DNA of 64,000 bases from Bacillota bacterium (GTDB taxonomy: Bacteria > Bacillota > Clostridia > Oscillospirales > Oscillospiraceae), in the NCBI GenBank assembly GCA_030535235.1, contig JAUNCL010000009.1, positions 1-64,000 on the forward strand, written 5' to 3'. How positions within the stretch are numbered: position 1 is the first letter of the stretch; every line of letters starts with the position of its first letter. Positions 1 through 64,000 of the stretch are shown here, in pieces. The notes beneath the pieces are model-generated. The model saw only the letters and a list, made by a program, of their open reading frames with translations. It did no database searches and was not told the origin of the DNA. The position numbers and the translations under genes are program-made.

Positions 1-2
1 AA

Positions 3-22
3 GACACGGCTGGCTGCCGTGT
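3..22. terminator. Hairpin upstream of the first gene
   Basis: GACACGGC and GCCGTGTC form a perfect 8-bp stem around a short loop. No clear T-run follows, so it is either the end of a terminator from a gene outside the window or a leader hairpin of the next gene. Confidence 0.4.
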
Positions 23-61
23 CCTTAACCGTAAATTTATTGTAATAGGAGGACTGAAAAT

Positions 62-3000
62 ATGAAAAAACGGATCTTGAGCGTCATACTTGCAATCTGC
101 ATGGTTGCGGCTATGGTGCCGGTCATGTCGACCACGGCGTCGGCGGCGGACACCTGCACCTGCCTGATACACTGCACAGAAACCATGGACAAAAACTGCC
201 CTGTGTGCTCCCAAGAGGGGGCACAGATTGCCGACTGCCTCGGCCGTAATCTATGGGCAGAGATCAAGGATGCTGACGTTTTGCAGAATGCAATGAATAT
301 TTCCGCCACGTATTCTACAGTTTATTTCGAATTAGGAGCGGACCTTACGTTAACAAACGCAATTACAGTCCCTGAAAACGCAAACGCCATGATCGATCTG
401 AACGGACACACCTTAAGCGGAGATCAAGAACATGGTATTTTTGAAGTATACGGGAAATTGACCGTGGTCGACACCCAGGGCACCGGCAAAATGACAGACG
501 CCGGCGGAGCATTCCGTATTTGCGGCGGCTATGTGCTGATGACGGGGGGGACCATAGAAAATTGTACGACCTTTGGCGGAGTTTATATCAAGCAGGGCGG
601 CACATTTAAGATGACCGGCGGAACACTGAAAAACAACACAAGTTACGCAGGGGTTCTCTGGTACGGGGAAAAATATCCCGCGAGTATCTATTCCAGCACC
701 AGTAAAGACGGCACTGTGATCATTGACGGTACGGCTCAGGTACTCTGCTGTGACCAGGACGATTGCGACCATTTCGGTTCCATTTATATTCTTTCTAATC
801 AGACCACACTGCGTGTTGACGGCGGGACAATAAAAGGAGGCATTTATACTGAAGGCACATCGATCATTACATCAAGCCGCACAGGGACAGGAGAGGGAAC
901 AGCCATTCAAGGAAAGGTTGAAAACGGCGGGACGATTTCCGGCGGCACCTATGATGATGAGGTCAAAAACGAAGCGGCCGGTACCATCAGCGGCGGCAGC
1001 TTTGCGGGCAAGGTGACCAACGCCGGTTCGATCAGCGGCGGTACCTTCCATTCTGAAGTTGACAATCAGGGCGCCATTTCCGGCGGTACATATTCCGAAA
1101 ACAGCGTTGTCAAAAACACCGGCACCATCACCGGCGGCACTTTCCTCGGGACCGTGGAGTCGGAAAACGGAACCATAGAAGACAGTGCCAAGGTTTCCGT
1201 GCGTTTTGTCAACGAAACCGGCGAAACGCTCAAAACCTTGAGAGTCCTCCGCGGTCAGAGGATCACTTCGACCGACCTCCCTGAAATCGACCCCACGCAG
1301 TACGGCTACGCGAAAGTGAAATACACTGTAGGGGGTAAGGAATATAGGGATAACTCCGAATTCACAGACGCGGTACGGTACACAGAGGATGAAACCTTAG
1401 TTACCGTAACACTCATCTCTCCGATCGCATACACGATCACCTATAATTTGAACGACGGCTTTGTTTCTTCGTCCGACCCATTTGAATCCAACCCAACTGA
1501 ATATTTTTCGACAAGCGATGACATTACGCTGACTAACCCCACAAAAGAAGGCTATACCTTTACCGGCTGGGGCGGGACCGGTCTGGAAGGTACTAACAAC
1601 ATGACGGTCACCATCCCCAAAGGCAGCACCGGCAACAGAGAATATACCGCCTATTATATGAAGCGCCCCAGCGGGGATATATCGTCGAATTATTTTTACA
1701 CCGTTGTATATGATACCCAGGGCGGAAGCCCGGTAGCGCCTAAAACGGTATGGTTGGGCGATATTTCTAAGGTGGAGGTCCTGGACGGTGTCAGCACGAC
1801 AAGAGCGGGCTACTGGTTTTCAGTGTGGTACTGCGGTAGTACGCGGATAGCATTGGCAAACACCACCGTTGAAAAGCTTAAGGACAATGCCGACGACAAT
1901 GGAGTGATAACGCTTACAGCAAGTTGGAAAGAGAAAACGGAGGTTTCATTTAATACTGCTGCTCAGGAATATACCTATGCCGGGGCAGAACAGGCATTTG
2001 AGATCAGAGATACAACTCTCGATGGGTTTCAGGTGACCTATCGGCAAAATGGGAATACCGTTGCAGCTCCCACCGATGCCGGCTCCTATGATGTCATCGT
2101 CACCAGGGAAGAGGACAGGACCTATAAAGCGGTGGATGTGACCATCCCCGACGGCCTGGTGATCCAGCCGCAGAAGATTACGGTGACCATCGGGGATACT
2201 TCCGACCAAACCTATACGGGGAAAGCTATTGAACCTGCGATCACGGTTTCTGATGGCACAAACGAAATTCCGGCAAGTGAATATACGGTTGCGTATACAG
2301 ACAACAGAAACGCAGGTACCGCCACCGTCACCGTCACAGCCAAGGCAGGCGGCAACTACACCTTTACACAAGCAACCCAAACCTTTACCATCCAAAAGAA
2401 GTCCATCACCCCCACGATTGCCATGGCGGGCTATGACTACGGCACGGATCCCGGCTACCCCGAAGTCAGCGGCAATGAAGGCGGCGGCGCGGTGAGCGTC
2501 TGGTACAGCACCTACGATGATATTGGCACCGACACCGCACACCGGCAGCTCTGGGATGTGGCTGCCATCGGCGGCACAACGCTGAACGCGGGCACCTATT
2601 ACATGATGGCCGAGGTGGCAGAGAGCCAGAACTACACGGCGGGCATCAGCGATGTCATCACCTTCCGGGTCATGGCCAACCAATACGCCGCCCCCGCCGC
2701 CCCCGCTCTCGACGGCTCCACCGTGACCGTCGGCGAGGCGGATCGGGGCAAGGCGCTGGAGTACTCCCTGAACGGCGGCGCCTGGACCGATGTTCCCGCA
2801 CTGGACAACGGCAGCTTTGTGCTGCCCGGTCTGGCGGAGAATACCGGCTTCACCCTCTCCCTCCGCCAAAAAGCCAGCGCCGACGGCAACTATGCGGCGT
2901 CCGACGCGGTGGGCTGCTTCTCCGTGACCTACAACGCCAACGGCGGCACCGGGACAGTCCCCTGTGCATACGCCAACAGCGGAAGTACTGTCACCGTGGC

Positions 3001-4768
3001 CTCCGGCGCCGAGTTGCAGCGTACCGGCTATACCTTCGCCGGCTGGAACACAGAGGCTGACGGCAGCGGAACCGCTTATGCCGAAGGCTTGCCCATTACC
3101 ACCGCAGCCACCCTCTACGCCCAGTGGACGATCAATCAGTACACCATCACATTCGACACCGACGACGGAACAAAGATCGCTCCCATTACTCTGGATTATG
3201 GCGAGACTGTGACCGCACCTGAGAATCCCACCAAGACCGGCTATACCTTTGTGGGTTGGGATGACACAATTCCTAACATCATGCCTGCGAAAAATATGAC
3301 CATCACGGCGCGGTGGACGATCAACCAGTACACCATCACATTCGACACCGACGACGGAACAAAGATCGCTCCCATTACTCTGGATTATGGCGAGACTGTG
3401 ACCGCACCTGAGAATCCCACCAAGACCGGCTATACCTTTGTGGGTTGGGATGACACAATTCCTAACACCATGCCTGCGAAAAATATGACCATTACGGCTC
3501 AGTGGAGGATCAATCAGTACACTATCACCCTGAATCCCAATTATGACGGCGGCGAATCCGGCACCATGACCACCGGCGACGGCTGGAAGCTGACCGATGA
3601 CCTGCCTGTCCCCACCCGCAGCGGCTACACCTTTGACGGCTGGTTTACAGCGGTGACTGGCGGCGAACAGGTTGCTGCTGACACTGTGTTCAATGCCGAC
3701 ATCACCATTTATGCCCACTGGACGGCGCGCCCCACCGGCGGTGGTTCCTCCAGCAGCACGACCACGGAGAAGAACCCGGACGGCTCCACCACCGTCACGG
3801 TGACCGACAAGACCACCGGCACCGTGACGGAGACCACCAAGAACACCGATGGCTCCACCATCGTTGTGGAGACCAAGAAAGACGGCACCGTCACCGAGAC
3901 AAATAAGGCTGCCGACGGTACTACCGGCACCGTGGTTACGGATAAGAACGGCGACATCACTGAGAGCTCTGTGTCCGTGTCCGACAAGGCCGCTGCGGAA
4001 GCTGCCAAGACCGGCGACGCCGTGACCCTGCCCGTGGAAGTCCCCGCTGCCAAGAGCACCGAGGACGCTCCCGCCGTGGAGGTCACCGTGCCCCAGAGCG
4101 CCGGCTCCGTCAAGGTGGAGATCCCTGTGGAGAAGGTCACCCCCGGCACCGTGGCTGTCATTGTGAAGGCTGACGGCACCGAGGAGATCATCGCAAATTC
4201 CATCCCCACGGAAACCGGCGTGGTGCTGACCCTGGATGGCTCCGCCACCGTGAAAATCGTGGACAATTCCAAGGAATTTGAGGACGTTCAAACTGGCTAC
4301 TGGGGTGAGGACGCCGTGGACTTCGTTGTGGCCCGCGAAATGTTTGCCGGCACAAGTGAAACCACCTTCAGCCCCAATTCCAATATGACCCGCGCCATGC
4401 TGATGACTGTCCTGGCCCGGTTCGACGGTCAGGACACCGACGGCGGCGATGTGTGGTATGAAAAGGGCATGGAGTGGGCCAAGGAGAATGGCATCTCCGA
4501 CGGCTCCAACCCCAACGGAAACATCACCCGTGAGCAGTTGGCAACCATGTTGTGGCGCTATGCCGGAAGCCCGACAAGCAGCCACAGCCTGGACGGCTAC
4601 ACCGACGCGGCGCAGATCAGCGACTACGCCCAGGAGGCCATGCGCTGGGCCAACGAGAACGGCATTATCAACGGCTACGGCGATGGCACGTTGGGTGCCA
4701 AAGACAACGCCACCCGCGCGCAGGTTGCACAAATGCTTATGACCTTTATCAAGAGCTTGAATCAGTAA
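62..4768 (+). CDS. Very large secreted SLH-domain protein with InlB-type repeats
   Basis: Predicted cell-surface protein of 1568 residues, probably an adhesin or S-layer-associated protein. The start has AGGAGG eight bases upstream and gives a signal peptide (about residues 1-29, ending in ASAA). In order: a Cys-rich stretch; repeats of the type GGTISGGT that suggest a beta-helix (about 254-373); an MBG-like module (about 709-777); several InlB/Listeria-Bacteroides repeats carrying GYTFxGW motifs (about 947-1220); a Thr-rich linker (about 1237-1305); and three SLH modules (about 1405-1568) for binding secondary wall polymers. Two 63-residue units inside are almost identical. SLH anchoring is well established for such modules; the ligand is unknown. 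A hairpin terminator follows. Confidence 0.9.
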   Translation: MKKRILSVILAICMVAAMVPVMSTTASAADTCTCLIHCTETMDKNCPVCSQEGAQIADCLGRNLWAEIKDADVLQNAMNISATYSTVYFELGADLTLTNAITVPENANAMIDLNGHTLSGDQEHGIFEVYGKLTVVDTQGTGKMTDAGGAFRICGGYVLMTGGTIENCTTFGGVYIKQGGTFKMTGGTLKNNTSYAGVLWYGEKYPASIYSSTSKDGTVIIDGTAQVLCCDQDDCDHFGSIYILSNQTTLRVDGGTIKGGIYTEGTSIITSSRTGTGEGTAIQGKVENGGTISGGTYDDEVKNEAAGTISGGSFAGKVTNAGSISGGTFHSEVDNQGAISGGTYSENSVVKNTGTITGGTFLGTVESENGTIEDSAKVSVRFVNETGETLKTLRVLRGQRITSTDLPEIDPTQYGYAKVKYTVGGKEYRDNSEFTDAVRYTEDETLVTVTLISPIAYTITYNLNDGFVSSSDPFESNPTEYFSTSDDITLTNPTKEGYTFTGWGGTGLEGTNNMTVTIPKGSTGNREYTAYYMKRPSGDISSNYFYTVVYDTQGGSPVAPKTVWLGDISKVEVLDGVSTTRAGYWFSVWYCGSTRIALANTTVEKLKDNADDNGVITLTASWKEKTEVSFNTAAQEYTYAGAEQAFEIRDTTLDGFQVTYRQNGNTVAAPTDAGSYDVIVTREEDRTYKAVDVTIPDGLVIQPQKITVTIGDTSDQTYTGKAIEPAITVSDGTNEIPASEYTVAYTDNRNAGTATVTVTAKAGGNYTFTQATQTFTIQKKSITPTIAMAGYDYGTDPGYPEVSGNEGGGAVSVWYSTYDDIGTDTAHRQLWDVAAIGGTTLNAGTYYMMAEVAESQNYTAGISDVITFRVMANQYAAPAAPALDGSTVTVGEADRGKALEYSLNGGAWTDVPALDNGSFVLPGLAENTGFTLSLRQKASADGNYAASDAVGCFSVTYNANGGTGTVPCAYANSGSTVTVASGAELQRTGYTFAGWNTEADGSGTAYAEGLPITTAATLYAQWTINQYTITFDTDDGTKIAPITLDYGETVTAPENPTKTGYTFVGWDDTIPNIMPAKNMTITARWTINQYTITFDTDDGTKIAPITLDYGETVTAPENPTKTGYTFVGWDDTIPNTMPAKNMTITAQWRINQYTITLNPNYDGGESGTMTTGDGWKLTDDLPVPTRSGYTFDGWFTAVTGGEQVAADTVFNADITIYAHWTARPTGGGSSSSTTTEKNPDGSTTVTVTDKTTGTVTETTKNTDGSTIVVETKKDGTVTETNKAADGTTGTVVTDKNGDITESSVSVSDKAAAEAAKTGDAVTLPVEVPAAKSTEDAPAVEVTVPQSAGSVKVEIPVEKVTPGTVAVIVKADGTEEIIANSIPTETGVVLTLDGSATVKIVDNSKEFEDVQTGYWGEDAVDFVVAREMFAGTSETTFSPNSNMTRAMLMTVLARFDGQDTDGGDVWYEKGMEWAKENGISDGSNPNGNITREQLATMLWRYAGSPTSSHSLDGYTDAAQISDYAQEAMRWANENGIINGYGDGTLGAKDNATRAQVAQMLMTFIKSLNQ
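3130..3507 (+). repeat. Two near-identical 189-bp tandem units inside the SLH gene
   Basis: Units begin at 3130 and 3319 with only a few base differences. A third, diverged unit starts in phase at 3508. The period is 63 codons, so copy-number change keeps the reading frame. Each unit encodes one InlB-type repeat. Confidence 0.9.
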
Positions 4769-4807
4769 GTCAGACCTGCGAAAGCAAAGCGGGTACAGAC
4801 CAGTATT

Positions 4808-4848
4808 AGAGCAGAGCCGCCCTGAAAAGGACGGCTCCGCTCTGTTTC
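4808..4848 (+). terminator. Terminator after the first SLH gene
   Basis: An inverted repeat of about 14 bp (AGAGCAGAGCCG against CGGCTCCGCTCT) is followed by TGTTTCTT, forty bases after the stop codon. Confidence 0.75.
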
Positions 4849-4890
4849 TTCTAACTTGCCTACCGTCGCTGGCAATATACAATTCCCTTT

Positions 4891-4941
4891 GTAAAAGTAA
4901 CGTCTGGCTTGACCAATGGTTGTAAAACTTACGTCAGCTTT
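4891..4941. promoter_or_regulatory. Imperfect 20-bp direct repeat in the gap before the binding-protein gene
   Basis: GTAAAAGTAACGTCTGGCTT at 4891-4910 and GTAAAACTTACGTCAGCTTT at 4922-4941 match at about 15 of 20 positions. Their start-to-start spacing is 31 bp, close to three helical turns. The rest of the 395-base gap (4769-5163) holds the terminator and nothing else recognised. This could be a paired regulator site for the downstream operon; no protein can be assigned. Confidence 0.35.
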
Positions 4942-5163
4942 TATTCCATATCTTTATCAACGAAAGCGGGCGGAGAAGCGTCCGCTTTTTTGTCCGTTTT
5001 TGGAAAGTCTGCACGAAAGTACGATGCGGCGGAAAAGAAGTTCCGGTAAACTGAAATCAGCATTACATTGGGTAAATAGGGAGGCGGCCCTTGGCGTGAA
5101 ACCAATGGCTGCCGGCAGCTGTCTGACCGCTGCCCTCAGTGCCCTGTCAAGGAGAGTGACCCT

Positions 5164-6540
5164 ATGAAACGATGGAAAACCGTTCTTCCCCTTCTTCTCC
5201 TGGCGGCCCTGCTCCTGACCTGTTCCGGCTGCGGCAAGGCGGAAGGAGAGCAGCCGGTGAGCATCACCATCTGGCATGTGTACGGGGCGCAGACCGACTC
5301 CCCCCTGAACGATCTGATCGACGAGTTCAACGGTACCGTAGGGAAGGAAGAGGGAATCCGGGTGGAGGTCACCATGGTCTCCAACAACAAAAACATCTAC
5401 GAGGACATCCTGGCCGCCGCCAACCAGGACCCCGGAGCGCCGGAGCTGCCGGATATCTTTGTGGCCTACCCCAAAACCGTGCTGAACCTGCCGGATGAGA
5501 ACATTCTGGTGGACTACACGGATTATTTCACCCAGGAGGAGCTGGACACCTTTGTGCCCGCCTTCCTGGAGGACGGCATGGTGAACGGCCGCCTGGTGGT
5601 GCTCCCTGTGGCCAAGTCCACGGAGCTGCTCTATGTAAACAAGACGGCCTTTGACCGGTTCTCCGCCGCCACCGGGGCTCAGCTCTCCGACCTGGAAACC
5701 TGGGACGGCTTGTTTGAGACCGCCTGCGACTACGCCGCTTGGACCGACAGCCAGACCCCTGATGTTGCCGGAGACAGCACGGCCCTTTTTGTCCATGACT
5801 TCCACTTTAACTACTTCCAGGTAGGGGTGGAGTCCCTGGGCGAGTCCTTTTTCGACGGGGAGAAGCTGGCCTTCGGTCCCATGTTCCAGCGGGTCTGGGA
5901 ACCCTACGCCAGAGCCGCCATCTCCGGTGGCCTGTGGCTCCAGGGGGGCTATGCCACGGAGCCCCTTCGCACCGGGGAGAGCATCGTGAGCGTGGCCTCC
6001 TCCGCCAGCGTGCTGTATTTCTCCGACCAGGTGACCTACGCGAACAACACCTCGGAAAACGTGGAGCTGCTGGTGCAGCCCTGCCCGGTGTTCCGGGAGG
6101 GAAGCCGGACCGTGATGCAGCGGGGAGCCGGCATGTGTACCGTGCGCTCCACGCCGGACCGGGAGCAAGCAGCCGTCACCTTCCTGAAGTGGCTCACCGA
6201 ACCGGCCTGCAACGCCCGTTTTGCGGTCAGCGCCGGGTATATGCCCACCACCCAGGAGGCCTTTGACGTGTACCTGCCCCAGGAGATTCAGTCCCTTACC
6301 GATCCCAAGTACACGGCGCTGTATGACGCCTACGCAAAGACCCAGCCTGCCTATGAATTTTATGTGCCCCCGCAGATGGAGAGCTACCAGGACCTGGAGG
6401 CCAGTTTTGAAAAAAATATCCGCCTGTGCATGCTGGACGCCAGAGAGGCGTATCTCCAGGCCGGCGGAAACGACCAGGCGCTGCTGGAGCAGCTGGTGCA
6501 GGAGAGTCTGATCCAGTTCCAGCAGATTATGAGCCGGTGA
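5164..6540 (+). CDS. Extracellular solute-binding lipoprotein (orphan)
   Basis: 458 residues with an N-terminal signal and lipobox (LLLTCSGCG), so it is predicted to be lipid-anchored outside the membrane. The fold family is the ABC-type sugar-binding proteins (SBP_bac_1/8 type): the mature start SITIWHVYG, the ELPDIFVAYP segment near residue 95 and the GAGMCTV region are typical. No ABC permease or ATPase gene is adjacent. The next gene, which starts 34 bases downstream, encodes a membrane regulator with an extracellular sensor region. That arrangement suggests a sensory co-receptor rather than an uptake role, which is inference. The ligand is not predictable. Confidence 0.85.
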   Translation: MKRWKTVLPLLLLAALLLTCSGCGKAEGEQPVSITIWHVYGAQTDSPLNDLIDEFNGTVGKEEGIRVEVTMVSNNKNIYEDILAAANQDPGAPELPDIFVAYPKTVLNLPDENILVDYTDYFTQEELDTFVPAFLEDGMVNGRLVVLPVAKSTELLYVNKTAFDRFSAATGAQLSDLETWDGLFETACDYAAWTDSQTPDVAGDSTALFVHDFHFNYFQVGVESLGESFFDGEKLAFGPMFQRVWEPYARAAISGGLWLQGGYATEPLRTGESIVSVASSASVLYFSDQVTYANNTSENVELLVQPCPVFREGSRTVMQRGAGMCTVRSTPDREQAAVTFLKWLTEPACNARFAVSAGYMPTTQEAFDVYLPQEIQSLTDPKYTALYDAYAKTQPAYEFYVPPQMESYQDLEASFEKNIRLCMLDAREAYLQAGGNDQALLEQLVQESLIQFQQIMSR

Positions 6541-6574
6541 GGGCGTGGGCCTGCCGCAGAAGGGAGGAGACGCC

Positions 6575-8149
6575 ATGTGGAAAAAGCTGACCGGCCTGAA
6601 AGACCAGTTCCATGCCGCCCGGGGGCAGAGCGTGGGGATGCAGAGACGGCTGATGCTCTACTGGGTCTCCATGATCCTGGCGGTGTTTGCCGCGCTGCTC
6701 CTGGTGCTCAGCGTGGCCGGGTTCTTCTCCGGTTCCGACCAGAAGCTGAACCAGGCCCTTATCACCGAGCAGAACAATGTGTCCGTCCAGCTGGCCCAGC
6801 AGCTGGGGACCCTTACGGCCCAGGGGGTGGCCCTCTCCAGCCAGATCACCAACATTCTGGACGATGCCCTGTACACCGGGGCGGTTTCTTCCCTCAATGA
6901 TCAGGGGGACCGGTTGATCGCCCTGGAAAGGCAGCTGTTTACCCCCTTGAACGCCGCGATCCAGTCCAGCCCCTGCAACGGGGTGTTTGTGATCCTGGAC
7001 GCCACCACCAACACCACCGCGCCCATGGCGGGGACCTCCCGGGCTGGGCTGTACCTCCGGTTTATGAACCTGAGCAACAAGAGCGCGGTGAACCAGGATA
7101 TTGTCTACTTCCGGGGCGTGCCGGAAGTAGCCCGTGAGAACCAGCTGGAGCTTCACAACCGCTGGAACCTGGAGTTTGACATCAGCCGCCTTCCCGGTTA
7201 CACCCGGCTGATGGGCCAGACGGTGACGCGGCTGGCAGACAGCGCCTATTGGACCGGCCGGGTCCATTTGACGGACACCTGGGAGGACGCCTTTTTGCTG
7301 CTGGTGCCCATCCAGGCCAGTGACGGCACGGTGCAGGGAGTCTGCGGGATTGAACTGGGCGACCTGTACTTCCGGCTGTCTTATCCCGCCTATCAAAGCG
7401 AGTTCGGCAGCATGGTTACCGTTCTGGCGCCCATGTCGGAGGGGAAGCTCCGCCTGTCCCAGGGAATGACCGGGGGGCTGGAGAGGACCTACCTCAGCAA
7501 CACTGACACCCTGGCGGTGAAGGAAGGGAAGTATTTCAACACCTATGAGGGGGAGAGCGGCACCTTCCTGGGGGTTCACACCAAGCTGAACCTGGAGATC
7601 AACGAGGCCCCTGTGTATGCGGTCACCCTCATTGCCCAGGACAGCTGGGCCACCGCCACAGCCCAGCGGCGAACGGTCTGGATACTCAGCTCCCTGTGCT
7701 TCCTGCTGCTGATGCTGGGGCTTTCCTTCTACCTCTCCCGGCGGTTTGTGAAGCCGATCTTCCAGAGCTTCCGGGCCATTCAGGAGGAGAACGCCCTGGA
7801 GAGTGAGTCCTCCGGCATTTCTGAGGTCGACGCCCTCATGGACTTTATCCGGTCCAAAAGTCAGAACCAAGCCATTGGAAAGAGCGGCCTGCCGCCGGAC
7901 ATTGCGGAGCTGTTCAACACCTTTGCCCAGCGGGCAGAGAGTCTCACCGCTACCGAGCGGAACATCCTCCGGTATTACGCCGATGGCCGGGAGATCAGCG
8001 AGGTGGCGGAGCTGGCCTATATCAGCATCCACACCGTCCGTAAGCACAACGCCAATATGTACCAAAAGCTGGGGGTCGGCTCCCGGGACGAGCTGATGCT
8101 CTACCTGGAATTGTTCCGCCGCTGCGGCCGGCTGGACGAACTGTTTTGA
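6575..8149 (+). CDS. Membrane-anchored LuxR-type regulator with extracellular sensor domain
   Basis: 524 residues from the ATG at 6575, preferred over an upstream GTG at 6545 because GGGAGGAG lies at the right distance before it. One membrane segment near residues 27-48, a large outside domain (about 50-365, Cache-like in size and layout), a second membrane segment (about 368-390), and at the C-terminus a LuxR/GerE helix-turn-helix beginning LTATERNILRYYADG with the recognition part ISIHTVRKHNANMYQKLGV. There is no kinase or receiver domain, so signal and DNA binding sit in one chain. Paired with the solute-binding lipoprotein just upstream. A terminator follows. Confidence 0.8.
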   Translation: MWKKLTGLKDQFHAARGQSVGMQRRLMLYWVSMILAVFAALLLVLSVAGFFSGSDQKLNQALITEQNNVSVQLAQQLGTLTAQGVALSSQITNILDDALYTGAVSSLNDQGDRLIALERQLFTPLNAAIQSSPCNGVFVILDATTNTTAPMAGTSRAGLYLRFMNLSNKSAVNQDIVYFRGVPEVARENQLELHNRWNLEFDISRLPGYTRLMGQTVTRLADSAYWTGRVHLTDTWEDAFLLLVPIQASDGTVQGVCGIELGDLYFRLSYPAYQSEFGSMVTVLAPMSEGKLRLSQGMTGGLERTYLSNTDTLAVKEGKYFNTYEGESGTFLGVHTKLNLEINEAPVYAVTLIAQDSWATATAQRRTVWILSSLCFLLLMLGLSFYLSRRFVKPIFQSFRAIQEENALESESSGISEVDALMDFIRSKSQNQAIGKSGLPPDIAELFNTFAQRAESLTATERNILRYYADGREISEVAELAYISIHTVRKHNANMYQKLGVGSRDELMLYLELFRRCGRLDELF

Positions 8150-8162
8150 CCCATATTTTTTC

Positions 8163-8206
8163 AGAAACTGGGGGAAATCTTAGCATTTCCCGCAGTTTCT
8201 TCTTTG
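8163..8206 (+). terminator. Terminator after the membrane LuxR gene
   Basis: AGAAACTG and GGAAAT pair with ATTTCC and CAGTTTCT around a short loop, followed by a T-rich tail. Confidence 0.7.
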
Positions 8207-8389
8207 TTATCAATGTAGCGATATGTACAAAAACAAAGGCTCAAAACTGTGCAGGTCAAATTAATTCAATGGAGTATTTTGGGGAAATTCGTCTGAAAAT
8301 ACTCAATGAGCTACTGGTAATCAGAAAGGTACATCTGTTATATTAATAAAGGATTCAGAAATTAATACTTTGGGGAGGTGAGCCAGGGA

Positions 8390-8740
8390 ATGAAGCGGAT
8401 CATTGCCGGGTATCTGCAAGACGATTCCGACGAGGGGCAGTTTTGGTTTTCGCTGACCTGTGTGGAGTGCGGGACGGTATGGAAGAGCACCCCGATTCGG
8501 TTTTCCAAGGCGGGGGTTCCATCCCCCACGGAAGCAAAGCAGATCGTGTTCCGTACCCTCTACCAGCGGGAGTGGGAACAGGCCCGGGAGCGGGCCATCG
8601 TTGAGGCCGCCCATGGGTTCAACTGGTGTCCCCTCTGCGGCCGGCTGGTGTGCAATCGCTGCTTCCTGATCTGTGATGATCTGGACATGTGCCGCACCTG
8701 TGCCGAGGACCTTCATGAGAGAGGTGACCCGGTGGCGTAG
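8390..8740 (+). CDS. Small zinc-finger-like protein of unknown function
   Basis: 116 residues if started at the ATG at 8390; a GTG at 8378 is also possible but overlaps the GGGGAGG ribosome site. It contains CVECG near the N-terminus and, in the C-terminal half, CPLCG followed by CNRC and CRTC. These are paired CxxC motifs that would bind zinc. No enzyme motif is visible. It opens the cluster of zinc-ribbon, SPFH and TPM genes, so an accessory role in that cluster is plausible. Function unknown. Confidence 0.75.
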   Translation: MKRIIAGYLQDDSDEGQFWFSLTCVECGTVWKSTPIRFSKAGVPSPTEAKQIVFRTLYQREWEQARERAIVEAAHGFNWCPLCGRLVCNRCFLICDDLDMCRTCAEDLHERGDPVA

Positions 8741-8828
8741 CATGGGGATTCTCCCTGAGCACCTTGTGTCCCTGCTTTGACAGGGGAGTGGAACGATAAA
8801 GAAATTGTACATGGAAAGGAGAACAATT

Positions 8829-10241
8829 ATGGGACTGATTAAAGCTGCATTGGGTTCTGCAGGCGGCGTGCTGGCCGACCAGTGGAAGGAGTATTTTTAC
8901 TGTGAGGCCATCCCCGCGGACGTGCTGGCGGTGAAGGGGCAGAAGCGCACCTCCGGCCGCTCCAGCAACACCAAGGGAAGCGACAACATCATCTCCAACG
9001 GCTCGGTCATCGCCATTGCCGACGGCCAGTGCATGATGATCGTGGAGCAGGGCAAGGTGGTGGACGTTTGCGCCGAACCCGGCGAGTATACTTACGACAT
9101 GTCCACCGAGCCCTCTATCTTCACCGGGGATCTGGGAGAGAGCATCAAGGCGTCGTTCCAGAATATAGGCAAGCGTTTCACCTTTGGCGGCGAGCCCCCC
9201 AAGGATCAGCGAGTTTACTATTTCAACACCAAGGAGCTCATCGGCAACAAGTACGGCACCCCTTCTCCCGTGCCCTTCCGGGTTGTGGACCAGCGGGCCG
9301 GCATCGATATCGATATTGCCATCCGCTGCTTCGGCGAGTACAGCTATAAGCTGGTGAACCCCCTGCTGTTCTACACCAACGTCTGCGGCAACGTGTCGGA
9401 CGAATACAACCGCATGGAGCTGGACAGCCAGCTGAAAAGCGAGCTGCTCACCGCCCTCCAGCCCGCCTTCGCACGGATCTCTGAACAGGGCATCCGCTAT
9501 TCTGCGCTTCCCGGCCATGCCCAGGAACTGGCTTCCGCCCTGAAGGAAGAACTCTCCGCCCAGTGGCGGGACTTCCGCGGCATTGAGATCCAGCGGGTGG
9601 GCGTCTCCTCGGTGAAGGCCAACGAGGAAGACGAGCAGATGATTAAGGAGATGCAGCGCAACGCGGCATTCATGGACCCCACCCGGGCGGCGGCCCATCT
9701 GGTTGGCGCTCAGGGTGCGGCGATGCAGGCGGCAGCCTCCAACCCCAACGCCGGCCCCGCCATGGCCTTTATGGGCATGGGGATGGCCGGCCAGGCCGGC
9801 GGCATGAACGCCCAGAACCTCTTCCAGATGGGGCAGCAGCAGGCAGCCCAGCAGCCCGCTCCCGCCCCTGCGGCACCTGCCCCCGACAGCTGGACCTGCA
9901 CCTGCGGCCAGGGAGGCAACACCGGCAAGTTCTGCCAGAGCTGCGGTTCTCCCAAGCCCGTGCCCTTCCCCGCCGGAGGCTGGAAGTGCACCTGCGGCAA
10001 TGTGGCATCGGGCAAGTTCTGCCCCGAGTGCGGCTCCCCCAAGCCCGCTGAGGACGGCTGGACCTGCACCTGCGGCGCGGTGAACAAGGGTAAGTTCTGC
10101 CCCGAGTGCGGCGCCAAGAAGCCTGCCGGGATTCCCCAGTACAAGTGCGACAAGTGCGGATGGGAACCGGAAGATCCCGCCCATCCCCCGAAATTCTGCC
10201 CTGAGTGCGGCGACCCCTTTGACGACGGCGACCTGAAGTGA
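8829..10241 (+). CDS. SPFH-domain protein with four C-terminal zinc ribbons (YdjI-like)
   Basis: 470 residues from the ATG at 8829, which follows GGAAAGGAG; an upstream TTG in frame is rejected. The N-terminal half (about 1-300) matches the SPFH/virion-core-like family (MGLIKAALGSAGGVLADQWK, then EYFYCEAIPADVLAVKG). A Gly/Ala/Met/Gln/Pro-rich linker follows (about 290-350). The tail holds four tandem CxC or CxxC...CxxCG zinc ribbons (about 355-465). In Bacillus the homologue YdjI works with PspA, YdjG and YdjH at the membrane; homologues of YdjG and YdjH lie just downstream here. Four ribbons in tandem is notable. Confidence 0.85.
   Translation: MGLIKAALGSAGGVLADQWKEYFYCEAIPADVLAVKGQKRTSGRSSNTKGSDNIISNGSVIAIADGQCMMIVEQGKVVDVCAEPGEYTYDMSTEPSIFTGDLGESIKASFQNIGKRFTFGGEPPKDQRVYYFNTKELIGNKYGTPSPVPFRVVDQRAGIDIDIAIRCFGEYSYKLVNPLLFYTNVCGNVSDEYNRMELDSQLKSELLTALQPAFARISEQGIRYSALPGHAQELASALKEELSAQWRDFRGIEIQRVGVSSVKANEEDEQMIKEMQRNAAFMDPTRAAAHLVGAQGAAMQAAASNPNAGPAMAFMGMGMAGQAGGMNAQNLFQMGQQQAAQQPAPAPAAPAPDSWTCTCGQGGNTGKFCQSCGSPKPVPFPAGGWKCTCGNVASGKFCPECGSPKPAEDGWTCTCGAVNKGKFCPECGAKKPAGIPQYKCDKCGWEPEDPAHPPKFCPECGDPFDDGDLK
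9890..10230 (+). repeat. Tandem zinc-ribbon coding repeat
   Basis: Three close units (W-T/K-CTCG ... GKFC-Q/P-E/S-CGSPKP) and one diverged unit repeat about every 23-28 codons. They share long DNA identity, so the array grew by recent duplication. Confidence 0.7.
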
Positions 10242-10371
10242 AGCGGGTCGTGACAGGGGGCCTGATCCTGACGGGGGATACCGGGCGCTGAGACAGAGGA
10301 AAAACGCCCGACCAACCACCGGGGAACCAAGGCCCCGAAACGTGTGAAACCAACGGGAAAAGGAGATAATT

Positions 10372-11163
10372 ATGGGATTCTTTGGTAAGCTTTTTGAAAA
10401 GAAGGAATGCGCCATCTGCGGCGGTGAGATCGGCCTGCTGGGCAACCGAAAGCTGGAGGACGGCAACATGTGCAAGGCCTGCGCATCCAAGCTCTCCCCT
10501 TGGTTTGACGACCGCCGGCACTCCACCGTGGAGCAGATTCAGGCGCAGCTGGAATACCGGGAGGCCAACAAGGAGAAGGTGGCGGCCTTCCGTACTACCC
10601 GGACCCTGGGGGAGAAGACCAAGGTTCTGCTGGACGAGGACGCCGGGACCTTCATGGTGACCTCCGCCCGGGATCTGGCCGAGGCCAACCCGGATGTGCT
10701 GGCCTTTGCCGACGTCACCGGCTGTGACCTGGACATCGACGAGAGCCGGACCGAGATCAAGCGGGAGGGGAAGGACGGCGAAGAGGTGAGCTACAATCCG
10801 CCCCGCTACCAGTATTCCTATGACTTTTACATCAAGATCCACGTCCGCAACCCCTATTTCGACGATATCCGCTTTAAGCTGAACAATCGGGACGTGGAGA
10901 TCGAAAACGACAAGATGGGCGGCGGTCTGGGCTGGCTGCACGGCAGCCTGGACCCGGAACGAGACGTGGAGTACCGCCGCTACAAGGAGATGGGCCAGGA
11001 GATCAAGGACGCCTTGACGCAGGTTCGGCAGCAGGTTCGCGACGAGGCGGCGGCGGCCGCTGCCCCCAAGGCAGCCGTTACCTGCCCCTGGTGCGGCGCC
11101 ACTACCACGCCCGACGCCAGCGGCTGCTGTGAATACTGCGGCGGTTCTCTCAACGAAGCATAA
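10372..11163 (+). CDS. DUF4428-domain protein with terminal zinc ribbon
   Basis: 263 residues, started at the ATG preceded by AAAAGGAG. The N-terminus CAICGGEIGLLGNRKLEDG followed by CKAC is the DUF4428 zinc-binding signature. The middle part (about 80-210) resembles the associated domain of unknown function with PRYQYSYDFYIKIHVRNPYF. The C-terminus carries CPWCG and CEYCGGSL, a second zinc ribbon. It lies between the SPFH gene and the ydjG-like gene in the same direction, the position where a PspA-type gene might be expected. No PspA-like coiled coil is visible. Function unknown. Confidence 0.8.
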   Translation: MGFFGKLFEKKECAICGGEIGLLGNRKLEDGNMCKACASKLSPWFDDRRHSTVEQIQAQLEYREANKEKVAAFRTTRTLGEKTKVLLDEDAGTFMVTSARDLAEANPDVLAFADVTGCDLDIDESRTEIKREGKDGEEVSYNPPRYQYSYDFYIKIHVRNPYFDDIRFKLNNRDVEIENDKMGGGLGWLHGSLDPERDVEYRRYKEMGQEIKDALTQVRQQVRDEAAAAAAPKAAVTCPWCGATTTPDASGCCEYCGGSLNEA

Positions 11164-11229
11164 AAGAACTGCCGTCAAAAGGCAGTCGGGATTCTGACAG
11201 CGATGAAACAGAGAGAAGGGGGCATAGCT

Positions 11230-12363
11230 ATGCCAGCACAGATCACCAACTATAAATGCCCGGCCTGTACCGGTCCCCTCCATTTTGTGGGGGCCTCCGG
11301 CAAGCTGGAGTGTGACTACTGCGGCAGCAAGTTTGACGTAGCTGAGATCGAGGCCATGTATGCGGAGCAGGAGCAGAAGGCCCAGGAGGCCCACGCTGCC
11401 GCGGAGGAAAAGGAGGCACGGGAAGAAGCAGGGCAGGCGGATTCCGCCTGGGACGACTCCCAGCTCAACAGCGACTGGGGAGAGGACGGCGCCAAGATGA
11501 AGGCTTACAGCTGCCCCTCCTGTGGGGCGGAGCTCATCTGCGATGAGACCACGGCAGCCACCTCCTGTCCCTACTGCGGCAACCCCACCGTGGTGCCCGG
11601 GCAGTTTGCCGGCACCCTGAAGCCGGACTACATCCTGCCCTTCAAGCTGGACCAGAAGGCCGCCCAGGAGGCCCTGAAGAACCACTACAAGGGGAAGCGG
11701 CTTCTGCCAAAGGCATTTTCCAGCGGCAACAAGATCCGCGAGATCAAGGGAGTCTACGTCCCCTTCTGGATGTTCGACGGCGAGGCCGAAGCCCAGGCGG
11801 ACTTTGAGGGCACCATCAGCCGGGAGTATACCGACGGGGACTATGAGGTCACCGAAACCGACCACTTCCTGGCCAAGCGGGCGGGCAGTATCACCTTCCA
11901 GCGCATCCCTGTGGACGCCTCCTCCAAGATGCCGGATGCCCACATGGACGCCATCGAGCCCTTCGACTACGATGAACTCAAGCCCTTCTCCACCGCCTAT
12001 CTGCCGGGGTACCTGGCAGACAAGTACGATGTCTCCATAGAGGAGTGTGCGGGACGGGCGGACCGGCGGGCGGAGAACACCGCCCTGGGCGTGCTGGAGC
12101 ACGACGTGACCCGATACCAGACCCGGGTCTGTATCAGCCATAATGTGAAGCTGCACCGGGGCAAGGTGCAATACGCCCTGCTGCCGGTATATATGCTCAG
12201 CACAAAATGGGACGGGAAGGACTTCCTCTTCGCTATGAACGGCCAGACCGGCAAGCTCATCGGCGATCTGCCGGTGAGCAAAGGAAAGTTCTGGGCCTGG
12301 TTCGGCGGGATTACCGCGTCGGTGACGGCAGTGTTGGGCACCATCCTGTTGTTCCTGCTGTGA
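11230..12363 (+). CDS. TFIIB-type zinc-ribbon membrane protein (YdjG-like)
   Basis: 377 residues from the ATG at 11230, chosen because AGAAGGGGG sits seven bases upstream; an ATG at 11203 is also in frame. Two zinc ribbons (CPACTG ... CDYCGSKF and CPSCGAEL ... CPYCGNP) flank a charged, coiled-coil-prone stretch. A domain with IKGVYVPFWMFDGEA follows, and a single C-terminal membrane helix (GGITASVTAVLGTILLFLL) anchors it. This is the architecture of Bacillus YdjG, a membrane anchor for SPFH/PspA complexes. The TPM gene follows 17 bases later. Confidence 0.8.
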   Translation: MPAQITNYKCPACTGPLHFVGASGKLECDYCGSKFDVAEIEAMYAEQEQKAQEAHAAAEEKEAREEAGQADSAWDDSQLNSDWGEDGAKMKAYSCPSCGAELICDETTAATSCPYCGNPTVVPGQFAGTLKPDYILPFKLDQKAAQEALKNHYKGKRLLPKAFSSGNKIREIKGVYVPFWMFDGEAEAQADFEGTISREYTDGDYEVTETDHFLAKRAGSITFQRIPVDASSKMPDAHMDAIEPFDYDELKPFSTAYLPGYLADKYDVSIEECAGRADRRAENTALGVLEHDVTRYQTRVCISHNVKLHRGKVQYALLPVYMLSTKWDGKDFLFAMNGQTGKLIGDLPVSKGKFWAWFGGITASVTAVLGTILLFLL

Positions 12364-12379
12364 AAGGGGAGTGGCACCA

Positions 12380-13693
12380 ATGAAAAAGAAATGCTTGACC
12401 GGGCTGATGTCCCTGCTTCTGGCTGTGGTTCTCACAGTGCCTGCGGCGGCGTATTCTGACTATGGACTGCTGTATGACGCCACGGATCTGCTGAACGCGG
12501 ACTTTGCCTCCACCATGGGTGAGAACACCATGTACGAATTCACCGAACGAAACGCCGTGGAGATCCGGGTGGATGTGGTGGACGATCTGGAGGACGAGAC
12601 CATTGAGGATTATGCCCGACTCTTCTACGATCAGTATGAGTATGGCTACTCCGGTACTGACAATGGTTATCTGCTGATGCTCTACCTCACCGAAGACGAT
12701 ACCGGCCTGGCCTACCACGATTACTGCGTGATCTGCGGCGGCGATGACCAGGAATTCCTCTCGGGTTCTCTGCCCAGCCTGGAGACCGCCTTGGATCAGT
12801 GGCTCAACGAGGCGGCCTGGAGCGGGGATCTGAACCAGGACAACGTGTCCTTCCAGGCGGCGATCCAGCTCTATGTGGCTCTGACCGACGAATACCTGTC
12901 CGGCGGAACGGGCGGGGAGCCGGTGATCGAGACCGAGCCGGGCGCACCCATTGGGGAAGAATCCAACCTGAGCACGCCCTGCGTTCAGGATACCGCCGGC
13001 CTGCTCACCGCCCAGGAGTGGGAGGAGCTGGAGCAGAAAGCCCGGGAGATCGGCCAGCAGTACCAGTGCGGCGTGTACATCACCACGGTGGACGACTACC
13101 AGGATTACGCCGGCACCATCCGGGACTGCGCCAAGGGGATCTATCAACAGCTTGCACTGGGCTACGGCAGCGGAAAGGACGGCATCATGCTCACCCTGAG
13201 CATGGCCGACCGGGACTATTGGCTGCTGGCCTATGGCGACTTTGGCAACACGGCCCTCACCGACTACGGCCGGGACGCCATGTCGGAAGAGTTTTTGGAT
13301 AACTTTGCCGAGGACGACTGGTACGGCGGCTTCTCCGACTATCTGGAGGCGTGCGCTGTCTACCTCCAGGCTGCCAAGGACGGGAACCCTGTGGATGTGG
13401 GGAGCGACAGCAAGCCCCTCACCATGGGTCAGAAGGTCCCGGTAGCTTACGGGATTGCGCTGGCAGTCGGTCTCGTCCTCGCGTTCATCGTGTGCATGGT
13501 CTTCAAGGCCAAGATGAAGACCGCTGTTGAGGCTGCGGAGGCGGAGGAATACGTCCCGGCCGGCGGTGTGGATATTTACGTTCGGCAGGACCACTTCCTT
13601 CACACTACCACCAGCCGTCGGAAGATATCCAAGGACAACGGCGGCACCACCGTGGACAGCGACGGCTTCTCCGGCAGCGGTGGAAAATTCTGA
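12380..13693 (+). CDS. Secreted TPM-domain protein (YdjH/YgcG-like)
   Basis: 437 residues from ATG 12380 (GGGGAG upstream). Signal peptide about 1-25 (ending AAA-YSDY). A TPM_phosphatase-type domain lies at about residues 195-330 (VQDTAGLLTAQEWEELEQKA, then GKDGIMLTLSMADRDYWLLAYG). One membrane helix spans about 350-372, and the tail ends in a Gly-rich GSGGKF. An additional N-terminal region (30-185) looks like a second, diverged TPM-like domain. TPM proteins are membrane-associated and linked to envelope repair; here it follows a YdjG-like gene as in Bacillus. Confidence 0.8.
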   Translation: MKKKCLTGLMSLLLAVVLTVPAAAYSDYGLLYDATDLLNADFASTMGENTMYEFTERNAVEIRVDVVDDLEDETIEDYARLFYDQYEYGYSGTDNGYLLMLYLTEDDTGLAYHDYCVICGGDDQEFLSGSLPSLETALDQWLNEAAWSGDLNQDNVSFQAAIQLYVALTDEYLSGGTGGEPVIETEPGAPIGEESNLSTPCVQDTAGLLTAQEWEELEQKAREIGQQYQCGVYITTVDDYQDYAGTIRDCAKGIYQQLALGYGSGKDGIMLTLSMADRDYWLLAYGDFGNTALTDYGRDAMSEEFLDNFAEDDWYGGFSDYLEACAVYLQAAKDGNPVDVGSDSKPLTMGQKVPVAYGIALAVGLVLAFIVCMVFKAKMKTAVEAAEAEEYVPAGGVDIYVRQDHFLHTTTSRRKISKDNGGTTVDSDGFSGSGGKF

Positions 13694-13726
13694 TCTGCAC
13701 CACCAACAGAAGAAAGGAAGGTGCCC

Positions 13727-15277
13727 ATGAAAAAGAAATTATTTGCGCTCATGATGGCTCTTTTATTGAGTCTTTCTCTTCTTCCCCTGTCTGCTTTCGC
13801 AGCAGGAATGACCTTTACCGACGTACCTGCCAAAGAATGGTACTACAACGATGTGAAGCAGGCGGTGGAGTCCGGCCTGATCAACGGCAAAACGGCCACT
13901 ACCTATTGCCCCAATGACAACCTGACCTATGCCGAGGCGGTGAAGCTGGCTGCCTGTATGCACCAGAAGTACACCTCCGGCTCTGTCACCCTCCAGAACG
14001 GCAGCCCCTGGTATCAGAGCTATGTGGACTACGCCAAGGCCAACAAGATCATCACCAAGGACTACAGCTGGAACACCAAGGCCACCCGGGCGGGATACAT
14101 GGAGATCTTTGCCTCGGCCCTGCCTGCCAAAGCCCTGGCGGCGAAGAACACGGTAAACGACGGGTCCATTCCCGACGTGCCCATGACCCATCCCCAGGCG
14201 GCGGCCATCTACAAGCTCTACCGGGCGGGCATCCTCCAGGGCAGCGACAGCCAGCACAGCTGCAAGCCCTACGATAACATTAAGCGCAGCGAAGTGGCAG
14301 CCATCCTCACCCGGATGATGGACAGCAGCAAGCGGCTCTCCTTCTCCATGACAGACACAGCGGCCCAGGCCTCCCTGACCGCCCTGCGCCAGTCCATGGC
14401 GGGGACCTCCGCCGTCTTTGCCGCGGCCTACCTGGGTAATGTGGGCGAGCCCCTGGAGGGGTCCATGGCCCAGTGGCTGCAGAAAAACTGCCCCCAGATG
14501 GTGAAGGACTACCCCTTCCTCACCGAGATTCCCGCAAGCCGGGTGGGGGGGGGCGACTTCGGCGATGTTTACTGCGTGGTGCCCCTGGACGGGAGCGCTT
14601 CCGTGACGGTGAGCCCCGTGATTGAGCAGGAATACGGAGACTGGGATATCGGCAGCCCCCTCTACCAGTCGAAGACCGGGGAGCCCATCCTCGTCCTCTG
14701 CAACAAGGGGGAGAGCGTCCCGGACACCCAGGTGAACGTCACCACCAGCAAAACCGGCCTTGTGACCTGGTATCCCCTGCTGGACGACGGCCTGGTGTTT
14801 GTGGCCTCCATGGACAACGGAACGCCGCTGATGAAGGACTTCAGCAACTACGACGAGATTTATGAGAACCTTGTTCTGGACCTGCTCCATTACGGCTGGG
14901 TCTGGCCCGGCTTCAACACCCTGAAGGACACCAGCTGGTACTTTGAGGGGTATGACATGGACTACGAGGCCATGCAGTGCCACTTCCTGGAGCTGAGGGC
15001 CGGCGGGCAGGCCGAGCTGTGCTGGCGCTATGACGAAGGCACGGGCTTCCAGGGCTACGAGGAGTACTATCTGGGCCAGTGGTCCCTGGTCTATGACGGG
15101 GAGATGACCTGCCTGAAGCTGGATCTGACCAGCGCGGACGGCAAAGTCATCCGCGACCAGTACCCTGTGCTGGTGGGATACGAAGGACTGCTTGTGGGCG
15201 TAGGGGCCAAAAAGACCCGGCTGCCCTTCCAGAGCCAGCCCTATATCCTTACCGTCCTTGACCGGTCCTACGGCTGA
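13727..15277 (+). CDS. Secreted protein with N-terminal SLH modules
   Basis: 516 residues from ATG 13727 (AGAAAGGAAG upstream). Signal peptide 1-24 (PLSAFAA). About three SLH-type modules follow (TFTDVPAKEWYYNDVKQAVESG, with further units to about residue 205). The C-terminal 300 residues are a domain not recognised, with YxDWDIG and SWYFEGYDMDYEAM segments. In contrast to the other SLH proteins of this window, the SLH part is N-terminal. Same operon direction as the SPFH/TPM genes; a good terminator follows the stop codon. Confidence 0.8.
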   Translation: MKKKLFALMMALLLSLSLLPLSAFAAGMTFTDVPAKEWYYNDVKQAVESGLINGKTATTYCPNDNLTYAEAVKLAACMHQKYTSGSVTLQNGSPWYQSYVDYAKANKIITKDYSWNTKATRAGYMEIFASALPAKALAAKNTVNDGSIPDVPMTHPQAAAIYKLYRAGILQGSDSQHSCKPYDNIKRSEVAAILTRMMDSSKRLSFSMTDTAAQASLTALRQSMAGTSAVFAAAYLGNVGEPLEGSMAQWLQKNCPQMVKDYPFLTEIPASRVGGGDFGDVYCVVPLDGSASVTVSPVIEQEYGDWDIGSPLYQSKTGEPILVLCNKGESVPDTQVNVTTSKTGLVTWYPLLDDGLVFVASMDNGTPLMKDFSNYDEIYENLVLDLLHYGWVWPGFNTLKDTSWYFEGYDMDYEAMQCHFLELRAGGQAELCWRYDEGTGFQGYEEYYLGQWSLVYDGEMTCLKLDLTSADGKVIRDQYPVLVGYEGLLVGVGAKKTRLPFQSQPYILTVLDRSYG

Positions 15278-15299
15278 GCAAACGATTGCTCATTTTTTC
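15275..15299 (+). terminator. Terminator at the end of the SLH gene
   Basis: TGAGCAA-acga-TTGCTCA followed by TTTTTT. The stem includes the stop codon. Confidence 0.85.
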
Positions 15300-15407
15300 A
15301 AGAGAAGGAAACGCGGAAGTGCGGGAAAGGAGGAGGAAGGGTCGGTTCATCGAAGAAAGAAATCAACAAAATAAAAAACCAGTAAAAACAAGAAAGGACG
15401 GAAAACC

Positions 15408-16082
15408 ATGAACATGAAAAAGATGCTTTCCCTGATTCTGGCCCTGATGCTGGCCCTGTGCCTGTGCGCCTGCGGCGGCGGGGACACCAGCACGGACGCG
15501 GAGACCGAAGAGGAGACCACAGGCCAGGAAGCGGAAACCCCTGAGACCGACGAGGCGGAGGAACCGGAAGCCAGCGAAGGCCTGGAAGAGGGCGACGAGG
15601 GCGACGGCCCCGCAGAGCTTCAGGCAGGTCTGATTGACGTGATGATTCCTGAGGGGATGTCCTATAAGGTGGACGCCAATTATGTGAACGAGGGTTCCCC
15701 CGCCACTGGCAGCGTGAGATTCAACCTGTATAAGACAGATGGCGCCATGATCGGCAAGCTGATTGCCACCACCCAGAACATGGTGGGCAGCATGGAGGAA
15801 GCCGTGCAGAACACCATTGACCTGTGCAATCTGGACACCTATTCCAACGGCGCAAGCTATGAGATGGGCGACACTATGACCCTTGGCGGGCTGACCTATC
15901 AGACCCTGAGCACCACCACGGAATTTGGCACGAACTATTACTGCGTGACCTATGTGACCCGCGGCGACAGCGATTCTGATGGCCTGAAAATTGAGCTGAG
16001 CCTGCTGGATGAGGTCATGACCCCGGACGATCCCATGGTGGCAGAGCTGCTGAACGCCCTGTCCGTGGTTATGGCGGAGTAA
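15408..16082 (+). CDS. Small lipoprotein of unknown function
   Basis: 224 residues with a lipobox signal (LALCLCACGGG), then an acidic Glu/Thr/Asp linker (about 27-70) that probably spans the wall, and a compact domain (about 75-224) starting AGLIDVMIPEGMSYKVDA. No family was recognised. The leader DNA between 15300 and 15407 is strikingly rich in A and G on this strand. It shares its signal-peptide style with the lipoproteins at 16844 and 22414. Confidence 0.75.
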   Translation: MNMKKMLSLILALMLALCLCACGGGDTSTDAETEEETTGQEAETPETDEAEEPEASEGLEEGDEGDGPAELQAGLIDVMIPEGMSYKVDANYVNEGSPATGSVRFNLYKTDGAMIGKLIATTQNMVGSMEEAVQNTIDLCNLDTYSNGASYEMGDTMTLGGLTYQTLSTTTEFGTNYYCVTYVTRGDSDSDGLKIELSLLDEVMTPDDPMVAELLNALSVVMAE

Positions 16083-16128
16083 GTTCTGTAAGACGAACCA
16101 ACAACCCACAAACATAAGGAGGGTATCT

Positions 16129-16806
16129 ATGCGTTATGAAATCGAAGGCGGCAGCCTGCCTGCTGTCATCCTGCACCTGAACGCCGGCGAGACCATCATC
16201 AGCGAGGTGGGCGGCCGCACCTGGACCAAGGGTCCTGTGGAGACCGACACCAAGGGCGGCGGCATCGGCAAGGGCCTGGGCCGCATGTTCTCCGGCGAAA
16301 GCCTGTTCATGAGCCATTACACCGCCAAGGGCCCGGCGGAGATCGGCTTCGCATCCTCCTTTGCCGGCCGCATCGTGGCCCGGGAGCTGGGGGCAGGGGA
16401 GAGCATCATCTGCCAGAAGTCTGCCTTCCTCTGTGCCACCGAAGGGGTGGACCTGTCGGTCTACTTCCAGAAGAAGCTGGGCGCCGGCCTGCTGGGCGGC
16501 GAGGGCTTCGTGATGCAGAAGGTCACCGGCCCCGGCACCGTGTTCCTGGAGCTGGACGGCTACGTCCATGAGTACGACCTGGCTCCCGGGGAGGAAGTGG
16601 TGTGCGACACCGGCGTGGTGGCATTGATGGATTCCAGCTGCAAGATCGACATCCGGGTGGTCAAGGGCCTGAAGAACAAGTTCCTGGGCGGTGAGGGCCT
16701 GGTGGACACCGTGGTCACCGGCCCCGGTAAGGTCTATCTCCAGACCATGTCCCTGCCCCGGCTGGCCGGCCTGTTGGCTCCCTACATCGTAACAAATAAC
16801 AAATAA
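16129..16806 (+). CDS. AIM24-family protein
   Basis: 225 residues, full length for the TIGR00266/AIM24 family. Recognised by MRYEIEGGSLPAVILHL at the start, the FMSHYTAKGPAEIGFAS segment, GGEGFVMQKVTGPGTVFL, and GPGKVYLQTMSLPRLAGLL at the end. No signal peptide, so cytosolic. The biochemical role of bacterial AIM24 proteins is not settled; the genes often occur near envelope-stress, SPFH and zinc-ribbon genes, which fits this location. Ribosome site AGGAGG; same direction as the upstream cluster. Confidence 0.9.
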   Translation: MRYEIEGGSLPAVILHLNAGETIISEVGGRTWTKGPVETDTKGGGIGKGLGRMFSGESLFMSHYTAKGPAEIGFASSFAGRIVARELGAGESIICQKSAFLCATEGVDLSVYFQKKLGAGLLGGEGFVMQKVTGPGTVFLELDGYVHEYDLAPGEEVVCDTGVVALMDSSCKIDIRVVKGLKNKFLGGEGLVDTVVTGPGKVYLQTMSLPRLAGLLAPYIVTNNK

Positions 16807-16843
16807 GAGAGATACAACCATACAATTCAGGAGGTAATGTAAA

Positions 16844-17209
16844 ATGAAAAAGGTATTTGCTCTGATGATTGCTCTGACTCTGGCCCTCTGCCTGTGTGCC
16901 TGCGGCGGTGGTGGAGGAGAGACCGACCCCAACGCCGGCCTCTACACCTGCACCGGAATCGAAATGATGGGAATCACCATGACCCCCGAGGAGGCCTTTG
17001 AAGATGAGGCTGCAACCATTGACCTGAAGAGCGGCGGCAAGGCCACCTTCACCCTGGAAGGCGCTTCCGCGTCCTGCGATTGGACCTTGGAGGATGACGG
17101 CAGCCTCAGCATTGAGGTGGAAGGGGAGACCTTCACCGGCACCCTGGCTGACGGCGTAATCGTCCTGGACATGATGGGCATGAACATGACCTTTGAAAAG
17201 GGCGAGTAA
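16844..17209 (+). CDS. Small lipoprotein of unknown function
   Basis: 121 residues. Signal with lipobox (LALCLCACGGGGG), then a short beta-rich domain in which GKATFTLEG and DGSLSIEVEG suggest a lipocalin-like or META-like barrel; this is a weak impression. It starts 37 bases after the AIM24 gene with AGGAGG upstream and ends just before a very strong terminator, so it is the last gene of the cluster. Confidence 0.75.
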   Translation: MKKVFALMIALTLALCLCACGGGGGETDPNAGLYTCTGIEMMGITMTPEEAFEDEAATIDLKSGGKATFTLEGASASCDWTLEDDGSLSIEVEGETFTGTLADGVIVLDMMGMNMTFEKGE

Positions 17210-17242
17210 TCCGGATTTTTGCTTCACATCACCTGAGAAACC

Positions 17243-17288
17243 CACCGCGGGCAGGGACCTCTTCGGGTCCCTGCCCGCGGTGTCTTTG
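17243..17288 (+). terminator. Strong terminator closing the zinc-ribbon/AIM24 cluster
   Basis: A perfect 17-bp stem (CACCGCGGGCAGGGACC against its complement) is followed by a T-rich tail TCTTTGTC. Confidence 0.85.
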
Positions 17289-17322
17289 TCAGCAGTCAGG
17301 CGGGGAGAATTCTCATCCGCCC

Positions 17323-17351
17323 TTGACAGGCAACCGGACTGCTGTTATTTT
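17323..17351 (+). promoter_or_regulatory. Promoter of the three-gene two-component system
   Basis: TTGACA, a 17-base spacer, then TATTTT. It lies 65 bases before the start codon of the membrane sensor gene. Confidence 0.6.
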
Positions 17352-17415
17352 GTAGACAAGGCGGAGGCAGCTGACGCCCTTTTGATTTTGTGCGCGGAAA
17401 GTGAGGTGCGGCACG

Positions 17416-19068
17416 ATGGAACAACCGAAGTGGAAAAACCACAGGGCCGTTCTCTGGGTCGCCCTCGTCGTCCTGGTGGCAACCGTGCTGCGGCAGATCG
17501 GGGCTCGGGTGGACGGCCTCCTTGATTCGTTTTGCAATGTTCTTCGCTCTGTCCTGTACATTGGACTGTTTGCCGCCTGGGGGATTTCCGTCCGCAGACG
17601 GATCGTTCAGCCGCAGGAGCGCCGGTATCTCACCGCCATTGCTGGGCTGATGGTATTTTGGATCACGGTCAGGACGATGCGGTATCTGCTTGTCGTAGAT
17701 CCGTGGGTTCTGCGTCACCTCTGGTATCTGTACTATTTCCCCATGCTGTTTATCCCGTTTCTGGGGGTGTTTGCCGCCCTGTCGCTGGGAAAGCCGGAGC
17801 ATTTCCGCCTGCCCCAATGGACGGCGCTTCTTTACATCCCTGCCGCCGCCCTGCTGCTGGTGCTGACCAATGACCTGCATCAGCTGGTATTTGCGTTTCC
17901 CGCAGATGCGGTGGTATGGGAGAACGATTACCAGTATGCCATAGGATATTTTTTTGTTGTGGGCTGGCAGGTGCTGTGCGCGCTCACCGCCCTGGTCACG
18001 ATGCTCATCAAGTGCCGGGTTCCCAACAGCCGCCGGTTTTTCCTGCTGCCCTTCGTTCCCGTCCTGCTGGCCTTGCTCTATGGGGGGCTTTATATCTTTC
18101 GTGTGCCCTGGCTGAGAGCCGTCGCGGGGGATGTGACGGTGGTGTTCTGCCTGCTTTTTGCTGCCGTGCTGGAAAGCTGCATCCAGTGCGGGCTGATACA
18201 GACCAACACCGGGTACGGAAAACTCTTTGAGATAGGAACCATCGGGGCACAGATCACCGACGGGGCCTATCACACCCGGTATGCCTCCTCCAATGGGATG
18301 GCCCTTTCACAGGATGTGATGCGGACGGCGGAGCAGGGCAGTGTGAGCATCGACAAGGACACCCTGCTCAAAAGCAGCCGGATCAGCGGCGGCTATGTTC
18401 TGTGGCAGGAGGACATTGCGGACATGACGGCCCTTCTGGAGCGGCTGGAGGAAAACCGAAAAACCATAGCGGACAGCAACAGCCTGGCAGAGGAAAACTA
18501 CAGGACCCAGGCGAAAATCAACACCCTGCGGGAGAAGAACCGCCTGTATGACCAGCTTCAGAAGCAGACGGCCAGCCAGATCGACCTGCTGGATGGACTT
18601 CTGAACCAATATGAAGCGGAAACCGACCCGGAAATCACCCGCAGTCTGCTTGCAAAGATCGGCGTGATCGGAGCCTACATCAAACGGCGGGGCAACCTGA
18701 TCTTTATTGAAGAAAAAGCGGCGGTGACGGACACGGCAGAGCTCTCCGCCTGCCTGGAGGAATCCTTTACCTGCCTGCAGTTTATGGATGTGGAGTGCGC
18801 CCTTGCGATCCCGGCGGGGCAGACGATCCCGGTGAGAGACGCCGCCCGGGTCTATGACCTCTTTGAAGCTGCCATGGAAGCTGCGCTGGAGGATCTCCGC
18901 TCGGTGTGGCTGAAGGGCCGCGCCCTTGAACATGCCGTCATCTTTTATATGGAAGTGGAGAGCGAAACCGATTTGTCGCCCCTTGCGGGGCTTGCCGATT
19001 CCTGCGTCTGGGAGGATGGCGTCTGGCGGTTTACCCTCCGCGTCGGAAAGGCAGGGGAAGCGGTATGA
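17416..19068 (+). CDS. Seven-TM sensor with degenerate kinase domain (pseudokinase)
   Basis: 550 residues from ATG 17416 (GTGAGG upstream; an in-frame GTG at 17401 is less likely). Seven hydrophobic helices occupy about residues 10-240, as in 7TM sensor kinases. A linker (250-340) and a coiled region follow. The dimerisation helix reads RLYDQLQ at 376-382; the neighbouring kinase reads KLHDQMG, so the phospho-acceptor His position is a Tyr (Y378). A weak N-box remnant (DLFEAAMEAALEDL) is present but no G-boxes. It probably senses and modulates but does not phosphorylate. Its stop overlaps the next start (ATGA). Confidence 0.8.
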   Translation: MEQPKWKNHRAVLWVALVVLVATVLRQIGARVDGLLDSFCNVLRSVLYIGLFAAWGISVRRRIVQPQERRYLTAIAGLMVFWITVRTMRYLLVVDPWVLRHLWYLYYFPMLFIPFLGVFAALSLGKPEHFRLPQWTALLYIPAAALLLVLTNDLHQLVFAFPADAVVWENDYQYAIGYFFVVGWQVLCALTALVTMLIKCRVPNSRRFFLLPFVPVLLALLYGGLYIFRVPWLRAVAGDVTVVFCLLFAAVLESCIQCGLIQTNTGYGKLFEIGTIGAQITDGAYHTRYASSNGMALSQDVMRTAEQGSVSIDKDTLLKSSRISGGYVLWQEDIADMTALLERLEENRKTIADSNSLAEENYRTQAKINTLREKNRLYDQLQKQTASQIDLLDGLLNQYEAETDPEITRSLLAKIGVIGAYIKRRGNLIFIEEKAAVTDTAELSACLEESFTCLQFMDVECALAIPAGQTIPVRDAARVYDLFEAAMEAALEDLRSVWLKGRALEHAVIFYMEVESETDLSPLAGLADSCVWEDGVWRFTLRVGKAGEAV

Positions 19069-20354
19069 CATCAGGCGTCCTTTCTTCCACGGCGCAGCTG
19101 TCATTGCTGTTGGTGTTTCTGTTCCTCACGTTGATGTTATCCCTGTTCCTGTTGATGATCGTTTTCAACAATCACCGTGGCACGAGAAAACGATATCTGG
19201 ATGTGGCCCTGCTCCTGGCCCTCCTCGGGCTGCTGGTGGTTCTGGCCAATGATTTTGAGCGGATCAACCAGGGCCTTGCCCCCTGGGTGTGGCAGCTTGT
19301 CCCGGCGCCGGTGTTCTGGTGTGCGGCCGTGGGCGCGGCCCTTCTGCTCTTCCGGGAGATGGCCGGGCTGCACCGGGCAAGGGGACAGATGCTGACCCGC
19401 AACTCGGTCAAGGAGGCGATGGATCTGCTGCCCAGCGGAATCTGCTATTTTACCACCAGCGGCGCTGTGAAGCTGTGCAATCTGCAAATGTACCGCCTGT
19501 TCCGCTCTCTTGCCCAGAAGGACCTGCAGACATACAGCGAGCTGGAGGAGGCGCTGGAGGACTGCGGCCCGGACACCGGGGTGATCTGTCTTTCCAGGGA
19601 ATTACAGACCTATCTGTTCCCGGACGGAAGGGTCTGGCGTTACCAGACATCTCTGGTAACGGACGAGGCGGGAACCCCCTATACGGAAGTGGTCTTTTCC
19701 GACCTCACCGAGCAGTATGAACGGGAACGGGAGCTGAAACAGCAGACGAAGGAGCTGGAAGAGATCTCCCGGACCCTCAAGAGCCTTTCGGACAATGTCC
19801 TGATCCTGACCCGGGAAAAAGAGGTGCTCGCGGCCAAGACGAAGCTCCACGACCAGATGGGCGCCGCCCTGACGGCGGTGCGGCAGATTCTGCTGCACCA
19901 GAGAGCGGCAGGAACGGAAAGCGCGGTCGAGCTGCTGCGGCAGGCAGTCAGCGCAGTCAAAAATGACAAGGAATATCCGCCGGAGAAGGATGAGCTTGCC
20001 AAGTTTATCCAGGACGCCGGAGCCGTCGGCGTGAAGGTAAACCTTTCCGGGAACCTGCCGGAGCGGGAGGAGCTTTCCTTTGTCTTCCTGATCGCCATGC
20101 GGGAGTGCCTGTCCAACGGCGTGCGCCATGCCGGAGCGACAGAACTCTGGATTGAACTGCGGGAGGAGGACCATGCCGTTTCCATCCGGATCACCAATGA
20201 CGGCGCCCCGCCTGAAAGCGAGGTCGTGCCCAAGGGCGGGCTGCACAACCTGTACCGCTATGTGCTGGACTGCGGCGGCAGGATGGAACTTCAGTCGAAC
20301 CCGTCTTTTGCGCTGACGGTGACACTTCCCCAGGAAAAGGAGGCCTTGGTATGA
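19065..20354 (+). CDS. Sensor histidine kinase
   Basis: 429 residues; ATGA overlap with the upstream gene. Three membrane helices lie in the first 105 residues, then a PAS-like region (about 125-220), a coiled coil (222-258), and a dimerisation helix with H262 in KLHDQMGAALTAVRQ. The C-terminal HATPase domain shows the N-box ECLSNGVRHAG, ITNDGAPP and GGLHNLYRYV. It should phosphorylate the response regulator that overlaps its end by four bases. Its kinase core is complete, unlike the upstream homologue, so the two may form a heteromer; that is inference. Confidence 0.85.
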   Translation: MTSGVLSSTAQLSLLLVFLFLTLMLSLFLLMIVFNNHRGTRKRYLDVALLLALLGLLVVLANDFERINQGLAPWVWQLVPAPVFWCAAVGAALLLFREMAGLHRARGQMLTRNSVKEAMDLLPSGICYFTTSGAVKLCNLQMYRLFRSLAQKDLQTYSELEEALEDCGPDTGVICLSRELQTYLFPDGRVWRYQTSLVTDEAGTPYTEVVFSDLTEQYERERELKQQTKELEEISRTLKSLSDNVLILTREKEVLAAKTKLHDQMGAALTAVRQILLHQRAAGTESAVELLRQAVSAVKNDKEYPPEKDELAKFIQDAGAVGVKVNLSGNLPEREELSFVFLIAMRECLSNGVRHAGATELWIELREEDHAVSIRITNDGAPPESEVVPKGGLHNLYRYVLDCGGRMELQSNPSFALTVTLPQEKEALV

Positions 20355-21004
20355 AACGGGTACTGATCGTAGAGGACCAGCGGATGCCCCGGGAACACAT
20401 GGAGCGGATCCTTTCTGACAGCGGCAACTATGCCCTGGCAGCCAGCGTAAACGGCGCGGATATCGCCTTTGCCATCTGCCAGCAGCAGCCTGTAGACCTG
20501 ATCCTGATGGACGTATGCACCAGCGGGAACAAGGATGGAATTACAGCCGCCGCCGAGATCAAGGGGGCCTTTCCGAACATCAAGATCATCATTGTCACAT
20601 CCATGGTTGAGGTGAGCTATCTGGACCGGGCCAGAGCGGCCAACGTGGACAGCTTCTGGTACAAGGACATCAGCCCGGAGACCCTCATTGAAGTGATCGA
20701 CCGCACCATGGCCGGGGAACACCTCTTCCCCGGGGAAAAACCGAAGGTGAAGCTGGGCCTTGCCGAAAGCACCGATCTGACGGCAAAAGAGATCGAAGTC
20801 CTGCGGCTGGTCTGCGACGGGCTGGAATACAAGGAGATTGCGCGGACCCTCAACATTGCGGAACGGACCGCGAAATACCACGTGTCCAATATTTTGTCCA
20901 AAACAGGCTATGCCAACAAGACACGCCTTGCCATTGCGGTCACCAACAAAAAATTTATTATCCCAAGCATCCCGGAAGACAAAGAATTTAATGCATCGGA
21001 ATAA
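20351..21004 (+). CDS. NarL-type response regulator
   Basis: 217 residues. Receiver domain (1-120) with E8/D9, phospho-acceptor D54 in LILMDVCTSGN, Thr/Ser in IIVTSMVEV and Lys in YKDISPETL. The C-terminal LuxR helix-turn-helix begins LTAKEIEVLRLVCDG and continues NIAERTAKYHVSNILSKTGY. Overlaps the kinase gene by four bases, so co-translated. A strong terminator follows. Confidence 0.9.
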   Translation: MKRVLIVEDQRMPREHMERILSDSGNYALAASVNGADIAFAICQQQPVDLILMDVCTSGNKDGITAAAEIKGAFPNIKIIIVTSMVEVSYLDRARAANVDSFWYKDISPETLIEVIDRTMAGEHLFPGEKPKVKLGLAESTDLTAKEIEVLRLVCDGLEYKEIARTLNIAERTAKYHVSNILSKTGYANKTRLAIAVTNKKFIIPSIPEDKEFNASE

Positions 21005-21020
21005 ACGAACAGACAACCTG

Positions 21021-21058
21021 TTATCCCGGTTTCCTTTTGGAACCGGGATAATTTTTTG
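21021..21058 (+). terminator. Terminator of the two-component operon
   Basis: TTATCCCGGTTTCC and GGAACCGGGATAA pair around TTTT, followed by TTTTTTG. Confidence 0.9.
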
Positions 21059-21061
21059 TTG

Positions 21062-21802
21062 CCTTTAGGCTTAATAAAACCCCTGGTTCTACCAGGGGTG
21101 GGTAAAAAAGCCTTGGCAAAAAATCCCCGATTGATACAATAAGTGAAGGTTTGGCGACCGCATCACGAAAAGTATCAAGGGGGGGATTAAACAAGGTGAA
21201 GAATGAGGTGAAACACACCGCACATTCGAGCTATCGGTGTGAGTACCACATAGTGTTTGCACCCAAATACCGACGCAAAATTATATATAGGGAACTGAAG
21301 CGAGATATCGGTGAGATACTGCGCAAGCTTTGCAATGAAATGAAAGTAGAGATTATAGAGGCAGAGGCATGCCCCGATCACATCCACATGCTGGTGAGTA
21401 TCCCGCCGTATATGAGTGTAGCACAGTTTGTAGGAACGATCAAGAGTAAAAGTGCATTGATGATATTTGATCGACATGCGAATTTGAAATATCGGTATGG
21501 AAGCCGAAATTTCTGGTGCAGAGGGTACTATGTAGATACCGTAGGGAAAAATGCGAAAATGATCCAGGAATACATCAAGAACCAACTGGAGGATGATTAC
21601 ACAAAGGATCAGATTAGCCTGAAAGAGTATATGGACCCGTTTACGGGTGGCAGGAGAAAGTAGGGCAAAAGAAAACAGCCACTTTGAGTGGCTGCCTGTA
21701 ATAGTGATGCGGTGGTAAACCATCAGTACCCCTTAGAGGGGGCAGCAAGTACTGACCCTTCTAGGGGCTGAGCAAACCACTAGTTCACTAGTGGTTTTGA
21801 TT
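21062..21802 (+). mobile_element. IS200/IS605-family insertion sequence, tnpA only
   Basis: The element holds one tnpA gene flanked by imperfect palindromes typical of this family: CCCCTGG-ttcta-CCAGGGG at 21080-21098 on the left and AACCACTAG-ttca-CTAGTGGTT near 21774-21797 on the right. No terminal inverted repeats, as expected for IS200 types. The exact ends cannot be fixed by eye; the limits given are approximate. It is inserted between the two-component terminator and the degenerate receiver gene. Confidence 0.75.
21196..21663 (+). CDS. tnpA: IS200-type transposase TnpA (HUH single-strand transposase)
   Basis: 155 residues from GTG 21196, with AAGGGGGGA about ten bases upstream; a start at 21151 would give an N-terminal tail foreign to the family. 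Family length is about 150. The HUH motif is DHIHML (H62, H64) and the catalytic tyrosine is Y126 in QEYIKNQ. HTAHSSYRCEYHIVFAPKYR is the typical N-terminus. It cuts and joins single-stranded DNA at subterminal hairpins. Apparently intact. Confidence 0.93.
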   Translation: MKNEVKHTAHSSYRCEYHIVFAPKYRRKIIYRELKRDIGEILRKLCNEMKVEIIEAEACPDHIHMLVSIPPYMSVAQFVGTIKSKSALMIFDRHANLKYRYGSRNFWCRGYYVDTVGKNAKMIQEYIKNQLEDDYTKDQISLKEYMDPFTGGRRK

Positions 21803-21870
21803 GGGGGAAACGTGCAAAGTTGCACTTTTGGATAGGGCGCAAATTGCATGAAATCAATATAATACGATTG

Positions 21871-21959
21871 TGCCATACCTGTGGGACAAACGTTGAATCA
21901 TCCGACGGTTCCCGGGAAGAGCCCACCGGGAAACCAATGGGATACCGGTTCTGTTGGCA
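21871..21959 (+). ncRNA. Candidate structured leader RNA
   Basis: A TATAAT at 21858-21863 would start transcription near 21870. The leader that follows is closed by TGCCA (21871-21875) and TGGCA (21955-21959). It contains a stable hairpin GGTTCCCGG / CCGGGAAACC with one bulged A, plus a smaller CGTT/GACG stem. The degenerate receiver gene starts 37 bases later. Shape and position suggest a cis-regulatory RNA, but no known riboswitch class was matched by eye. The -35 box is poor. Confidence 0.4.
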
Positions 21960-21996
21960 GAAAATGAGACCATGTGATGAGATGGGAGGTGATGTG

Positions 21997-22380
21997 ATGC
22001 GGAGGGTCGTTGTGGATATGCAAAACGCTCTGTTCGCCGATGCGATATCGACGGCACTGAAAAATTTTGATTCGGACTTCGACGTCTTTCAAAGCGAAAA
22101 GCCGGAGAAAACCACCGAGCTTTGCTCCTACGCGCAGGCGGATATCCTGATTATGGAAGTCACCGGCTACAAGCCGTGGAAGCTGGAAAAGCGCATGGAC
22201 ATACGCAATGAGGTAAAGACCCAACATCCAAATTGCAAAATTGTTCTGGTGGTGGATGAAAACACGGAACAGAAATTAGCCGACAGAGTTCGTCAGGCCA
22301 AAAAAGACGGGCTGATCGACAATTTCATTTACGGCTCCGTGTCCGCTACCTACCTGTCGGCGGTGATCGACGCCCTGTAA
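21997..22380 (+). CDS. Stand-alone degenerate receiver-like protein
   Basis: 127 residues from ATG 21997 (GGGAGGT six bases before; a GTG directly in front is an alternative). The fold pattern is that of a receiver domain: ADILIMEVTG aligns with the phosphorylation loop ILMD of the regulator at 20351, so the acceptor Asp is Glu (E54). The acidic pair is reduced to a single Asp (D7), and the conserved Lys and Thr are not seen. No output domain. It may act as a constitutive protein-interaction module. Separated from the two-component operon by the insertion sequence. Confidence 0.65.
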   Translation: MRRVVVDMQNALFADAISTALKNFDSDFDVFQSEKPEKTTELCSYAQADILIMEVTGYKPWKLEKRMDIRNEVKTQHPNCKIVLVVDENTEQKLADRVRQAKKDGLIDNFIYGSVSATYLSAVIDAL

Positions 22381-22413
22381 GGAACAGGGGAACAAACAAA
22401 GGAGGATAAGAAC

Positions 22414-23076
22414 ATGAAGAGAACAACAGGGAAATCCGTAAGCCTGCTGCTGGCCCTTGTGCTGGCCCTGGGACTGACCGCCTGCGGCGGCGGCGGGACC
22501 GCCCGCGAGGGAGAGCCCGACCTGGAAGCGGTGGTGGACCCTGCGGAAATCGAGTGGGGCTATCAGGCCGACGACAGCGACGACGCCCAGTACTGGTATC
22601 CCGACGGCGACAAGCAGTCGGACTACTACCTGATTTTTGAGGATGATTTTGTGACCGTGGACGACGGCGGAAACCGGACCCGGTTCTCCACCGACATTGC
22701 GGACGGCCATGTGGTGAACTACAACGAGGAAGACCCGGCCATGGACTTTGTGTTCATGGACAGCCTCACCTGCTATGACCTGAAGGACGGGCAGTGGTAC
22801 ATGCGGGCCGACCGTGACGAGGCGACCGCCTCCCTCACCGCCGCCCCCTTCGTGTGCGAGGCCGGGGCGGAGTGGACCATTACCTTCAACGCCGACGGGA
22901 CCTACAGCTACGACTGCGACGGCACGCTGATGGAGGGCGACTGGTGGTTCCAGGACGCCCGGACCATCGAGTACAACGACGACTACGGCACCACCCGGTT
23001 CACGATCACCTACGCCGATGACAGCTGGGAGATCGTCAGCATCCGGGACACCGACAACTTCTACCCCGAGGGCTGA
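22414..23076 (+). CDS. Small lipoprotein of unknown function
   Basis: 220 residues with signal and lipobox (LALGLTACGGGG). The mature part is acidic, rich in Asp and Tyr, and ends in a lipocalin-like beta pattern (EWTITFNADGTYSYDCDGTLMEGDW). No family recognised. Ribosome site AAAGGAGGA. It lies just before the tandem SLH genes, so it is likely exported to the same cell surface. Confidence 0.75.
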   Translation: MKRTTGKSVSLLLALVLALGLTACGGGGTAREGEPDLEAVVDPAEIEWGYQADDSDDAQYWYPDGDKQSDYYLIFEDDFVTVDDGGNRTRFSTDIADGHVVNYNEEDPAMDFVFMDSLTCYDLKDGQWYMRADRDEATASLTAAPFVCEAGAEWTITFNADGTYSYDCDGTLMEGDWWFQDARTIEYNDDYGTTRFTITYADDSWEIVSIRDTDNFYPEG

Positions 23077-23134
23077 TGCCCTTCCCGGGAACGAGAATCC
23101 CCCTGACACTATGACATAAAGGAGGAGAACCCCC

Positions 23135-25579
23135 ATGAAGAAACAAAAGACCAGACTGCTTAGCGTTCTGCTCACCCTGGTGATGGTGCTGGGGCTAGTT
23201 CCAGCCATGAGTCTCACGGCCAATGCCTACAGCGGCGCCGGTACCAAGAGCTCCCCCTATGTGGTCACCGATTATGACGAGCTGCGGGAACTATTGCGCA
23301 GTAAAACGGAAGACGATCCCACCTGTTATATCAGGCTGGGCGGGGACATTACGGATAGCAGCAGCCGCAACAGTTACACTTTGTCTATACATGACGGCGC
23401 GGATATTGTCCTGGATCTGGCGGGGCACAGTCTTACCCGGTCGGGCCTCACCACAGACTCCTACTTATTTGCGGTGTGCGGAGCCAGTCTCACCGTCAAC
23501 GACAGCGTTGGCGGCGGTGACATCACTGCCCGGACGAGTACTGGCGGACCCTACTTGACCGGAGCTGCTATCTGGGTTCAGAACTGGTCTAAAAGCCGGC
23601 TCACCATCAACGACGGCACATTTGCAGGCGGTGAATATGGTATAGTCACTGAGGGCGGCACAACGGTTATCAACAGCGGAACAATTCTCTCCCTCAATCC
23701 GGAAATAAACTCTTTTGTGCAGTCAACAGCTGGATATTTTCGGATAGGCACTGTGATCGTAAACGGAGGAGCCTTTGGCAACAGCACCAGTGTAGGTGAT
23801 TCGATCGTCATAAGGGATACGGCTGATGTAACGCTCAATAACTGTACTGCGTATTGCGCGATGTATTCCGCAGATAGATCATGGCCTTCCATCAAAAGCG
23901 GAACAATAGTGACGCTGAATGGAACAGAGACCAGGCCAAAGGGAAACTATTATTCAGATAGACATGTGGGAGATAAATACGTCATCTCCACATCGACCCC
24001 CAAGACCACCATCGGCTCTGTGGCTATCACCGGCGTGGATGCCCCGGCGGCGGGCAAGACACCGGACACTGCCGCCGTATCCAACACCACCGGCGTCACC
24101 ACCTACGGCAATATTGCCTGGTACAAGGGTGCCTACACCACCAAGGAGCCGTCCGAAAGCAGCCGCATGGCCGCCGGTGAGAAGTTCCAGACCGGCGAGA
24201 CCTACACCGCGCGGGTCTGGGTGAGCATGGACCGGGACAAATACCGCACGAGCGCGGACTGCCAATACACCGTCAACGGCCAGAGAGCCTACTCCAACAA
24301 CTTTTCCTATGAGGAGAATGTGGGCAACTCCGTCTGGTACACCTTCCCGGCGTTGCCCGCCGCCGCGGTGAATACCATCTCTACCGTCGCCATTACGAAC
24401 CTGGACGCGTTGAAGCACGGCCAGGCGGCGGACTACACTGCCTCCACCTCCACTCCCGGCTGCACCGTCGAGAAGGTGGAGTACCAGATGTTCCGGAAAA
24501 CCCTGACCGATTACGTTCCCTCCGACGGGGACAACGTGGCGGTGGTGGTGACGGTATCCGCGGCGGACGGCTACGCCTTTGCCTCCGGCAGCACCGCAAC
24601 CTGGAACGGCCTGACCTCGGATGACACGGTGGCCGGCCTGAACGCCAATGAGAAGCGCTACGCGTTCTACATTGAGGTGGGCGCGGACGCGTCCCAGATC
24701 GTCAAATCCGCCGCCATGACCGTCACCGCGCCGCAGATCGGCAAGGCCCCCGCCGCCACCGTCACCGCCCCCCAGGGCGTCACGGTGGAGAGCGTCGCCT
24801 GGACCCCGGCGGATTCTGCCTTCAAGGAGGGCGTCTCCTACACGGTGAAGATCGGCTTCCAGGCGGACAGCACCCACGTCCTGGCGGACGACTTCCTGAA
24901 CACGGGAACCGTCACCATCAACGGCCAGTCCGCCCAGCTGAGCAAGCCCACCACCGGCGGCATTAAGGACACCTTCCTCACAACCTGCTATGCCAGCTTC
25001 ACCTTCCCGGCCCTGAAGGCTCCGGAGCAGCCGGTGAGCCCCGACCGGACCAACCCCTTCACCGACGTGAAGGAGAGCGATTACTTCTACAACCCGGTGC
25101 TGTGGGTCGTGGAGAAGGAGATCACCAACGGCACCTCCGCCACCACCTTCAGCCCCGACGCCACCTGCACCCGCGCCCAGGCCGTCACCTTCCTGTGGCG
25201 TGCCGCCGGTTCTCCCGCCCCCAAGAGCAGCGAGATGCACTTTGGGGACGTGGCCGCTGGCAGCTACTACCACGACGCGGTGCTGTGGGCCGTTGAGAAC
25301 AGTGTCACCAATGGCACTTCTGCCACTGCCTTCAGCCCCAACGCGAAATGCACCCGCGCTCAGATCGTTACCTTCCTGTGGCGCGCGCAGAAGTCTCCCG
25401 CCGCTGACGGTGTGAATCCCTTCACCGATGTGGCGGCTGACGCCTACTACACCAACGCAGTTCTGTGGGCCGTGGAGCACGGTATTACCGCCGGCACTAC
25501 CGCCACCACGTTCTCCCCCAGCAAGGACTGCACCCGGGCCCAGATCGTGACCTTCCTGTATCGCTGCCTGGGCAAGTAA
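23135..25579 (+). CDS. Secreted SLH-domain protein with N-terminal beta-helix-like region
   Basis: 814 residues, AAAGGAGGAG upstream. Signal peptide about 1-31 (SLTANA). The first 260 residues look like a beta-helix (GADIVLDLAGHSL, LTVNDSVGGGDITA, LTINDGTFAGGEYG, TLNNCTAYC). Several beta-sandwich modules follow (about 290-630). Three SLH modules at about 640-814 (NPFTDVKESDYFYNPVLWVV and two more) anchor it to the wall. Its region 24750-25130 is nearly the same as 28440-28850 in a paralogue two genes downstream. Confidence 0.9.
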   Translation: MKKQKTRLLSVLLTLVMVLGLVPAMSLTANAYSGAGTKSSPYVVTDYDELRELLRSKTEDDPTCYIRLGGDITDSSSRNSYTLSIHDGADIVLDLAGHSLTRSGLTTDSYLFAVCGASLTVNDSVGGGDITARTSTGGPYLTGAAIWVQNWSKSRLTINDGTFAGGEYGIVTEGGTTVINSGTILSLNPEINSFVQSTAGYFRIGTVIVNGGAFGNSTSVGDSIVIRDTADVTLNNCTAYCAMYSADRSWPSIKSGTIVTLNGTETRPKGNYYSDRHVGDKYVISTSTPKTTIGSVAITGVDAPAAGKTPDTAAVSNTTGVTTYGNIAWYKGAYTTKEPSESSRMAAGEKFQTGETYTARVWVSMDRDKYRTSADCQYTVNGQRAYSNNFSYEENVGNSVWYTFPALPAAAVNTISTVAITNLDALKHGQAADYTASTSTPGCTVEKVEYQMFRKTLTDYVPSDGDNVAVVVTVSAADGYAFASGSTATWNGLTSDDTVAGLNANEKRYAFYIEVGADASQIVKSAAMTVTAPQIGKAPAATVTAPQGVTVESVAWTPADSAFKEGVSYTVKIGFQADSTHVLADDFLNTGTVTINGQSAQLSKPTTGGIKDTFLTTCYASFTFPALKAPEQPVSPDRTNPFTDVKESDYFYNPVLWVVEKEITNGTSATTFSPDATCTRAQAVTFLWRAAGSPAPKSSEMHFGDVAAGSYYHDAVLWAVENSVTNGTSATAFSPNAKCTRAQIVTFLWRAQKSPAADGVNPFTDVAADAYYTNAVLWAVEHGITAGTTATTFSPSKDCTRAQIVTFLYRCLGK

Positions 25580-25590
25580 ACACCATCCTG

Positions 25591-25624
25591 CCCTGTGCAG
25601 TTCCCCTGCGGGAACCGCACAGGG
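25591..25624 (+). terminator. Strong hairpin between tandem SLH genes
   Basis: CCCTGTGCAGTTCCC pairs with GGGAACCGCACAGGG, with a small mismatch. The T-rich stretch follows eight bases later (CCTATTTTAA), so termination may be partial. Confidence 0.6.
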
Positions 25625-25655
25625 CTGCCCCCTATTTTAATATGGAGGAATGAAC

Positions 25656-27257
25656 ATGAAAAATATGAAAAGACTGCTGGGCCTGGTCATGACGCTGGTG
25701 ATGGCCCTTTCCCTGGTCCCCGCTGCCAGCGCCGCGTCCATGGAGCCGGTGAACAGCATCGCCATCACCGGCTTGGCAAAGCCCATCGTGGGCGCCGTGC
25801 CGGACACCGAGGTGGCTGTCTCCGACGGTGCCACCGTGCAGAACTGCTACTGGTGGTGGGACAGCGACGGCAACGGCGCTGCCGACGAGGACCACTGCAC
25901 CGAATTCAAAGAGGGCGGCAAATACTACTGCCGCATCGTCCTGGCCCCCCAGGGTGGCTACACCTTCCCCAGCACCCAGGTCTTGGGCAGACGGGGTACT
26001 CTGAACAAGTACACCGGCACCATCACCGTCAACGGCACCGCCGTGACCGACGCCGTCTACGTGGCGGATGCCGGCACCATGACCTTCGACTGGTGGAAGG
26101 ACGCCGCCGAGTCCAGATACTCTTGGAGCAGCGGCAACACCACGGTGGTTGTCCAGATGCCCACCATCACCCAGCAGCCCCAGGACGCTGAGATCGCCAA
26201 GGGCGGCACCGCCACCTTCACCGTGGCCGCCCAGCACACCGCGGAACTCCACTACCAGTGGTATTTCCGGCCCGAGGACGGCACCGCCGAGGAAGTGGGC
26301 GAGGACAGCCCCACCCTGACCCTGGACCGCTATGAGGCGGGCAGCGTCTACTGCGAGGTGTCCGTCACCGGTGCATCCAAAACCTCCAACGAGGCCAAGC
26401 TGACCCTGATCCCGGAGTACAGCATGGGCAATAACTGGGGCACGGTCACCTACGCGCCCTCCATCACGAAGCAGCCCAAGGACGCCTCCGTCATCAAGGG
26501 CGGCACCGCCACCTTCACCGTGGAGGCCACCGGCACCGCGCCGCTGCACTACCAGTGGTACGGCCTCGTCAATACCAACGGCATCGTCGCCAGACTCCCC
26601 CAGAAAGTGGGCATCGACAGCCCCAAGCTGACTGTCACCAACGCCTTCAGCAATTATGACAAGGCCGTCTTCTACTGCGTGGTGTCCAACGACTACGGCG
26701 AGGCGAAGTCCGATGCTGCCCAACTGGTGCAGCTCCAGGAGGTCCCCGTCAAGAAAGAAATCAAGTTCGCCGACGTGGCAGAGACCGCCTATTACCGGGC
26801 CCCCGTGGTGTGGGCGGTGGATAGGGGTGTCACCAACGGCACCACTGACACCACCTTCAGCCCCACCAACACCTGCACCCGTGCCCAGATCATCACCTTC
26901 CTGTGGCGGGCCTCCGGCTCTCCCGAGCCCACCATCAGCTGCCCCTTCACCGATGTGCCGGCGGGCAGCTACTATGAGAAGGCCACCGCCTGGGCCGCCC
27001 AGATGGGCATGGCCAGCGGCAGCACCTTCGGCCCCAACGACCCCTGCACCCGCCTCATGGCGGTGGAGTTCATGTGGATTCAGTCGGGCAAGCCTGGCGC
27101 TCCCGCCGCCAGCTTTGAGGACGTAAATTCCACGGCGGTGAACTGGGCGGTGGAAGCGGGGGTCACCAACGGCACCTCCGCCACCAAGTTCAGCCCGGAC
27201 AGCACCTGCACCCGGGGTCAGATCGTCACCTTCCTCTATCGCTACCTGGGTGACTGA
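25656..27257 (+). CDS. Secreted Ig-like plus SLH-domain protein
   Basis: 533 residues from ATG 25656; the ATG at 25650 lies only one base from the GGAGG motif and is too close. Signal peptide about 1-27. An N-terminal beta module is followed by two immunoglobulin-like domains starting near residues 168 and 268 (ITQQPQDAEIAKGGTATFTV and ITKQPKDASVIKGGTATFTV, each with HYQWY). Three SLH modules lie at about 370-533. Surface protein; binding target unknown. The last two SLH modules are nearly identical to those of the next gene. Confidence 0.9.
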   Translation: MKNMKRLLGLVMTLVMALSLVPAASAASMEPVNSIAITGLAKPIVGAVPDTEVAVSDGATVQNCYWWWDSDGNGAADEDHCTEFKEGGKYYCRIVLAPQGGYTFPSTQVLGRRGTLNKYTGTITVNGTAVTDAVYVADAGTMTFDWWKDAAESRYSWSSGNTTVVVQMPTITQQPQDAEIAKGGTATFTVAAQHTAELHYQWYFRPEDGTAEEVGEDSPTLTLDRYEAGSVYCEVSVTGASKTSNEAKLTLIPEYSMGNNWGTVTYAPSITKQPKDASVIKGGTATFTVEATGTAPLHYQWYGLVNTNGIVARLPQKVGIDSPKLTVTNAFSNYDKAVFYCVVSNDYGEAKSDAAQLVQLQEVPVKKEIKFADVAETAYYRAPVVWAVDRGVTNGTTDTTFSPTNTCTRAQIITFLWRASGSPEPTISCPFTDVPAGSYYEKATAWAAQMGMASGSTFGPNDPCTRLMAVEFMWIQSGKPGAPAASFEDVNSTAVNWAVEAGVTNGTSATKFSPDSTCTRGQIVTFLYRYLGD

Positions 27258-27283
27258 CCGATCCTGAAAGGAGGAAACCCACC

Positions 27284-29260
27284 ATGAAAAAACGAAGCAG
27301 ACTTCTGAGCGCCCTGCTCACCCTGGTCATGCTGCTGAGCCTGGTCCCGGCACTGGGAACCACGGCGATGGCGTACGATGACATTAAGCTGTATCTGCAT
27401 ATTGGGGACAATGCCTTTGACGCGCCGGAGGTGAAGGCCGCGATATCGGAGATGACAAACGGGAAAGCAACAGGACTTGGCATATATAAGAGTGGGAAGA
27501 TCACTTCTGGTCCTTATTACGATATCGGTGATAACTACTGGTATGCTGTGCGATCTTCAAGCACCGATGAAGATATCGTGTCCAATAAAGGACTGGCCAA
27601 AAGTCCGGGAGAGGTTGCCATCACCATCGACAAAATTTATGGTCAGAGCTGTGGTATTGCCTCCGACACAAAGCTCAAGGACCGTTTCGTCATGAAAGTT
27701 TACGTGATCAGCGACCCCATCTATCACGTGGACATTGACGGCGTGAAGATCCCCAAGATCGGCGCCAGCATGGATGACGGCTACTACGGCTCTCCCGACG
27801 ATACCGGCGTCACCACCTCCACCGAGGGTGCAGAGGTGGTTGAAACCGTTTGGCTGGAGGTGAACAACGGCACGACACGCATATGCGATTACAACGAGAC
27901 CTTCGGAAAGAACCTGTATTACGCTGATATTTATGTGAAACCGTCCCACTGCTATTTGTTTGAAGGACCGTGGGACATGTCTGCCAACGTGAACGGCTTG
28001 ATGTGCCGCGACGTGCTGGGGGTGGAGTCGGAGGACGGATGGCTGAGAGTGCGCGCCAGCTTTGATCTCCGGAATGGCGACCTGGAAGTGGACAATGTGT
28101 CCATCACCGGGCTGGACGCCCCCACCCACGGCAAGGCGGCGGACTACACCGCCTCCGCCAATCACCCGGACTTCCAGGTTGGAACCATCCAGTACACCAT
28201 GTTCAACAAGGTCCTGGACTCCTATGTGGGCAGCAAGGGCGACAACATCACCATCAAGGTGAACGTGCTGGCCCAAAACGGCTATCTGTTCCCGGAAAAG
28301 CCCACAGCCATCTGGAACGGCATCCCCTCCGTCTCAGCCGAGCTGAGCAGCGCCAGAAACTTCTGCACCTTCGCCTTCCCCTATTCTGTGGGGGCGGAGG
28401 ACAGCGCCATCCTCAAGAACCTGAGCTTCACCGTGGCCGCCCCGGCCATCGGCAAGGCCCCGGCCGCCTCTGTCACCGCCCCCCAGGGGGTCACGGTGGA
28501 GAGCGTCGCCTGGACCCCGGCGGACACTGCCTTTAAGGAGGGCGTCTCCTACACGGTGAAGATCGGCTTCCGGGCGGACAGCACCCACATTCTGGCGGAC
28601 GACTTCCTGAACACGGGGACCGTCACCATCAATGACCAGTCCACCCAGCTGACCAAGCCCACCACCGGCGGCATCAAGGATAAGTTCCTCACAACCTGCT
28701 ATGCCAGCTATACCTTCCTGCCCCTGAGGGCTGAGGAACAGCCGGTGAGCCCCGACCAGCCCAACCCCTTCACCGACGTGAAGGAGAGCGACTATTTCTA
28801 CAGCCCGGTGCTGTGGGCCGTGGAGAAGGAGATCACCAACGGCACCTCCGCCACCACCTTCAGCCCCGCCAACACCTGCACCCGGGCTCAGATCATCACC
28901 TTCCTGTGGCGGGCCTCCGGCTCTCCCGAGCCCGGCATCACCTGTTCCTTCCTTGATGTGCCTGCCGGCAGCTACTATGAAAAGGCCGTCGTCTGGGCCA
29001 CCGAACAGGGCATGGTCGAGGGGGATAAGTTTTACCCCAACGACCCCTGCACCCGCCTCATGGCGGTGGAGTTCATGTGGATTCAGTCGGGCAAGCCTGG
29101 CGCCCCCGCCGCCAGCTTTACGGATGTAAATTCCCCGGCGGTGGACTGGGCAGTGGAAGCGGGGGTCACCAACGGCACCTCCGCCACCACCTTCAGCCCG
29201 GACAGCACCTGCACCCGGGGCCAGATCGTCACCTTCCTGTGGCGGGCTTTTGGGAAATAA
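27284..29260 (+). CDS. Secreted SLH-domain protein (mosaic paralogue)
   Basis: 658 residues, AAAGGAGGAAA upstream, 26 bases after the previous stop. Signal peptide about 1-30. The unique N-terminal part (about 30-260) is not recognised. The middle (about 270-490) is close to the protein at 23135, including ILADDFLNTGTVTIN. The first SLH module (from about 495) is also like that protein, while the last two (CTRLMAVEFMWIQSGKPGAP) are nearly identical to the protein at 25656. It therefore looks like a recombinant of its two neighbours. Confidence 0.9.
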   Translation: MKKRSRLLSALLTLVMLLSLVPALGTTAMAYDDIKLYLHIGDNAFDAPEVKAAISEMTNGKATGLGIYKSGKITSGPYYDIGDNYWYAVRSSSTDEDIVSNKGLAKSPGEVAITIDKIYGQSCGIASDTKLKDRFVMKVYVISDPIYHVDIDGVKIPKIGASMDDGYYGSPDDTGVTTSTEGAEVVETVWLEVNNGTTRICDYNETFGKNLYYADIYVKPSHCYLFEGPWDMSANVNGLMCRDVLGVESEDGWLRVRASFDLRNGDLEVDNVSITGLDAPTHGKAADYTASANHPDFQVGTIQYTMFNKVLDSYVGSKGDNITIKVNVLAQNGYLFPEKPTAIWNGIPSVSAELSSARNFCTFAFPYSVGAEDSAILKNLSFTVAAPAIGKAPAASVTAPQGVTVESVAWTPADTAFKEGVSYTVKIGFRADSTHILADDFLNTGTVTINDQSTQLTKPTTGGIKDKFLTTCYASYTFLPLRAEEQPVSPDQPNPFTDVKESDYFYSPVLWAVEKEITNGTSATTFSPANTCTRAQIITFLWRASGSPEPGITCSFLDVPAGSYYEKAVVWATEQGMVEGDKFYPNDPCTRLMAVEFMWIQSGKPGAPAASFTDVNSPAVDWAVEAGVTNGTSATTFSPDSTCTRGQIVTFLWRAFGK

Positions 29261-29303
29261 ACAGAAACAAACCGTGAGAACAGAAAACAGCCGACATTGA
29301 ACT

Positions 29304-29352
29304 GCCCCCCATTTATCAGATCGTATGGGATACGACCTGATGAATGGGGGGC
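29304..29352. terminator. Long hairpin between convergent SLH genes
   Basis: GCCCCCCATT, ATCAG and TCGTAT pair with ATACGA, CTGAT and AATGGGGGGC, about 20 bp in total. Placed between convergent genes, it may serve both strands, although neither side has a long T-run. Confidence 0.65.
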
Positions 29353-29396
29353 TATCTTATGCCAAGCCTTGGTTGGAGGAGATCGTCACCGGCTTA

Positions 29397-29527
29397 TGTA
29401 GGGAACGGGCATGCCCGTTCCGCTTGCCACGTTGCGGAGATCCGCAACGTGGGTTCGCGCCCACCGGCTGGGCGGGGGGCGTAGTTCCTGCCCTCCGGGT
29501 GACGGCGGGAGCAAGCCCCCGCCCTAC
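29397..29527 (+). repeat. Dispersed intergenic repeat, copy A
   Basis: Begins TGTAGGGAACGGGC and ends CCCCGCCCTAC. The reverse complement of 61164-61262 matches it along its length, about 85 percent by eye. This copy carries about 31 extra bases near 29464-29494. It has internal palindromes (GAACGGGC/GCCCGTTC and GTTGCGGA/TCCGCAAC). The remainder of this gap holds nothing recognised. Confidence 0.8.
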
Positions 29528-29555
29528 GGCGTTTGCACAGATTGAGAGGAAGGGA

Positions 29556-32500
29556 TCACTCCGCGCAGTTACGCCACAGGAAGGTGACGATCTGGGCGCG
29601 GGTGCAATCCTCCCCGGGGCTGAAGGTGGTGTCGCTGGTGCCGGTGGTGATGCCGTTGGCCACCGCCCACATGACCGCCTCGCCGTAGTAGCTCTCCAGG
29701 TCCACATCGGAGAAGGGGTTCCGGAACATCCAATCGCCCTCCATGCCGCCGCCCTGGACCTGCTCGCTGCGGTAAATAAAGGTCATGGCCTGGGCGCGGG
29801 TGCAGGTGGCGTCGGGGCTGAACATGCCGTCGCCGGTACCCGTGGTGATGCCCTGCTCCACAGCCCACGCAACCGCTTTGGCGTAATAGCTGTCCGCAGG
29901 CACATCCGCGAAGCTGCTCACGTTCTCCGGCTCCGGGCATCCGGCGGACCGCCACAGGAAGGTGACGATCTGGGCCCGGGTGCAGGGGGCGTTGGGGGCG
30001 AAGTGGGTCTCATCCACGCCGCCGGTAATGCCGTTCTCAGCGGCCCACAGAACCGCGTCATAGTAGTAAGCATTGGCAGGGACATCCACGAAGAAGTTCA
30101 ACATGGTGTTGTCTTCCATAAAGGTAATCTCGACGTCCACCTTGCCTGCCGGCTGGGTGAAGCTGTAGGTGCCGTCACCGTTATTGGTGACTTCCACAGC
30201 ATCGCCGTTCTTGTCCGTGACAAGGACCTGCTCCACCGTATAGCCAGCATCGGGCGTGGGCGTGATGGTAACGGTGTCGCCCTTCCTGGGGGACTTGGGG
30301 TTGACGGTCACGGTGCCGTTTTCGGGCTGGGTCACCGTGGGAGGATAGGTGGGTGTAGAGGAGCCGCCGGAGGATTTGGCCATCCAGTGGGCATAGATGG
30401 TGACATATCCGTTGAATACGGTCTCGTTGGTGACTTTTTCGCCGCCGGTCGCTGCCGTAAACCAGCTGTCAAAGGTGTAGCCGTCCCGGGTGGGGGTGGG
30501 CAGATTGCCGGTCAGCTTGCCGTCTGCTCCGGTGGTCATGGCGCCGGACTCGCCGCCGTCAAAATTGGGGTCAAGGGTGATGGTAAAGGAATCGGTAAAT
30601 TCCACATAGGTGTCGCTATACTTGTATTTATACTTCGCTGTGCCGGAAGCGGTGAAAGGATCCGTGTCCGCAGTGCGCCACCAATAGATTTCAGGAAGCT
30701 GCGGGCTCTTGTTCATGGCGTGCCCGTTGCTCCCGTTGCCCGGCGCATGGACGGTCACATGGCTGCCGCCGGTGATGGTCACATCACCAGACGCAAGGAT
30801 GCCGGTGCTGCTGGTTCCCGCGGTACCGGCCTTGACCTCGACGCTGCCGCCAGTGATGGTCACGCTGCCAAAGGTAGCGATGCCCTTACTGAAATCTTTT
30901 GCGTCGCCGACCTTGACTTTGACGGTGCTGTCAGTAATGGTCAATTGCTTGTTCGCATAGATGCCGTTGCTATCCGCTGCGCTGCCGACCTCGGCCTTGA
31001 CGGTGCTGCCATCGATGGTCAATTGATTGTGCACATAAATGCCGCAACTTATTGTCTCCGCGTCATTGCCGGTGGCCGTGACCGTGCCGCCAGTGATGGT
31101 CAAATAACTGTCCGTAAAGATGCCGTAGCTCATCATTGCGTTACTGCCCTTTGCCCCGACGCTGCCGCCGGAAATGGTCAGGTTGCCCGCAAGGATGCCG
31201 TAGCTCCCTGTATCCACGCTGCCGCCGGTGGTTGTGACGCTGCCGCCGGTGGCTGTCACGCTGCCGCCGTTGATGGTCATGTTTGACACAAGGATGCCGC
31301 AACTTGTTGCATCGCTGGTCTCTGGGCCAACCGCGTAGATGCGGCCCTGTGCATCGCCGGTGCTCTGGGCATAGATGGTAAGATTTCCTCCACTCTCAAT
31401 ACCGTTCTCCACGGTCAGATCGCAGCGGTCCTCCAGGATCAGGTGGACATCGCCGCTGAAGGTGACGCCCTGAGAGATGGATACATCGCCCTGCACCACA
31501 TACCAGGTGGTTTTGCCGACGGTGCCCCATGTAGTGTCGCCGCTCTCCACCACGATGGCGGTGTCACAGGTCTTCTTTGTGCCGGTTTCATCCAGATACT
31601 CCGCGCTGACGCCAACCTTCGGCTGGATGCCGAAAAACGTGCCGGTGATGGTGCCGCCGTTATTGATGATGGTGCCTTTGTTGGTCATAGTACCGCCGTC
31701 AATGGAAATGGTGCCTTTATTGGTCAGGGTCTTGCCCTCGGGGATGGTCAGGCTGGCACCCGAGGGGATGGTCAGCTTCTTGTCGCTGTCGATGGTGAAA
31801 TCCTCGATGGGGGTGACGGAGGTGCCGTAGACCTTGCCGTCAGCGTCGCCCTCAAAGATCACGCCGCTCCAACTGCTTTGATTGCTCTGGTAGCCAATGG
31901 AGCTTGCGAAGATCACCGCGTTGCCGTTGTCGGTAGTCTGGAAGGTGCCGCCGTCGCCTTTGCCGCCGCTGAGGCCTTTTCCGCCGCCGATGCCCGCGCC
32001 GCTGGTGCTGGAGGCAGTGACAGTGCCGCCGCAGATGGTGATTTCGCCGCCGCTGCCGCCGTTGTTGCCACCACCGCCGCCGATGCCCGCACCCGTAGTG
32101 CCGGTGGCATTGACGGTGCCGCCGTTGATGGTGATGTCACCGCCGCTGCCGCCGTAGCCGCTGTCGCCGTTGCCCCAGACAAAGCCAACGCCGCCGCCGA
32201 TGCCCGCGCCGCTGTTGGTGCTGGTGGCAGTGACAGTGCCGCCGTTGATGGTGATGGTGCCGCCGTTGCCGCCGACGGTGTAGCCGCCGTCGCTGCTGCA
32301 ACCACCGCCGCCGATGCCCGCGCCGGAGGTGCTGGTGGCAATGACGGTGCCGCCGTTGATGGTGATGGTGCCGCCGTTGTGCCCGGGGTACGGGCCGCCG
32401 CCAATGCCCGCGCCGTTGCTGCTGCCGGTGGCAGTCAGCTTGCCCATGGTGCTTTCATCCGTGGACTGGGCGTAGATGGTGAGGTTGTTGTTACCTGCCA

Positions 32501-32798
32501 CCTGAATACCGCCGGTGACGGTGAGTTCACAGCCGTCTGTCAGGATCAGGTGGACATCGCCGGTGACGGTGACGCGCTGGGGTTCCGTATCCGTTCCGAT
32601 GGTCATATTGCCCCGTACCACATACCAGCCGTCGCTCCAATTGGTGTCGCCTCTGGTCACTTCCGTGGCGCTGGCGCAGGTCTGTTTGTCGCCGTTTTCG
32701 TTCAGATAGGACACACCGCCCTCCGCCAACGCCACGGTGGGCAGCAGCCCAAGGCACAGGGCCAGGGTCATCAGGATACTCAATAGTCGTTTTTTCAT
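29556..32798 (-). CDS. Large secreted SLH-domain protein with Gly-rich beta-helix repeats
   Basis: 1080 residues. Signal peptide about 1-25 (LLPTVALA). Residues about 130-330 and 480-700 are repeats of the type GGTITINGGTVTAT and ITGGSV, a likely beta-helix. Gly-rich GAGIGGGG loops recur. One InlB-type repeat (GYTFDSWF), a further beta domain, and three SLH modules at about 897-1080 follow. Its ribosome site AGGAGG is inside the last codons of the upstream TetR gene, so translation is coupled. Only large surface gene on this strand in the island. Confidence 0.9.
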   Translation of the reverse strand: MKKRLLSILMTLALCLGLLPTVALAEGGVSYLNENGDKQTCASATEVTRGDTNWSDGWYVVRGNMTIGTDTEPQRVTVTGDVHLILTDGCELTVTGGIQVAGNNNLTIYAQSTDESTMGKLTATGSSNGAGIGGGPYPGHNGGTITINGGTVIATSTSGAGIGGGGCSSDGGYTVGGNGGTITINGGTVTATSTNSGAGIGGGVGFVWGNGDSGYGGSGGDITINGGTVNATGTTGAGIGGGGGNNGGSGGEITICGGTVTASSTSGAGIGGGKGLSGGKGDGGTFQTTDNGNAVIFASSIGYQSNQSSWSGVIFEGDADGKVYGTSVTPIEDFTIDSDKKLTIPSGASLTIPEGKTLTNKGTISIDGGTMTNKGTIINNGGTITGTFFGIQPKVGVSAEYLDETGTKKTCDTAIVVESGDTTWGTVGKTTWYVVQGDVSISQGVTFSGDVHLILEDRCDLTVENGIESGGNLTIYAQSTGDAQGRIYAVGPETSDATSCGILVSNMTINGGSVTATGGSVTTTGGSVDTGSYGILAGNLTISGGSVGAKGSNAMMSYGIFTDSYLTITGGTVTATGNDAETISCGIYVHNQLTIDGSTVKAEVGSAADSNGIYANKQLTITDSTVKVKVGDAKDFSKGIATFGSVTITGGSVEVKAGTAGTSSTGILASGDVTITGGSHVTVHAPGNGSNGHAMNKSPQLPEIYWWRTADTDPFTASGTAKYKYKYSDTYVEFTDSFTITLDPNFDGGESGAMTTGADGKLTGNLPTPTRDGYTFDSWFTAATGGEKVTNETVFNGYVTIYAHWMAKSSGGSSTPTYPPTVTQPENGTVTVNPKSPRKGDTVTITPTPDAGYTVEQVLVTDKNGDAVEVTNNGDGTYSFTQPAGKVDVEITFMEDNTMLNFFVDVPANAYYYDAVLWAAENGITGGVDETHFAPNAPCTRAQIVTFLWRSAGCPEPENVSSFADVPADSYYAKAVAWAVEQGITTGTGDGMFSPDATCTRAQAMTFIYRSEQVQGGGMEGDWMFRNPFSDVDLESYYGEAVMWAVANGITTGTSDTTFSPGEDCTRAQIVTFLWRNCAE

Positions 32799-32801
32799 TT
32801 T

Positions 32802-33389
32802 TCACGCCTCCTTTTGGTTATATTTCATGATAAAGAGTTCCAGGGTTTCTTTCAGCGTTTCGATCTGGGATCTCAAATAAAATTTATCCTCAAACAGTGC
32901 GTAGTGGACACAGGCCCGGATCAGGATGAAGATCAGGGGTGTCAGCTTTTCGTGGGGAATGCCCAGCTTGCCCTCCAGGCTCTTTGCGTATTCGGTATAC
33001 CGGTGGTCTACGCCTTGGAAGAATTTCCGGCCGTATTCCCGGTATTTCGGGTGGGTGTACACCTGATACATCAGGCGGTACTTCTTGCCGTGCTGTTCCG
33101 CCGTCCAGTAGGGGATCTCGTCCATAAACCGCCACAGGTCCTCCACATCCGTGGGGGCTTTCGCCATGAACTCGTCCTCCACCTTGCTCATGCAGTGCTC
33201 GGTGGACTGGACGATCAGGTCATCCAGGTTCTTGAAATAGGTATAGATCATGGCCGTGTTATACCCGCAATGCTTCGCCAGGGTGCGAATGCCGGTGCCG
33301 TGCAGCCCCAAATTGGCAAAGCCGTTGAAGCACGTTTCCATCAGCGCAACCTTTTTCGCGTTCCATTGTGCTTCTGTGTAGTTCGCCAT
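32802..33389 (-). CDS. TetR-family regulator
   Basis: 195 residues from the ATG at 33389; a start at 33407 would place the ribosome site AAGGGGGGTGAT inside the gene. N-terminal helix-turn-helix: ETCFNGFANLGLHGTGIRTL, then CGYNTAMIYTYFKNLDDLIV. The C-terminal ligand-binding part is Tyr-rich (HGKKYRLMYQVYTHPKYREY). It sits directly upstream of the minus-strand SLH gene with three bases between them, so it very likely controls its own operon including that surface protein. The ligand is unknown. Confidence 0.88.
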   Translation of the reverse strand: MANYTEAQWNAKKVALMETCFNGFANLGLHGTGIRTLAKHCGYNTAMIYTYFKNLDDLIVQSTEHCMSKVEDEFMAKAPTDVEDLWRFMDEIPYWTAEQHGKKYRLMYQVYTHPKYREYGRKFFQGVDHRYTEYAKSLEGKLGIPHEKLTPLIFILIRACVHYALFEDKFYLRSQIETLKETLELFIMKYNQKEA

Positions 33390-33418
33390 GGGATCACCCC
33401 CCTTCATTCAAATCGTTT

Positions 33419-33436
33419 GTACGGAATCAAGCGTAC
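33419..33436. promoter_or_regulatory. Candidate TetR operator
   Basis: GTACG-gaatcaag-CGTAC is an inverted repeat 30 bases before the tetR start codon. The remaining sequence to 33739 is AT-richer than the genes and contains the promoter at 33687. Confidence 0.4.
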
Positions 33437-33686
33437 AGCATTACCGCATGAAAAATCAATCGGTTCCAACAGATGATTCGCTTTGCTGCAGTCGAGGCAA
33501 CGGCTCGACCATGCCCTATCCCCGTTATAACCGATTTCGGCAAGAAACGACAACCCCTTTTTTTATTTTGATCATGCCGTGAAACCCACTGGCTTGGAAA
33601 AACTGTAAATTGACAGGGGGATCGGACAAGCAGTCGAATGGATATCCTTATCCTTCTCCTGAGCTGCCCAGCCGGTCGTTCAAAGC

Positions 33687-33714
33687 TTGTATTTTTATGG
33701 AAGTGTGATATATT
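33687..33714 (+). promoter_or_regulatory. Promoter of the GAF/PAS hybrid kinase gene
   Basis: TTGTAT, 16 bases, TATATT; the start codon is 26 bases downstream of the -10 box. Confidence 0.5.
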
Positions 33715-33739
33715 AACATTGGTATGGTGGAGGTGCAGT

Positions 33740-36700
33740 ATGAACGATAAGAGACAAACACAGACTTGTCAGGAACAAGCGGTAAAGCAATTTCTGAGAG
33801 ATTATCTGGATAAAGCAAAAGATGCACAGGTGCTGAACAACATTCTGCGGGATATCGGCGGGTACTATGATGCGGATCGCGCCTATATCTTTGAGGCACA
33901 TACGGACCGAAGGGTATTCAATAATACCTTTGAGTGGTGCCGAGAAGGAGTTCATGCAGAGATTGACAATCTTCAGAATATTCCTATTGATGGAATGGAA
34001 TGCTGGTTTGAGGCATTTGAAGAGCAAGGGGAGTTCTATATCTCCTCCCTGTCTGATGACTATCACCCGGGCACAAAGACCTACGAGATTCTGGAACCGC
34101 AGGGCATCGAAAGTCTGATGGCGGCTCCCATCACGGTGAATGGTGAAGTGGTCGGCTTCCTTGGTGTGGACAACCCACGGAAGAATACCGATGCGCTGCT
34201 CCTGCTGTCCGTCGCGGCTTCCACCTGTTACAGCGAGGTTGCAACCGAGCGTATGATGCACGAAAAGCTGGCGGAGGTCAACAGGGCACTGATGGATCGG
34301 ATGCAGGTCATTCAATCCCTGGGCGAAATCTATACATCCATGTACTATATCGACCTGTCCACCGGACTCTTTACGGAGCTTTCCTCTGTAGATATCGTGA
34401 ATGCACACATCGGTGCGGCCGGCGACGCCCAGGAGCGACTGACCTATTTCAGCCATCACATGGTTGCACCGGAACACAAGGAAGAGGTGCTTGCGTTTAC
34501 CGATCTTTCCACGCTGAATGAACGCATGGCGCAGACCCGGATCGTATCCATGCAGTATCAGAGCACACTGTTTGGCGATTTGCAGACAGGCGGGACCTGG
34601 AGAGAGTGCTCGTTTATCGAGGGCGACCGGGACGCTGACGGACGGCTTGCCCATATCATTTTTACCACGAAATCCATTCATGACGTGAAGGTAAGAGAAC
34701 TGGAAGCCCTCAGAAAACTGCGGGATGAGATGGCAATCGCCGGAGCACTCAGCAGAGATTATCCTGATGTTGTGTTGCTTGATCTGGCAGATGACACCGC
34801 TGTGACCATCAAGCGCAACGGAACGGTCATTGCAGAAGATCAGAGAATCGTTCGACGCTCTTATCATGATACCTGGGACTACTATATTTCAAAATATGTT
34901 CTGGAGGAGGATCGGGACGCGCTTTGGGCCGCCATCTCGGTGGAAAAGGTGAAATCCGAGCTGGAAGACAGCGATGCGTATTCCTGCGGCTATCGTGTGA
35001 TCGCCGACGAAACGGGGGTTCATCATTATCAGGCGTCCTTTATCAGACTGTATTCATGGAATCATACGGAAAGTCAGATCATCCTGGGCTTCCGCTGTGT
35101 TGACGCGATCGTTGAGGAAGAGCGTAAAAACAGAGCGATTCAGGAAGAACAGCTCCACATTATCGGTGCGCTGAGCCAGGAGTACAGCAGCCTGTTCAAA
35201 ATTGATGCTAAGACAAGAAAAATGACCCTCTATCGGACCGATGGAATTGCATTTGATCCGGTAGTGCTGGAAAAGCTGCTTGCCCTTGGGGACTATGAGA
35301 TTATTTTGTCGAAATACATTGATGCGTTTGTTGTCCCGGAGGACCGTGACCGGCTGAAGGAATCCATCGTGCTTTCTGTTCTGATGGAAAAAGTCCCGGA
35401 GGTGGGACTGTATAAGCTTGGGTACAGACGAATGAAGGATGGCGTCATTACCTACTATGAAATGAACACGGCAAAAACGGTGGACAGCAGCGGAACCGTC
35501 ACGTTTATCCTGGGCCTGCGGGATGTGGACGAGGAAGCGCGGCGCCAGCTGAAGCAGACCAGAGAGATGGAAGTGCAGCGTGAAATCATTGAAGGCCTTG
35601 GCTCAGAATATTATTCTGTCCTTTTGGTGAACCCTGAAACGGATACCGTTGCCTTCTACCGCACGTCAGATGAGTATATTGTCTCTACCAATGAACGTCT
35701 TTCCAGAAGCCGGAACTGTTGGTCAATGCTCATGCAAAGCTACGCTGCAGAACAGGTTTCGGATAGCAGTCGTGCCGAGTATCTGGAGAAACTGTCTTTA
35801 GAGTATATCCGTGCCAGGGATGAGGACTACTCGGTAACCGCTGAAGTGCTGATCAATGGAGAATTCCATTATATTCAGCTGCGGGTGGCATATGTCCATG
35901 AAACAGACGGTAGCCATGTGGTTGTTATCGGAACGCGGGATGTGGATGACCTGATTCAGAAAGAGCGCCAGCAGGAAATAGCGCTGCAGGCAGCATTTGA
36001 CGCTGCGGAAGCCGCAAACAGGGCAAAGACTGATTTCCTGTCCCATATGTCTCATGATATCCGAACACCCATGAACGGAATTATTGGCATGACCGCCATC
36101 GCCGCAGCCCATATTGATGATAAGGAACGGGTGCAGGACTGCCTGAAGAAGACCACCCAGGCAAGCAAGCACCTTCTCAGCCTCATCAATGAAGTCCTGG
36201 ATATGAGCAAAATTGAATCGGGCAAGGTGGATTTGGTGGAAGAAGAATTCAGTTTTTCGGATCTGATTGATAATCTGCTTACCATGACCAACGCCCAGAT
36301 TGCAGAGCACCATCATGAGCTCTCCGTGAATATCTCCGGTGTGACCCATGAGGCGGTGGTGGGAGACAGCCTGCGCATCCAGAAGGTCTTTACCAACCTG
36401 ATGAGCAACGCGGTGAAGTACACGCCGGATGGCGGAAAAATCAAGCTTTCTATTTCTGAAAGACCTTCTCTGCACCCGAAAGTCGGATGTTTTGAAATCG
36501 TCTTTGAAGACAACGGGATCGGTATGAGCGAAGAATTTCAAAAGCAGATTTTTGAGCCGTTTACACGATCCAACGATGACAACCAGGTCAATAAAGTGCA
36601 GGGAACAGGTCTTGGAATGGCAATCAGCCGTAACATTGTCCGCATGATGGGCGGCGATATCAAGGTGGAAAGCAAGCTGGGCGTGGGTTCCCGCTTTACG

Positions 36701-37579
36701 GTCACCATGTATCTGAAACTTCAGGATGCCGCAGTCATCCAGTATGATAAATTTCTTGATCTGGATGTGTTGGTGGCGGATGATGATGCGCTCAGTCTGG
36801 AATCCTGCTGCGGAATGCTGAATGACCTCGGCATGAAAGCGGAGGGGGTTTCCACAGGGGCTGAGGCTGTGGAAAAGGTCGTAGCTCACCATCAGAGGAA
36901 TCAAGACTATTTTGCCTGCGTCATTGACTGGAGGATGCCGGATATGGATGGAATTGCCACCACGCGGGCCATCCGGAAGGCAGTGGGAAAGGATGTGCCA
37001 ATCATCATTATCTCCGCCTACGACTGGTCGGATATCGAGCAGGAAGCCCGCACCGCCGGGGCCAATGCCTTTATCAGCAAACCGCTGTTCCGCTCCAGGC
37101 TGGTAAAAACCTTCAGCTCCCTTGTGGGAAATGATGATTCTGATGAGCAGGAAACGCCTTTTGTTGCGCTGGATACAATAGATCTTAAGGGGAGCCGTAC
37201 CCTCCTGGTAGAAGACAATGCGCTGAATGCTGAGATTGCAACGGAAATCCTGGAAATGACCGGACTGACTGTGGAGCACGCAGCGGATGGCGTGGAAGCT
37301 GTTGACAGAATGGCCGCGTGTGACGATGGATATTACGACATAGTTTTCATGGATATCCAGATGCCGAGAATGAACGGCTATGACGCGGCGAGGGCGATCC
37401 GTGCCATGGACCGGCGCTATTGCAAACAAGTGCCCATTGTCGCCATGACGGCAAATGCATTTGCTGAAGATGTTCATGGGGCGAAGACGGCGGGCATGAA
37501 TGAGCATATTGCCAAACCCCTCGATCTGAATACACTTGCCAAAATACTGAAAAAGTGGATGGAGAAAAGTCCTCAGTAA
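33740..37579 (+). CDS. Hybrid histidine kinase: GAF, four PAS-like modules, HisKA, HATPase, two receivers
   Basis: 1279 residues from ATG 33740 (GGTGGAGGTG upstream; an in-frame start at 33638 has no ribosome site). No membrane helix, so cytosolic. GAF domain at about 35-180 ([18 protein letters not shown]). Four similar PAS-like units follow (starts near 195, 345, 475 and 625), each beginning with a pattern like [13 protein letters not shown]. HisKA with H772 in [17 protein letters not shown]; HATPase with [16 protein letters not shown] and GTGLGMAIS. Receiver 1 (about 1010-1130) has a complete acceptor ([12 protein letters not shown]); receiver 2 (about 1150-1275) has [12 protein letters not shown]. 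Probably feeds a phosphorelay with the genes downstream. Confidence 0.88.
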
Positions 37580-37622
37580 TTTTTCTCCGGAACGCAGTCG
37601 AATACGAGGAAACGAAATAAGT

Positions 37623-37650
37623 GGAGTGCCTTCCGGTGTGAGGGCACTCC
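37623..37650. other. Hairpin after the hybrid kinase gene
   Basis: GGAGTGCC pairs with GGCACTCC around a 12-base loop. No T-run follows on either strand, so termination is doubtful. Confidence 0.4.
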
Positions 37651-37711
37651 AAAATGCTATTCGAATCCATTCAGATGTTAAAAATAATCCTCATAGATTA
37701 GGGGAAGATTA

Positions 37712-37740
37712 TTGTGCTTATATGTCTTTTGTGCTATACT
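37712..37740 (+). promoter_or_regulatory. Promoter of the HTH-receiver gene
   Basis: TTGTGC, 17 bases, TATACT. The start codon lies 51 bases after the -10 box, so this gene can be expressed apart from the upstream kinase. Confidence 0.6.
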
Positions 37741-37791
37741 GACACAAAAGGAAATGATAGCGCAGCGTACACGGAAAGGAGGAGTGAAGAT

Positions 37792-38673
37792 ATGACGACG
37801 ACGGAAACAATCAATATCGTTTGCGCCGAGCTCGGAATTTCAAAGGCTGAACTGGCAAAGAGAATGGGGATGCTTCCGTCTTCTTTATACAGAAAACTTG
37901 CCAGAGAAAGCATGACGTTTGAAGAGCTGCAGAAATGTCTTGATGTGTTGGGGGTCACGATCGAGTTTGAACTGCAATACCCGGACGGCAATACCCGCAG
38001 TTCACAGGCGAATCATGAGATGCTCCTGGAAAGAATGGATTTGTTGGAAACAGAACTGGAAGCGGCGAGAAAAGCAGCGGAATTTCAAAACAAATCATTA
38101 AGGGATTTACGGACAGAGATGAACAGCGCCGTCGGATATGCAGAACTTGTCGGGAGACATGGCTCCAAAGCGGAGGAATACATGGGGAAGCTCCAGAGGG
38201 TTCTTACCAACATGGAGGCGACCATAGCCTATGCCCTTGGGGAGGCGCTGGAGGATGTGCCGGAAGCGGAAGACCCGGAGGACATCGAAGCATTAAAGGG
38301 AAAGAGAGTGCTCCTTGTGGATGACAACGAACTGAATCGTGAGATCCTGAAGGAAGTGCTTGTGGATCACGGCCTCCTGGTGGAGGAAGCGGATAACGGA
38401 AGCAAAGCGATTGCAGCGGTGAAAGGGAACGAGCCCGGTTACTATCACTTTATCCTGATGGATATTGAAATGCCGGTGATGGATGGATACGAGGCAACCA
38501 TGAAGATACGGAAACTTCCGAATCGAATCCGGGCAAATATTCCCGTTATCGCGCTGACCGCAAACGCGGTTCCTGAGAATCGGGAGAGGGCGTCCGCCGT
38601 GGGCATGGATGACTTCCTTGTAAAGCCGACCAATTCAGTGCGTCTGCTGAGTAGTCTGGTAAAATTCCGGTGA
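37792..38673 (+). CDS. XRE-type HTH, vestigial kinase dimerisation domain and receiver domain
   Basis: 293 residues from ATG 37792 (AAAGGAGGAGTGA upstream). Residues 5-60: Cro/XRE-like HTH (CAELGISKAELAKRMGM, SSLYRKLA). Residues 72-98: coiled coil. Residues 98-155: helices that align in register with the HisKA domains of the two kinases here; FQNKSLRDLRTEMNSAVGY against [19 protein letters not shown], so the phospho-acceptor His is Arg104. No HATPase. Residues 170-293: complete receiver (D177/D178, D224 in ILMDIEMPVMDGY, T257, K278). Likely DNA-binding endpoint of the phosphorelay, docked through its DHp-like segment. The role is inference; the architecture is seen. Confidence 0.82.
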   Translation: MTTTETINIVCAELGISKAELAKRMGMLPSSLYRKLARESMTFEELQKCLDVLGVTIEFELQYPDGNTRSSQANHEMLLERMDLLETELEAARKAAEFQNKSLRDLRTEMNSAVGYAELVGRHGSKAEEYMGKLQRVLTNMEATIAYALGEALEDVPEAEDPEDIEALKGKRVLLVDDNELNREILKEVLVDHGLLVEEADNGSKAIAAVKGNEPGYYHFILMDIEMPVMDGYEATMKIRKLPNRIRANIPVIALTANAVPENRERASAVGMDDFLVKPTNSVRLLSSLVKFR

Positions 38674-38772
38674 ATCGTCGGGAGGAGGGAAAAAGACGCA
38701 AGGGAGAGGAAAGCAGGCGGCTTTGCGGCTGCCGGGATTGTGCAGACAAAAACGATGAGAGGAAGAAGAAAG

Positions 38773-40674
38773 ATGAAAACAAAGAGATTGCTGTGTCTGC
38801 TGCTTGCAGTCGTCATGGCAGCAACGATGCTGGCCGGCTGCGGCAGCCAAAACGAGGGCGCCGGAAACAAAGGGGACGACGGCAAAATTTCCATCAGCAT
38901 GTACATGTGGGACCGGTCCATGCTCAAGGAGCTGTCTCCCTGGCTGGAGGAGAAGTTCCCCGAGATCGAGTTTACCTTTGTCCAGAGCTTCAACACCATA
39001 GAATACTACAAGGACCTGCTGGCCCGGGGTGAGGAGATTCCCGACATCATCACTTGCCGCCGGTTCTCCCTGAATGACGCGGCCCCTCTGGCCGATCACC
39101 TCATGGACCTGAGCCAGACCGAGGTGGCCGGCACCTTCTACTCCAGCTACCTGGAAGTGAACCGGGAGACCAGCGGTGCCATCCGCTGGCTGCCCATGTG
39201 CGCCGAGGTGGACTGCACCATGGCCAACAAGGACCTGTTTGACCAGTACGGCATCCCCCTGCCCACCAATTACGAGGAATTCGTTGCCGCCATCGACGCT
39301 TTCGAGGCGGTGGGCATCAAGGGGTATCAGACCGACTGGGGCTATGACTACACTTGTCTGGAGACCATGCAGGGCTGTGCCATCCCGGAGCTGATGAGCC
39401 TGGAGGGTACCCAGTGGCGCATGGAGTATGAGAGTGAGACCGAGGAGGAGCAGGTGGGTCTGGACAATGTGGTCTGGCCCAAAGTGTTTGAGAAATATGA
39501 GCAGTTCCTGAAAGACGTCCGCTTCCAGCCCGGCGATGAGGAGCTGCAGTTCAGCAAGACCATGGAGCCGTACTTTGCGGGCCAGACCGCCATGGTCCGC
39601 AACACGGCGGCTCTGGCGGACGACATCACGAAGGAGCGGGGCATCAACAGCGTCATCCTGCCCTATTTCGGCGAGACCAGCGAGGACAACTGGCTGCTGA
39701 CCTACCCCATGTGCCAGCTGGCCGTGTCCAGCACCGTGGAGCAGGACGAGGCCAAGCGGAAAGCCGTGCTGGAAGTGCTGTCCGCCATCTTCAGCGAGGA
39801 GGGCCAGAAGCACGTGGCCGCCGGCACCTCCGTGCTGTCCTACAACAAGGAAGTGAAGATCACCCCCACCCCGCCCCTGGCATATGTGCAGGACTGCATC
39901 GACAGAAACCACCTGTATATGCGTCTGGCCTCCACGGAGGTGTTCTCCATCTCCCAGGACGTGGGCCACAAGATGATGACCGGCGAGTATGACGCCAAGA
40001 GCGCGTATGAGGCCTTCGACGCCCAGATCACCAACTATGTGAACCCGGAGGCGGAGGAGATCCTGTTCACCCAGGAGACCGCCTATTCCAATGACTTCAC
40101 CGAACACGGCAGCGCTGCGGCGTCTTCTCTGATGAACACCATCCGGGACTCCATGGAGGCCGACATCGCCATCGGCTATTCCCCCGTGGCCAGCACCTCC
40201 ATCTATGCCGGGGACTATACCCTGCAGCAGGCCAAGTGGGTTTTGACGGCAAGAAATGCCGTCTACCAGGGGGAATACACCGGCGAGGAAGTCCGCCGGT
40301 TCATGGACTGGCTGGTGAACATGAAGGAGGACGGCTCCAATCCCATCCACCACCGCAACCTGATGCCCGTCACCAGCGGCCTGGAATACACCGTCACCGA
40401 GTACGAGCGGGGCCGGTTCCGCCTGGAGGAGATCACCGTGGACGGCAAGCCCCTGGACGACAGCGCCGTCTACACCCTGCTGCTGGTGGGTGCGGACACC
40501 TTCCTGGAGCATGAGACCTTCTGCAACTGCCCCATGCCCGACGACCTGAAGGCGAAGCGGGAGGACTATCTGGTGGACGATTTCTCCAGTCAGGAGTGCA
40601 TGCAGGAGGCGCTGGAGAAAACCAGGCAGTTCCTGGAGCCCACGGAGTATGTGACCATTCTGCCGGGGGAATAA
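38773..40674 (+). CDS. Lipoprotein fusing a solute-binding protein to a 5'-nucleotidase C-terminal domain
   Basis: 633 residues from ATG 38773; the ribosome site GAGGAAGAAG is modest. Lipobox ATMLAGCGS. Residues about 30-440 are an SBP_bac_8-like binding protein (ISISMYMWDRSMLKELSPWL, IPDIITCRR, YFAGQTAMVR). Residues about 445-590 follow the 5'-nucleotidase C-terminal domain order: SLMNTIRDSMEADIAIGYSP, then YTGEEVRRFMDWL, NLMPVTSGLEYTVTEYERG, ITVDGKPLDDSAVYTLLLVG. The metallophosphoesterase half of 5'-nucleotidases is absent, so no hydrolysis is expected; nucleotide or nucleoside binding is possible. No ABC permease or ATPase gene nearby. The sensor kinase gene starts 34 bases later. Confidence 0.8.
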   Translation: MKTKRLLCLLLAVVMAATMLAGCGSQNEGAGNKGDDGKISISMYMWDRSMLKELSPWLEEKFPEIEFTFVQSFNTIEYYKDLLARGEEIPDIITCRRFSLNDAAPLADHLMDLSQTEVAGTFYSSYLEVNRETSGAIRWLPMCAEVDCTMANKDLFDQYGIPLPTNYEEFVAAIDAFEAVGIKGYQTDWGYDYTCLETMQGCAIPELMSLEGTQWRMEYESETEEEQVGLDNVVWPKVFEKYEQFLKDVRFQPGDEELQFSKTMEPYFAGQTAMVRNTAALADDITKERGINSVILPYFGETSEDNWLLTYPMCQLAVSSTVEQDEAKRKAVLEVLSAIFSEEGQKHVAAGTSVLSYNKEVKITPTPPLAYVQDCIDRNHLYMRLASTEVFSISQDVGHKMMTGEYDAKSAYEAFDAQITNYVNPEAEEILFTQETAYSNDFTEHGSAAASSLMNTIRDSMEADIAIGYSPVASTSIYAGDYTLQQAKWVLTARNAVYQGEYTGEEVRRFMDWLVNMKEDGSNPIHHRNLMPVTSGLEYTVTEYERGRFRLEEITVDGKPLDDSAVYTLLLVGADTFLEHETFCNCPMPDDLKAKREDYLVDDFSSQECMQEALEKTRQFLEPTEYVTILPGE

Positions 40675-40708
40675 AAAACCGCACGGAAGCGGAAAGGAGG
40701 GCTGCGCC

Positions 40709-43207
40709 ATGAAAAAACGATTGCTTGCCCTGCTGCTGACCCTTGGGTTGGCGGCAGGGCTGGGTTGGGCCGGCTTTGCCTACTTTGGTTTTGTATCTCA
40801 GACCATTTACGAAGAGAGCACAGCCCACCTCACCGAAATCTTTCATCAGGCCAACCAGGCTCTGTATAACCTGGTTTCGGTCAACTGGAGCCGGATGCGG
40901 ATGTGGACGCCCTATCTGGAGACCGCAGAAAGCGAAGCGGATGTTGTGGCCTATGTGAACCAGGCCCGGGAGGAGAGCAATTTCACCGATTTCTATTTCA
41001 TCTCCCGGAACGGCGAATATCTCACCCTGACAGGGGACAGAGGCTATCTGGAGCTGCGGAATCAGCTTGCGGATCTGATCCTGGAAAAGCAGCCGGTGGT
41101 GGCCAACTCTGTTGTCCCGGACCAGCCGGAGATCATGGTGTTTGCCATTCCCGCCGGGCAGGGCAGTTACCGTGCGTTCACCTATGAGGCCATCGCCATC
41201 ACCTATAACAACTCCGACCTGGTGGATGCTTTGAAGATCTCTGCCTTCGACGGACAGGCCAGCACCTTTGCGGTGCTGCCCGATGGCCGGGTGGTGGTGG
41301 ATAACAGCAGCGAGAATCTGCAGGATTGCCACAATCTCCTTTCGATGCTGGAAGAATCGGAAAGCCTGACCGATGAGGAAATCGCCGCCCTGCGGAAGGA
41401 CTTTCTGACCGGACATTCCGGTTCGATGGTGCTTGACATCCATGACAGGTCCTATTATCTGGTGTATGAGTCTGCAAACTTTCAGAACTGGACGGTTGTA
41501 GGTATTGTACCCGCCGATGTGGTCAACGCCAGCATGAACAAGCTTCAGTCCACTACCATGCTTGTGGTGTCGGGAATTGCCATCGCGCTGGCCGTGCTGT
41601 TTCTGCTGCTGGTGATCCAGCAAAACCGGCAGAAGCTGAAACGGAAGGACAATGAGCTGCTTGCCCGTGACGAGCTGTTCTCCAAGCTGTCCATCAATGT
41701 GGACGATGTCTTCCTGATGATGGACGCAAAGGATCTTCGTGTGGAATATGTAAGTCCCAATATTGAAAAGCTGATTGGGATTTCGGAGCAGGAGGTTCTC
41801 AACGATATTCATGCCCTCGAGCATCTGATCCGGACAGACGAATCGGTTCACGTATTGGATCAACTGTCGAAAATTCTGCCCGGCGAGCAATGCGAGTGGG
41901 ACAGAGAGTACATCCACCAGAAGACCGGTGAGGAGATGTGGTTCCGCGTGGTGGCCTTCTGCACGGATATTCAGGGCGAGAAGAAGTATATTCTGGATCT
42001 GTCTGACCGCACCAAGGACAAGAAGATCAATCAGAAGCTTGCCGACGCGGTCCACACCGCGGAGAATGCCAGCCGCGCCAAGACCACCTTCCTGAACAAC
42101 ATGTCCCATGACATCCGAACCCCCATGAATGCCATCATTGGCTTTACCAATATCGCGCTGAAACAGAAGCCGAAACCAGAGGTAAGGAACTGCCTCCACA
42201 AGATCAGCAATAGCTCCGAGCATCTGCTGACCCTGATCAATGATGTTCTGGACATCAGCCGTATTGAGAGCGGCAAAATCAAATTTGCCCCCATCCCCGT
42301 GGATATCACAGCGGTGGCAGACACGGTGCTCAGCATTATGCAGGGCTTCCTGTCCGACCGGAATATTGCATTCCGCACCGATCTGGCGATACCGGAGACG
42401 CCCTATGTGCTGGCCGATGCCGTGCGTATCCGGGAGGTGCTGGTGAATATCCTGGGCAATGCGGTGAAATTTACAGAGGACGGCGGCGCCATCGACTTTG
42501 CAGTCAGCTACCATCCCGGCGGAGATGACCGCCACATCGTGGTACGCTATCGGGTGGCGGATACCGGCGTAGGCATGAGCGAGGGATTTGTAGAGCACAT
42601 CTTCGATGAGTTTTCTCAGGAGGAAAACGGCGCCCGGACACAGTATAAGGGCACCGGCCTGGGCATGGCCATCACAAAGCGGTATGTCGATCTGATGGGC
42701 GGCACCATCTCTGTGGAGAGCAAAAAGGACGTGGGTTCCACCTTCACAGTAGAGATTCCCATGGAGCTGACCGAGGAAAGCAAGGTTCAGAAGCAGGATC
42801 TTCCTGCCGTTGAGGCGAACCTGATGGGCGTAAAGATCCTGCTGGCGGAGGACAATGACCTGAACGCGGAAATTGCAACGGTGCAGCTGGAGGAACTGAG
42901 CATTCAGGTGACCAGAGTCGCCGACGGCAAGGAAGCAGTCAAAACCTTCGCAGAGAATCCGCCGGATACCTTTGACATGATCTTTATGGATATCATGATG
43001 CCGGAAATGAACGGTTATGAAGCCACAGCTGCCATCCGGGCCATGCAGGATCACCCGGATGCCCGCAGGATTCCTATCATCGCCATGACGGCGAACGCCT
43101 TTGCTGAGGATGTTCAGGCCTCTTTAGATGCAGGTATGGATGGCCATATTGCCAAGCCGATCGTTATGGATGAGGTGATCAAGGAAATTGCGCGAAATCT
43201 TAATTGA
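40709..43207 (+). CDS. Membrane hybrid histidine kinase: Cache, PAS, HisKA, HATPase, receiver
   Basis: 832 residues, AAAGGAGGG upstream. One membrane helix at about 5-25, an extracellular double-Cache-like domain (30-285; [20 protein letters not shown]), a second helix at about 287-308, then PAS (about 325-440; [20 protein letters not shown]). HisKA has H467 in [17 protein letters not shown]; HATPase has [19 protein letters not shown] and GTGLGMAIT. Receiver at about 708-828 with [12 protein letters not shown]. No DNA-binding domain. The adjacent lipoprotein is a good candidate for its external partner. The gene ends near a rearrangement border. Confidence 0.9.
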
Positions 43208-43344
43208 GTAAACAGTATACGAAAGAGGTTGCCGCTGCCGTCAGGCTGCGAATACGCAGTCGAGAAAAGCACCGAATCGTTCCTCCGGGTACGGTATTCC
43301 ATATCCGTCCGGTACGAGCCACTTTACGTATACGATTGGACGTG

Positions 43345-43593
43345 CCGCAATATAGCATTCCCCCAGGCGGCGTCGAAGGTGAGAGAGCAGACTTTATAGT
43401 CCCGCTGTACGCAGTAGATGGGGAGCTGGCGGTCGGTGGTGGAGGCGGTGACGTAGGTGGGGAGGTTGGTGACCAGGCACAGGGCCAGGACAGCCAGAAC
43501 GGCCCCGGGAATGGCCAAGAATCGTTTCCGCAGGAAGAGGACCCGGTGGCCTTTCCTCTGGTCCCGGGTCTGTTTGGGGCGAAGGTGCTTCAT
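43345..43593 (-). pseudogene. Truncated polysaccharide deacetylase (N-terminal remnant)
   Basis: About 79 residues of a membrane-anchored NodB-type deacetylase survive: a helix (LAIPGAVLAVLALCLVTNL) and the start of the catalytic domain, LPIYCVQRDYKVCSLTFDAAWGN. In intact PdaB-like proteins the motif continues EDT and about 170 more residues. Here homology stops right after GN, near 43356, and unrelated codons lead to a stop at 43324. The rest is not found in the window. The catalytic half is missing, so the product would be inactive. The break abuts the signalling island. Confidence 0.75.
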
Positions 43594-43710
43594 GAGGATC
43601 CCGTCCTTTCTTCGTTTCTTATAGAAAGAACCTATGCGCCGGAGAAAAATTCATGCGGGAAAGGGAGAAAAAGGACGGGCCCGGCTTTGTCCCGCAGCCG
43701 GGCAAGAAGA

Positions 43711-43736
43711 CAAAAAAGCCGGTCTTTTGACCGGCT
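43711..43736 (-). terminator. Minus-strand terminator or attenuator before the deacetylase remnant
   Basis: Read on the minus strand: AGCCGGTC-aaaa-GACCGGCT followed by TTTTTTG. It lies about 120 bases before the remnant's start codon; it may attenuate that gene or end an unseen minus-strand transcript. Confidence 0.7.
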
Positions 43737-43838
43737 AACATATCTAATATAGCACCATCCCGGCGGAGGGTCAAGGGAGCTGCCCCCGGTGAAGCCAAAA
43801 TCTCTGTTTTGTACGATTTTGCGCGGTGCAATTTGAAC

Positions 43839-43878
43839 AAGTTTGCGGCTTGCAAACTTTTGTTTCTTGTGCTATATT
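43839..43878 (+). promoter_or_regulatory. Promoter of the candidate noncoding RNA, overlapped by a palindrome
   Basis: TTGCAA (43850-43855), 17 bases, TATATT (43873-43878). The perfect palindrome AAGTTTGC-ggctt-GCAAACTT (43839-43859) covers the -35 box. It may be an operator, or the stem of a terminator since TTTTGTTTC follows. Confidence 0.5.
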
Positions 43879-43885
43879 ATAGTCA

Positions 43886-44166
43886 GAAACAGAAAGGGTG
43901 AGTCCAATGTACAGCTAACCCCGCAGCAAGAAATCCCACAACTTGCTGACGAAGCGTTTTTTCGAGCGAATCGTTCAACATAGAAAGCGACCTCACTTTT
44001 GAGGATGATATAAATGGAAAACATGTTGGAAACGGTATGTAGATCGAAGGAAACGTCAGTTGTCATGTGGAATCTGTAGAAAGAGAGGTTAAATGGATGT
44101 TAGATATTAAGAGCGTTCGATAACCCTTGACCGGGCTGGAGAGATCCGCTGGTCAAGGGTTATCAT
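43886..44166 (+). ncRNA. Candidate structured noncoding RNA, about 280 nt
   Basis: Bounded by the promoter just upstream and a perfect 14-bp terminator stem (GATAACCCTTGACC at 44119-44132 with 44151-44164, then ATTTTC). The DNA is clearly more AT-rich than the genes. It contains stems GCAGCAAG/CTTGCTG and CCTCA/TGAGG. There is no long reading frame; only a three-codon ORF (Met-Tyr-Ser, start 43907) with GGGTGAG before it. No known RNA family was recognised by eye (6S, tmRNA, RNase P and SRP signatures were looked for). The gap 43208-44485 otherwise holds the deacetylase remnant and the pncB promoters. Confidence 0.45.
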
Positions 44167-44168
44167 TT
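44119..44168 (+). terminator. Terminator of the candidate noncoding RNA
   Basis: Perfect 14-bp stem with an 18-base loop and an ATTTTC tail. Confidence 0.7.
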
Positions 44169-44291
44169 TCTCTGTCTGCCGCGCCCGGGAAAGGGCGCTT
44201 TTTTGCTGCCCGGCGAGAGAAGCCAGGTGACGGAATTCCTGTAAAAAATGGGTAAAATAGGGGAGCGGTGCAGGAAATTTGCCGTAATCCA

Positions 44292-44320
44292 TTGCGATTT
44301 TTCCGGGATTCGTGTATAGT
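44292..44320 (+). promoter_or_regulatory. First of two tandem promoters before pncB
   Basis: TTGCGA, 17 bases, TATAGT. A small hairpin (AAACCC-GCAC / GTGC-GGGTTT, about 44344-44367) lies just downstream and could stop its transcript before the second promoter. Confidence 0.55.
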
Positions 44321-44368
44321 ATAAAAAGGGAGATCTCAGAGAAAACCCAGGCACAGTGCGGGTTTCTG

Positions 44369-44397
44369 TTGACTTGTCACATGATTAGGCATATAAT
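44369..44397 (+). promoter_or_regulatory. Second, near-consensus promoter of pncB
   Basis: TTGACT, 17 bases, TATAAT. The leader to 44485 carries a hairpin GCGAAGC / GCTTCGC (44412-44438) followed by CTATTTTAT, a possible attenuator. Confidence 0.7.
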
Positions 44398-44485
44398 AAG
44401 CGAGATATCCCGCGAAGCGTCCCTGGGAGGTGCTTCGCCTATTTTATCGCGGCCCCGCCGCTGAAATGAAACAGAGGATAAGGAC

Positions 44486-45946
44486 ATGAATACAAGCAAG
44501 AAGCTGAACATGACCATGCTGTGCGACTTCTATGAGCTCACCATGGGCAACGGATATTTCAAGGCCGGATACAAGGATCGCATCACCCACTTCGACCTGT
44601 ATTTCCGCAGTGTACCCGACCAGGGCGGTTATGCCATCGCTGCCGGACTGGAGCAGGTCATCGACTACATCCAGGACCTCCACTTCGACGAGGAGGACAT
44701 CCAGTACCTCCGGGACCGGAAGATGTTCGATGAGGAATTCCTGGACTACCTGAAGAACTTCAAGTTCACCGGTGATATCTACGCCATCCCCGAGGGAACC
44801 CCTGTCTTTCCCCACGAGCCCATCCTCACCGTTCGGGCTCCCGCCATTCAGACTCAGCTGCTGGAGACCTTCCTGCTGCTGACCATCAACCATCAGTCCC
44901 TCATCGCCACCAAGGCCAACCGCATCGTCCGGGCTGCCAAGGGCCGCACCGTGCTGGAGTTCGGCTCCCGCCGGGCCCAGGGCTCCAGCGGCGCCATCGA
45001 CGGCGCCCGGGCCGCCTTCATCGGCGGCTGCAACGGCACCGCCTGCACCATCTCCGACCAGCTCTACGGCGTCCCCGCCGGGGGGACCATGGCCCACGCC
45101 TGGGTCCAGATGTTTGACACCCAGTACGACGCCTTCCGCACCTACTGTGAGGTCTATCCCGACAATCCTGTCCTCCTGGTGGACACCTACAACACCCTCA
45201 AGAGCGGCATCCCCGACGCCATCCGGGCCTTCAACGACGTCCTCAAGCCCAAGGGCATCACCAAGTGTGGCATCCGCTTGGACTCCGGCGACATGGCCTA
45301 CCTGACCAAAAAGGCTCGCCGTATGCTGGACGAGGCCGGCTGGACCGAATGTAAGATCACCGTGTCCAACTCCCTGGACGAGAACGTGATCCAGGACCTC
45401 CTCCTTCAGGGGGCTCAGATCGACGCCTTCGGTGTGGGCGAGCGGCTCATCACCGCCCGCAGCGAGCCGGTCTTCGGCGGTGTGTACAAGCTGGTGGCCA
45501 TCGAGGACGACCAGGGCAACGTGATCCCCAAGATCAAACTCAGCGAAAACGTGGCCAAGATCACCATTCCCCAGTTCAAAAAGGTCTTCCGCCTCTTTGA
45601 CAACGCCGACGGCATGGCCATCGGCGACTGGATGTGCACCTACGACGAGACCGTGGAGGACAACCTGAACCCCGACGGCAGCCTGACCATCTTCGACCCC
45701 GACGTGACCTGGAAGACCAAGACCATCTCCGGCTTCACCGCCAAGCAGATCCAGGTCCCTATCTTCCTGAACGGCGAGCTGGTGTATCAGTGCCCCACCC
45801 TGCCGGAGATCCAGCAGTACTGCAAGGAGCAGATGGACACCATGTGGGACTCCGTGAAGCGGTTTGAAAACCCCCACAACTACTATGTGGACCTGTCCCG
45901 GAAGCTGTGGGACATCAAGTACGAGCTGCTGACCCATCACCAGTAA
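44486..45946 (+). CDS. pncB: Nicotinate phosphoribosyltransferase
   Basis: 486 residues, usual length for the Gram-positive family. Converts nicotinate and PRPP (with ATP) to nicotinate mononucleotide in NAD salvage, in the cytosol. Recognised by the N-terminus MLCDFYELTMGNGYF, FDLYFRSVPDQGGYA, the loop VLEFGSRRAQG with conserved Arg residues, GGTMAHAWVQMF, and the catalytic core IRLDSGDMAYL. Ribosome site AGAGGATAAGG. The niaR repressor gene and a transporter follow, which supports regulated niacin salvage. Confidence 0.95.
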   Translation: MNTSKKLNMTMLCDFYELTMGNGYFKAGYKDRITHFDLYFRSVPDQGGYAIAAGLEQVIDYIQDLHFDEEDIQYLRDRKMFDEEFLDYLKNFKFTGDIYAIPEGTPVFPHEPILTVRAPAIQTQLLETFLLLTINHQSLIATKANRIVRAAKGRTVLEFGSRRAQGSSGAIDGARAAFIGGCNGTACTISDQLYGVPAGGTMAHAWVQMFDTQYDAFRTYCEVYPDNPVLLVDTYNTLKSGIPDAIRAFNDVLKPKGITKCGIRLDSGDMAYLTKKARRMLDEAGWTECKITVSNSLDENVIQDLLLQGAQIDAFGVGERLITARSEPVFGGVYKLVAIEDDQGNVIPKIKLSENVAKITIPQFKKVFRLFDNADGMAIGDWMCTYDETVEDNLNPDGSLTIFDPDVTWKTKTISGFTAKQIQVPIFLNGELVYQCPTLPEIQQYCKEQMDTMWDSVKRFENPHNYYVDLSRKLWDIKYELLTHHQ

Positions 45947-45980
45947 AGACGTTTGGGATGGGAGCGGCAAATGCCCGGTC

Positions 45981-46008
45981 GTAGGGGCGATTCGTGAATC
46001 GCCCCTAC
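45981..46008. repeat. Perfect palindrome GTAGGGGCGATTC (REP-like)
   Basis: 13-bp arms with a two-base loop, between pncB and niaR. AAAAAA follows on the plus strand, so on the minus strand it has a T-run preceding. Resembles the GTAGGG...CCCTAC ends of the dispersed repeat in this window. Confidence 0.7.
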
Positions 46009-46048
46009 AAAAAACGGAGCACACGTTTCTCACCAAGGAGGATGGCCG

Positions 46049-46555
46049 ATGAAGGCAGAAGAGCGAAGAAAAATCATTGCGCAGATCCTGACTGCGGATC
46101 GGCCCATCAGTGCCACGGCGCTGGCGGGGAAGTTTGATGTCAGCCGTCAGATCATTGTGGGAGATATCGCCCTCCTCCGGGCCTCCGGCCTGGATATTGT
46201 GGCCACCCCCAGAGGATACAAGCTGGGGGAGACCACCGGCCTGGTCCGCACCGTGGCCTGCATCCACACCGGGGTGGACGCCCTGGAGCAGGAGCTGCTG
46301 GCCATGGTGGACAACGGCTGCACCGTCCTGGATGTGGTGGTGGAGCACCGGCTCTACGGGGAGATCACCGGCCAGCTCAGCCTCTCCTCCCGCTATGACG
46401 TCCAGCAGTTCGTGGAGCGGGCCAGGGATTCCTCCACCCTCTCCTCCCTCACCGGGGGACTTCACCTGCACAATCTCCGCTGCCCTGACGAGGAGGCCTA
46501 TCAGCGGGTGTGCCGGGACCTGGAAAAGCTGGGAATCCTCTACACCCAGGGGTAA
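46049..46555 (+). CDS. niaR: Niacin-responsive repressor NiaR
   Basis: 168 residues. N-terminal winged helix (RRKIIAQILTADRPISATAL, then FDVSRQIIVGDIALLRASG) and a C-terminal 3H domain with spaced His residues (CIHTG, VVEHRLYGEITGQL, GGLHLHNL) that binds nicotinate with a metal. This is the YrxA/NiaR family, which represses NAD-biosynthesis and niacin-uptake genes. Placed between pncB and a transporter whose promoter overlaps a long palindrome. Ribosome site AAGGAGG. Confidence 0.92.
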   Translation: MKAEERRKIIAQILTADRPISATALAGKFDVSRQIIVGDIALLRASGLDIVATPRGYKLGETTGLVRTVACIHTGVDALEQELLAMVDNGCTVLDVVVEHRLYGEITGQLSLSSRYDVQQFVERARDSSTLSSLTGGLHLHNLRCPDEEAYQRVCRDLEKLGILYTQG

Positions 46556-46579
46556 GAAAAGAAAGCACTTTTGCACGGA

Positions 46580-46608
46580 TTGACAACTGCACCAGAAATG
46601 ATTATAAT
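46580..46608 (+). promoter_or_regulatory. Perfect-consensus promoter of the transporter gene
   Basis: TTGACA, exactly 17 bases, TATAAT. The operator palindrome begins at the last base of the -10 box. Confidence 0.85.
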
Positions 46609-46649
46609 AGTCTCTACACATGTCTTGACATGTATAGAGACTATTTTTT
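46608..46649. promoter_or_regulatory. Long palindrome: likely NiaR operator, also terminator-shaped
   Basis: 16-bp arms with one mismatch around CTTG, with core ACATGT-cttg-ACATGT, followed by TTTTTTACG. Lying across the predicted transcription start between niaR and a transporter, it fits a repressor site. The stem plus T-run could also attenuate transcription. Assignment to NiaR is by context. Confidence 0.6.
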
Positions 46650-46672
46650 ACGAAAGACGAAGGAGTATAGGA

Positions 46673-47779
46673 ATGCAAGGATTCAAATCATTTCTGGCGC
46701 GGAAGAACATTGTCTTCTCCGCCAAGCGGTACGGGGTGGACGCCCTGGGGGCCATGGCCCAGGGCCTCTTCTGTACCCTGCTGGTGGGAACCATTCTGAA
46801 CACCCTGGGGACCCAGCTGGGCATCGGTTTCCTGGCGGCCAAGGTGGTCACCATTGGAACCGGCGATGCCGCCGTGGGCTACACCATCGGCGGCCTGGCC
46901 TCGGCTATGGTGGGCCCGGCTATGGCCATCGCCATCGGCTATGCCCTCCAGGCCCCGCCCCTGGTCCTCTTCTCCCTGGCCCCGGTGGGCTACGCCACCA
47001 ACGTGCTGGGCGGGGCCGGCGGCCCTCTGGCGGTGCTGGTCATCGCCATCCTCGCCGCCGAGTGCGGCAAAGCGGTCTCCAAGGAGACCAAGATCGACAT
47101 CCTGGTGACCCCCATCGTCACTGTCCTGGTGGGCATCGGGGCGGCCTATCTCATCGCGCCCCCCATCGGCCGGGCGGCCTCCTGGGTGGGGAACCTCATC
47201 ATGTGGGCCACCGAGCTGCAGCCTTTCTTCATGGGCATCCTAGTGTCGGTCATCGTGGGCATCGCCCTGACCCTGCCCATCTCCAGCGCGGCCATCTGCG
47301 CCGCTCTGGGACTCACCGGCCTGGCCGGCGGCGCGGCGGTGGCCGGCTGCTGCGCCCAGATGGTGGGCTTCGCCATCCTGTCCTTCCGGGAGAATAAGTG
47401 GGGCGGTCTGGTCTCCCAGGGCCTGGGGACCTCCATGCTCCAGATGGGCAACATCGTCCGCAACCCCAGGATCTGGATCCCCCCCACGGTGGCCTCGGCC
47501 ATCACCGGCCCCATTGCCACCTGCATCTTCCGCCTGGAGATGAACGGCACCCCCGTGTCCTCGGGCATGGGTACCTGCGGACTGGTGGGCCCCATTGGGG
47601 TGTACACCGGCTGGGTCAACGACGTGGCGGAGGGCCTGAAGGCCTCGGTCAGCGGCATGGACTGGCTGGGTCTGGTGCTGGTCTGCTTCGTCCTGCCTGC
47701 CGTCCTTACCTGGCTCATCGGGATTCCCTGCCGGAAGCTGGGCTGGATCAAGGAGGGAGACCTGAAGCTGGAGGGATAA
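46673..47779 (+). CDS. PTS-IIC-like membrane transporter, niacin uptake candidate
   Basis: 368 residues from ATG 46673 (AAGGAGTATAGG upstream; an in-frame start at 46571 would lie upstream of the promoter). About nine to ten hydrophobic helices. The pattern resembles the EIIC-like family PTS_EIIC_2 (GVDALGAMAQGLFCTLLVGTI near the start, NPRIWIPPTVASAITGP later). No EIIA or EIIB gene or domain is nearby, so sugar phosphotransfer is unlikely. Its promoter carries the likely NiaR operator, so import of nicotinate or a related NAD precursor is inferred. Confidence 0.8.
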   Translation: MQGFKSFLARKNIVFSAKRYGVDALGAMAQGLFCTLLVGTILNTLGTQLGIGFLAAKVVTIGTGDAAVGYTIGGLASAMVGPAMAIAIGYALQAPPLVLFSLAPVGYATNVLGGAGGPLAVLVIAILAAECGKAVSKETKIDILVTPIVTVLVGIGAAYLIAPPIGRAASWVGNLIMWATELQPFFMGILVSVIVGIALTLPISSAAICAALGLTGLAGGAAVAGCCAQMVGFAILSFRENKWGGLVSQGLGTSMLQMGNIVRNPRIWIPPTVASAITGPIATCIFRLEMNGTPVSSGMGTCGLVGPIGVYTGWVNDVAEGLKASVSGMDWLGLVLVCFVLPAVLTWLIGIPCRKLGWIKEGDLKLEG

Positions 47780-47990
47780 AAGGGGGAACTCCTTTCGGTT
47801 GAAAATATGCCCAAAGAAAATGTTGTGTTTTTGTACAAATACAACAAGGCTGAATGGTATAAAACGATAAAAATGGCGTGGACTCCCAAGTTTAGGTTGC
47901 AAAAATGACCGAAAAGAGGGATACTATATATGGCAAAATTAGATTCATCCGGATATCCATACATATCCGTACACCAAAGGAGGAACTGAG

Positions 47991-48140
47991 ATGAAGAAGA
48001 TGATCGCCCTGTGCATGGCAGCCCTGATGAGCCTGGCTCTGCTGGCCGGCTGCGACTCTGCCGACCCCGAGAACCCCTATGGCCAGGAGCCCGCTCCCGC
48101 CAACGGCACCAGCGCTGTGGTGTCCGCTGAGCAGGTCTGA
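47991..48140 (+). CDS. 49-residue lipoprotein of unknown function
   Basis: A short gene with AAAGGAGGAAC ten bases before its ATG. It encodes a lipobox signal (MSLALLAGCDS) and a mature tail of only about 28 residues (Pro, Ala, Asn and Val rich). A strong terminator follows 16 bases after the stop, which supports it as a real gene. No family recognised. Confidence 0.75.
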   Translation: MKKMIALCMAALMSLALLAGCDSADPENPYGQEPAPANGTSAVVSAEQV

Positions 48141-48155
48141 GCCCACAACCAAACA

Positions 48156-48194
48156 GAAAAATCGCCCCGGCCGTATGGCTGGGGCGATTTTTTC
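48156..48194 (+). terminator. Terminator after the 49-residue lipoprotein
   Basis: AAAATCGCCCC with GGGGCGATTTT, an inner GGCC/GGCT stem, then a T-run. Confidence 0.9.
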
Positions 48195-48204
48195 ACCAAA
48201 CGCA

Positions 48205-48235
48205 GGAAAAACTCCCCCGGCGGAAGCCGGGGGAG
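48205..48235 (-). terminator. Terminator of hpf (minus strand)
   Basis: On the minus strand: CTCCCCCGGC-ttcc-GCCGGGGGAG followed by TTTTTCC, 44 bases after the hpf stop codon. Confidence 0.85.
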
Positions 48236-48278
48236 AGGTACGTCTTATCAAAACGGCCAAAGGCCGGAGAAAAACATG

Positions 48279-48821
48279 TCAAGCCTGATCGACGATGATG
48301 CCGTAGCCGCCGTCATTGCGCTTGTAAACCACGGAGTAGGCCCCGCCCTCGTCCTCGTTGCGGAAGGCGAAGAAGGAGTGGTTCACCAGGTTCATCTGCA
48401 GGATGGCCTCCTCCACGGTCATGGGGTTGAAGAAGAATCGCTTGGTGCGGACCACCTGGATGGGGTCTTCCTCTTCGTCCACTTCGGGAACAAAGTAGTC
48501 CTCGGCGGGAGCGGCCTCGAAGGCCTCCTTGCGCAGGCGCTTCTCCAGGCGGGATTTGTTCTTGCGCAGCTGACGCTCGATGGAGGCGACGGCGGCGTCG
48601 ATGGAGACAAACATATCAGAGGTGCTCTCTGCTACGCGGATGACGGTGGAACCGGAACGGATGGTGACCTCCAGAATGTTCCGGCCCTTCTCGACACTGA
48701 AGATCACGGAGACATCAGGTTCGGTTTTAAAATAACGGTCCAGCTTACCGATCTTCTTCTCAGCGTAAGCGTGCACGCGGTTGGGGATGTTCACTTTCTT
48801 GTCCGTAAAGGTGAATTTCAT
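48279..48821 (-). CDS. hpf: Ribosome hibernation promoting factor, long form
   Basis: 180 residues, the long-HPF length of Firmicutes. The N-terminal domain (1-100; MKFTFTDKKVNIPNRVHAYA, KKIGKLDRYFKTEPDVSVIF) binds in the 30S decoding region. The C-terminal domain (about 120-180; IQVVRTKRFFFNPMTVEEAI, LVNHSFFAFRN) makes the contact between two 70S ribosomes in the inactive 100S dimer. Good ribosome site AAAGGAG. Its own promoter is seen at 48889-48916; it is a single-gene transcript. Confidence 0.95.
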   Translation of the reverse strand: MKFTFTDKKVNIPNRVHAYAEKKIGKLDRYFKTEPDVSVIFSVEKGRNILEVTIRSGSTVIRVAESTSDMFVSIDAAVASIERQLRKNKSRLEKRLRKEAFEAAPAEDYFVPEVDEEEDPIQVVRTKRFFFNPMTVEEAILQMNLVNHSFFAFRNEDEGGAYSVVYKRNDGGYGIIVDQA

Positions 48822-48888
48822 ATATGTCAGCTCCTTTCGTGGGGTGCAAGGGGGGAGAAAAGGAATTCTCCTGCTTCCTTACAAGCAC

Positions 48889-48916
48889 AGTATACCATAT
48901 ATCCCTACAAAAGTCA
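48889..48916 (-). promoter_or_regulatory. Promoter of hpf
   Basis: Minus strand: TGACTT, 16 bases, then an extended -10 TGG-TATACT. About 70 bases before the start codon. Confidence 0.6.
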
Positions 48917-48999
48917 CGCTGTTTTTGGTAAATTTATAAAACGTATTTTTGGGAAGAGGAGACTTAAGGCCGGGGGCGGTTTTCGACAAAAGAACCCCC

Positions 49000-49028
49000 T
49001 TGACGAATGGTAAAAATTGGGTTACGAT
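49000..49028 (+). promoter_or_regulatory. Promoter of the candidate small RNA
   Basis: TTGACG, 17 bases, TACGAT, facing away from hpf. Confidence 0.55.
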
Positions 49029-49034
49029 GATAGC

Positions 49035-49118
49035 GGCGGCAGGTGTTGTCCGTCAGATGACATCGTTCATTCCATTCTCCTGCTTTGCGCTTCTGGCTGA
49101 CAGAGGCGCATTTTTTTG
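49035..49118 (+). ncRNA. Candidate small RNA, about 85 nt
   Basis: Lies between two minus-strand genes but has its own plus-strand promoter and a textbook terminator: TGCGCTTCTG-gctga-CAGAGGCGCA (49086-49110) with a run of seven T. A second stem (GCAGG with CCTGC) can close the body. No ribosome site or reading frame of note. No known family was recognised; trans-acting regulation is only a guess. The rest of 48822-49261 holds the hpf promoter and the terminator at 49220; nothing else seen. Confidence 0.5.
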
Positions 49119-49219
49119 TTGTAATGGGCCGATGTACAACATGGGTGGGGGTAGGACAAACGCCGTAGAGTGCCCACAACCTGAGGAAGAACCATCTCCC
49201 CACATAGCCATCTCGGGAA

Positions 49220-49251
49220 CAAGAAAACACCCCGACGGGAGGTCGGGGTGT
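49220..49251 (-). terminator. Terminator of the yab/divIC operon
   Basis: Minus strand: ACACCCCGAC-ctccc-GTCGGGGTGT followed by TTTTC, directly after the S1 gene. Confidence 0.85.
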
Positions 49252-49261
49252 CAGAGACAAA

Positions 49262-49774
49262 TTAACGGTGGCCGCTGCGGCGGGAGGAGCGCTTTTCGGT
49301 CATGCGCAGGTCGGAGAGTCTGCTGTCGGATTGCTGCATGAACTGCTTCAGACGGGCCTCAAAATCAGCGGGGCCGGCGCTCTGCTGGGCAGCAGTGGGA
49401 CGGGGATCCCGATGGTGGCCGCCGAAGCTGCCGCGGGGAGGATGTTCGCCGCCGCTCTGATTGCTGCGGCTGCCGCCCCGGAAATCAGACCGGCCGCTGG
49501 GACGCTCGCCACGGGATGCGTTCTGGGGTCGGGGAGGAGGGGGGGTGGCCTTCTTGATGGATAGGTTGATGCGGCCCGCGTCGTCGATGCCCACCACCTT
49601 GACCTTGACCGCCTGGCCTTCCGTCAGGAAGTCCTTCACGTCGGCCACATAGGAATGGGCGATCTCAGAGATGTGGCAGAGACCGGACCGGCCCCCGGGC
49701 AGGGCCACGAACGCGCCGAATTTGGTGATGCTCTTGATGTTTCCTTCCAGGATTGCGCCTACACTGATTTCCAT
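49262..49774 (-). CDS. yabR: S1 RNA-binding domain protein (YabR-like)
   Basis: 170 residues. The first 75 residues are one S1 domain (VGAILEGNIKSITKFGAFVA, GLCHISEIAHSYVADVKDFL, VKVVGIDDAGRINLSIKK). The rest is a low-complexity tail rich in Arg, Gly, Pro and Ser, likely disordered and RNA-binding. In Bacillus yabR follows divIC; the same order is kept here. Role in RNA metabolism is generic; the specific target is unknown. A terminator ends the operon. Confidence 0.85.
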   Translation of the reverse strand: MEISVGAILEGNIKSITKFGAFVALPGGRSGLCHISEIAHSYVADVKDFLTEGQAVKVKVVGIDDAGRINLSIKKATPPPPRPQNASRGERPSGRSDFRGGSRSNQSGGEHPPRGSFGGHHRDPRPTAAQQSAGPADFEARLKQFMQQSDSRLSDLRMTEKRSSRRSGHR

Positions 49775-49822
49775 ACGTACTGAAAATCCTCCTCGTTGTA
49801 ATTCAAAAAAGAGGGTGACCTC

Positions 49823-50101
49823 TTAATCTGTGATGTAAAAAACCCGGTCGTTGGGAGAGACTAAGCCCAGCTTCTCCCGGGCGATGTCCTCCACAAAGTC
49901 GGGGTTATCGCGGTTTTCGATGGCGTTGGACAGCTCGGTGTTGCTCTGGATCTGCTCGTTGACCTGGCGGGTCAGGCTTTCGGCCGCGGCCCGGGCGTCG
50001 GCGATATGCTGACGGACGCTGATCAGCTGAACGACCATGAAGATCAGCGCCAGAAGAAGGAGGATCCTCCCGAGAAGACCAACCTTTTTCGACTGAAACA
50101 C
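49823..50101 (-). CDS. divIC: Septum formation initiator DivIC/FtsB family
   Basis: 92 residues with a GTG start preceded by ACGGAGG. One membrane helix at about 10-28 (GRILLLLALIFMVVQLISV), a coiled coil (30-65) and the family tail FVEDIAREKLGLVSPNDRVFYI. It acts at the division septum with FtsL/DivIB. It sits between yabQ and the S1 gene as in Bacillus. The open frame of yabQ runs 197 bases into this gene in another frame. Confidence 0.9.
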   Translation of the reverse strand: MFQSKKVGLLGRILLLLALIFMVVQLISVRQHIADARAAAESLTRQVNEQIQSNTELSNAIENRDNPDFVEDIAREKLGLVSPNDRVFYITD

Positions 50102-50618
50102 TGTGGTACGCCTCCGTTTCCCTCCGGCGGGGGGAGCGCCCTCTGCCGGGGATTCTGTGGATTAGATGATATATTTTACTCCAGGAACCCGAAAAAGGAA
50201 AGGGCTTTTTTGCGGTTTTTTTGACTTTTTGAAGTACTTTTAACAACGGAGCCGTGAGGACGAAGAATAACTTCCGGACAGGGGCGAAGACCAGACGGAG
50301 GATGCGGCGGACCAGACGGAGGAGGGTGTCCAGCCCCCGCCGGACCCAGGGGCTCAGCAGCAGGAAGTACCAGGCGGCCCCCAAAAAGAGGGAGACGGCG
50401 ATGTACAGCCGCACCCGGCCGTCCCCCAGGACCATGGAGGACAGAAACAGGGTCAGGCAGGCCCCCAGCCAGAAGAGCAGGTCCAGCAGCTCCCGGAGGA
50501 CCCGCCGGGGCAGGGCGCGGCGGAGCAGGCCCAGCAGGTCATAGAACAGCCCCAGGGCCAGGCCGATCCCCAGGCAGACCAGGAACACCTGGGCCTGGGC
50601 CAGAGGGTTGATGTTCAT
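49905..50618 (-). CDS. yabQ: Spore cortex biosynthesis protein YabQ
   Basis: 237 codons as an open frame. The N-terminal part (1-160) is YabQ: four hydrophobic helices starting NINPLAQAQVFLVCLGIGLA and ALGLFYDLLGLLRRALPRR, then Arg/Lys-rich ends. Required for cortex formation in the outer forespore membrane of Bacillus. Its ATG overlaps the yabP stop. The last 65 codons overlap divIC and look like a shadow (Arg/Pro/Gly rich). The natural stop may have been near 50160: a one-base shift at the run of six A before KPFPF would meet TAA there. Confidence 0.75.
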   Translation of the reverse strand: MNINPLAQAQVFLVCLGIGLALGLFYDLLGLLRRALPRRVLRELLDLLFWLGACLTLFLSSMVLGDGRVRLYIAVSLFLGAAWYFLLLSPWVRRGLDTLLRLVRRILRLVFAPVRKLFFVLTAPLLKVLQKVKKTAKKPFPFSGSWSKIYHLIHRIPGRGRSPRRRETEAYHSVSVEKGWSSREDPPSSGADLHGRSADQRPSAYRRRPGRGRKPDPPGQRADPEQHRAVQRHRKPR

Positions 50619-50899
50619 CCCCGGAAGAGGCGGCCCAGGAAGGAACCCTGGCGGCTGTCCTCCTCCTCATAGGTGAGGGAGTCCACCGATCCCTCCACCA
50701 GCAGGTCGCCGCCATCCAGACTGAGCTTCTCAATGTGCAGGTCGCTGCCCCGGACGATGAGGCTGCCGCACTGGGTGGTCATGACGATGGTGGAATCGTC
50801 AAAGCTCTCCACCCCGTCCACCCCCGAAACGGTGAGGCGGCCCCGGTGGTCCAGAATGAGCTGGTGGGGCGAAGCGCCGGATCTTTCATCGAAGGGCAT
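50615..50899 (-). CDS. yabP: Sporulation protein YabP
   Basis: 94 residues, family length. PHQLILDHRGRLTVSGVDGV, FDDSTIVMTTQCGSLIVRG and LHIEKLSLDGGDLLVEGSVD are the YabP signature. With YabQ it is needed for spore cortex assembly and is made in the mother cell in Bacillus. Overlaps yabQ by four bases. A SigE-like promoter candidate lies upstream (50935-50963). Confidence 0.92.
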   Translation of the reverse strand: MPFDERSGASPHQLILDHRGRLTVSGVDGVESFDDSTIVMTTQCGSLIVRGSDLHIEKLSLDGGDLLVEGSVDSLTYEEEDSRQGSFLGRLFRG

Positions 50900-50921
50900 G
50901 TGATCCCGTCCTTTCCCATGG

Positions 50922-50963
50922 TGTGGTTCACCACAGCCTATGCGGGGGCGGGACAGGATATGA
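50922..50963 (-). promoter_or_regulatory. Candidate sporulation promoter and palindrome before yabP
   Basis: Minus strand: TCATATC (50957-50963), then GCATAGGCT around 50935-50942, which resembles SigE-type boxes with suitable spacing. TGTGG-ttca-CCACA (50922-50935) is a small palindrome next to it. The match is partial. Confidence 0.35.
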
Positions 50964-50974
50964 ATAGGGGAAAC

Positions 50975-51661
50975 TCAGCTGCGGCCGGGGTCCAGCCCCA
51001 TCACGTCGATGCTGTGGTGCATGTGGATGGCCATGGCGTGCTCTGCTCCGGAGGCGTCCCGCTTCTGGAAAAAGTCCATGAGGAGGGCGTGGTCCCGGCG
51101 GGTGTCCTCGGCCAGCTGGTCCTTGTGCTCTCCGGAGATCACCGCCGCCTCCACTGCCTGGTTGATCATGGGCAGCAGGCGCATCATGAACTCGTTGTGG
51201 GTGGCCCGGACGATGGCGGCGTGGAACTCCCGGTCCGCCCGGGTCCGGTCCCGGTTTTCCCGGATGCACCGGTCCACCTGCTCACCGCAGGCCAGAATCT
51301 CCGCCATCTCCTCCTCAGAGGCCCGCAGGCAGGCCAGCCGGGCGGCAGAGGGCTCAAAAATCCGCCGCAGCTCGAAGAGGTCCCGGAGCTGGCCCTTCAC
51401 CTGATCCAGATCGGAGAAGCCGAAGTCGTTGATGTGCTCCACCTGGGGGGAGACAAAGGTTCCCCGTCCCCGGCGGACTTCCAGAATGTTCCGGGAGGCC
51501 AGGGCGTGGAGGGCCTCCCGCAAGGTGGTGCGGCTGACCCCCAGCTCCCGGGCCAGGTCCACCTCGTTGGGGAGCTTTTCCCCGGGGGTCAGGCGGCGCT
51601 CCACCACAATCATATTGTACAGACGGTCGGCGGTCTGTTGAGACAAATTCTTCTTTTCCAT
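50975..51661 (-). CDS. FadR/GntR-family regulator, likely controlling ilvD-ilvE
   Basis: 228 residues from ATG 51661 (AGGAGGA upstream); an in-frame ATG at 51757 would run through the promoter region and is rejected. N-terminal GntR winged helix (TADRLYNMIVVERRLTPGEK, ELGVSRTTLREALHALASR, GRGTFVSPQ). C-terminal helical FCD domain with metal-binding candidates (REFHAAIVRATHN, HALLMDFFQKRD, HMHHSID). It diverges from ilvD. Two TNGTNNNACNA operators lie at the ilvD promoter, so it probably represses that operon. The effector is unknown. Confidence 0.88.
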   Translation of the reverse strand: MEKKNLSQQTADRLYNMIVVERRLTPGEKLPNEVDLARELGVSRTTLREALHALASRNILEVRRGRGTFVSPQVEHINDFGFSDLDQVKGQLRDLFELRRIFEPSAARLACLRASEEEMAEILACGEQVDRCIRENRDRTRADREFHAAIVRATHNEFMMRLLPMINQAVEAAVISGEHKDQLAEDTRRDHALLMDFFQKRDASGAEHAMAIHMHHSIDVMGLDPGRS

Positions 51662-51701
51662 GGGTTCCTCCTGAATTCCGCCCCCATGGGACAGAATCTT
51701 C

Positions 51702-51730
51702 TTGACATTGCTATCCCTATCATATAATAT
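51702..51730 (+). promoter_or_regulatory. Promoter of ilvD-ilvE
   Basis: TTGACA, 17 bases, TAATAT (alternatively TATAAT with a 15-base spacer). Transcription would start near 51736, inside the first operator. Confidence 0.7.
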
Positions 51731-51731
51731 A

Positions 51732-51761
51732 TAGTCAGACAATTCAAGTGTAGTCATACAA
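51732..51761. promoter_or_regulatory. Two FadR/GntR-type operators
   Basis: TAGTCAGACAA (51732-51742) and TAGTCATACAA (51751-51761) both fit the FadR-subfamily consensus TNGTNNNACNA, 19 bp apart. They cover the predicted transcription start of ilvD, between ilvD and the divergent GntR gene. Confidence 0.7.
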
Positions 51762-51792
51762 CTTGCAGATAAATTTCGAGGAGGACACTACT

Positions 51793-53457
51793 ATGCGTTC
51801 CGATATTGTAAAGAAAGGCATCCCCGCCGCCCCCAACCGCTCCCTGCTCTATGCCCTGGGCTATACCAAGGAGGAGCTGGAAAAGCCCCTGATCGGCGTG
51901 GTCTGCTCCTATAATGAGATCGTCCCCGGCCACATGAACCTGGACAAGATCGCTGAGGCCGTCAAGGCCGGCGTCCGGGCCGCCGGCGGCACCCCCGTGG
52001 AGTTCCCCGCCATCGCCGTCTGCGACGGCATCGCCATGGGCCACACCGGCATGAAGTACTCCCTGGTCACCCGGGACATCATCGCCGACTCCACCGAGGC
52101 CATGGCCATGGCTCACCAGTTCGACGGTCTGGTGATGATCCCCAACTGCGACAAGAACGTCCCCGGCCTGCTGATGGCCGCCGCCCGGGTCAACGTCCCC
52201 ACCATCTTCGTCTCCGGCGGACCCATGCTGGCCGGCACCCTCAACGACGGCCGCCGCACCTGCCTCTCCCACATGTTCGAGGCCGTGGGCGCCTACTACG
52301 CGGGCAAGCTGGACGAGGAAGGGGTGGAGGAGTATGAGAACAACGCCTGCCCCACCTGCGGCTCCTGCTCCGGCATGTACACGGCCAACTCCATGAACTG
52401 CCTCACCGAGGCCATCGGCATGGCCCTCCGGGGCAACGGCACCATTCCCGCCGTGCACTCCGCCCGCCTGCGTCTGGCCAAGCACGCCGGCATGAAGATC
52501 ATGGAGCTGGTGGAGAAGGACATCCGCCCCCGGGACATCATGACCGAGGCCGCCTTCCACAACGCCGAGACCATCGACATGGCTCTGGGCTGCTCCACCA
52601 ACACCATGCTCCACCTGCCCGCCATCGCCCACGAGTGCGGCATTCAGCTCTCCTTCGACATGTCCAACGAGATCTCCGACAAGACTCCCAACCTGTGCCA
52701 TCTGGCCCCCGCCGGCAACACCTACATGGAGGACCTGGAGCGGGCCGGAGGCGTCTACGCCGTCATGAAGGAGCTGACCAAGAAGAACCTGCTGGACACC
52801 TCCCTCATCACCTGCACCGGCAAGACCATCGCCGAGAACCTGGAGGGCGTGGTGAACCGGAACCATGAGATCATCCGTCCCATCGAGGACCCCTACACCC
52901 AGACCGGCGGCATCGCCGTGCTGAAGGGCAACCTGGCCCCCGACGGCTGCGTGGTCAAGCAGTCCGCCGTGGCCCCCGAGATGATGGTCCACGAAGGCCC
53001 CGCCCGGGTCTTTGACAGCGAGGAGGACTGCATCAACGCCATCTACGCCGGCAAGATCGTAGCCGGTGACGTGGTGGTCATCCGCTACGAAGGCCCCAAG
53101 GGCGGCCCCGGCATGCGGGAGATGCTCAACCCCACCTCCGCCATCGCCGGTATGGGCCTGGACAAGGAAGTGGCCCTCATCACCGACGGCCGCTTCTCTG
53201 GCGCCACCCGGGGCGCCTCCATCGGCCACGTGTCTCCTGAGGCAGCCAGCGGCGGCAACATCGGCCTGGTTCAGGAGGGCGACATCATCGCCATCGACAT
53301 CCCCAACCACACCATCTCCATGAAGGTCAGCGACGAGGAGCTGGCCGCCCGCCGGGCCGCCTGGGTCTGCCCCGAACCCAAGGTCAAGACTGGGTATCTG
53401 GCAAGATATGCCAAGATGGTTTCTTCCGCAGATAAGGGTGCCATTCTGGAAGTGTAA
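51793..53457 (+). CDS. ilvD: Dihydroxy-acid dehydratase
   Basis: 554 residues from ATG 51793 (GAGGAGGACA upstream; an in-frame ATG 30 bases earlier overlaps an operator). Dehydrates 2,3-dihydroxy-isovalerate and 2,3-dihydroxy-3-methylvalerate to the 2-keto acids of valine and isoleucine synthesis. Iron-sulfur ligands and family motifs: [44 protein letters not shown], and [20 protein letters not shown] at the C-terminus. The aminotransferase gene follows 61 bases later. Related sugar-acid dehydratases are less likely given that neighbour. Confidence 0.95.
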
Positions 53458-53518
53458 GGGCGCTGCGGGCTGTCCCTGTTTTTCATGAAAAATTCCATAC
53501 CGAAAGGAAGTATTTCAA

Positions 53519-54583
53519 ATGTTAGATATCAAGATCGAAAGAACGACGAACCCCAAGGAAAAACCCACCGGCAAGCTGGGCTTCGGTAAGGTTTTCACCG
53601 ACCATATGTTCATCATGAACTACACCGCCGGCAAGGGCTGGCACGATCCCCGCATTGTCCCCTACCAGGACCTGACCCTGTCTCCCGCCGCCATGGTCTT
53701 CCACTACGGCCAGGAGATGTTTGAGGGCCTGAAGGCCTACAAGGGCATCCACGGCGAGACCCTTCTCTTCCGCCCCGATATGAACGGCAAGCGCACCAAT
53801 GACACCAACGACCGTCTGTGCATCCCCCAGATCCCCGTGGAGGACTTCGTCCAGGCCGTCAAGGCTGTGGTCAAGGTGGATGAGGACTGGATCCCCACCG
53901 AGCCCGGCACCTCCCTGTACATCCGTCCCTTTATCATCGCCACCGAGCCCTTCCTGGGGGTGGACGTGTCCGACACCTTCCTGTTCATGATCATCCTGTC
54001 CCCCTCCGGGGCTTACTATGAGTCCGGTCTGGAGCCCGTGGGCATCTGGATCGAGGACGACTATGTCCGCGCCGTCAAGGGCGGCATGGGCTACGCCAAG
54101 ACCGGCGGCAACTACGCAGCCTCCCTGGCCGCCCAGGTGAAGGCCCACGACGACGGCTACTCCCAGGTGCTGTGGCTGGACGGCGTGGAGCGCAAGTACA
54201 TCGAGGAAGTGGGCGCCATGAACATCTTCTTCAAGATCGACGGCAAGATCGTCACCCCCATGCTCAACGGCTCCATCCTGCCCGGCATCACCCGGAACTC
54301 CGTCCTGCAGCTCTGCCGGGACTGGGGCATGGAGGTGGAGGAGCGCCGCATCTCCGTGGACGAGCTCATCCAGGCCCAGAAGGACGGCAAGCTGGAGGAG
54401 TGCTTCGGCACCGGCACCGCCGCCGTCATCTCCCCTGTGGGCAAGCTGCGCTACAAGGACGACGTGATGGTCATCGGCGGCGGCAAGATCGGCCCCGTCA
54501 GCCAGAAGATCTACGACACCGTCACCGGCATCCAGCTGGGTAAGCTGGAGGATAAGTTCGGCTGGCGCGTTGTTGTCGAATAA
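53519..54583 (+). CDS. ilvE: Branched-chain amino acid aminotransferase
   Basis: 354 residues, type II BCAT length. PLP enzyme that makes valine, leucine and isoleucine from keto acids with glutamate. Motifs: FHYGQEMFEGLKAY, RPDMNGKRTNDTNDRLCIP, RPFIIATEPFLGV, the region around GGNYAASLAAQVKAHDDGYS, QVLWLDGVERKYIEEVGAMN (catalytic Lys in the KTGGNYA part) and FGTGTAAVISPVG. Ribosome site GAAAGGAAG. Last gene of the ilvD operon; a terminator follows. Confidence 0.95.
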   Translation: MLDIKIERTTNPKEKPTGKLGFGKVFTDHMFIMNYTAGKGWHDPRIVPYQDLTLSPAAMVFHYGQEMFEGLKAYKGIHGETLLFRPDMNGKRTNDTNDRLCIPQIPVEDFVQAVKAVVKVDEDWIPTEPGTSLYIRPFIIATEPFLGVDVSDTFLFMIILSPSGAYYESGLEPVGIWIEDDYVRAVKGGMGYAKTGGNYAASLAAQVKAHDDGYSQVLWLDGVERKYIEEVGAMNIFFKIDGKIVTPMLNGSILPGITRNSVLQLCRDWGMEVEERRISVDELIQAQKDGKLEECFGTGTAAVISPVGKLRYKDDVMVIGGGKIGPVSQKIYDTVTGIQLGKLEDKFGWRVVVE

Positions 54584-54596
54584 TCACAACCCCCAA

Positions 54597-54628
54597 AAGC
54601 CCCCCTTTGACAAGGGGGGCTTCTGTTT
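54597..54628 (+). terminator. Terminator of ilvD-ilvE
   Basis: AAGCCCCCCTT-tgac-AAGGGGGGCTT followed by CTGTTT. Confidence 0.85.
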
Positions 54629-54649
54629 AAATCAGGAGGATATTTTGCT

Positions 54650-55960
54650 ATGGACCAACTTGCATCCCGTCTGCTGCTCTACGGCGATTTGGGCCGGGAC
54701 AGCATTTTGATGAAACTGGCCGACATCTTTCAGGACTGGAAGAGCGGCGCCTGCCCCCGTCAGGCCCTGATTCGGGGGATCTATGACCAGGTCAAAGCCC
54801 TGCTGGACCTGGCCACCGACTACGGGTTTGATGAAAACCTGTGGCAGAACTACCTGACCTTCCTGCTCATGACCAACGAGAACTCCTTCAGCCTCATCAC
54901 CGAGCGGGTGGGGGAGCTGGACGGCTCCGTGAACCACTTTGCTAGGAACGACTTTCAGGTTTTCCGGGCGTTATTCCACTATGATTTCTCTCCCATCGAG
55001 CGGGACCTGGGCATCGACTGCTTCTCCACCCTCTGCCACTACAAGTCCATTTACAAGCACGAGCGGCGGTACAACAAGAACGTCAGTGAGAAGGTTCGGG
55101 ACCTGAGCCGCCGTCTGGCCGCCGCCCGGGACGAGGAGGAATTCTTCACCCTGGTCACCGGCCACTACCGCCAGTACGGCGTGGGCCTCATCGGCCTGAA
55201 CAAGGCCTTCCGCATCAAGTCCGGCCCCGACGGGGTGAGCCTCATCCCCATCTACAACACGGACAAGGTCATGCTCTCCGACCTCATCGGCTATGAGGAC
55301 CAGAAGGCCCAGCTCCGGGGGAACACCGAGGCCTTCCTGGCCGGCCGCAGCGCCAACAACGCCCTGCTCTACGGCGATGCCGGCACCGGCAAGTCCTCCA
55401 GTGTCAAGGCCCTCATCAACGAGTACTACGACCAGGGCCTGCGGATGATCGAGATCTACAAGCACCAGTTCCAGGACCTCTCCGCCGTCATCGCCATGGT
55501 GAAGAACCGCAACTACCGGTTCATCATCTTCATCGACGACCTCTCCTTCGAGGAGAACGAGGTGGAGTACAAGTTTCTCAAGGCCGTCATCGAGGGCGGC
55601 GTGGAGACCAAGCCCGACAACGTCCTCCTCTACGCTACCTCCAACCGCCGGAACCTGATCCGGGAGACCTGGAAGGACCGGGGGGATATGGAGCACGAGA
55701 ACGACGTCCACCGGTCGGACACCCTGGAGGAGAAGCTCTCCCTGTCCGCCCGGTTCGGCACCCGCATCCACTACTCCATCCCCAACCACAACCAGTTCAG
55801 GGATATGGTGCTCTCCCTGGCCCACCGGGCGGGGGTGGAGGCCACCGACCAGGAGATTTTGGCCGAGGCCAACAAGTGGGAGCTGCGCCACGGGGGCATC
55901 TCCGGCCGCACCGCCCAGCAGTTCATCAACTACATGTCCGGCACCCACACCGCCACATAA
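54650..55960 (+). CDS. DUF815-family AAA-type ATPase
   Basis: 436 residues with AGGAGGATA upstream. The N-terminal 190 residues are helical and family-specific. The ATPase core carries Walker A GDAGTGKSS (from about residue 241), Walker B FIIFIDDLSF (near 292) and sensor-like LYATSNRRNLI. C-terminal helical lid (FGTRIHYSIPNHNQF, HGGISGRTAQQFINYM). Cytosolic. The cellular role of DUF815 ATPases is not established. A terminator follows, so it is monocistronic. Confidence 0.88.
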   Translation: MDQLASRLLLYGDLGRDSILMKLADIFQDWKSGACPRQALIRGIYDQVKALLDLATDYGFDENLWQNYLTFLLMTNENSFSLITERVGELDGSVNHFARNDFQVFRALFHYDFSPIERDLGIDCFSTLCHYKSIYKHERRYNKNVSEKVRDLSRRLAAARDEEEFFTLVTGHYRQYGVGLIGLNKAFRIKSGPDGVSLIPIYNTDKVMLSDLIGYEDQKAQLRGNTEAFLAGRSANNALLYGDAGTGKSSSVKALINEYYDQGLRMIEIYKHQFQDLSAVIAMVKNRNYRFIIFIDDLSFEENEVEYKFLKAVIEGGVETKPDNVLLYATSNRRNLIRETWKDRGDMEHENDVHRSDTLEEKLSLSARFGTRIHYSIPNHNQFRDMVLSLAHRAGVEATDQEILAEANKWELRHGGISGRTAQQFINYMSGTHTAT

Positions 55961-55973
55961 CACCACCCTCACA

Positions 55974-56004
55974 GGACGGGAGTCTTACAGGCTCCCGTCC
56001 TTTT
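55974..56004 (+). terminator. Terminator of the DUF815 gene
   Basis: GGACGGGAG with CTCCCGTCC, then TTTT; its end touches the -35 box of the next promoter. Confidence 0.8.
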
Positions 56005-56031
56005 GCAATTCTCAGAGTCCCGTGGTATACT
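56003..56031 (+). promoter_or_regulatory. Promoter of the response regulator operon
   Basis: TTGCAA, 17 bases, TATACT, 31 bases before the start codon. Confidence 0.7.
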
Positions 56032-56062
56032 GTCCCCATCAAACCACGGAAGGAGGCTGGAC

Positions 56063-56734
56063 ATGGAACGGCTGCTGCTTTTGGAAGACGACCCGGCCCT
56101 GGGGGAGGGCGTCCGCCTGGCCCTGCAAGGGGAGACCCGGCCTGTGACCCTCTGCCGCACCCTGGCCGAGGGACGGGAGGCCCTGTCCGACGGGGCCTTT
56201 GACCTGCTGATCCTGGATGTGAACCTCCCCGACGGCAGCGGGCTGGATCTGCTGCGTCAGGTCCGGGGACAGGTCCCGGTGATCCTTCTGACCGCCAACG
56301 ACCTGGAGACCGACATTGTCACCGGGCTGGAGTCCGGAGCCGACGACTACATCACAAAGCCCTTCTCCCTGGCTGTCCTCCGGGCCAGGGTCAACGCCCA
56401 GCTCCGCCGGGGCAAGGCAGCCCGGCCCGGGGTGGTGGAGATAGAGAACTTTGCCTTCGACTTTGACCGGATGGAGTACCGAAAAGACGGTCGGCCGGTG
56501 GACCTGAGCAAGACCGAGCAAAAGCTCCTGCGGGCCCTGGTGGAGAACCGGGGGATCACTCTGGCCCGGGCCGACCTGGTGGACCGGGTGTGGACCGATG
56601 GGGCGGAGTTCGTGGAGGAAAACGCCCTGTCCGTTACCGTGAAGCGCCTGCGGAACAAACTGGAGGACGACCCCTCCCGACCCAGGTACCTGAAAACGGT
56701 CTACGGCATCGGCTACACCTGGGCGGTGACCTGA
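56063..56734 (+). CDS. OmpR-family response regulator
   Basis: 223 residues from ATG 56063 (GGAAGGAGG upstream; an in-frame start at 56003 lies in the promoter). Receiver with E8/D9/D10, phospho-acceptor D52 in LLILDVNLPDGSG, and K in YITKPFSLAVL. The winged helix at about 130-223 has RNKLEDDPSRPRYLKTVYGI. It pairs with the histidine kinase one base downstream and probably controls the ABC transporter that follows, as in BceR-like antimicrobial-peptide modules. Confidence 0.9.
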   Translation: MERLLLLEDDPALGEGVRLALQGETRPVTLCRTLAEGREALSDGAFDLLILDVNLPDGSGLDLLRQVRGQVPVILLTANDLETDIVTGLESGADDYITKPFSLAVLRARVNAQLRRGKAARPGVVEIENFAFDFDRMEYRKDGRPVDLSKTEQKLLRALVENRGITLARADLVDRVWTDGAEFVEENALSVTVKRLRNKLEDDPSRPRYLKTVYGIGYTWAVT

Positions 56735-56735
56735 C

Positions 56736-57638
56736 ATGACCATTCTGCTGATTTGCGCTCTGGGTTTGGGGTTGGCCGGGGTGGGCTATGGCCTGGGCAG
56801 CCGCCGCCGGGAAAAGAAAACCTTGCAGACCCTGGACCGGATGCTGGACACCGCCATCCGGGGGGAGTTTTCCGAGGAGGACTTTGACGAGAGCCTCCTG
56901 TCCGCCGTGGAGACCCGGCTGGCCCACTACCTGTCGGCCTCCACGGTCTCCGCCCGGAATCTCCGGGAGGAAAAGGACAAAATAAAAACCCTCATTGGGG
57001 ACATCTCCCACCAGACCAAGACCCCCATCGCCAATCTGCTGCTCTACGCCCAGCTTTTAGGGGAGCAGGACCTGTCCCCGGAGAGCAAGGCCATGGTCCG
57101 GGCGCTGGAGGGACAGGGGGAAAAGCTGCAGCTTCTCATCGAGGCCCTGGTGAAGACCTCCCGGCTGGAGACCGGCGTGCTGGCCCTCCACCCGGCGGAG
57201 TACCCCCTTTGGCCCCTGCTGGAGGGTGCGGCGGCGCAGGTCCGGCCCAAGGCGGAGGGGAAGGGGATTCGCCTCCGGCTGGAACCCACCGGGGAGACCG
57301 CCCGGTTCGACCCCAAGTGGACGGGGGAGGCGGTGTACAACCTTTTGGACAACGCCGTGAAGTACACCCCCGCCGGGGGCCGGGTCACGGTGGAGGTCAC
57401 CCCCTATGAACTCTTCTGCCGCATCGACGTGACCGACACTGGCATAGGGGTCCCCGAGGAGGAACAGCCCAAGCTGTTTGGCCGCTTCTACCGGGGACAG
57501 GCGGCGGCAGAAGTGGAGGGCGTGGGCATCGGCCTGTACCTGGTCCGGCAGATCGCCGCCGGTCAGGGGGGCTATGTGAAGGTGGCCAGCGCCCCCGGAG
57601 GGGGGAGCACCTTTTCCCTCTTCCTGCCCCGAAGCTGA
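56736..57638 (+). CDS. Sensor histidine kinase with a single N-terminal membrane helix
   Basis: 300 residues, starting one base after the regulator's stop. A single short helix at about 2-20 and no extracellular domain, so it probably senses through a partner protein. HisKA with H92 in GDISHQTKTPIANLLLYAQLL; HATPase with NLLDNAVKYTPAGG, DTGIGVPEEE and GVGIGLYLVRQIA. An intramembrane-type kinase next to an ABC transporter often takes its signal from that transporter; that is known for Bce systems and is inferred here. Confidence 0.9.
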   Translation: MTILLICALGLGLAGVGYGLGSRRREKKTLQTLDRMLDTAIRGEFSEEDFDESLLSAVETRLAHYLSASTVSARNLREEKDKIKTLIGDISHQTKTPIANLLLYAQLLGEQDLSPESKAMVRALEGQGEKLQLLIEALVKTSRLETGVLALHPAEYPLWPLLEGAAAQVRPKAEGKGIRLRLEPTGETARFDPKWTGEAVYNLLDNAVKYTPAGGRVTVEVTPYELFCRIDVTDTGIGVPEEEQPKLFGRFYRGQAAAEVEGVGIGLYLVRQIAAGQGGYVKVASAPGGGSTFSLFLPRS

Positions 57639-57664
57639 AATCTGTCCAAACTGTCAGATTTCAG
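57637..57664. promoter_or_regulatory. Inverted repeat after the kinase gene
   Basis: TGAAATCTG-tccaaactgt-CAGATTTCA. It includes the stop codon of the kinase gene. Candidate regulator site for the ABC genes or a weak terminator. Confidence 0.4.
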
Positions 57665-57690
57665 AAAGAATGTGGAAAGATTCCTGTGAT

Positions 57691-57728
57691 AAAGTCTGTA
57701 TTGTTGAAAGGCAATACAGACTTTTTTA
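57691..57728 (+). terminator. Terminator or attenuator between kinase and ABC genes
   Basis: Perfect 13-bp stem (AAAGTCTGTATTG with CAATACAGACTTT) followed by TTTAAG; it separates the two-component genes from the transporter genes. Confidence 0.75.
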
Positions 57729-57742
57729 AGGAGGCTGATCCG

Positions 57743-58414
57743 ATGACCATATTGGAAACGAAAGAGTTGCGTAAGGTGTACGGCTCCGGGGACACGGAGG
57801 TCCGGGCCTTGGACGGGGTGAACCTGACCGTGGAGAAGGGGGAATTCCTGGCGGTGGTGGGGACCTCCGGCTCGGGCAAGTCCACCCTCCTCCACATGCT
57901 GGGGGGCCTGGACCGGCCCACATCCGGCTCCGTCACCGTGGACGGCAAAGACATCTTCTCCCTGAAGGACGAGGCTCTCACCATCTTCCGCCGGCGGAAG
58001 ATCGGCTTTGTCTTTCAGAACTACAACCTGGTGCCCGTCCTCAACGTCTACGAGAACATCGTCCTGCCCATCCAGCTGGACGGAAACCAGCCAGACCGGG
58101 ACTATGTGAACCGGATCATCGAGACCTTGGGCCTGGAGCGGAAGCTCCAAAGCCTGCCCAACAACCTCTCGGGGGGTCAGCAGCAGCGGGTGGCCATCGC
58201 CCGGGCCCTGGCGGCCAAGCCCGCCATCCTCCTGGCCGACGAGCCCACGGGGAACCTGGACAGCAAGACCAGTCAGGATGTGATGGGCCTGCTGAAGGTC
58301 ACCGGCCAGCGCTTCGCCCAGACCATCGTGATGATCACCCACAACGAGGAGATCGCCCAGATGGCCGACCGGGTGGTCCGCATCGAGGACGGGCGCATCG
58401 TGAACCGGGGGTGA
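57743..58414 (+). CDS. ABC transporter ATP-binding protein (MacB/BceA type)
   Basis: 223 residues from ATG 57743 (AAGGAGG upstream). Walker A GTSGSGKST (about 40-48), Q-loop in FVFQNYNLVPVLNVYEN, signature LSGGQQQRVAIARAL, Walker B ILLADEPTGNLD and H-loop MITHNEE. It powers an FtsX-type permease, whose gene follows four bases later. Substrate unknown; this class usually handles peptides or lipids at the envelope. Confidence 0.92.
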   Translation: MTILETKELRKVYGSGDTEVRALDGVNLTVEKGEFLAVVGTSGSGKSTLLHMLGGLDRPTSGSVTVDGKDIFSLKDEALTIFRRRKIGFVFQNYNLVPVLNVYENIVLPIQLDGNQPDRDYVNRIIETLGLERKLQSLPNNLSGGQQQRVAIARALAAKPAILLADEPTGNLDSKTSQDVMGLLKVTGQRFAQTIVMITHNEEIAQMADRVVRIEDGRIVNRG

Positions 58415-58418
58415 GACC

Positions 58419-61079
58419 ATGATTCGCGTATCCAACCGTAAAACCATCCGCCGCCTGGGCCGCAAGGCCATGGGGGCGGCCCGGACCCGGAATCTCATCG
58501 CCATCACGGCCATTGCCCTGACCACGGTGCTCTTTACCGCCCTGTTCACCATCGCCCTGTCCATCAACGACGGGCTCCAGGAGTCCAACTTCCGCCAGTG
58601 CGGGGGTTGGAGTCACGGCGGCTTTAAATATCTCACCGAGGACCAGTTCCATGAGCTGAAAGAGGACGATCGCATCAAGGAATGGGGCCTGCGGCGGTTC
58701 GTGGGCATGCCCAACGAGGCCCCCTTTGATAAATCCCACGTGGAGGTGGGCTATTCCGACGTCAACCAGGCCCACTGGATGTACTGCGACCCGGTGGAGG
58801 GCCGTCTGCCCCGGGAGGGCACCAACGAGGCCGCCACGGACACCAAGGTTCTCTCCCTGCTGGGGGTGGAGCCGGAGCTGGGCGCGGAATTCACCGTGAC
58901 CTTTCTGGTGGACGGCCATGAGACCACCCAGACCTTCACCCTCTGCGGCTGGTGGGAGTATGACGAGGCCATTATAGCCAACCACATTCTCATCTCGGAG
59001 AGCCGGGCAGAGGCCATTCTGGCCGAGACCGGGGTGGACTCGGCCCACAGCGGCGACGGCATGACCGGCACCTGGAACCTGGATGTGATGCTGGGCAGCA
59101 GCCTCCACATTGAGGAGGACATGGAGCGGATTTTGGCCGACCACGGCTATCAGTCCGAGAGCCGCTCCGCCGGGGACAACTACATCGCCACCGGGGTCAA
59201 CTGGGGCTACACCGGCGCCCAGCTGGCCGACAGCCTGGACCCCGCCACGGTGTTGGCCCTGGGGGCTATGGTGATCCTTATCATCTTCACCGGCTATCTC
59301 ATCATCTATAATGTGTTCCAGATCTCCGTTACCAACGATATCCGGTTCTATGGCCTGTTAAAGACCATCGGCGCCACCGGGCGGCAGATCAGGGCCATCC
59401 TCCGCCAGCAGGCCCTGCTGCTCAGCGCCGTGGGCATCCCCATCGGCCTGTTCCTGGGCTGGCTCATCGGTGGGCGGCTCACCCCGGTGATCGTGGCCCG
59501 TCTCGACGGCATCGCCTCTGTGGTGTCGGCAAACCCGGTGATCTTTCTGCTGTCGGCGGTCTTTGCCCTGGTTACGGTTTTGCTGTCCTGCGCCCGGCCG
59601 GGGCGGATGGCGGCCAAGGTATCTCCCATCGAGGCGGTGCGGTACACCGAGGGCGGGACCGGAAAGCAGAAGACGAAAAAGTCCGGCGGCGGGTCCCTGT
59701 TCGCCATGGCCCGGGCCAACCTGGGCCGCAGCAAGGGGAAAACGGCGGTGACCATCCTGTCCATGTCCCTGGCGGTGGTGCTGCTGACGGTGACCGTTAC
59801 CTTCACCCGGGGCTTCGACATGGACAAGTACCTGTCCTACTTCGTCTGCACCGACTTTGTGGTGGCCGACGCAGGGTACTTCCAGACCAGCGGCGGGATA
59901 TTCAACCGGGACACGGCGCTGCCGGAGGAGGTTATCGACACCGTGACCGCCTAGGGCGGGATCACCCAGGGGGGCCGGGTTTACGGAAAGACCTCTTCGG
60001 TGGAGGAGTTTATCACCGAGGACTGGTACCGCCAGAACGCGGGCCGCTGGTACAGCCCGGAGGAGCTGGACACCGTGATCTCCATGATGGAATCCACCGG
60101 GGATGGCCGTCTGGCCGACGGCGCCCAGCTCTACGGCATGGAGCCCGTTGCCCTGGACCGGCTCAGAGTCCTGGAGGGGGACCTGTCCAAGCTCTATGAA
60201 CCCGGCGGCAGCTACATCGCCGCCGTGTACAGCGAGGACGACTATGGCAACGCCCGCATGGACTCCCACTGGGCCGGGGTGGGGGAGACCGTCACCCTGC
60301 GGTATGTGGAGGAGTACGAGTATTACAACCCCAACACCGGGGAAATCTATGGGGACGGCATCCCCGAGGACCAGCCTTACCGCTGGCGGGCGGTAAAGTA
60401 CCGGGATGTGGACTATGAGGTGGCCGCTCTGGTGAGTGTGCCCAATGCCCTGAGCTACCGGTATTACGGCTCGGACGAGTTCGTTCTGAACGACCAGACC
60501 TTTATCCGGGACACCGGGACGGATTCCGTCATGCTCTACGCCTTCGACACCTCGGAGGAGTCCAATGCCGCCATGGAAGCCTTCCTGGCGGACTACACCC
60601 AGAACCAAATGCCCCAGTACGACTACGAGAGCAAGGCCACCTACGGGGCGGAGTTCGAGAGCTTCCGGGCCATGTTCCTGCTGCTGGGCGGGGCGCTGAG
60701 CTTCATCGTGGGCCTGGTGGGGGTGCTGAACTTTTTCAATGCTGTCCTCACGGGGATCATCGCCCGGCGGCGGGAGTTTGCCGTCCTCCAGTCCATCGGC
60801 ATGACCGGGCGGCAGCTAAAGACCATGCTGGTGTGGGAGGGCCTCCTCTACGCCCTGGGGGCAGTGGGGCTGTCCCTGCTCCTCACCCTGGCCCTGAGCC
60901 CCCTGCTGGCCTCGGCCCTGGAGAAATTATTCTGGTTCTTCTCCTACACCTTTACGCTGACGCCGGTTCTGGTCCTGACGCCGGTCTTTCTGCTGCTGGG
61001 CTGTCTGGTCCCCCTGGCAGTCTACCGCTTCGCTGCCAGGGCCACCCTGGTGGAGCGCCTGCGGCAGGCAGAGAGTTAA
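58419..61079 (+). pseudogene. FtsX-family ABC permease interrupted by an in-frame TAG
   Basis: One frame of 886 codons is cut by TAG at 59952-59954 after 511 codons. The part before the stop has an N-terminal helix, an extracellular domain, three helices of the first FtsX block and one further helix. The part after it, in the same frame, holds the second extracellular domain and the last three to four helices (FRAMFLLLGGALSFIVGLVG, RREFAVLQSIGMTGRQLKTM). The codon context fits a CAG-to-TAG change. No ribosome site precedes the first downstream GTG (60000). The first half alone lacks half the pore, so function is doubtful unless the stop is read through or is a sequencing error. Confidence 0.8.
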
Positions 61080-61091
61080 ATAGGTTCCATC

Positions 61092-61123
61092 CGCAGGGCG
61101 GGGTCTTCGGACCCCGCCCTGCG
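61092..61123. terminator. UUCG-capped hairpin after the permease
   Basis: Perfect 14-bp stem CGCAGGGCGGGGTC / GACCCCGCCCTGCG around TTCG. No T-run follows. Confidence 0.6.
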
Positions 61124-61163
61124 AAGCGTGTGGGAAAAGCCTCGCAATGTCTGCTGACACACT

Positions 61164-61262
61164 GTAGGGCGGGGGCTTGCTCCCGCCGACACCCGGAGGC
61201 GCGAACCTACGTTGCCGATATCCGAAACGTGACAAGCGGAACGGGCAGGCCCGTTCCCTACA
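61164..61262 (-). repeat. Dispersed intergenic repeat, copy B
   Basis: Reverse-complement counterpart of 29397-29527, without the 31-base extra segment. Ends GTAGGGC and CCCTACA are shared. It occupies the middle of the 393-base gap between the permease and hrcA. Confidence 0.8.
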
Positions 61263-61380
61263 TTTTGGCAGTCATCGCCAGCAGGTGCAAAGATTGCACG
61301 AAAAGAGCGGGGGCGGTCCGGCAAAAATAGAAAAAACGGTCAAAAGTGAAAAAGTTCAAAGGTTATTCACGATTGGCCTA

Positions 61381-61409
61381 TTGACATTCTCGGGGCAAAG
61401 TGCTATCTT
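61381..61409 (+). promoter_or_regulatory. Promoter of the hrcA-grpE-dnaK operon
   Basis: TTGACA, 17 bases, TATCTT; the CIRCE element begins five bases after the -10 box. Confidence 0.85.
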
Positions 61410-61413
61410 AGCT

Positions 61414-61440
61414 TTAGCACTCGGGGGAACTGAGTGCTAA
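61414..61440. promoter_or_regulatory. CIRCE operator (HrcA binding site)
   Basis: TTAGCACTC-N9-GAGTGCTAA is a perfect CIRCE inverted repeat over the transcription start of hrcA. Confidence 0.97.
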
Positions 61441-61472
61441 CAACAGGCCCGAAGCCAAAGGAGGCCCAAACC

Positions 61473-62534
61473 ATGGAACTGTCGGAGCGGAAAAAACAGA
61501 TCCTCCGCGCGGTGGTAGAAAACTACATACAGACCGCGGAACCTGTTGGCTCCAAAGCCATCGTGGCCAGCGCCGGCCTGAAGGTCTCCTCCGCCACCAT
61601 CCGAAACGAGATGGCTGAGCTGGAGAACCTGGGCTTTCTGGAACAGCCCCACACCTCCGCCGGGCGGATCCCCTCCCCCAGCGGCTACCGGCTCTACGTG
61701 AACGAGCTCATGGAGGAGCACCGGCTGACCATCCAGGAGACCCAGAAGATCAACGAGGCCCTCCACCTGAAGATCCGCCAGATGGACCAGGTGATGACCG
61801 AGGCCGGGAAGATCGTCTCTCAACTGACCAAGTACCCCACCTTCGCCCTCACCACAGGGACCAGAAAGGCGGTCATCAACCGGTACGACCTGCTGATGGT
61901 GGAGCAAAACGCCTTCATCGCCGTCCTGATGACCGACACCCAGGTGGTGAAGAACAAGCTCTTCCGCCTGCCCTCGGAGGTGTCCGACACCCAGCTCCAG
62001 TTGCTGGGCACCCTGCTGAACACCTCCTTCACCGGCAAGACTCTGGAGGAGCTTACCCCCGAGCTCATGCGGGTGGCCGCCCACGCGGCGGGCGAGGCCT
62101 ACGGCCTCATCAGTCTGGTGGTCTCCTTCGCCATGGAGGTTCTGGAGGAGCTGGAGAGCAGCGTGGTTCACACCGCCGGAATTCCCAATCTGCTGGCTCA
62201 CCCGGAGTACCAGAGCCTGGAGAAGGCGGAGCCCCTGATGAATTACCTGTCGGAGATGGGGGATGATATCCACCTGCCGGTGGTCCAGGGGAAGAACGTC
62301 CGAATCGTCATCGGCCCGGAAAACGTGGCCGACGAGCTGAAAAACTCCAGCGTCATCATGGCCAGCTACGACATCGGCGGCGGGATGCAGGGAGTCATCG
62401 GCGTGGTGGGTCCCACCCGTATGGATTATGCAGATCTGGCGGCCCGTCTTTCCTACTTCGCGGAAGGACTGTCCCGCATGTTTGGAAAGGGCGAGATTCC
62501 ACCGCCCACCGGGGAAGACCCCGAGGACTTATAG
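61473..62534 (+). CDS. hrcA: Heat-inducible transcription repressor HrcA
   Basis: 353 residues from ATG 61473 (AAAGGAGG upstream); an ATG-like start at 61434 lies inside CIRCE. N-terminal winged helix (RKKQILRAVVENYIQTAEPV, VSSATIRNEMAELENLGFLE), then HTSAGRIPSPSGYRLYV and the C-terminal domain ending with GVIGVVGPTRMDYADLAARL. Binds CIRCE and is kept active by the GroE chaperonin in related bacteria. It represses its own operon with grpE and dnaK. Confidence 0.96.
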   Translation: MELSERKKQILRAVVENYIQTAEPVGSKAIVASAGLKVSSATIRNEMAELENLGFLEQPHTSAGRIPSPSGYRLYVNELMEEHRLTIQETQKINEALHLKIRQMDQVMTEAGKIVSQLTKYPTFALTTGTRKAVINRYDLLMVEQNAFIAVLMTDTQVVKNKLFRLPSEVSDTQLQLLGTLLNTSFTGKTLEELTPELMRVAAHAAGEAYGLISLVVSFAMEVLEELESSVVHTAGIPNLLAHPEYQSLEKAEPLMNYLSEMGDDIHLPVVQGKNVRIVIGPENVADELKNSSVIMASYDIGGGMQGVIGVVGPTRMDYADLAARLSYFAEGLSRMFGKGEIPPPTGEDPEDL

Positions 62535-62553
62535 ATAAGAGGTAACCAAGGCA

Positions 62554-63084
62554 ATGAGCAAGAAAGATATGGATCAGAACAAGCCCGAGTCTCAGCAGGA
62601 AGAGACCCCGGAGGAGACCGCAGAGACCGTCCAGGAGCCGGAACAGAGCCCCGAGGAAGCCCTCCAGGCCGCCATCCGGGAGCAGGAGGACAAGTACCTC
62701 CGCCTGCTGGCCGAGTATGACAACTACCGCAAGCGCAGCCAGAAGGAAAAGGAAAACGCCTGGACCTCTGCCAAGGCCGACACCGCTAAGGAATTTCTGC
62801 CGGTCTATGACAATCTGGAGCGGGCCCTCAAGCAGGAGACCGCCGACGAGGCCTATGCCAAGGGCGTCCAGATGATCATGACCCAGCTGAAGAACGTGCT
62901 GGAAAAGCTGGGCATCGAGGAGATCCCCGCCCAGGGCGAGACCTTCGACCCCAACGTCCACAACGCCGTTATGCACGTCGATGACGAGGCGCTGGGCGAA
63001 AATGTGGTGGCCGAGGTTTTCCAGGCCGGGTTTAAGATCGGTGATAAGGTCATCCGCCATGCGATGGTAAAAGTCGCGAACTGA
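62554..63084 (+). CDS. grpE: Nucleotide exchange factor GrpE
   Basis: 176 residues. Acidic, disordered N-terminus (about 1-45), long coiled coil (KYLRLLAEYDNYRKRSQKEK) and beta domain (EIPAQGETFDPNVHNAVMHV, VVAEVFQAGFKIGDKVIRHA). It releases ADP from DnaK. It starts 19 bases after hrcA and precedes dnaK, the usual order. Confidence 0.96.
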   Translation: MSKKDMDQNKPESQQEETPEETAETVQEPEQSPEEALQAAIREQEDKYLRLLAEYDNYRKRSQKEKENAWTSAKADTAKEFLPVYDNLERALKQETADEAYAKGVQMIMTQLKNVLEKLGIEEIPAQGETFDPNVHNAVMHVDDEALGENVVAEVFQAGFKIGDKVIRHAMVKVAN

Positions 63085-63127
63085 TACGAAGCGTGACAAA
63101 TAGCGTAAACAAGTAACCTTTATATAA

Positions 63128-64000
<873 letters not shown>

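Follow-up and report, generated by a model that had tools for sequence, protein, structure and literature searches.

The window, by which we mean the whole 64,000-nt stretch of DNA analysed here, carries three neighbouring forward-strand genes encoding an HTH-REC regulator, a lipoprotein and a membrane hybrid histidine kinase (Table 1). The lipoprotein ORF codes for 633 aa, begins with an ATG preceded by a purine-rich stretch and ends with the stop codon included in the tabulated interval; the kinase ATG lies 34 bases past that stop. The HTH-REC gene can also be read as a longer frame that starts with GTG at 37714. Relatives of the lipoprotein fall into branch A, to which the window belongs, and branch B, which has the same layout. 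Loci of relatives are designated L### and the genomes compared G###.

Table 1. Features of the lipoprotein-kinase locus (window positions)
Feature	Position	Strand	Basis
HTH-REC regulator, 293 aa (counted from the ATG shared with relatives)	37792..38673	+	HTH_26, Response_reg (Pfam)
SBP::5_nucleotid_C lipoprotein, candidate co-sensor	38773..40674	+	ORF, Pfam, 94 branch-A members
Lipoprotein signal peptide, lipobox LAGC, Cys = residue 23	38773..38841	+	Sequence, hydrophobic stretch at residues 3-26
Solute-binding half, residues 24-425, boundary approximate	38842..40047	+	SBP_bac_8, PDB matches
5'-nucleotidase C-terminal (UshA-type) domain, ~residues 428-633	40054..40671	+	PF02872, reverse HMM tests
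Membrane hybrid histidine kinase, 832 aa	40709..43207	+	Pfam, hydrophobic segments
Kinase ectodomain, presumed docking surface for the lipoprotein	40787..41542	+	Between two hydrophobic segments; co-divergence, 45 pairs

The lipoprotein joins a solute-binding protein (SBP) half to the C-terminal domain of 5'-nucleotidases. In Pfam, PF02872 is matched with an E-value of 1.7e-10 (41.7 bits against a cut-off of 23.6) over residues 453-570, corresponding to profile positions 28-141 of 158. SBP_bac_8 is matched marginally over residues 107-362 (E 1.9e-6, 28.4 bits against a cut-off of 27). No metallophosphoesterase domain is found by Pfam at E-values up to 1. The original prediction of such a fusion, lacking the phosphoesterase half and to be checked by a profile search, is thus borne out, and the fusion in the window is real, beyond chance. 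NCBIfam models match weakly, far below their cut-offs; those of UshA and related nucleotidases are among them, at the same place. The three UshA-like motifs pointed out at the time sit at residues 504-514, 529-541 and 554-567. The lipobox cysteine, C23, is kept in 98% of branch-A lipoproteins (n = 82 non-redundant).

In the PDB, a family profile of the SBP half finds its best match in 3quf (E 3.2e-14), which is a solute-binding protein of family 1; several proteins named as sugar-binding come next, so a carbohydrate is the likely ligand, as far as such matches can tell. Cysteines 143 (39199-39201) and 195 (39355-39357) are both present in 87 of the 94 branch-A members, where they adjoin the most conserved SBP motifs, and may form a disulfide. 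Median pairwise identity among the 82 non-redundant members of this branch is 0.50 in the SBP half versus 0.40 in the C-half.

An HMM built solely from the C-halves of 13 relatives recovers, at E 0.01, 8 of 27 genuine 5'-nucleotidase loci of the order (best 4.7e-10); it also hits E. coli UshA at E 1.7e-4 when a small local set is searched. The domain thus appears by homology to descend from the substrate-binding domain of UshA-type 5'-nucleotidases. The family C-profile matches all 94 branch-A members at 1e-5, the profile's own source sequences included. In single Pfam scans, the PF02872 cut-off is reached by four of the five copies in the window's own genome and by three of ten other branch-A relatives (L002, L004 and L005), and is missed by L003, L030, L031, L033, L123, L119 and L086. 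Judged by these scans, the C-domain of branch A has diverged and its Pfam match is not uniform across relatives. SBP_bac_8 scores 37 to 54 bits in L003, L005, L030, L031 and L125, and has no Pfam match in L002, L004 and L033. The branch-A N-profile also picks up more distant relatives at L125 (13700-15529), L113 (6023-7972) and L117 (62-1894). In Pfam, L125 has an SBP_bac_8 match and PF02872 far below cut-off, L113 has PF02872 (4e-11) and no SBP match, and L117 has neither.

The five copies of the SBP::PF02872 lipoprotein in the window's own genome are spread over four contigs. Elsewhere, 256 relatives were confirmed in named contigs, of which 80 were kept: 77 come from metagenome bins, whose titles mostly say Clostridia or Bacillota and in some cases Spirochaetales, Erysipelotrichaceae or Anaeroplasma, while the other three come from strains, namely Oscillibacter valericigenes An860 and Pseudoflavonifractor phocaeensis An858 and An901. 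Branch A comprises 94 distinct full-length members of 590-759 aa. With the window protein as query, matches at E 1e-20 occur in at least 12 of 394 genomes of the order, own genome counted, and three of these 12 (G067, G182 and G281) hold branch B. With the branch-A alignment as query at 1e-40, the figures are at least 3 of 278 genomes of the class and at least 1 of 398 of the phylum, own genome again counted; branch B at 1e-40 is found in at least 8 of 388 genomes of the order and at least 3 of 291 of the class. All these counts are lower bounds, since scoring stopped after three or four candidates in each genome. None of 15 congeners matches the window lipoprotein at 1e-20, G007 and G015 giving weak matches at 2-4e-4. 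A search of a plasmid collection gave no match.

The usual gene order is one or two lipoprotein genes followed by a membrane hybrid histidine kinase. It was examined in 99 distinct members (94 of branch A and 5 of branch B), a kinase being defined as a frame similar to the ectodomain or core of the window kinase at E 1e-3. The next gene is a kinase in 69 cases, a second lipoprotein in 15 and an HTH-REC gene followed by a kinase in one; eight members reach the contig end and six have none of these. The tandem cases go on to a kinase in 13 instances and to a contig end in two. When the eight members that end at a contig edge (within 400 bases) and the two second-copy edge cases are left out, 83 of 89 testable members reach a kinase gene: 69 directly, with a median gap of 28 bases, 13 via the second copy and one via HTH-REC. 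The link to the sensor kinase encoded 34 bases downstream, another element of the original prediction, is thus conserved far beyond the window's own genome. Among the six exceptions, the contig of L024 breaks off where a membrane frame starts; L029, L060, L068 and L086 appear solitary, with no kinase after the lipoprotein, and so does L103 by the gene-order comparison. Of the 91 members with enough upstream sequence, 11, the window's among them, have an HTH-REC-like gene no more than 600 bases ahead of the lipoprotein gene.

As a control, 12 ordinary SBP loci of the relatives were inspected over flanks of about 1.5 kb. None has a kinase neighbour; a permease is visible in four, and the branch-A N-profile matches the SBP in 11. 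Searches with two sugar-permease queries found a sugar-type permease within 5 kb in one of 52 members for which at least 8 of 10 kb of flank are available, and this one is on the opposite strand. Locus L023 (9301-13097) carries two different lipoproteins of this family in tandem before one kinase. Tandem lipoproteins before a kinase are also seen at L088, L092, L095, L096, L098, L100, L101, L104, L105, L109, L110, L117 and L119. This arrangement suggests a two-lipoprotein sensor.

The window kinase is ordered as TM, dCache-like ectodomain, TM, PAS, HisKA, HATPase and REC, with hydrophobic segments at about residues 5-26 and 279-308. Its Pfam match to dCache_1 (20.7 bits) is below the cut-off of 45. 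The seven partner kinases scanned all have HisKA and HATPase domains, together with either one REC or two. Five of them also match dCache_1, in every case below the curated cut-off. Just upstream of the cassette, positions 33638-37579 of the window encode a large hybrid kinase that combines GAF with two REC domains; its N-terminal part is matched, in two pieces, in one other locus (L054) among those compared. Downstream, the stretch 43358-43543 is 80% conserved in one congener (G008), where it lies upstream of the gene found at 44486 in the window; an Rfam search of positions 30000-48000, this stretch included, gave no match. The window also holds two dispersed repeats. One of about 28 bases (~45985-46012) recurs at 86-100% identity in many contigs of the own genome and of congeners; the other, of about 137 bases (~29396-29532), has one full copy at 86% and parts at up to 92% in several own-genome contigs.

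The lipoprotein and the kinase ectodomain diverge together. Over 45 pairs, distance matrices of the lipoprotein correlate with those of the ectodomain at r 0.82 versus 0.40 with those of the kinase core; controlling for the core leaves a partial correlation of 0.78 between lipoprotein and ectodomain, a value reached in 0 of 999 permutations. The signal comes through in the full set and in the 29 pairs with the other kinase type (for these, partial correlation 0.65, 0 of 999 permutations as high). In the 16 pairs with the window's type of kinase the partial correlation is 0.11 and 215 of 999 permutations are as high, so that the signal is invisible at that depth. L052 and L059 each pair a lipoprotein of 76-77% identity with a core of only 43%; in L059 the figures are 76% for the lipoprotein, 64% for the ectodomain and 43% for the core. 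When each half of the lipoprotein is correlated with the ectodomain given the other half, the N-half yields 0.59 and the C-half -0.23. The C-half thus adds nothing beyond the N-half, and a contact role for it is therefore unsupported by this analysis.

The two branches differ in the nucleotide site of the C-domain. The site was taken as UshA positions 379, 405, 410, 429, 431, 498 and 504, which we assume to be equivalent to the CD73 residues after fitting to alignments. In CD73, according to PMC8677862, the base is stacked between Phe417 and Phe500, the ribose is held by Asn390 and Asp506, and the phosphate by Arg354 and Arg395. The comparison took in 19 genuine 5'-nucleotidases, 7 sequences of branch B and 94 of branch A. 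In branch B all seven positions are kept in 7/7 sequences. For the genuine enzymes and branch A, respectively, conservation is 18/19 and 1/94 at R379, 16/19 and 0/94 at N405 (the Asn of the NGGGIR loop), 19/19 and 0/94 at R410 (Arg or Lys), 19/19 and 26/94 at F429 (any aromatic), 18/19 and 37/94 at N431, 17/19 and 0/94 at F498 (any aromatic), and 14/19 and 0/94 at D504. Twelve of the 19 genuine enzymes keep the complete site and one keeps only two positions; E. coli UshA, whose residue 405 is Ser, scores six. Among the 94 branch-A members, 46 keep none, 32 keep one and 16 keep two. The window lipoprotein keeps one position, N431. Its D504 depends on the alignment, being lost in one and Asp in two smaller ones (which would make two of seven), while R379, N405, R410, F429 and F498 are lost in all three.

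In branch B, four site motifs are present in ten genomes (nine by pattern, L187 by eye), and the kinase directly follows the gene in 10 of 10 genomes examined, with a gap of -20 to +1 bases. Branch-B loci are L035, L036, L037, L121, L122, L148, L151 and L182-L188. The original prediction was that the window protein could hold two ligands or present nucleotides to the sensor kinase; conserved stacking aromatics were named as a sign that would support it. The stacking aromatics, F429 and F498, are absent from the window protein, and presentation of nucleotides is set aside for this protein because most nucleotide-site residues have been lost in branch A. In branch B, with its complete site, nucleotides may still be bound.

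It appears likely that the window lipoprotein is an extracytoplasmic co-sensor of an SBP-dependent signalling system that has recycled a nucleotidase domain. The domains, the conserved gene order, the lost site residues and the co-divergence with the ectodomain can be read from the sequences themselves; for solute binding, docking, signal flow, the ligand class and the role of the C-domain we infer the following. The lipoprotein would be tethered to the outer side of the membrane, where its SBP half would close on a small solute, most likely a carbohydrate. The lipoprotein would also dock on the dCache-like ectodomain of the downstream hybrid histidine kinase, and the signal would pass to the kinase's own REC and possibly also to the HTH-REC protein encoded upstream. 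In branch A, the C-domain has most likely lost nucleotide binding and may serve as a structural or contact module. Counting against this reading are the low partial correlation within the window's kinase type, the lack of added signal from the C-half, the six testable members that no kinase follows and the dCache_1 matches below cut-off. Adjacency of an sbp gene and a kinase gene also need not mean that the two work together: according to PMC11113362, neighbouring SBPs and kinases of Pseudomonas aeruginosa gave no binding by calorimetry or two-hybrid assay.

Several other readings must be weighed against this co-sensor. One is that the window protein has retained nucleoside or nucleotide binding in its C-domain and senses this ligand or presents it to the kinase, which is quite improbable. 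The homology to UshA, the intact site of the same-layout branch B, and the retention of N431 and, in two of three alignments, of D504 speak for it, but all 94 branch-A members keep two of the seven positions at most: none has R410, the loop Asn or the second stacking aromatic, and a single one has R379. We give a somewhat better, still low, chance to the reading that the lipoprotein is an ordinary binding protein for ABC transport with its permease gene at another place; the C-domain would then be a passive remnant and the kinase a mere neighbour. The lipoprotein SBP is indeed related to sugar-binding proteins, and the five solitary members have flank and no kinase after them. Against an ordinary transport protein stand the kinase adjacency, frequent in the family and absent from the ordinary SBP loci, the near absence of a permease nearby, and the co-divergence of the lipoprotein with the kinase ectodomain.

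An assembly or annotation artefact has a negligible probability. The assembly of the own genome is a 51-contig draft, but three of the 80 kept records are titled as strains rather than metagenome bins, and the conservation of 94 distinct full-length branch-A frames refutes this reading. Contamination was also set aside, the downstream flank of the contig matching 10 of 15 congeners in long matches at 77-88% identity. Bearing on a possible horizontal transfer or genomic island, the congeners G008 and G010 have other genes upstream of this conserved flank; a search with the upstream flank of the contig returned mainly repeats and fragments. As to the origin of the two branches, the branch-A SBP profile gives branch B 48.6-85.2 bits and an ordinary 434-aa SBP beside a permease (L011) 69.8 bits. 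The fusion may thus have arisen once or twice.

Signalling through an SBP and a kinase is already known, while no description of the combination of SBP and PF02872 domains was found in a literature search that covered few subscription journals; in the accessible text of that literature, the two Pfam names co-occur in one paper, on fungal GPCRs. LuxQ and TorS are hybrid kinases, and LuxP-LuxQ and TorT-TorS are Gram-negative systems with different SBP families; we know of no nucleotidase-type domain in either. As proposed for the window, their binding protein signals through a hybrid kinase. LuxP and TorT are cited as periplasmic binding proteins used for signalling in PMC5908839, which also places the genes of the AioX binding protein, the AioS kinase and the AioR regulator in one cluster; AioX is PhnD-like and binds arsenite, and the available part of this source mentions no extra C-terminal domain. 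UshA and CD73 share the homologous C-terminal domain (PF02872), the binding residues of which branch B keeps. Unlike in these enzymes, the catalytic metallophosphoesterase half is replaced by an SBP, and the window's branch A has lost most of the binding residues.

The co-sensor reading has a close working precedent in CuaD of Ruminiclostridium cellulolyticum: in a two-hybrid test this lipoprotein SBP, likewise from Clostridia, binds the CuaS ectodomain (PMC10384115). As in the window, the lipoprotein SBP gene of CuaDSR adjoins the sensor kinase gene, and CuaD is distinct from the SBP of the transporter. CuaD, described there as a plain SBP with 410 residues in its mature form, lacks the nucleotidase domain of the window lipoprotein; unlike that of the window kinase, the CuaS ectodomain is given without a predicted domain, and CuaDSR has a separate REC regulator with a C-terminal AraC-type HTH. 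The same source reports a complex of two SBPs and two kinase ectodomains for XylFII-LytS, with no mention of a nucleotidase-type domain in the part available.

A broader model holds that a nucleotidase substrate-binding domain, severed from its enzyme and attached to an SBP, gave rise to a family of two-ligand co-receptors of sensor kinases, in which branch B senses extracellular nucleotides or nucleosides together with a solute and branch A has repurposed the scaffold, with another function in place of the nucleotide input. We regard this model as speculative and rather unlikely. If the co-sensor reading is correct, it would add a two-module co-sensor to the SBP-kinase systems, and the substrate-binding domain of an enzyme would have been reused outside its enzyme. 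The family looks like an undescribed type of ligand-detecting antenna in some gut Clostridia. Of greatest interest is branch B, found outside the window, in which this layout comes with an intact site. Branches A and B, without and with the site, are natural controls for each other, and branch B offers a direct test case for whether gut Clostridia may sense extracellular nucleotides via a non-catalytic receptor.
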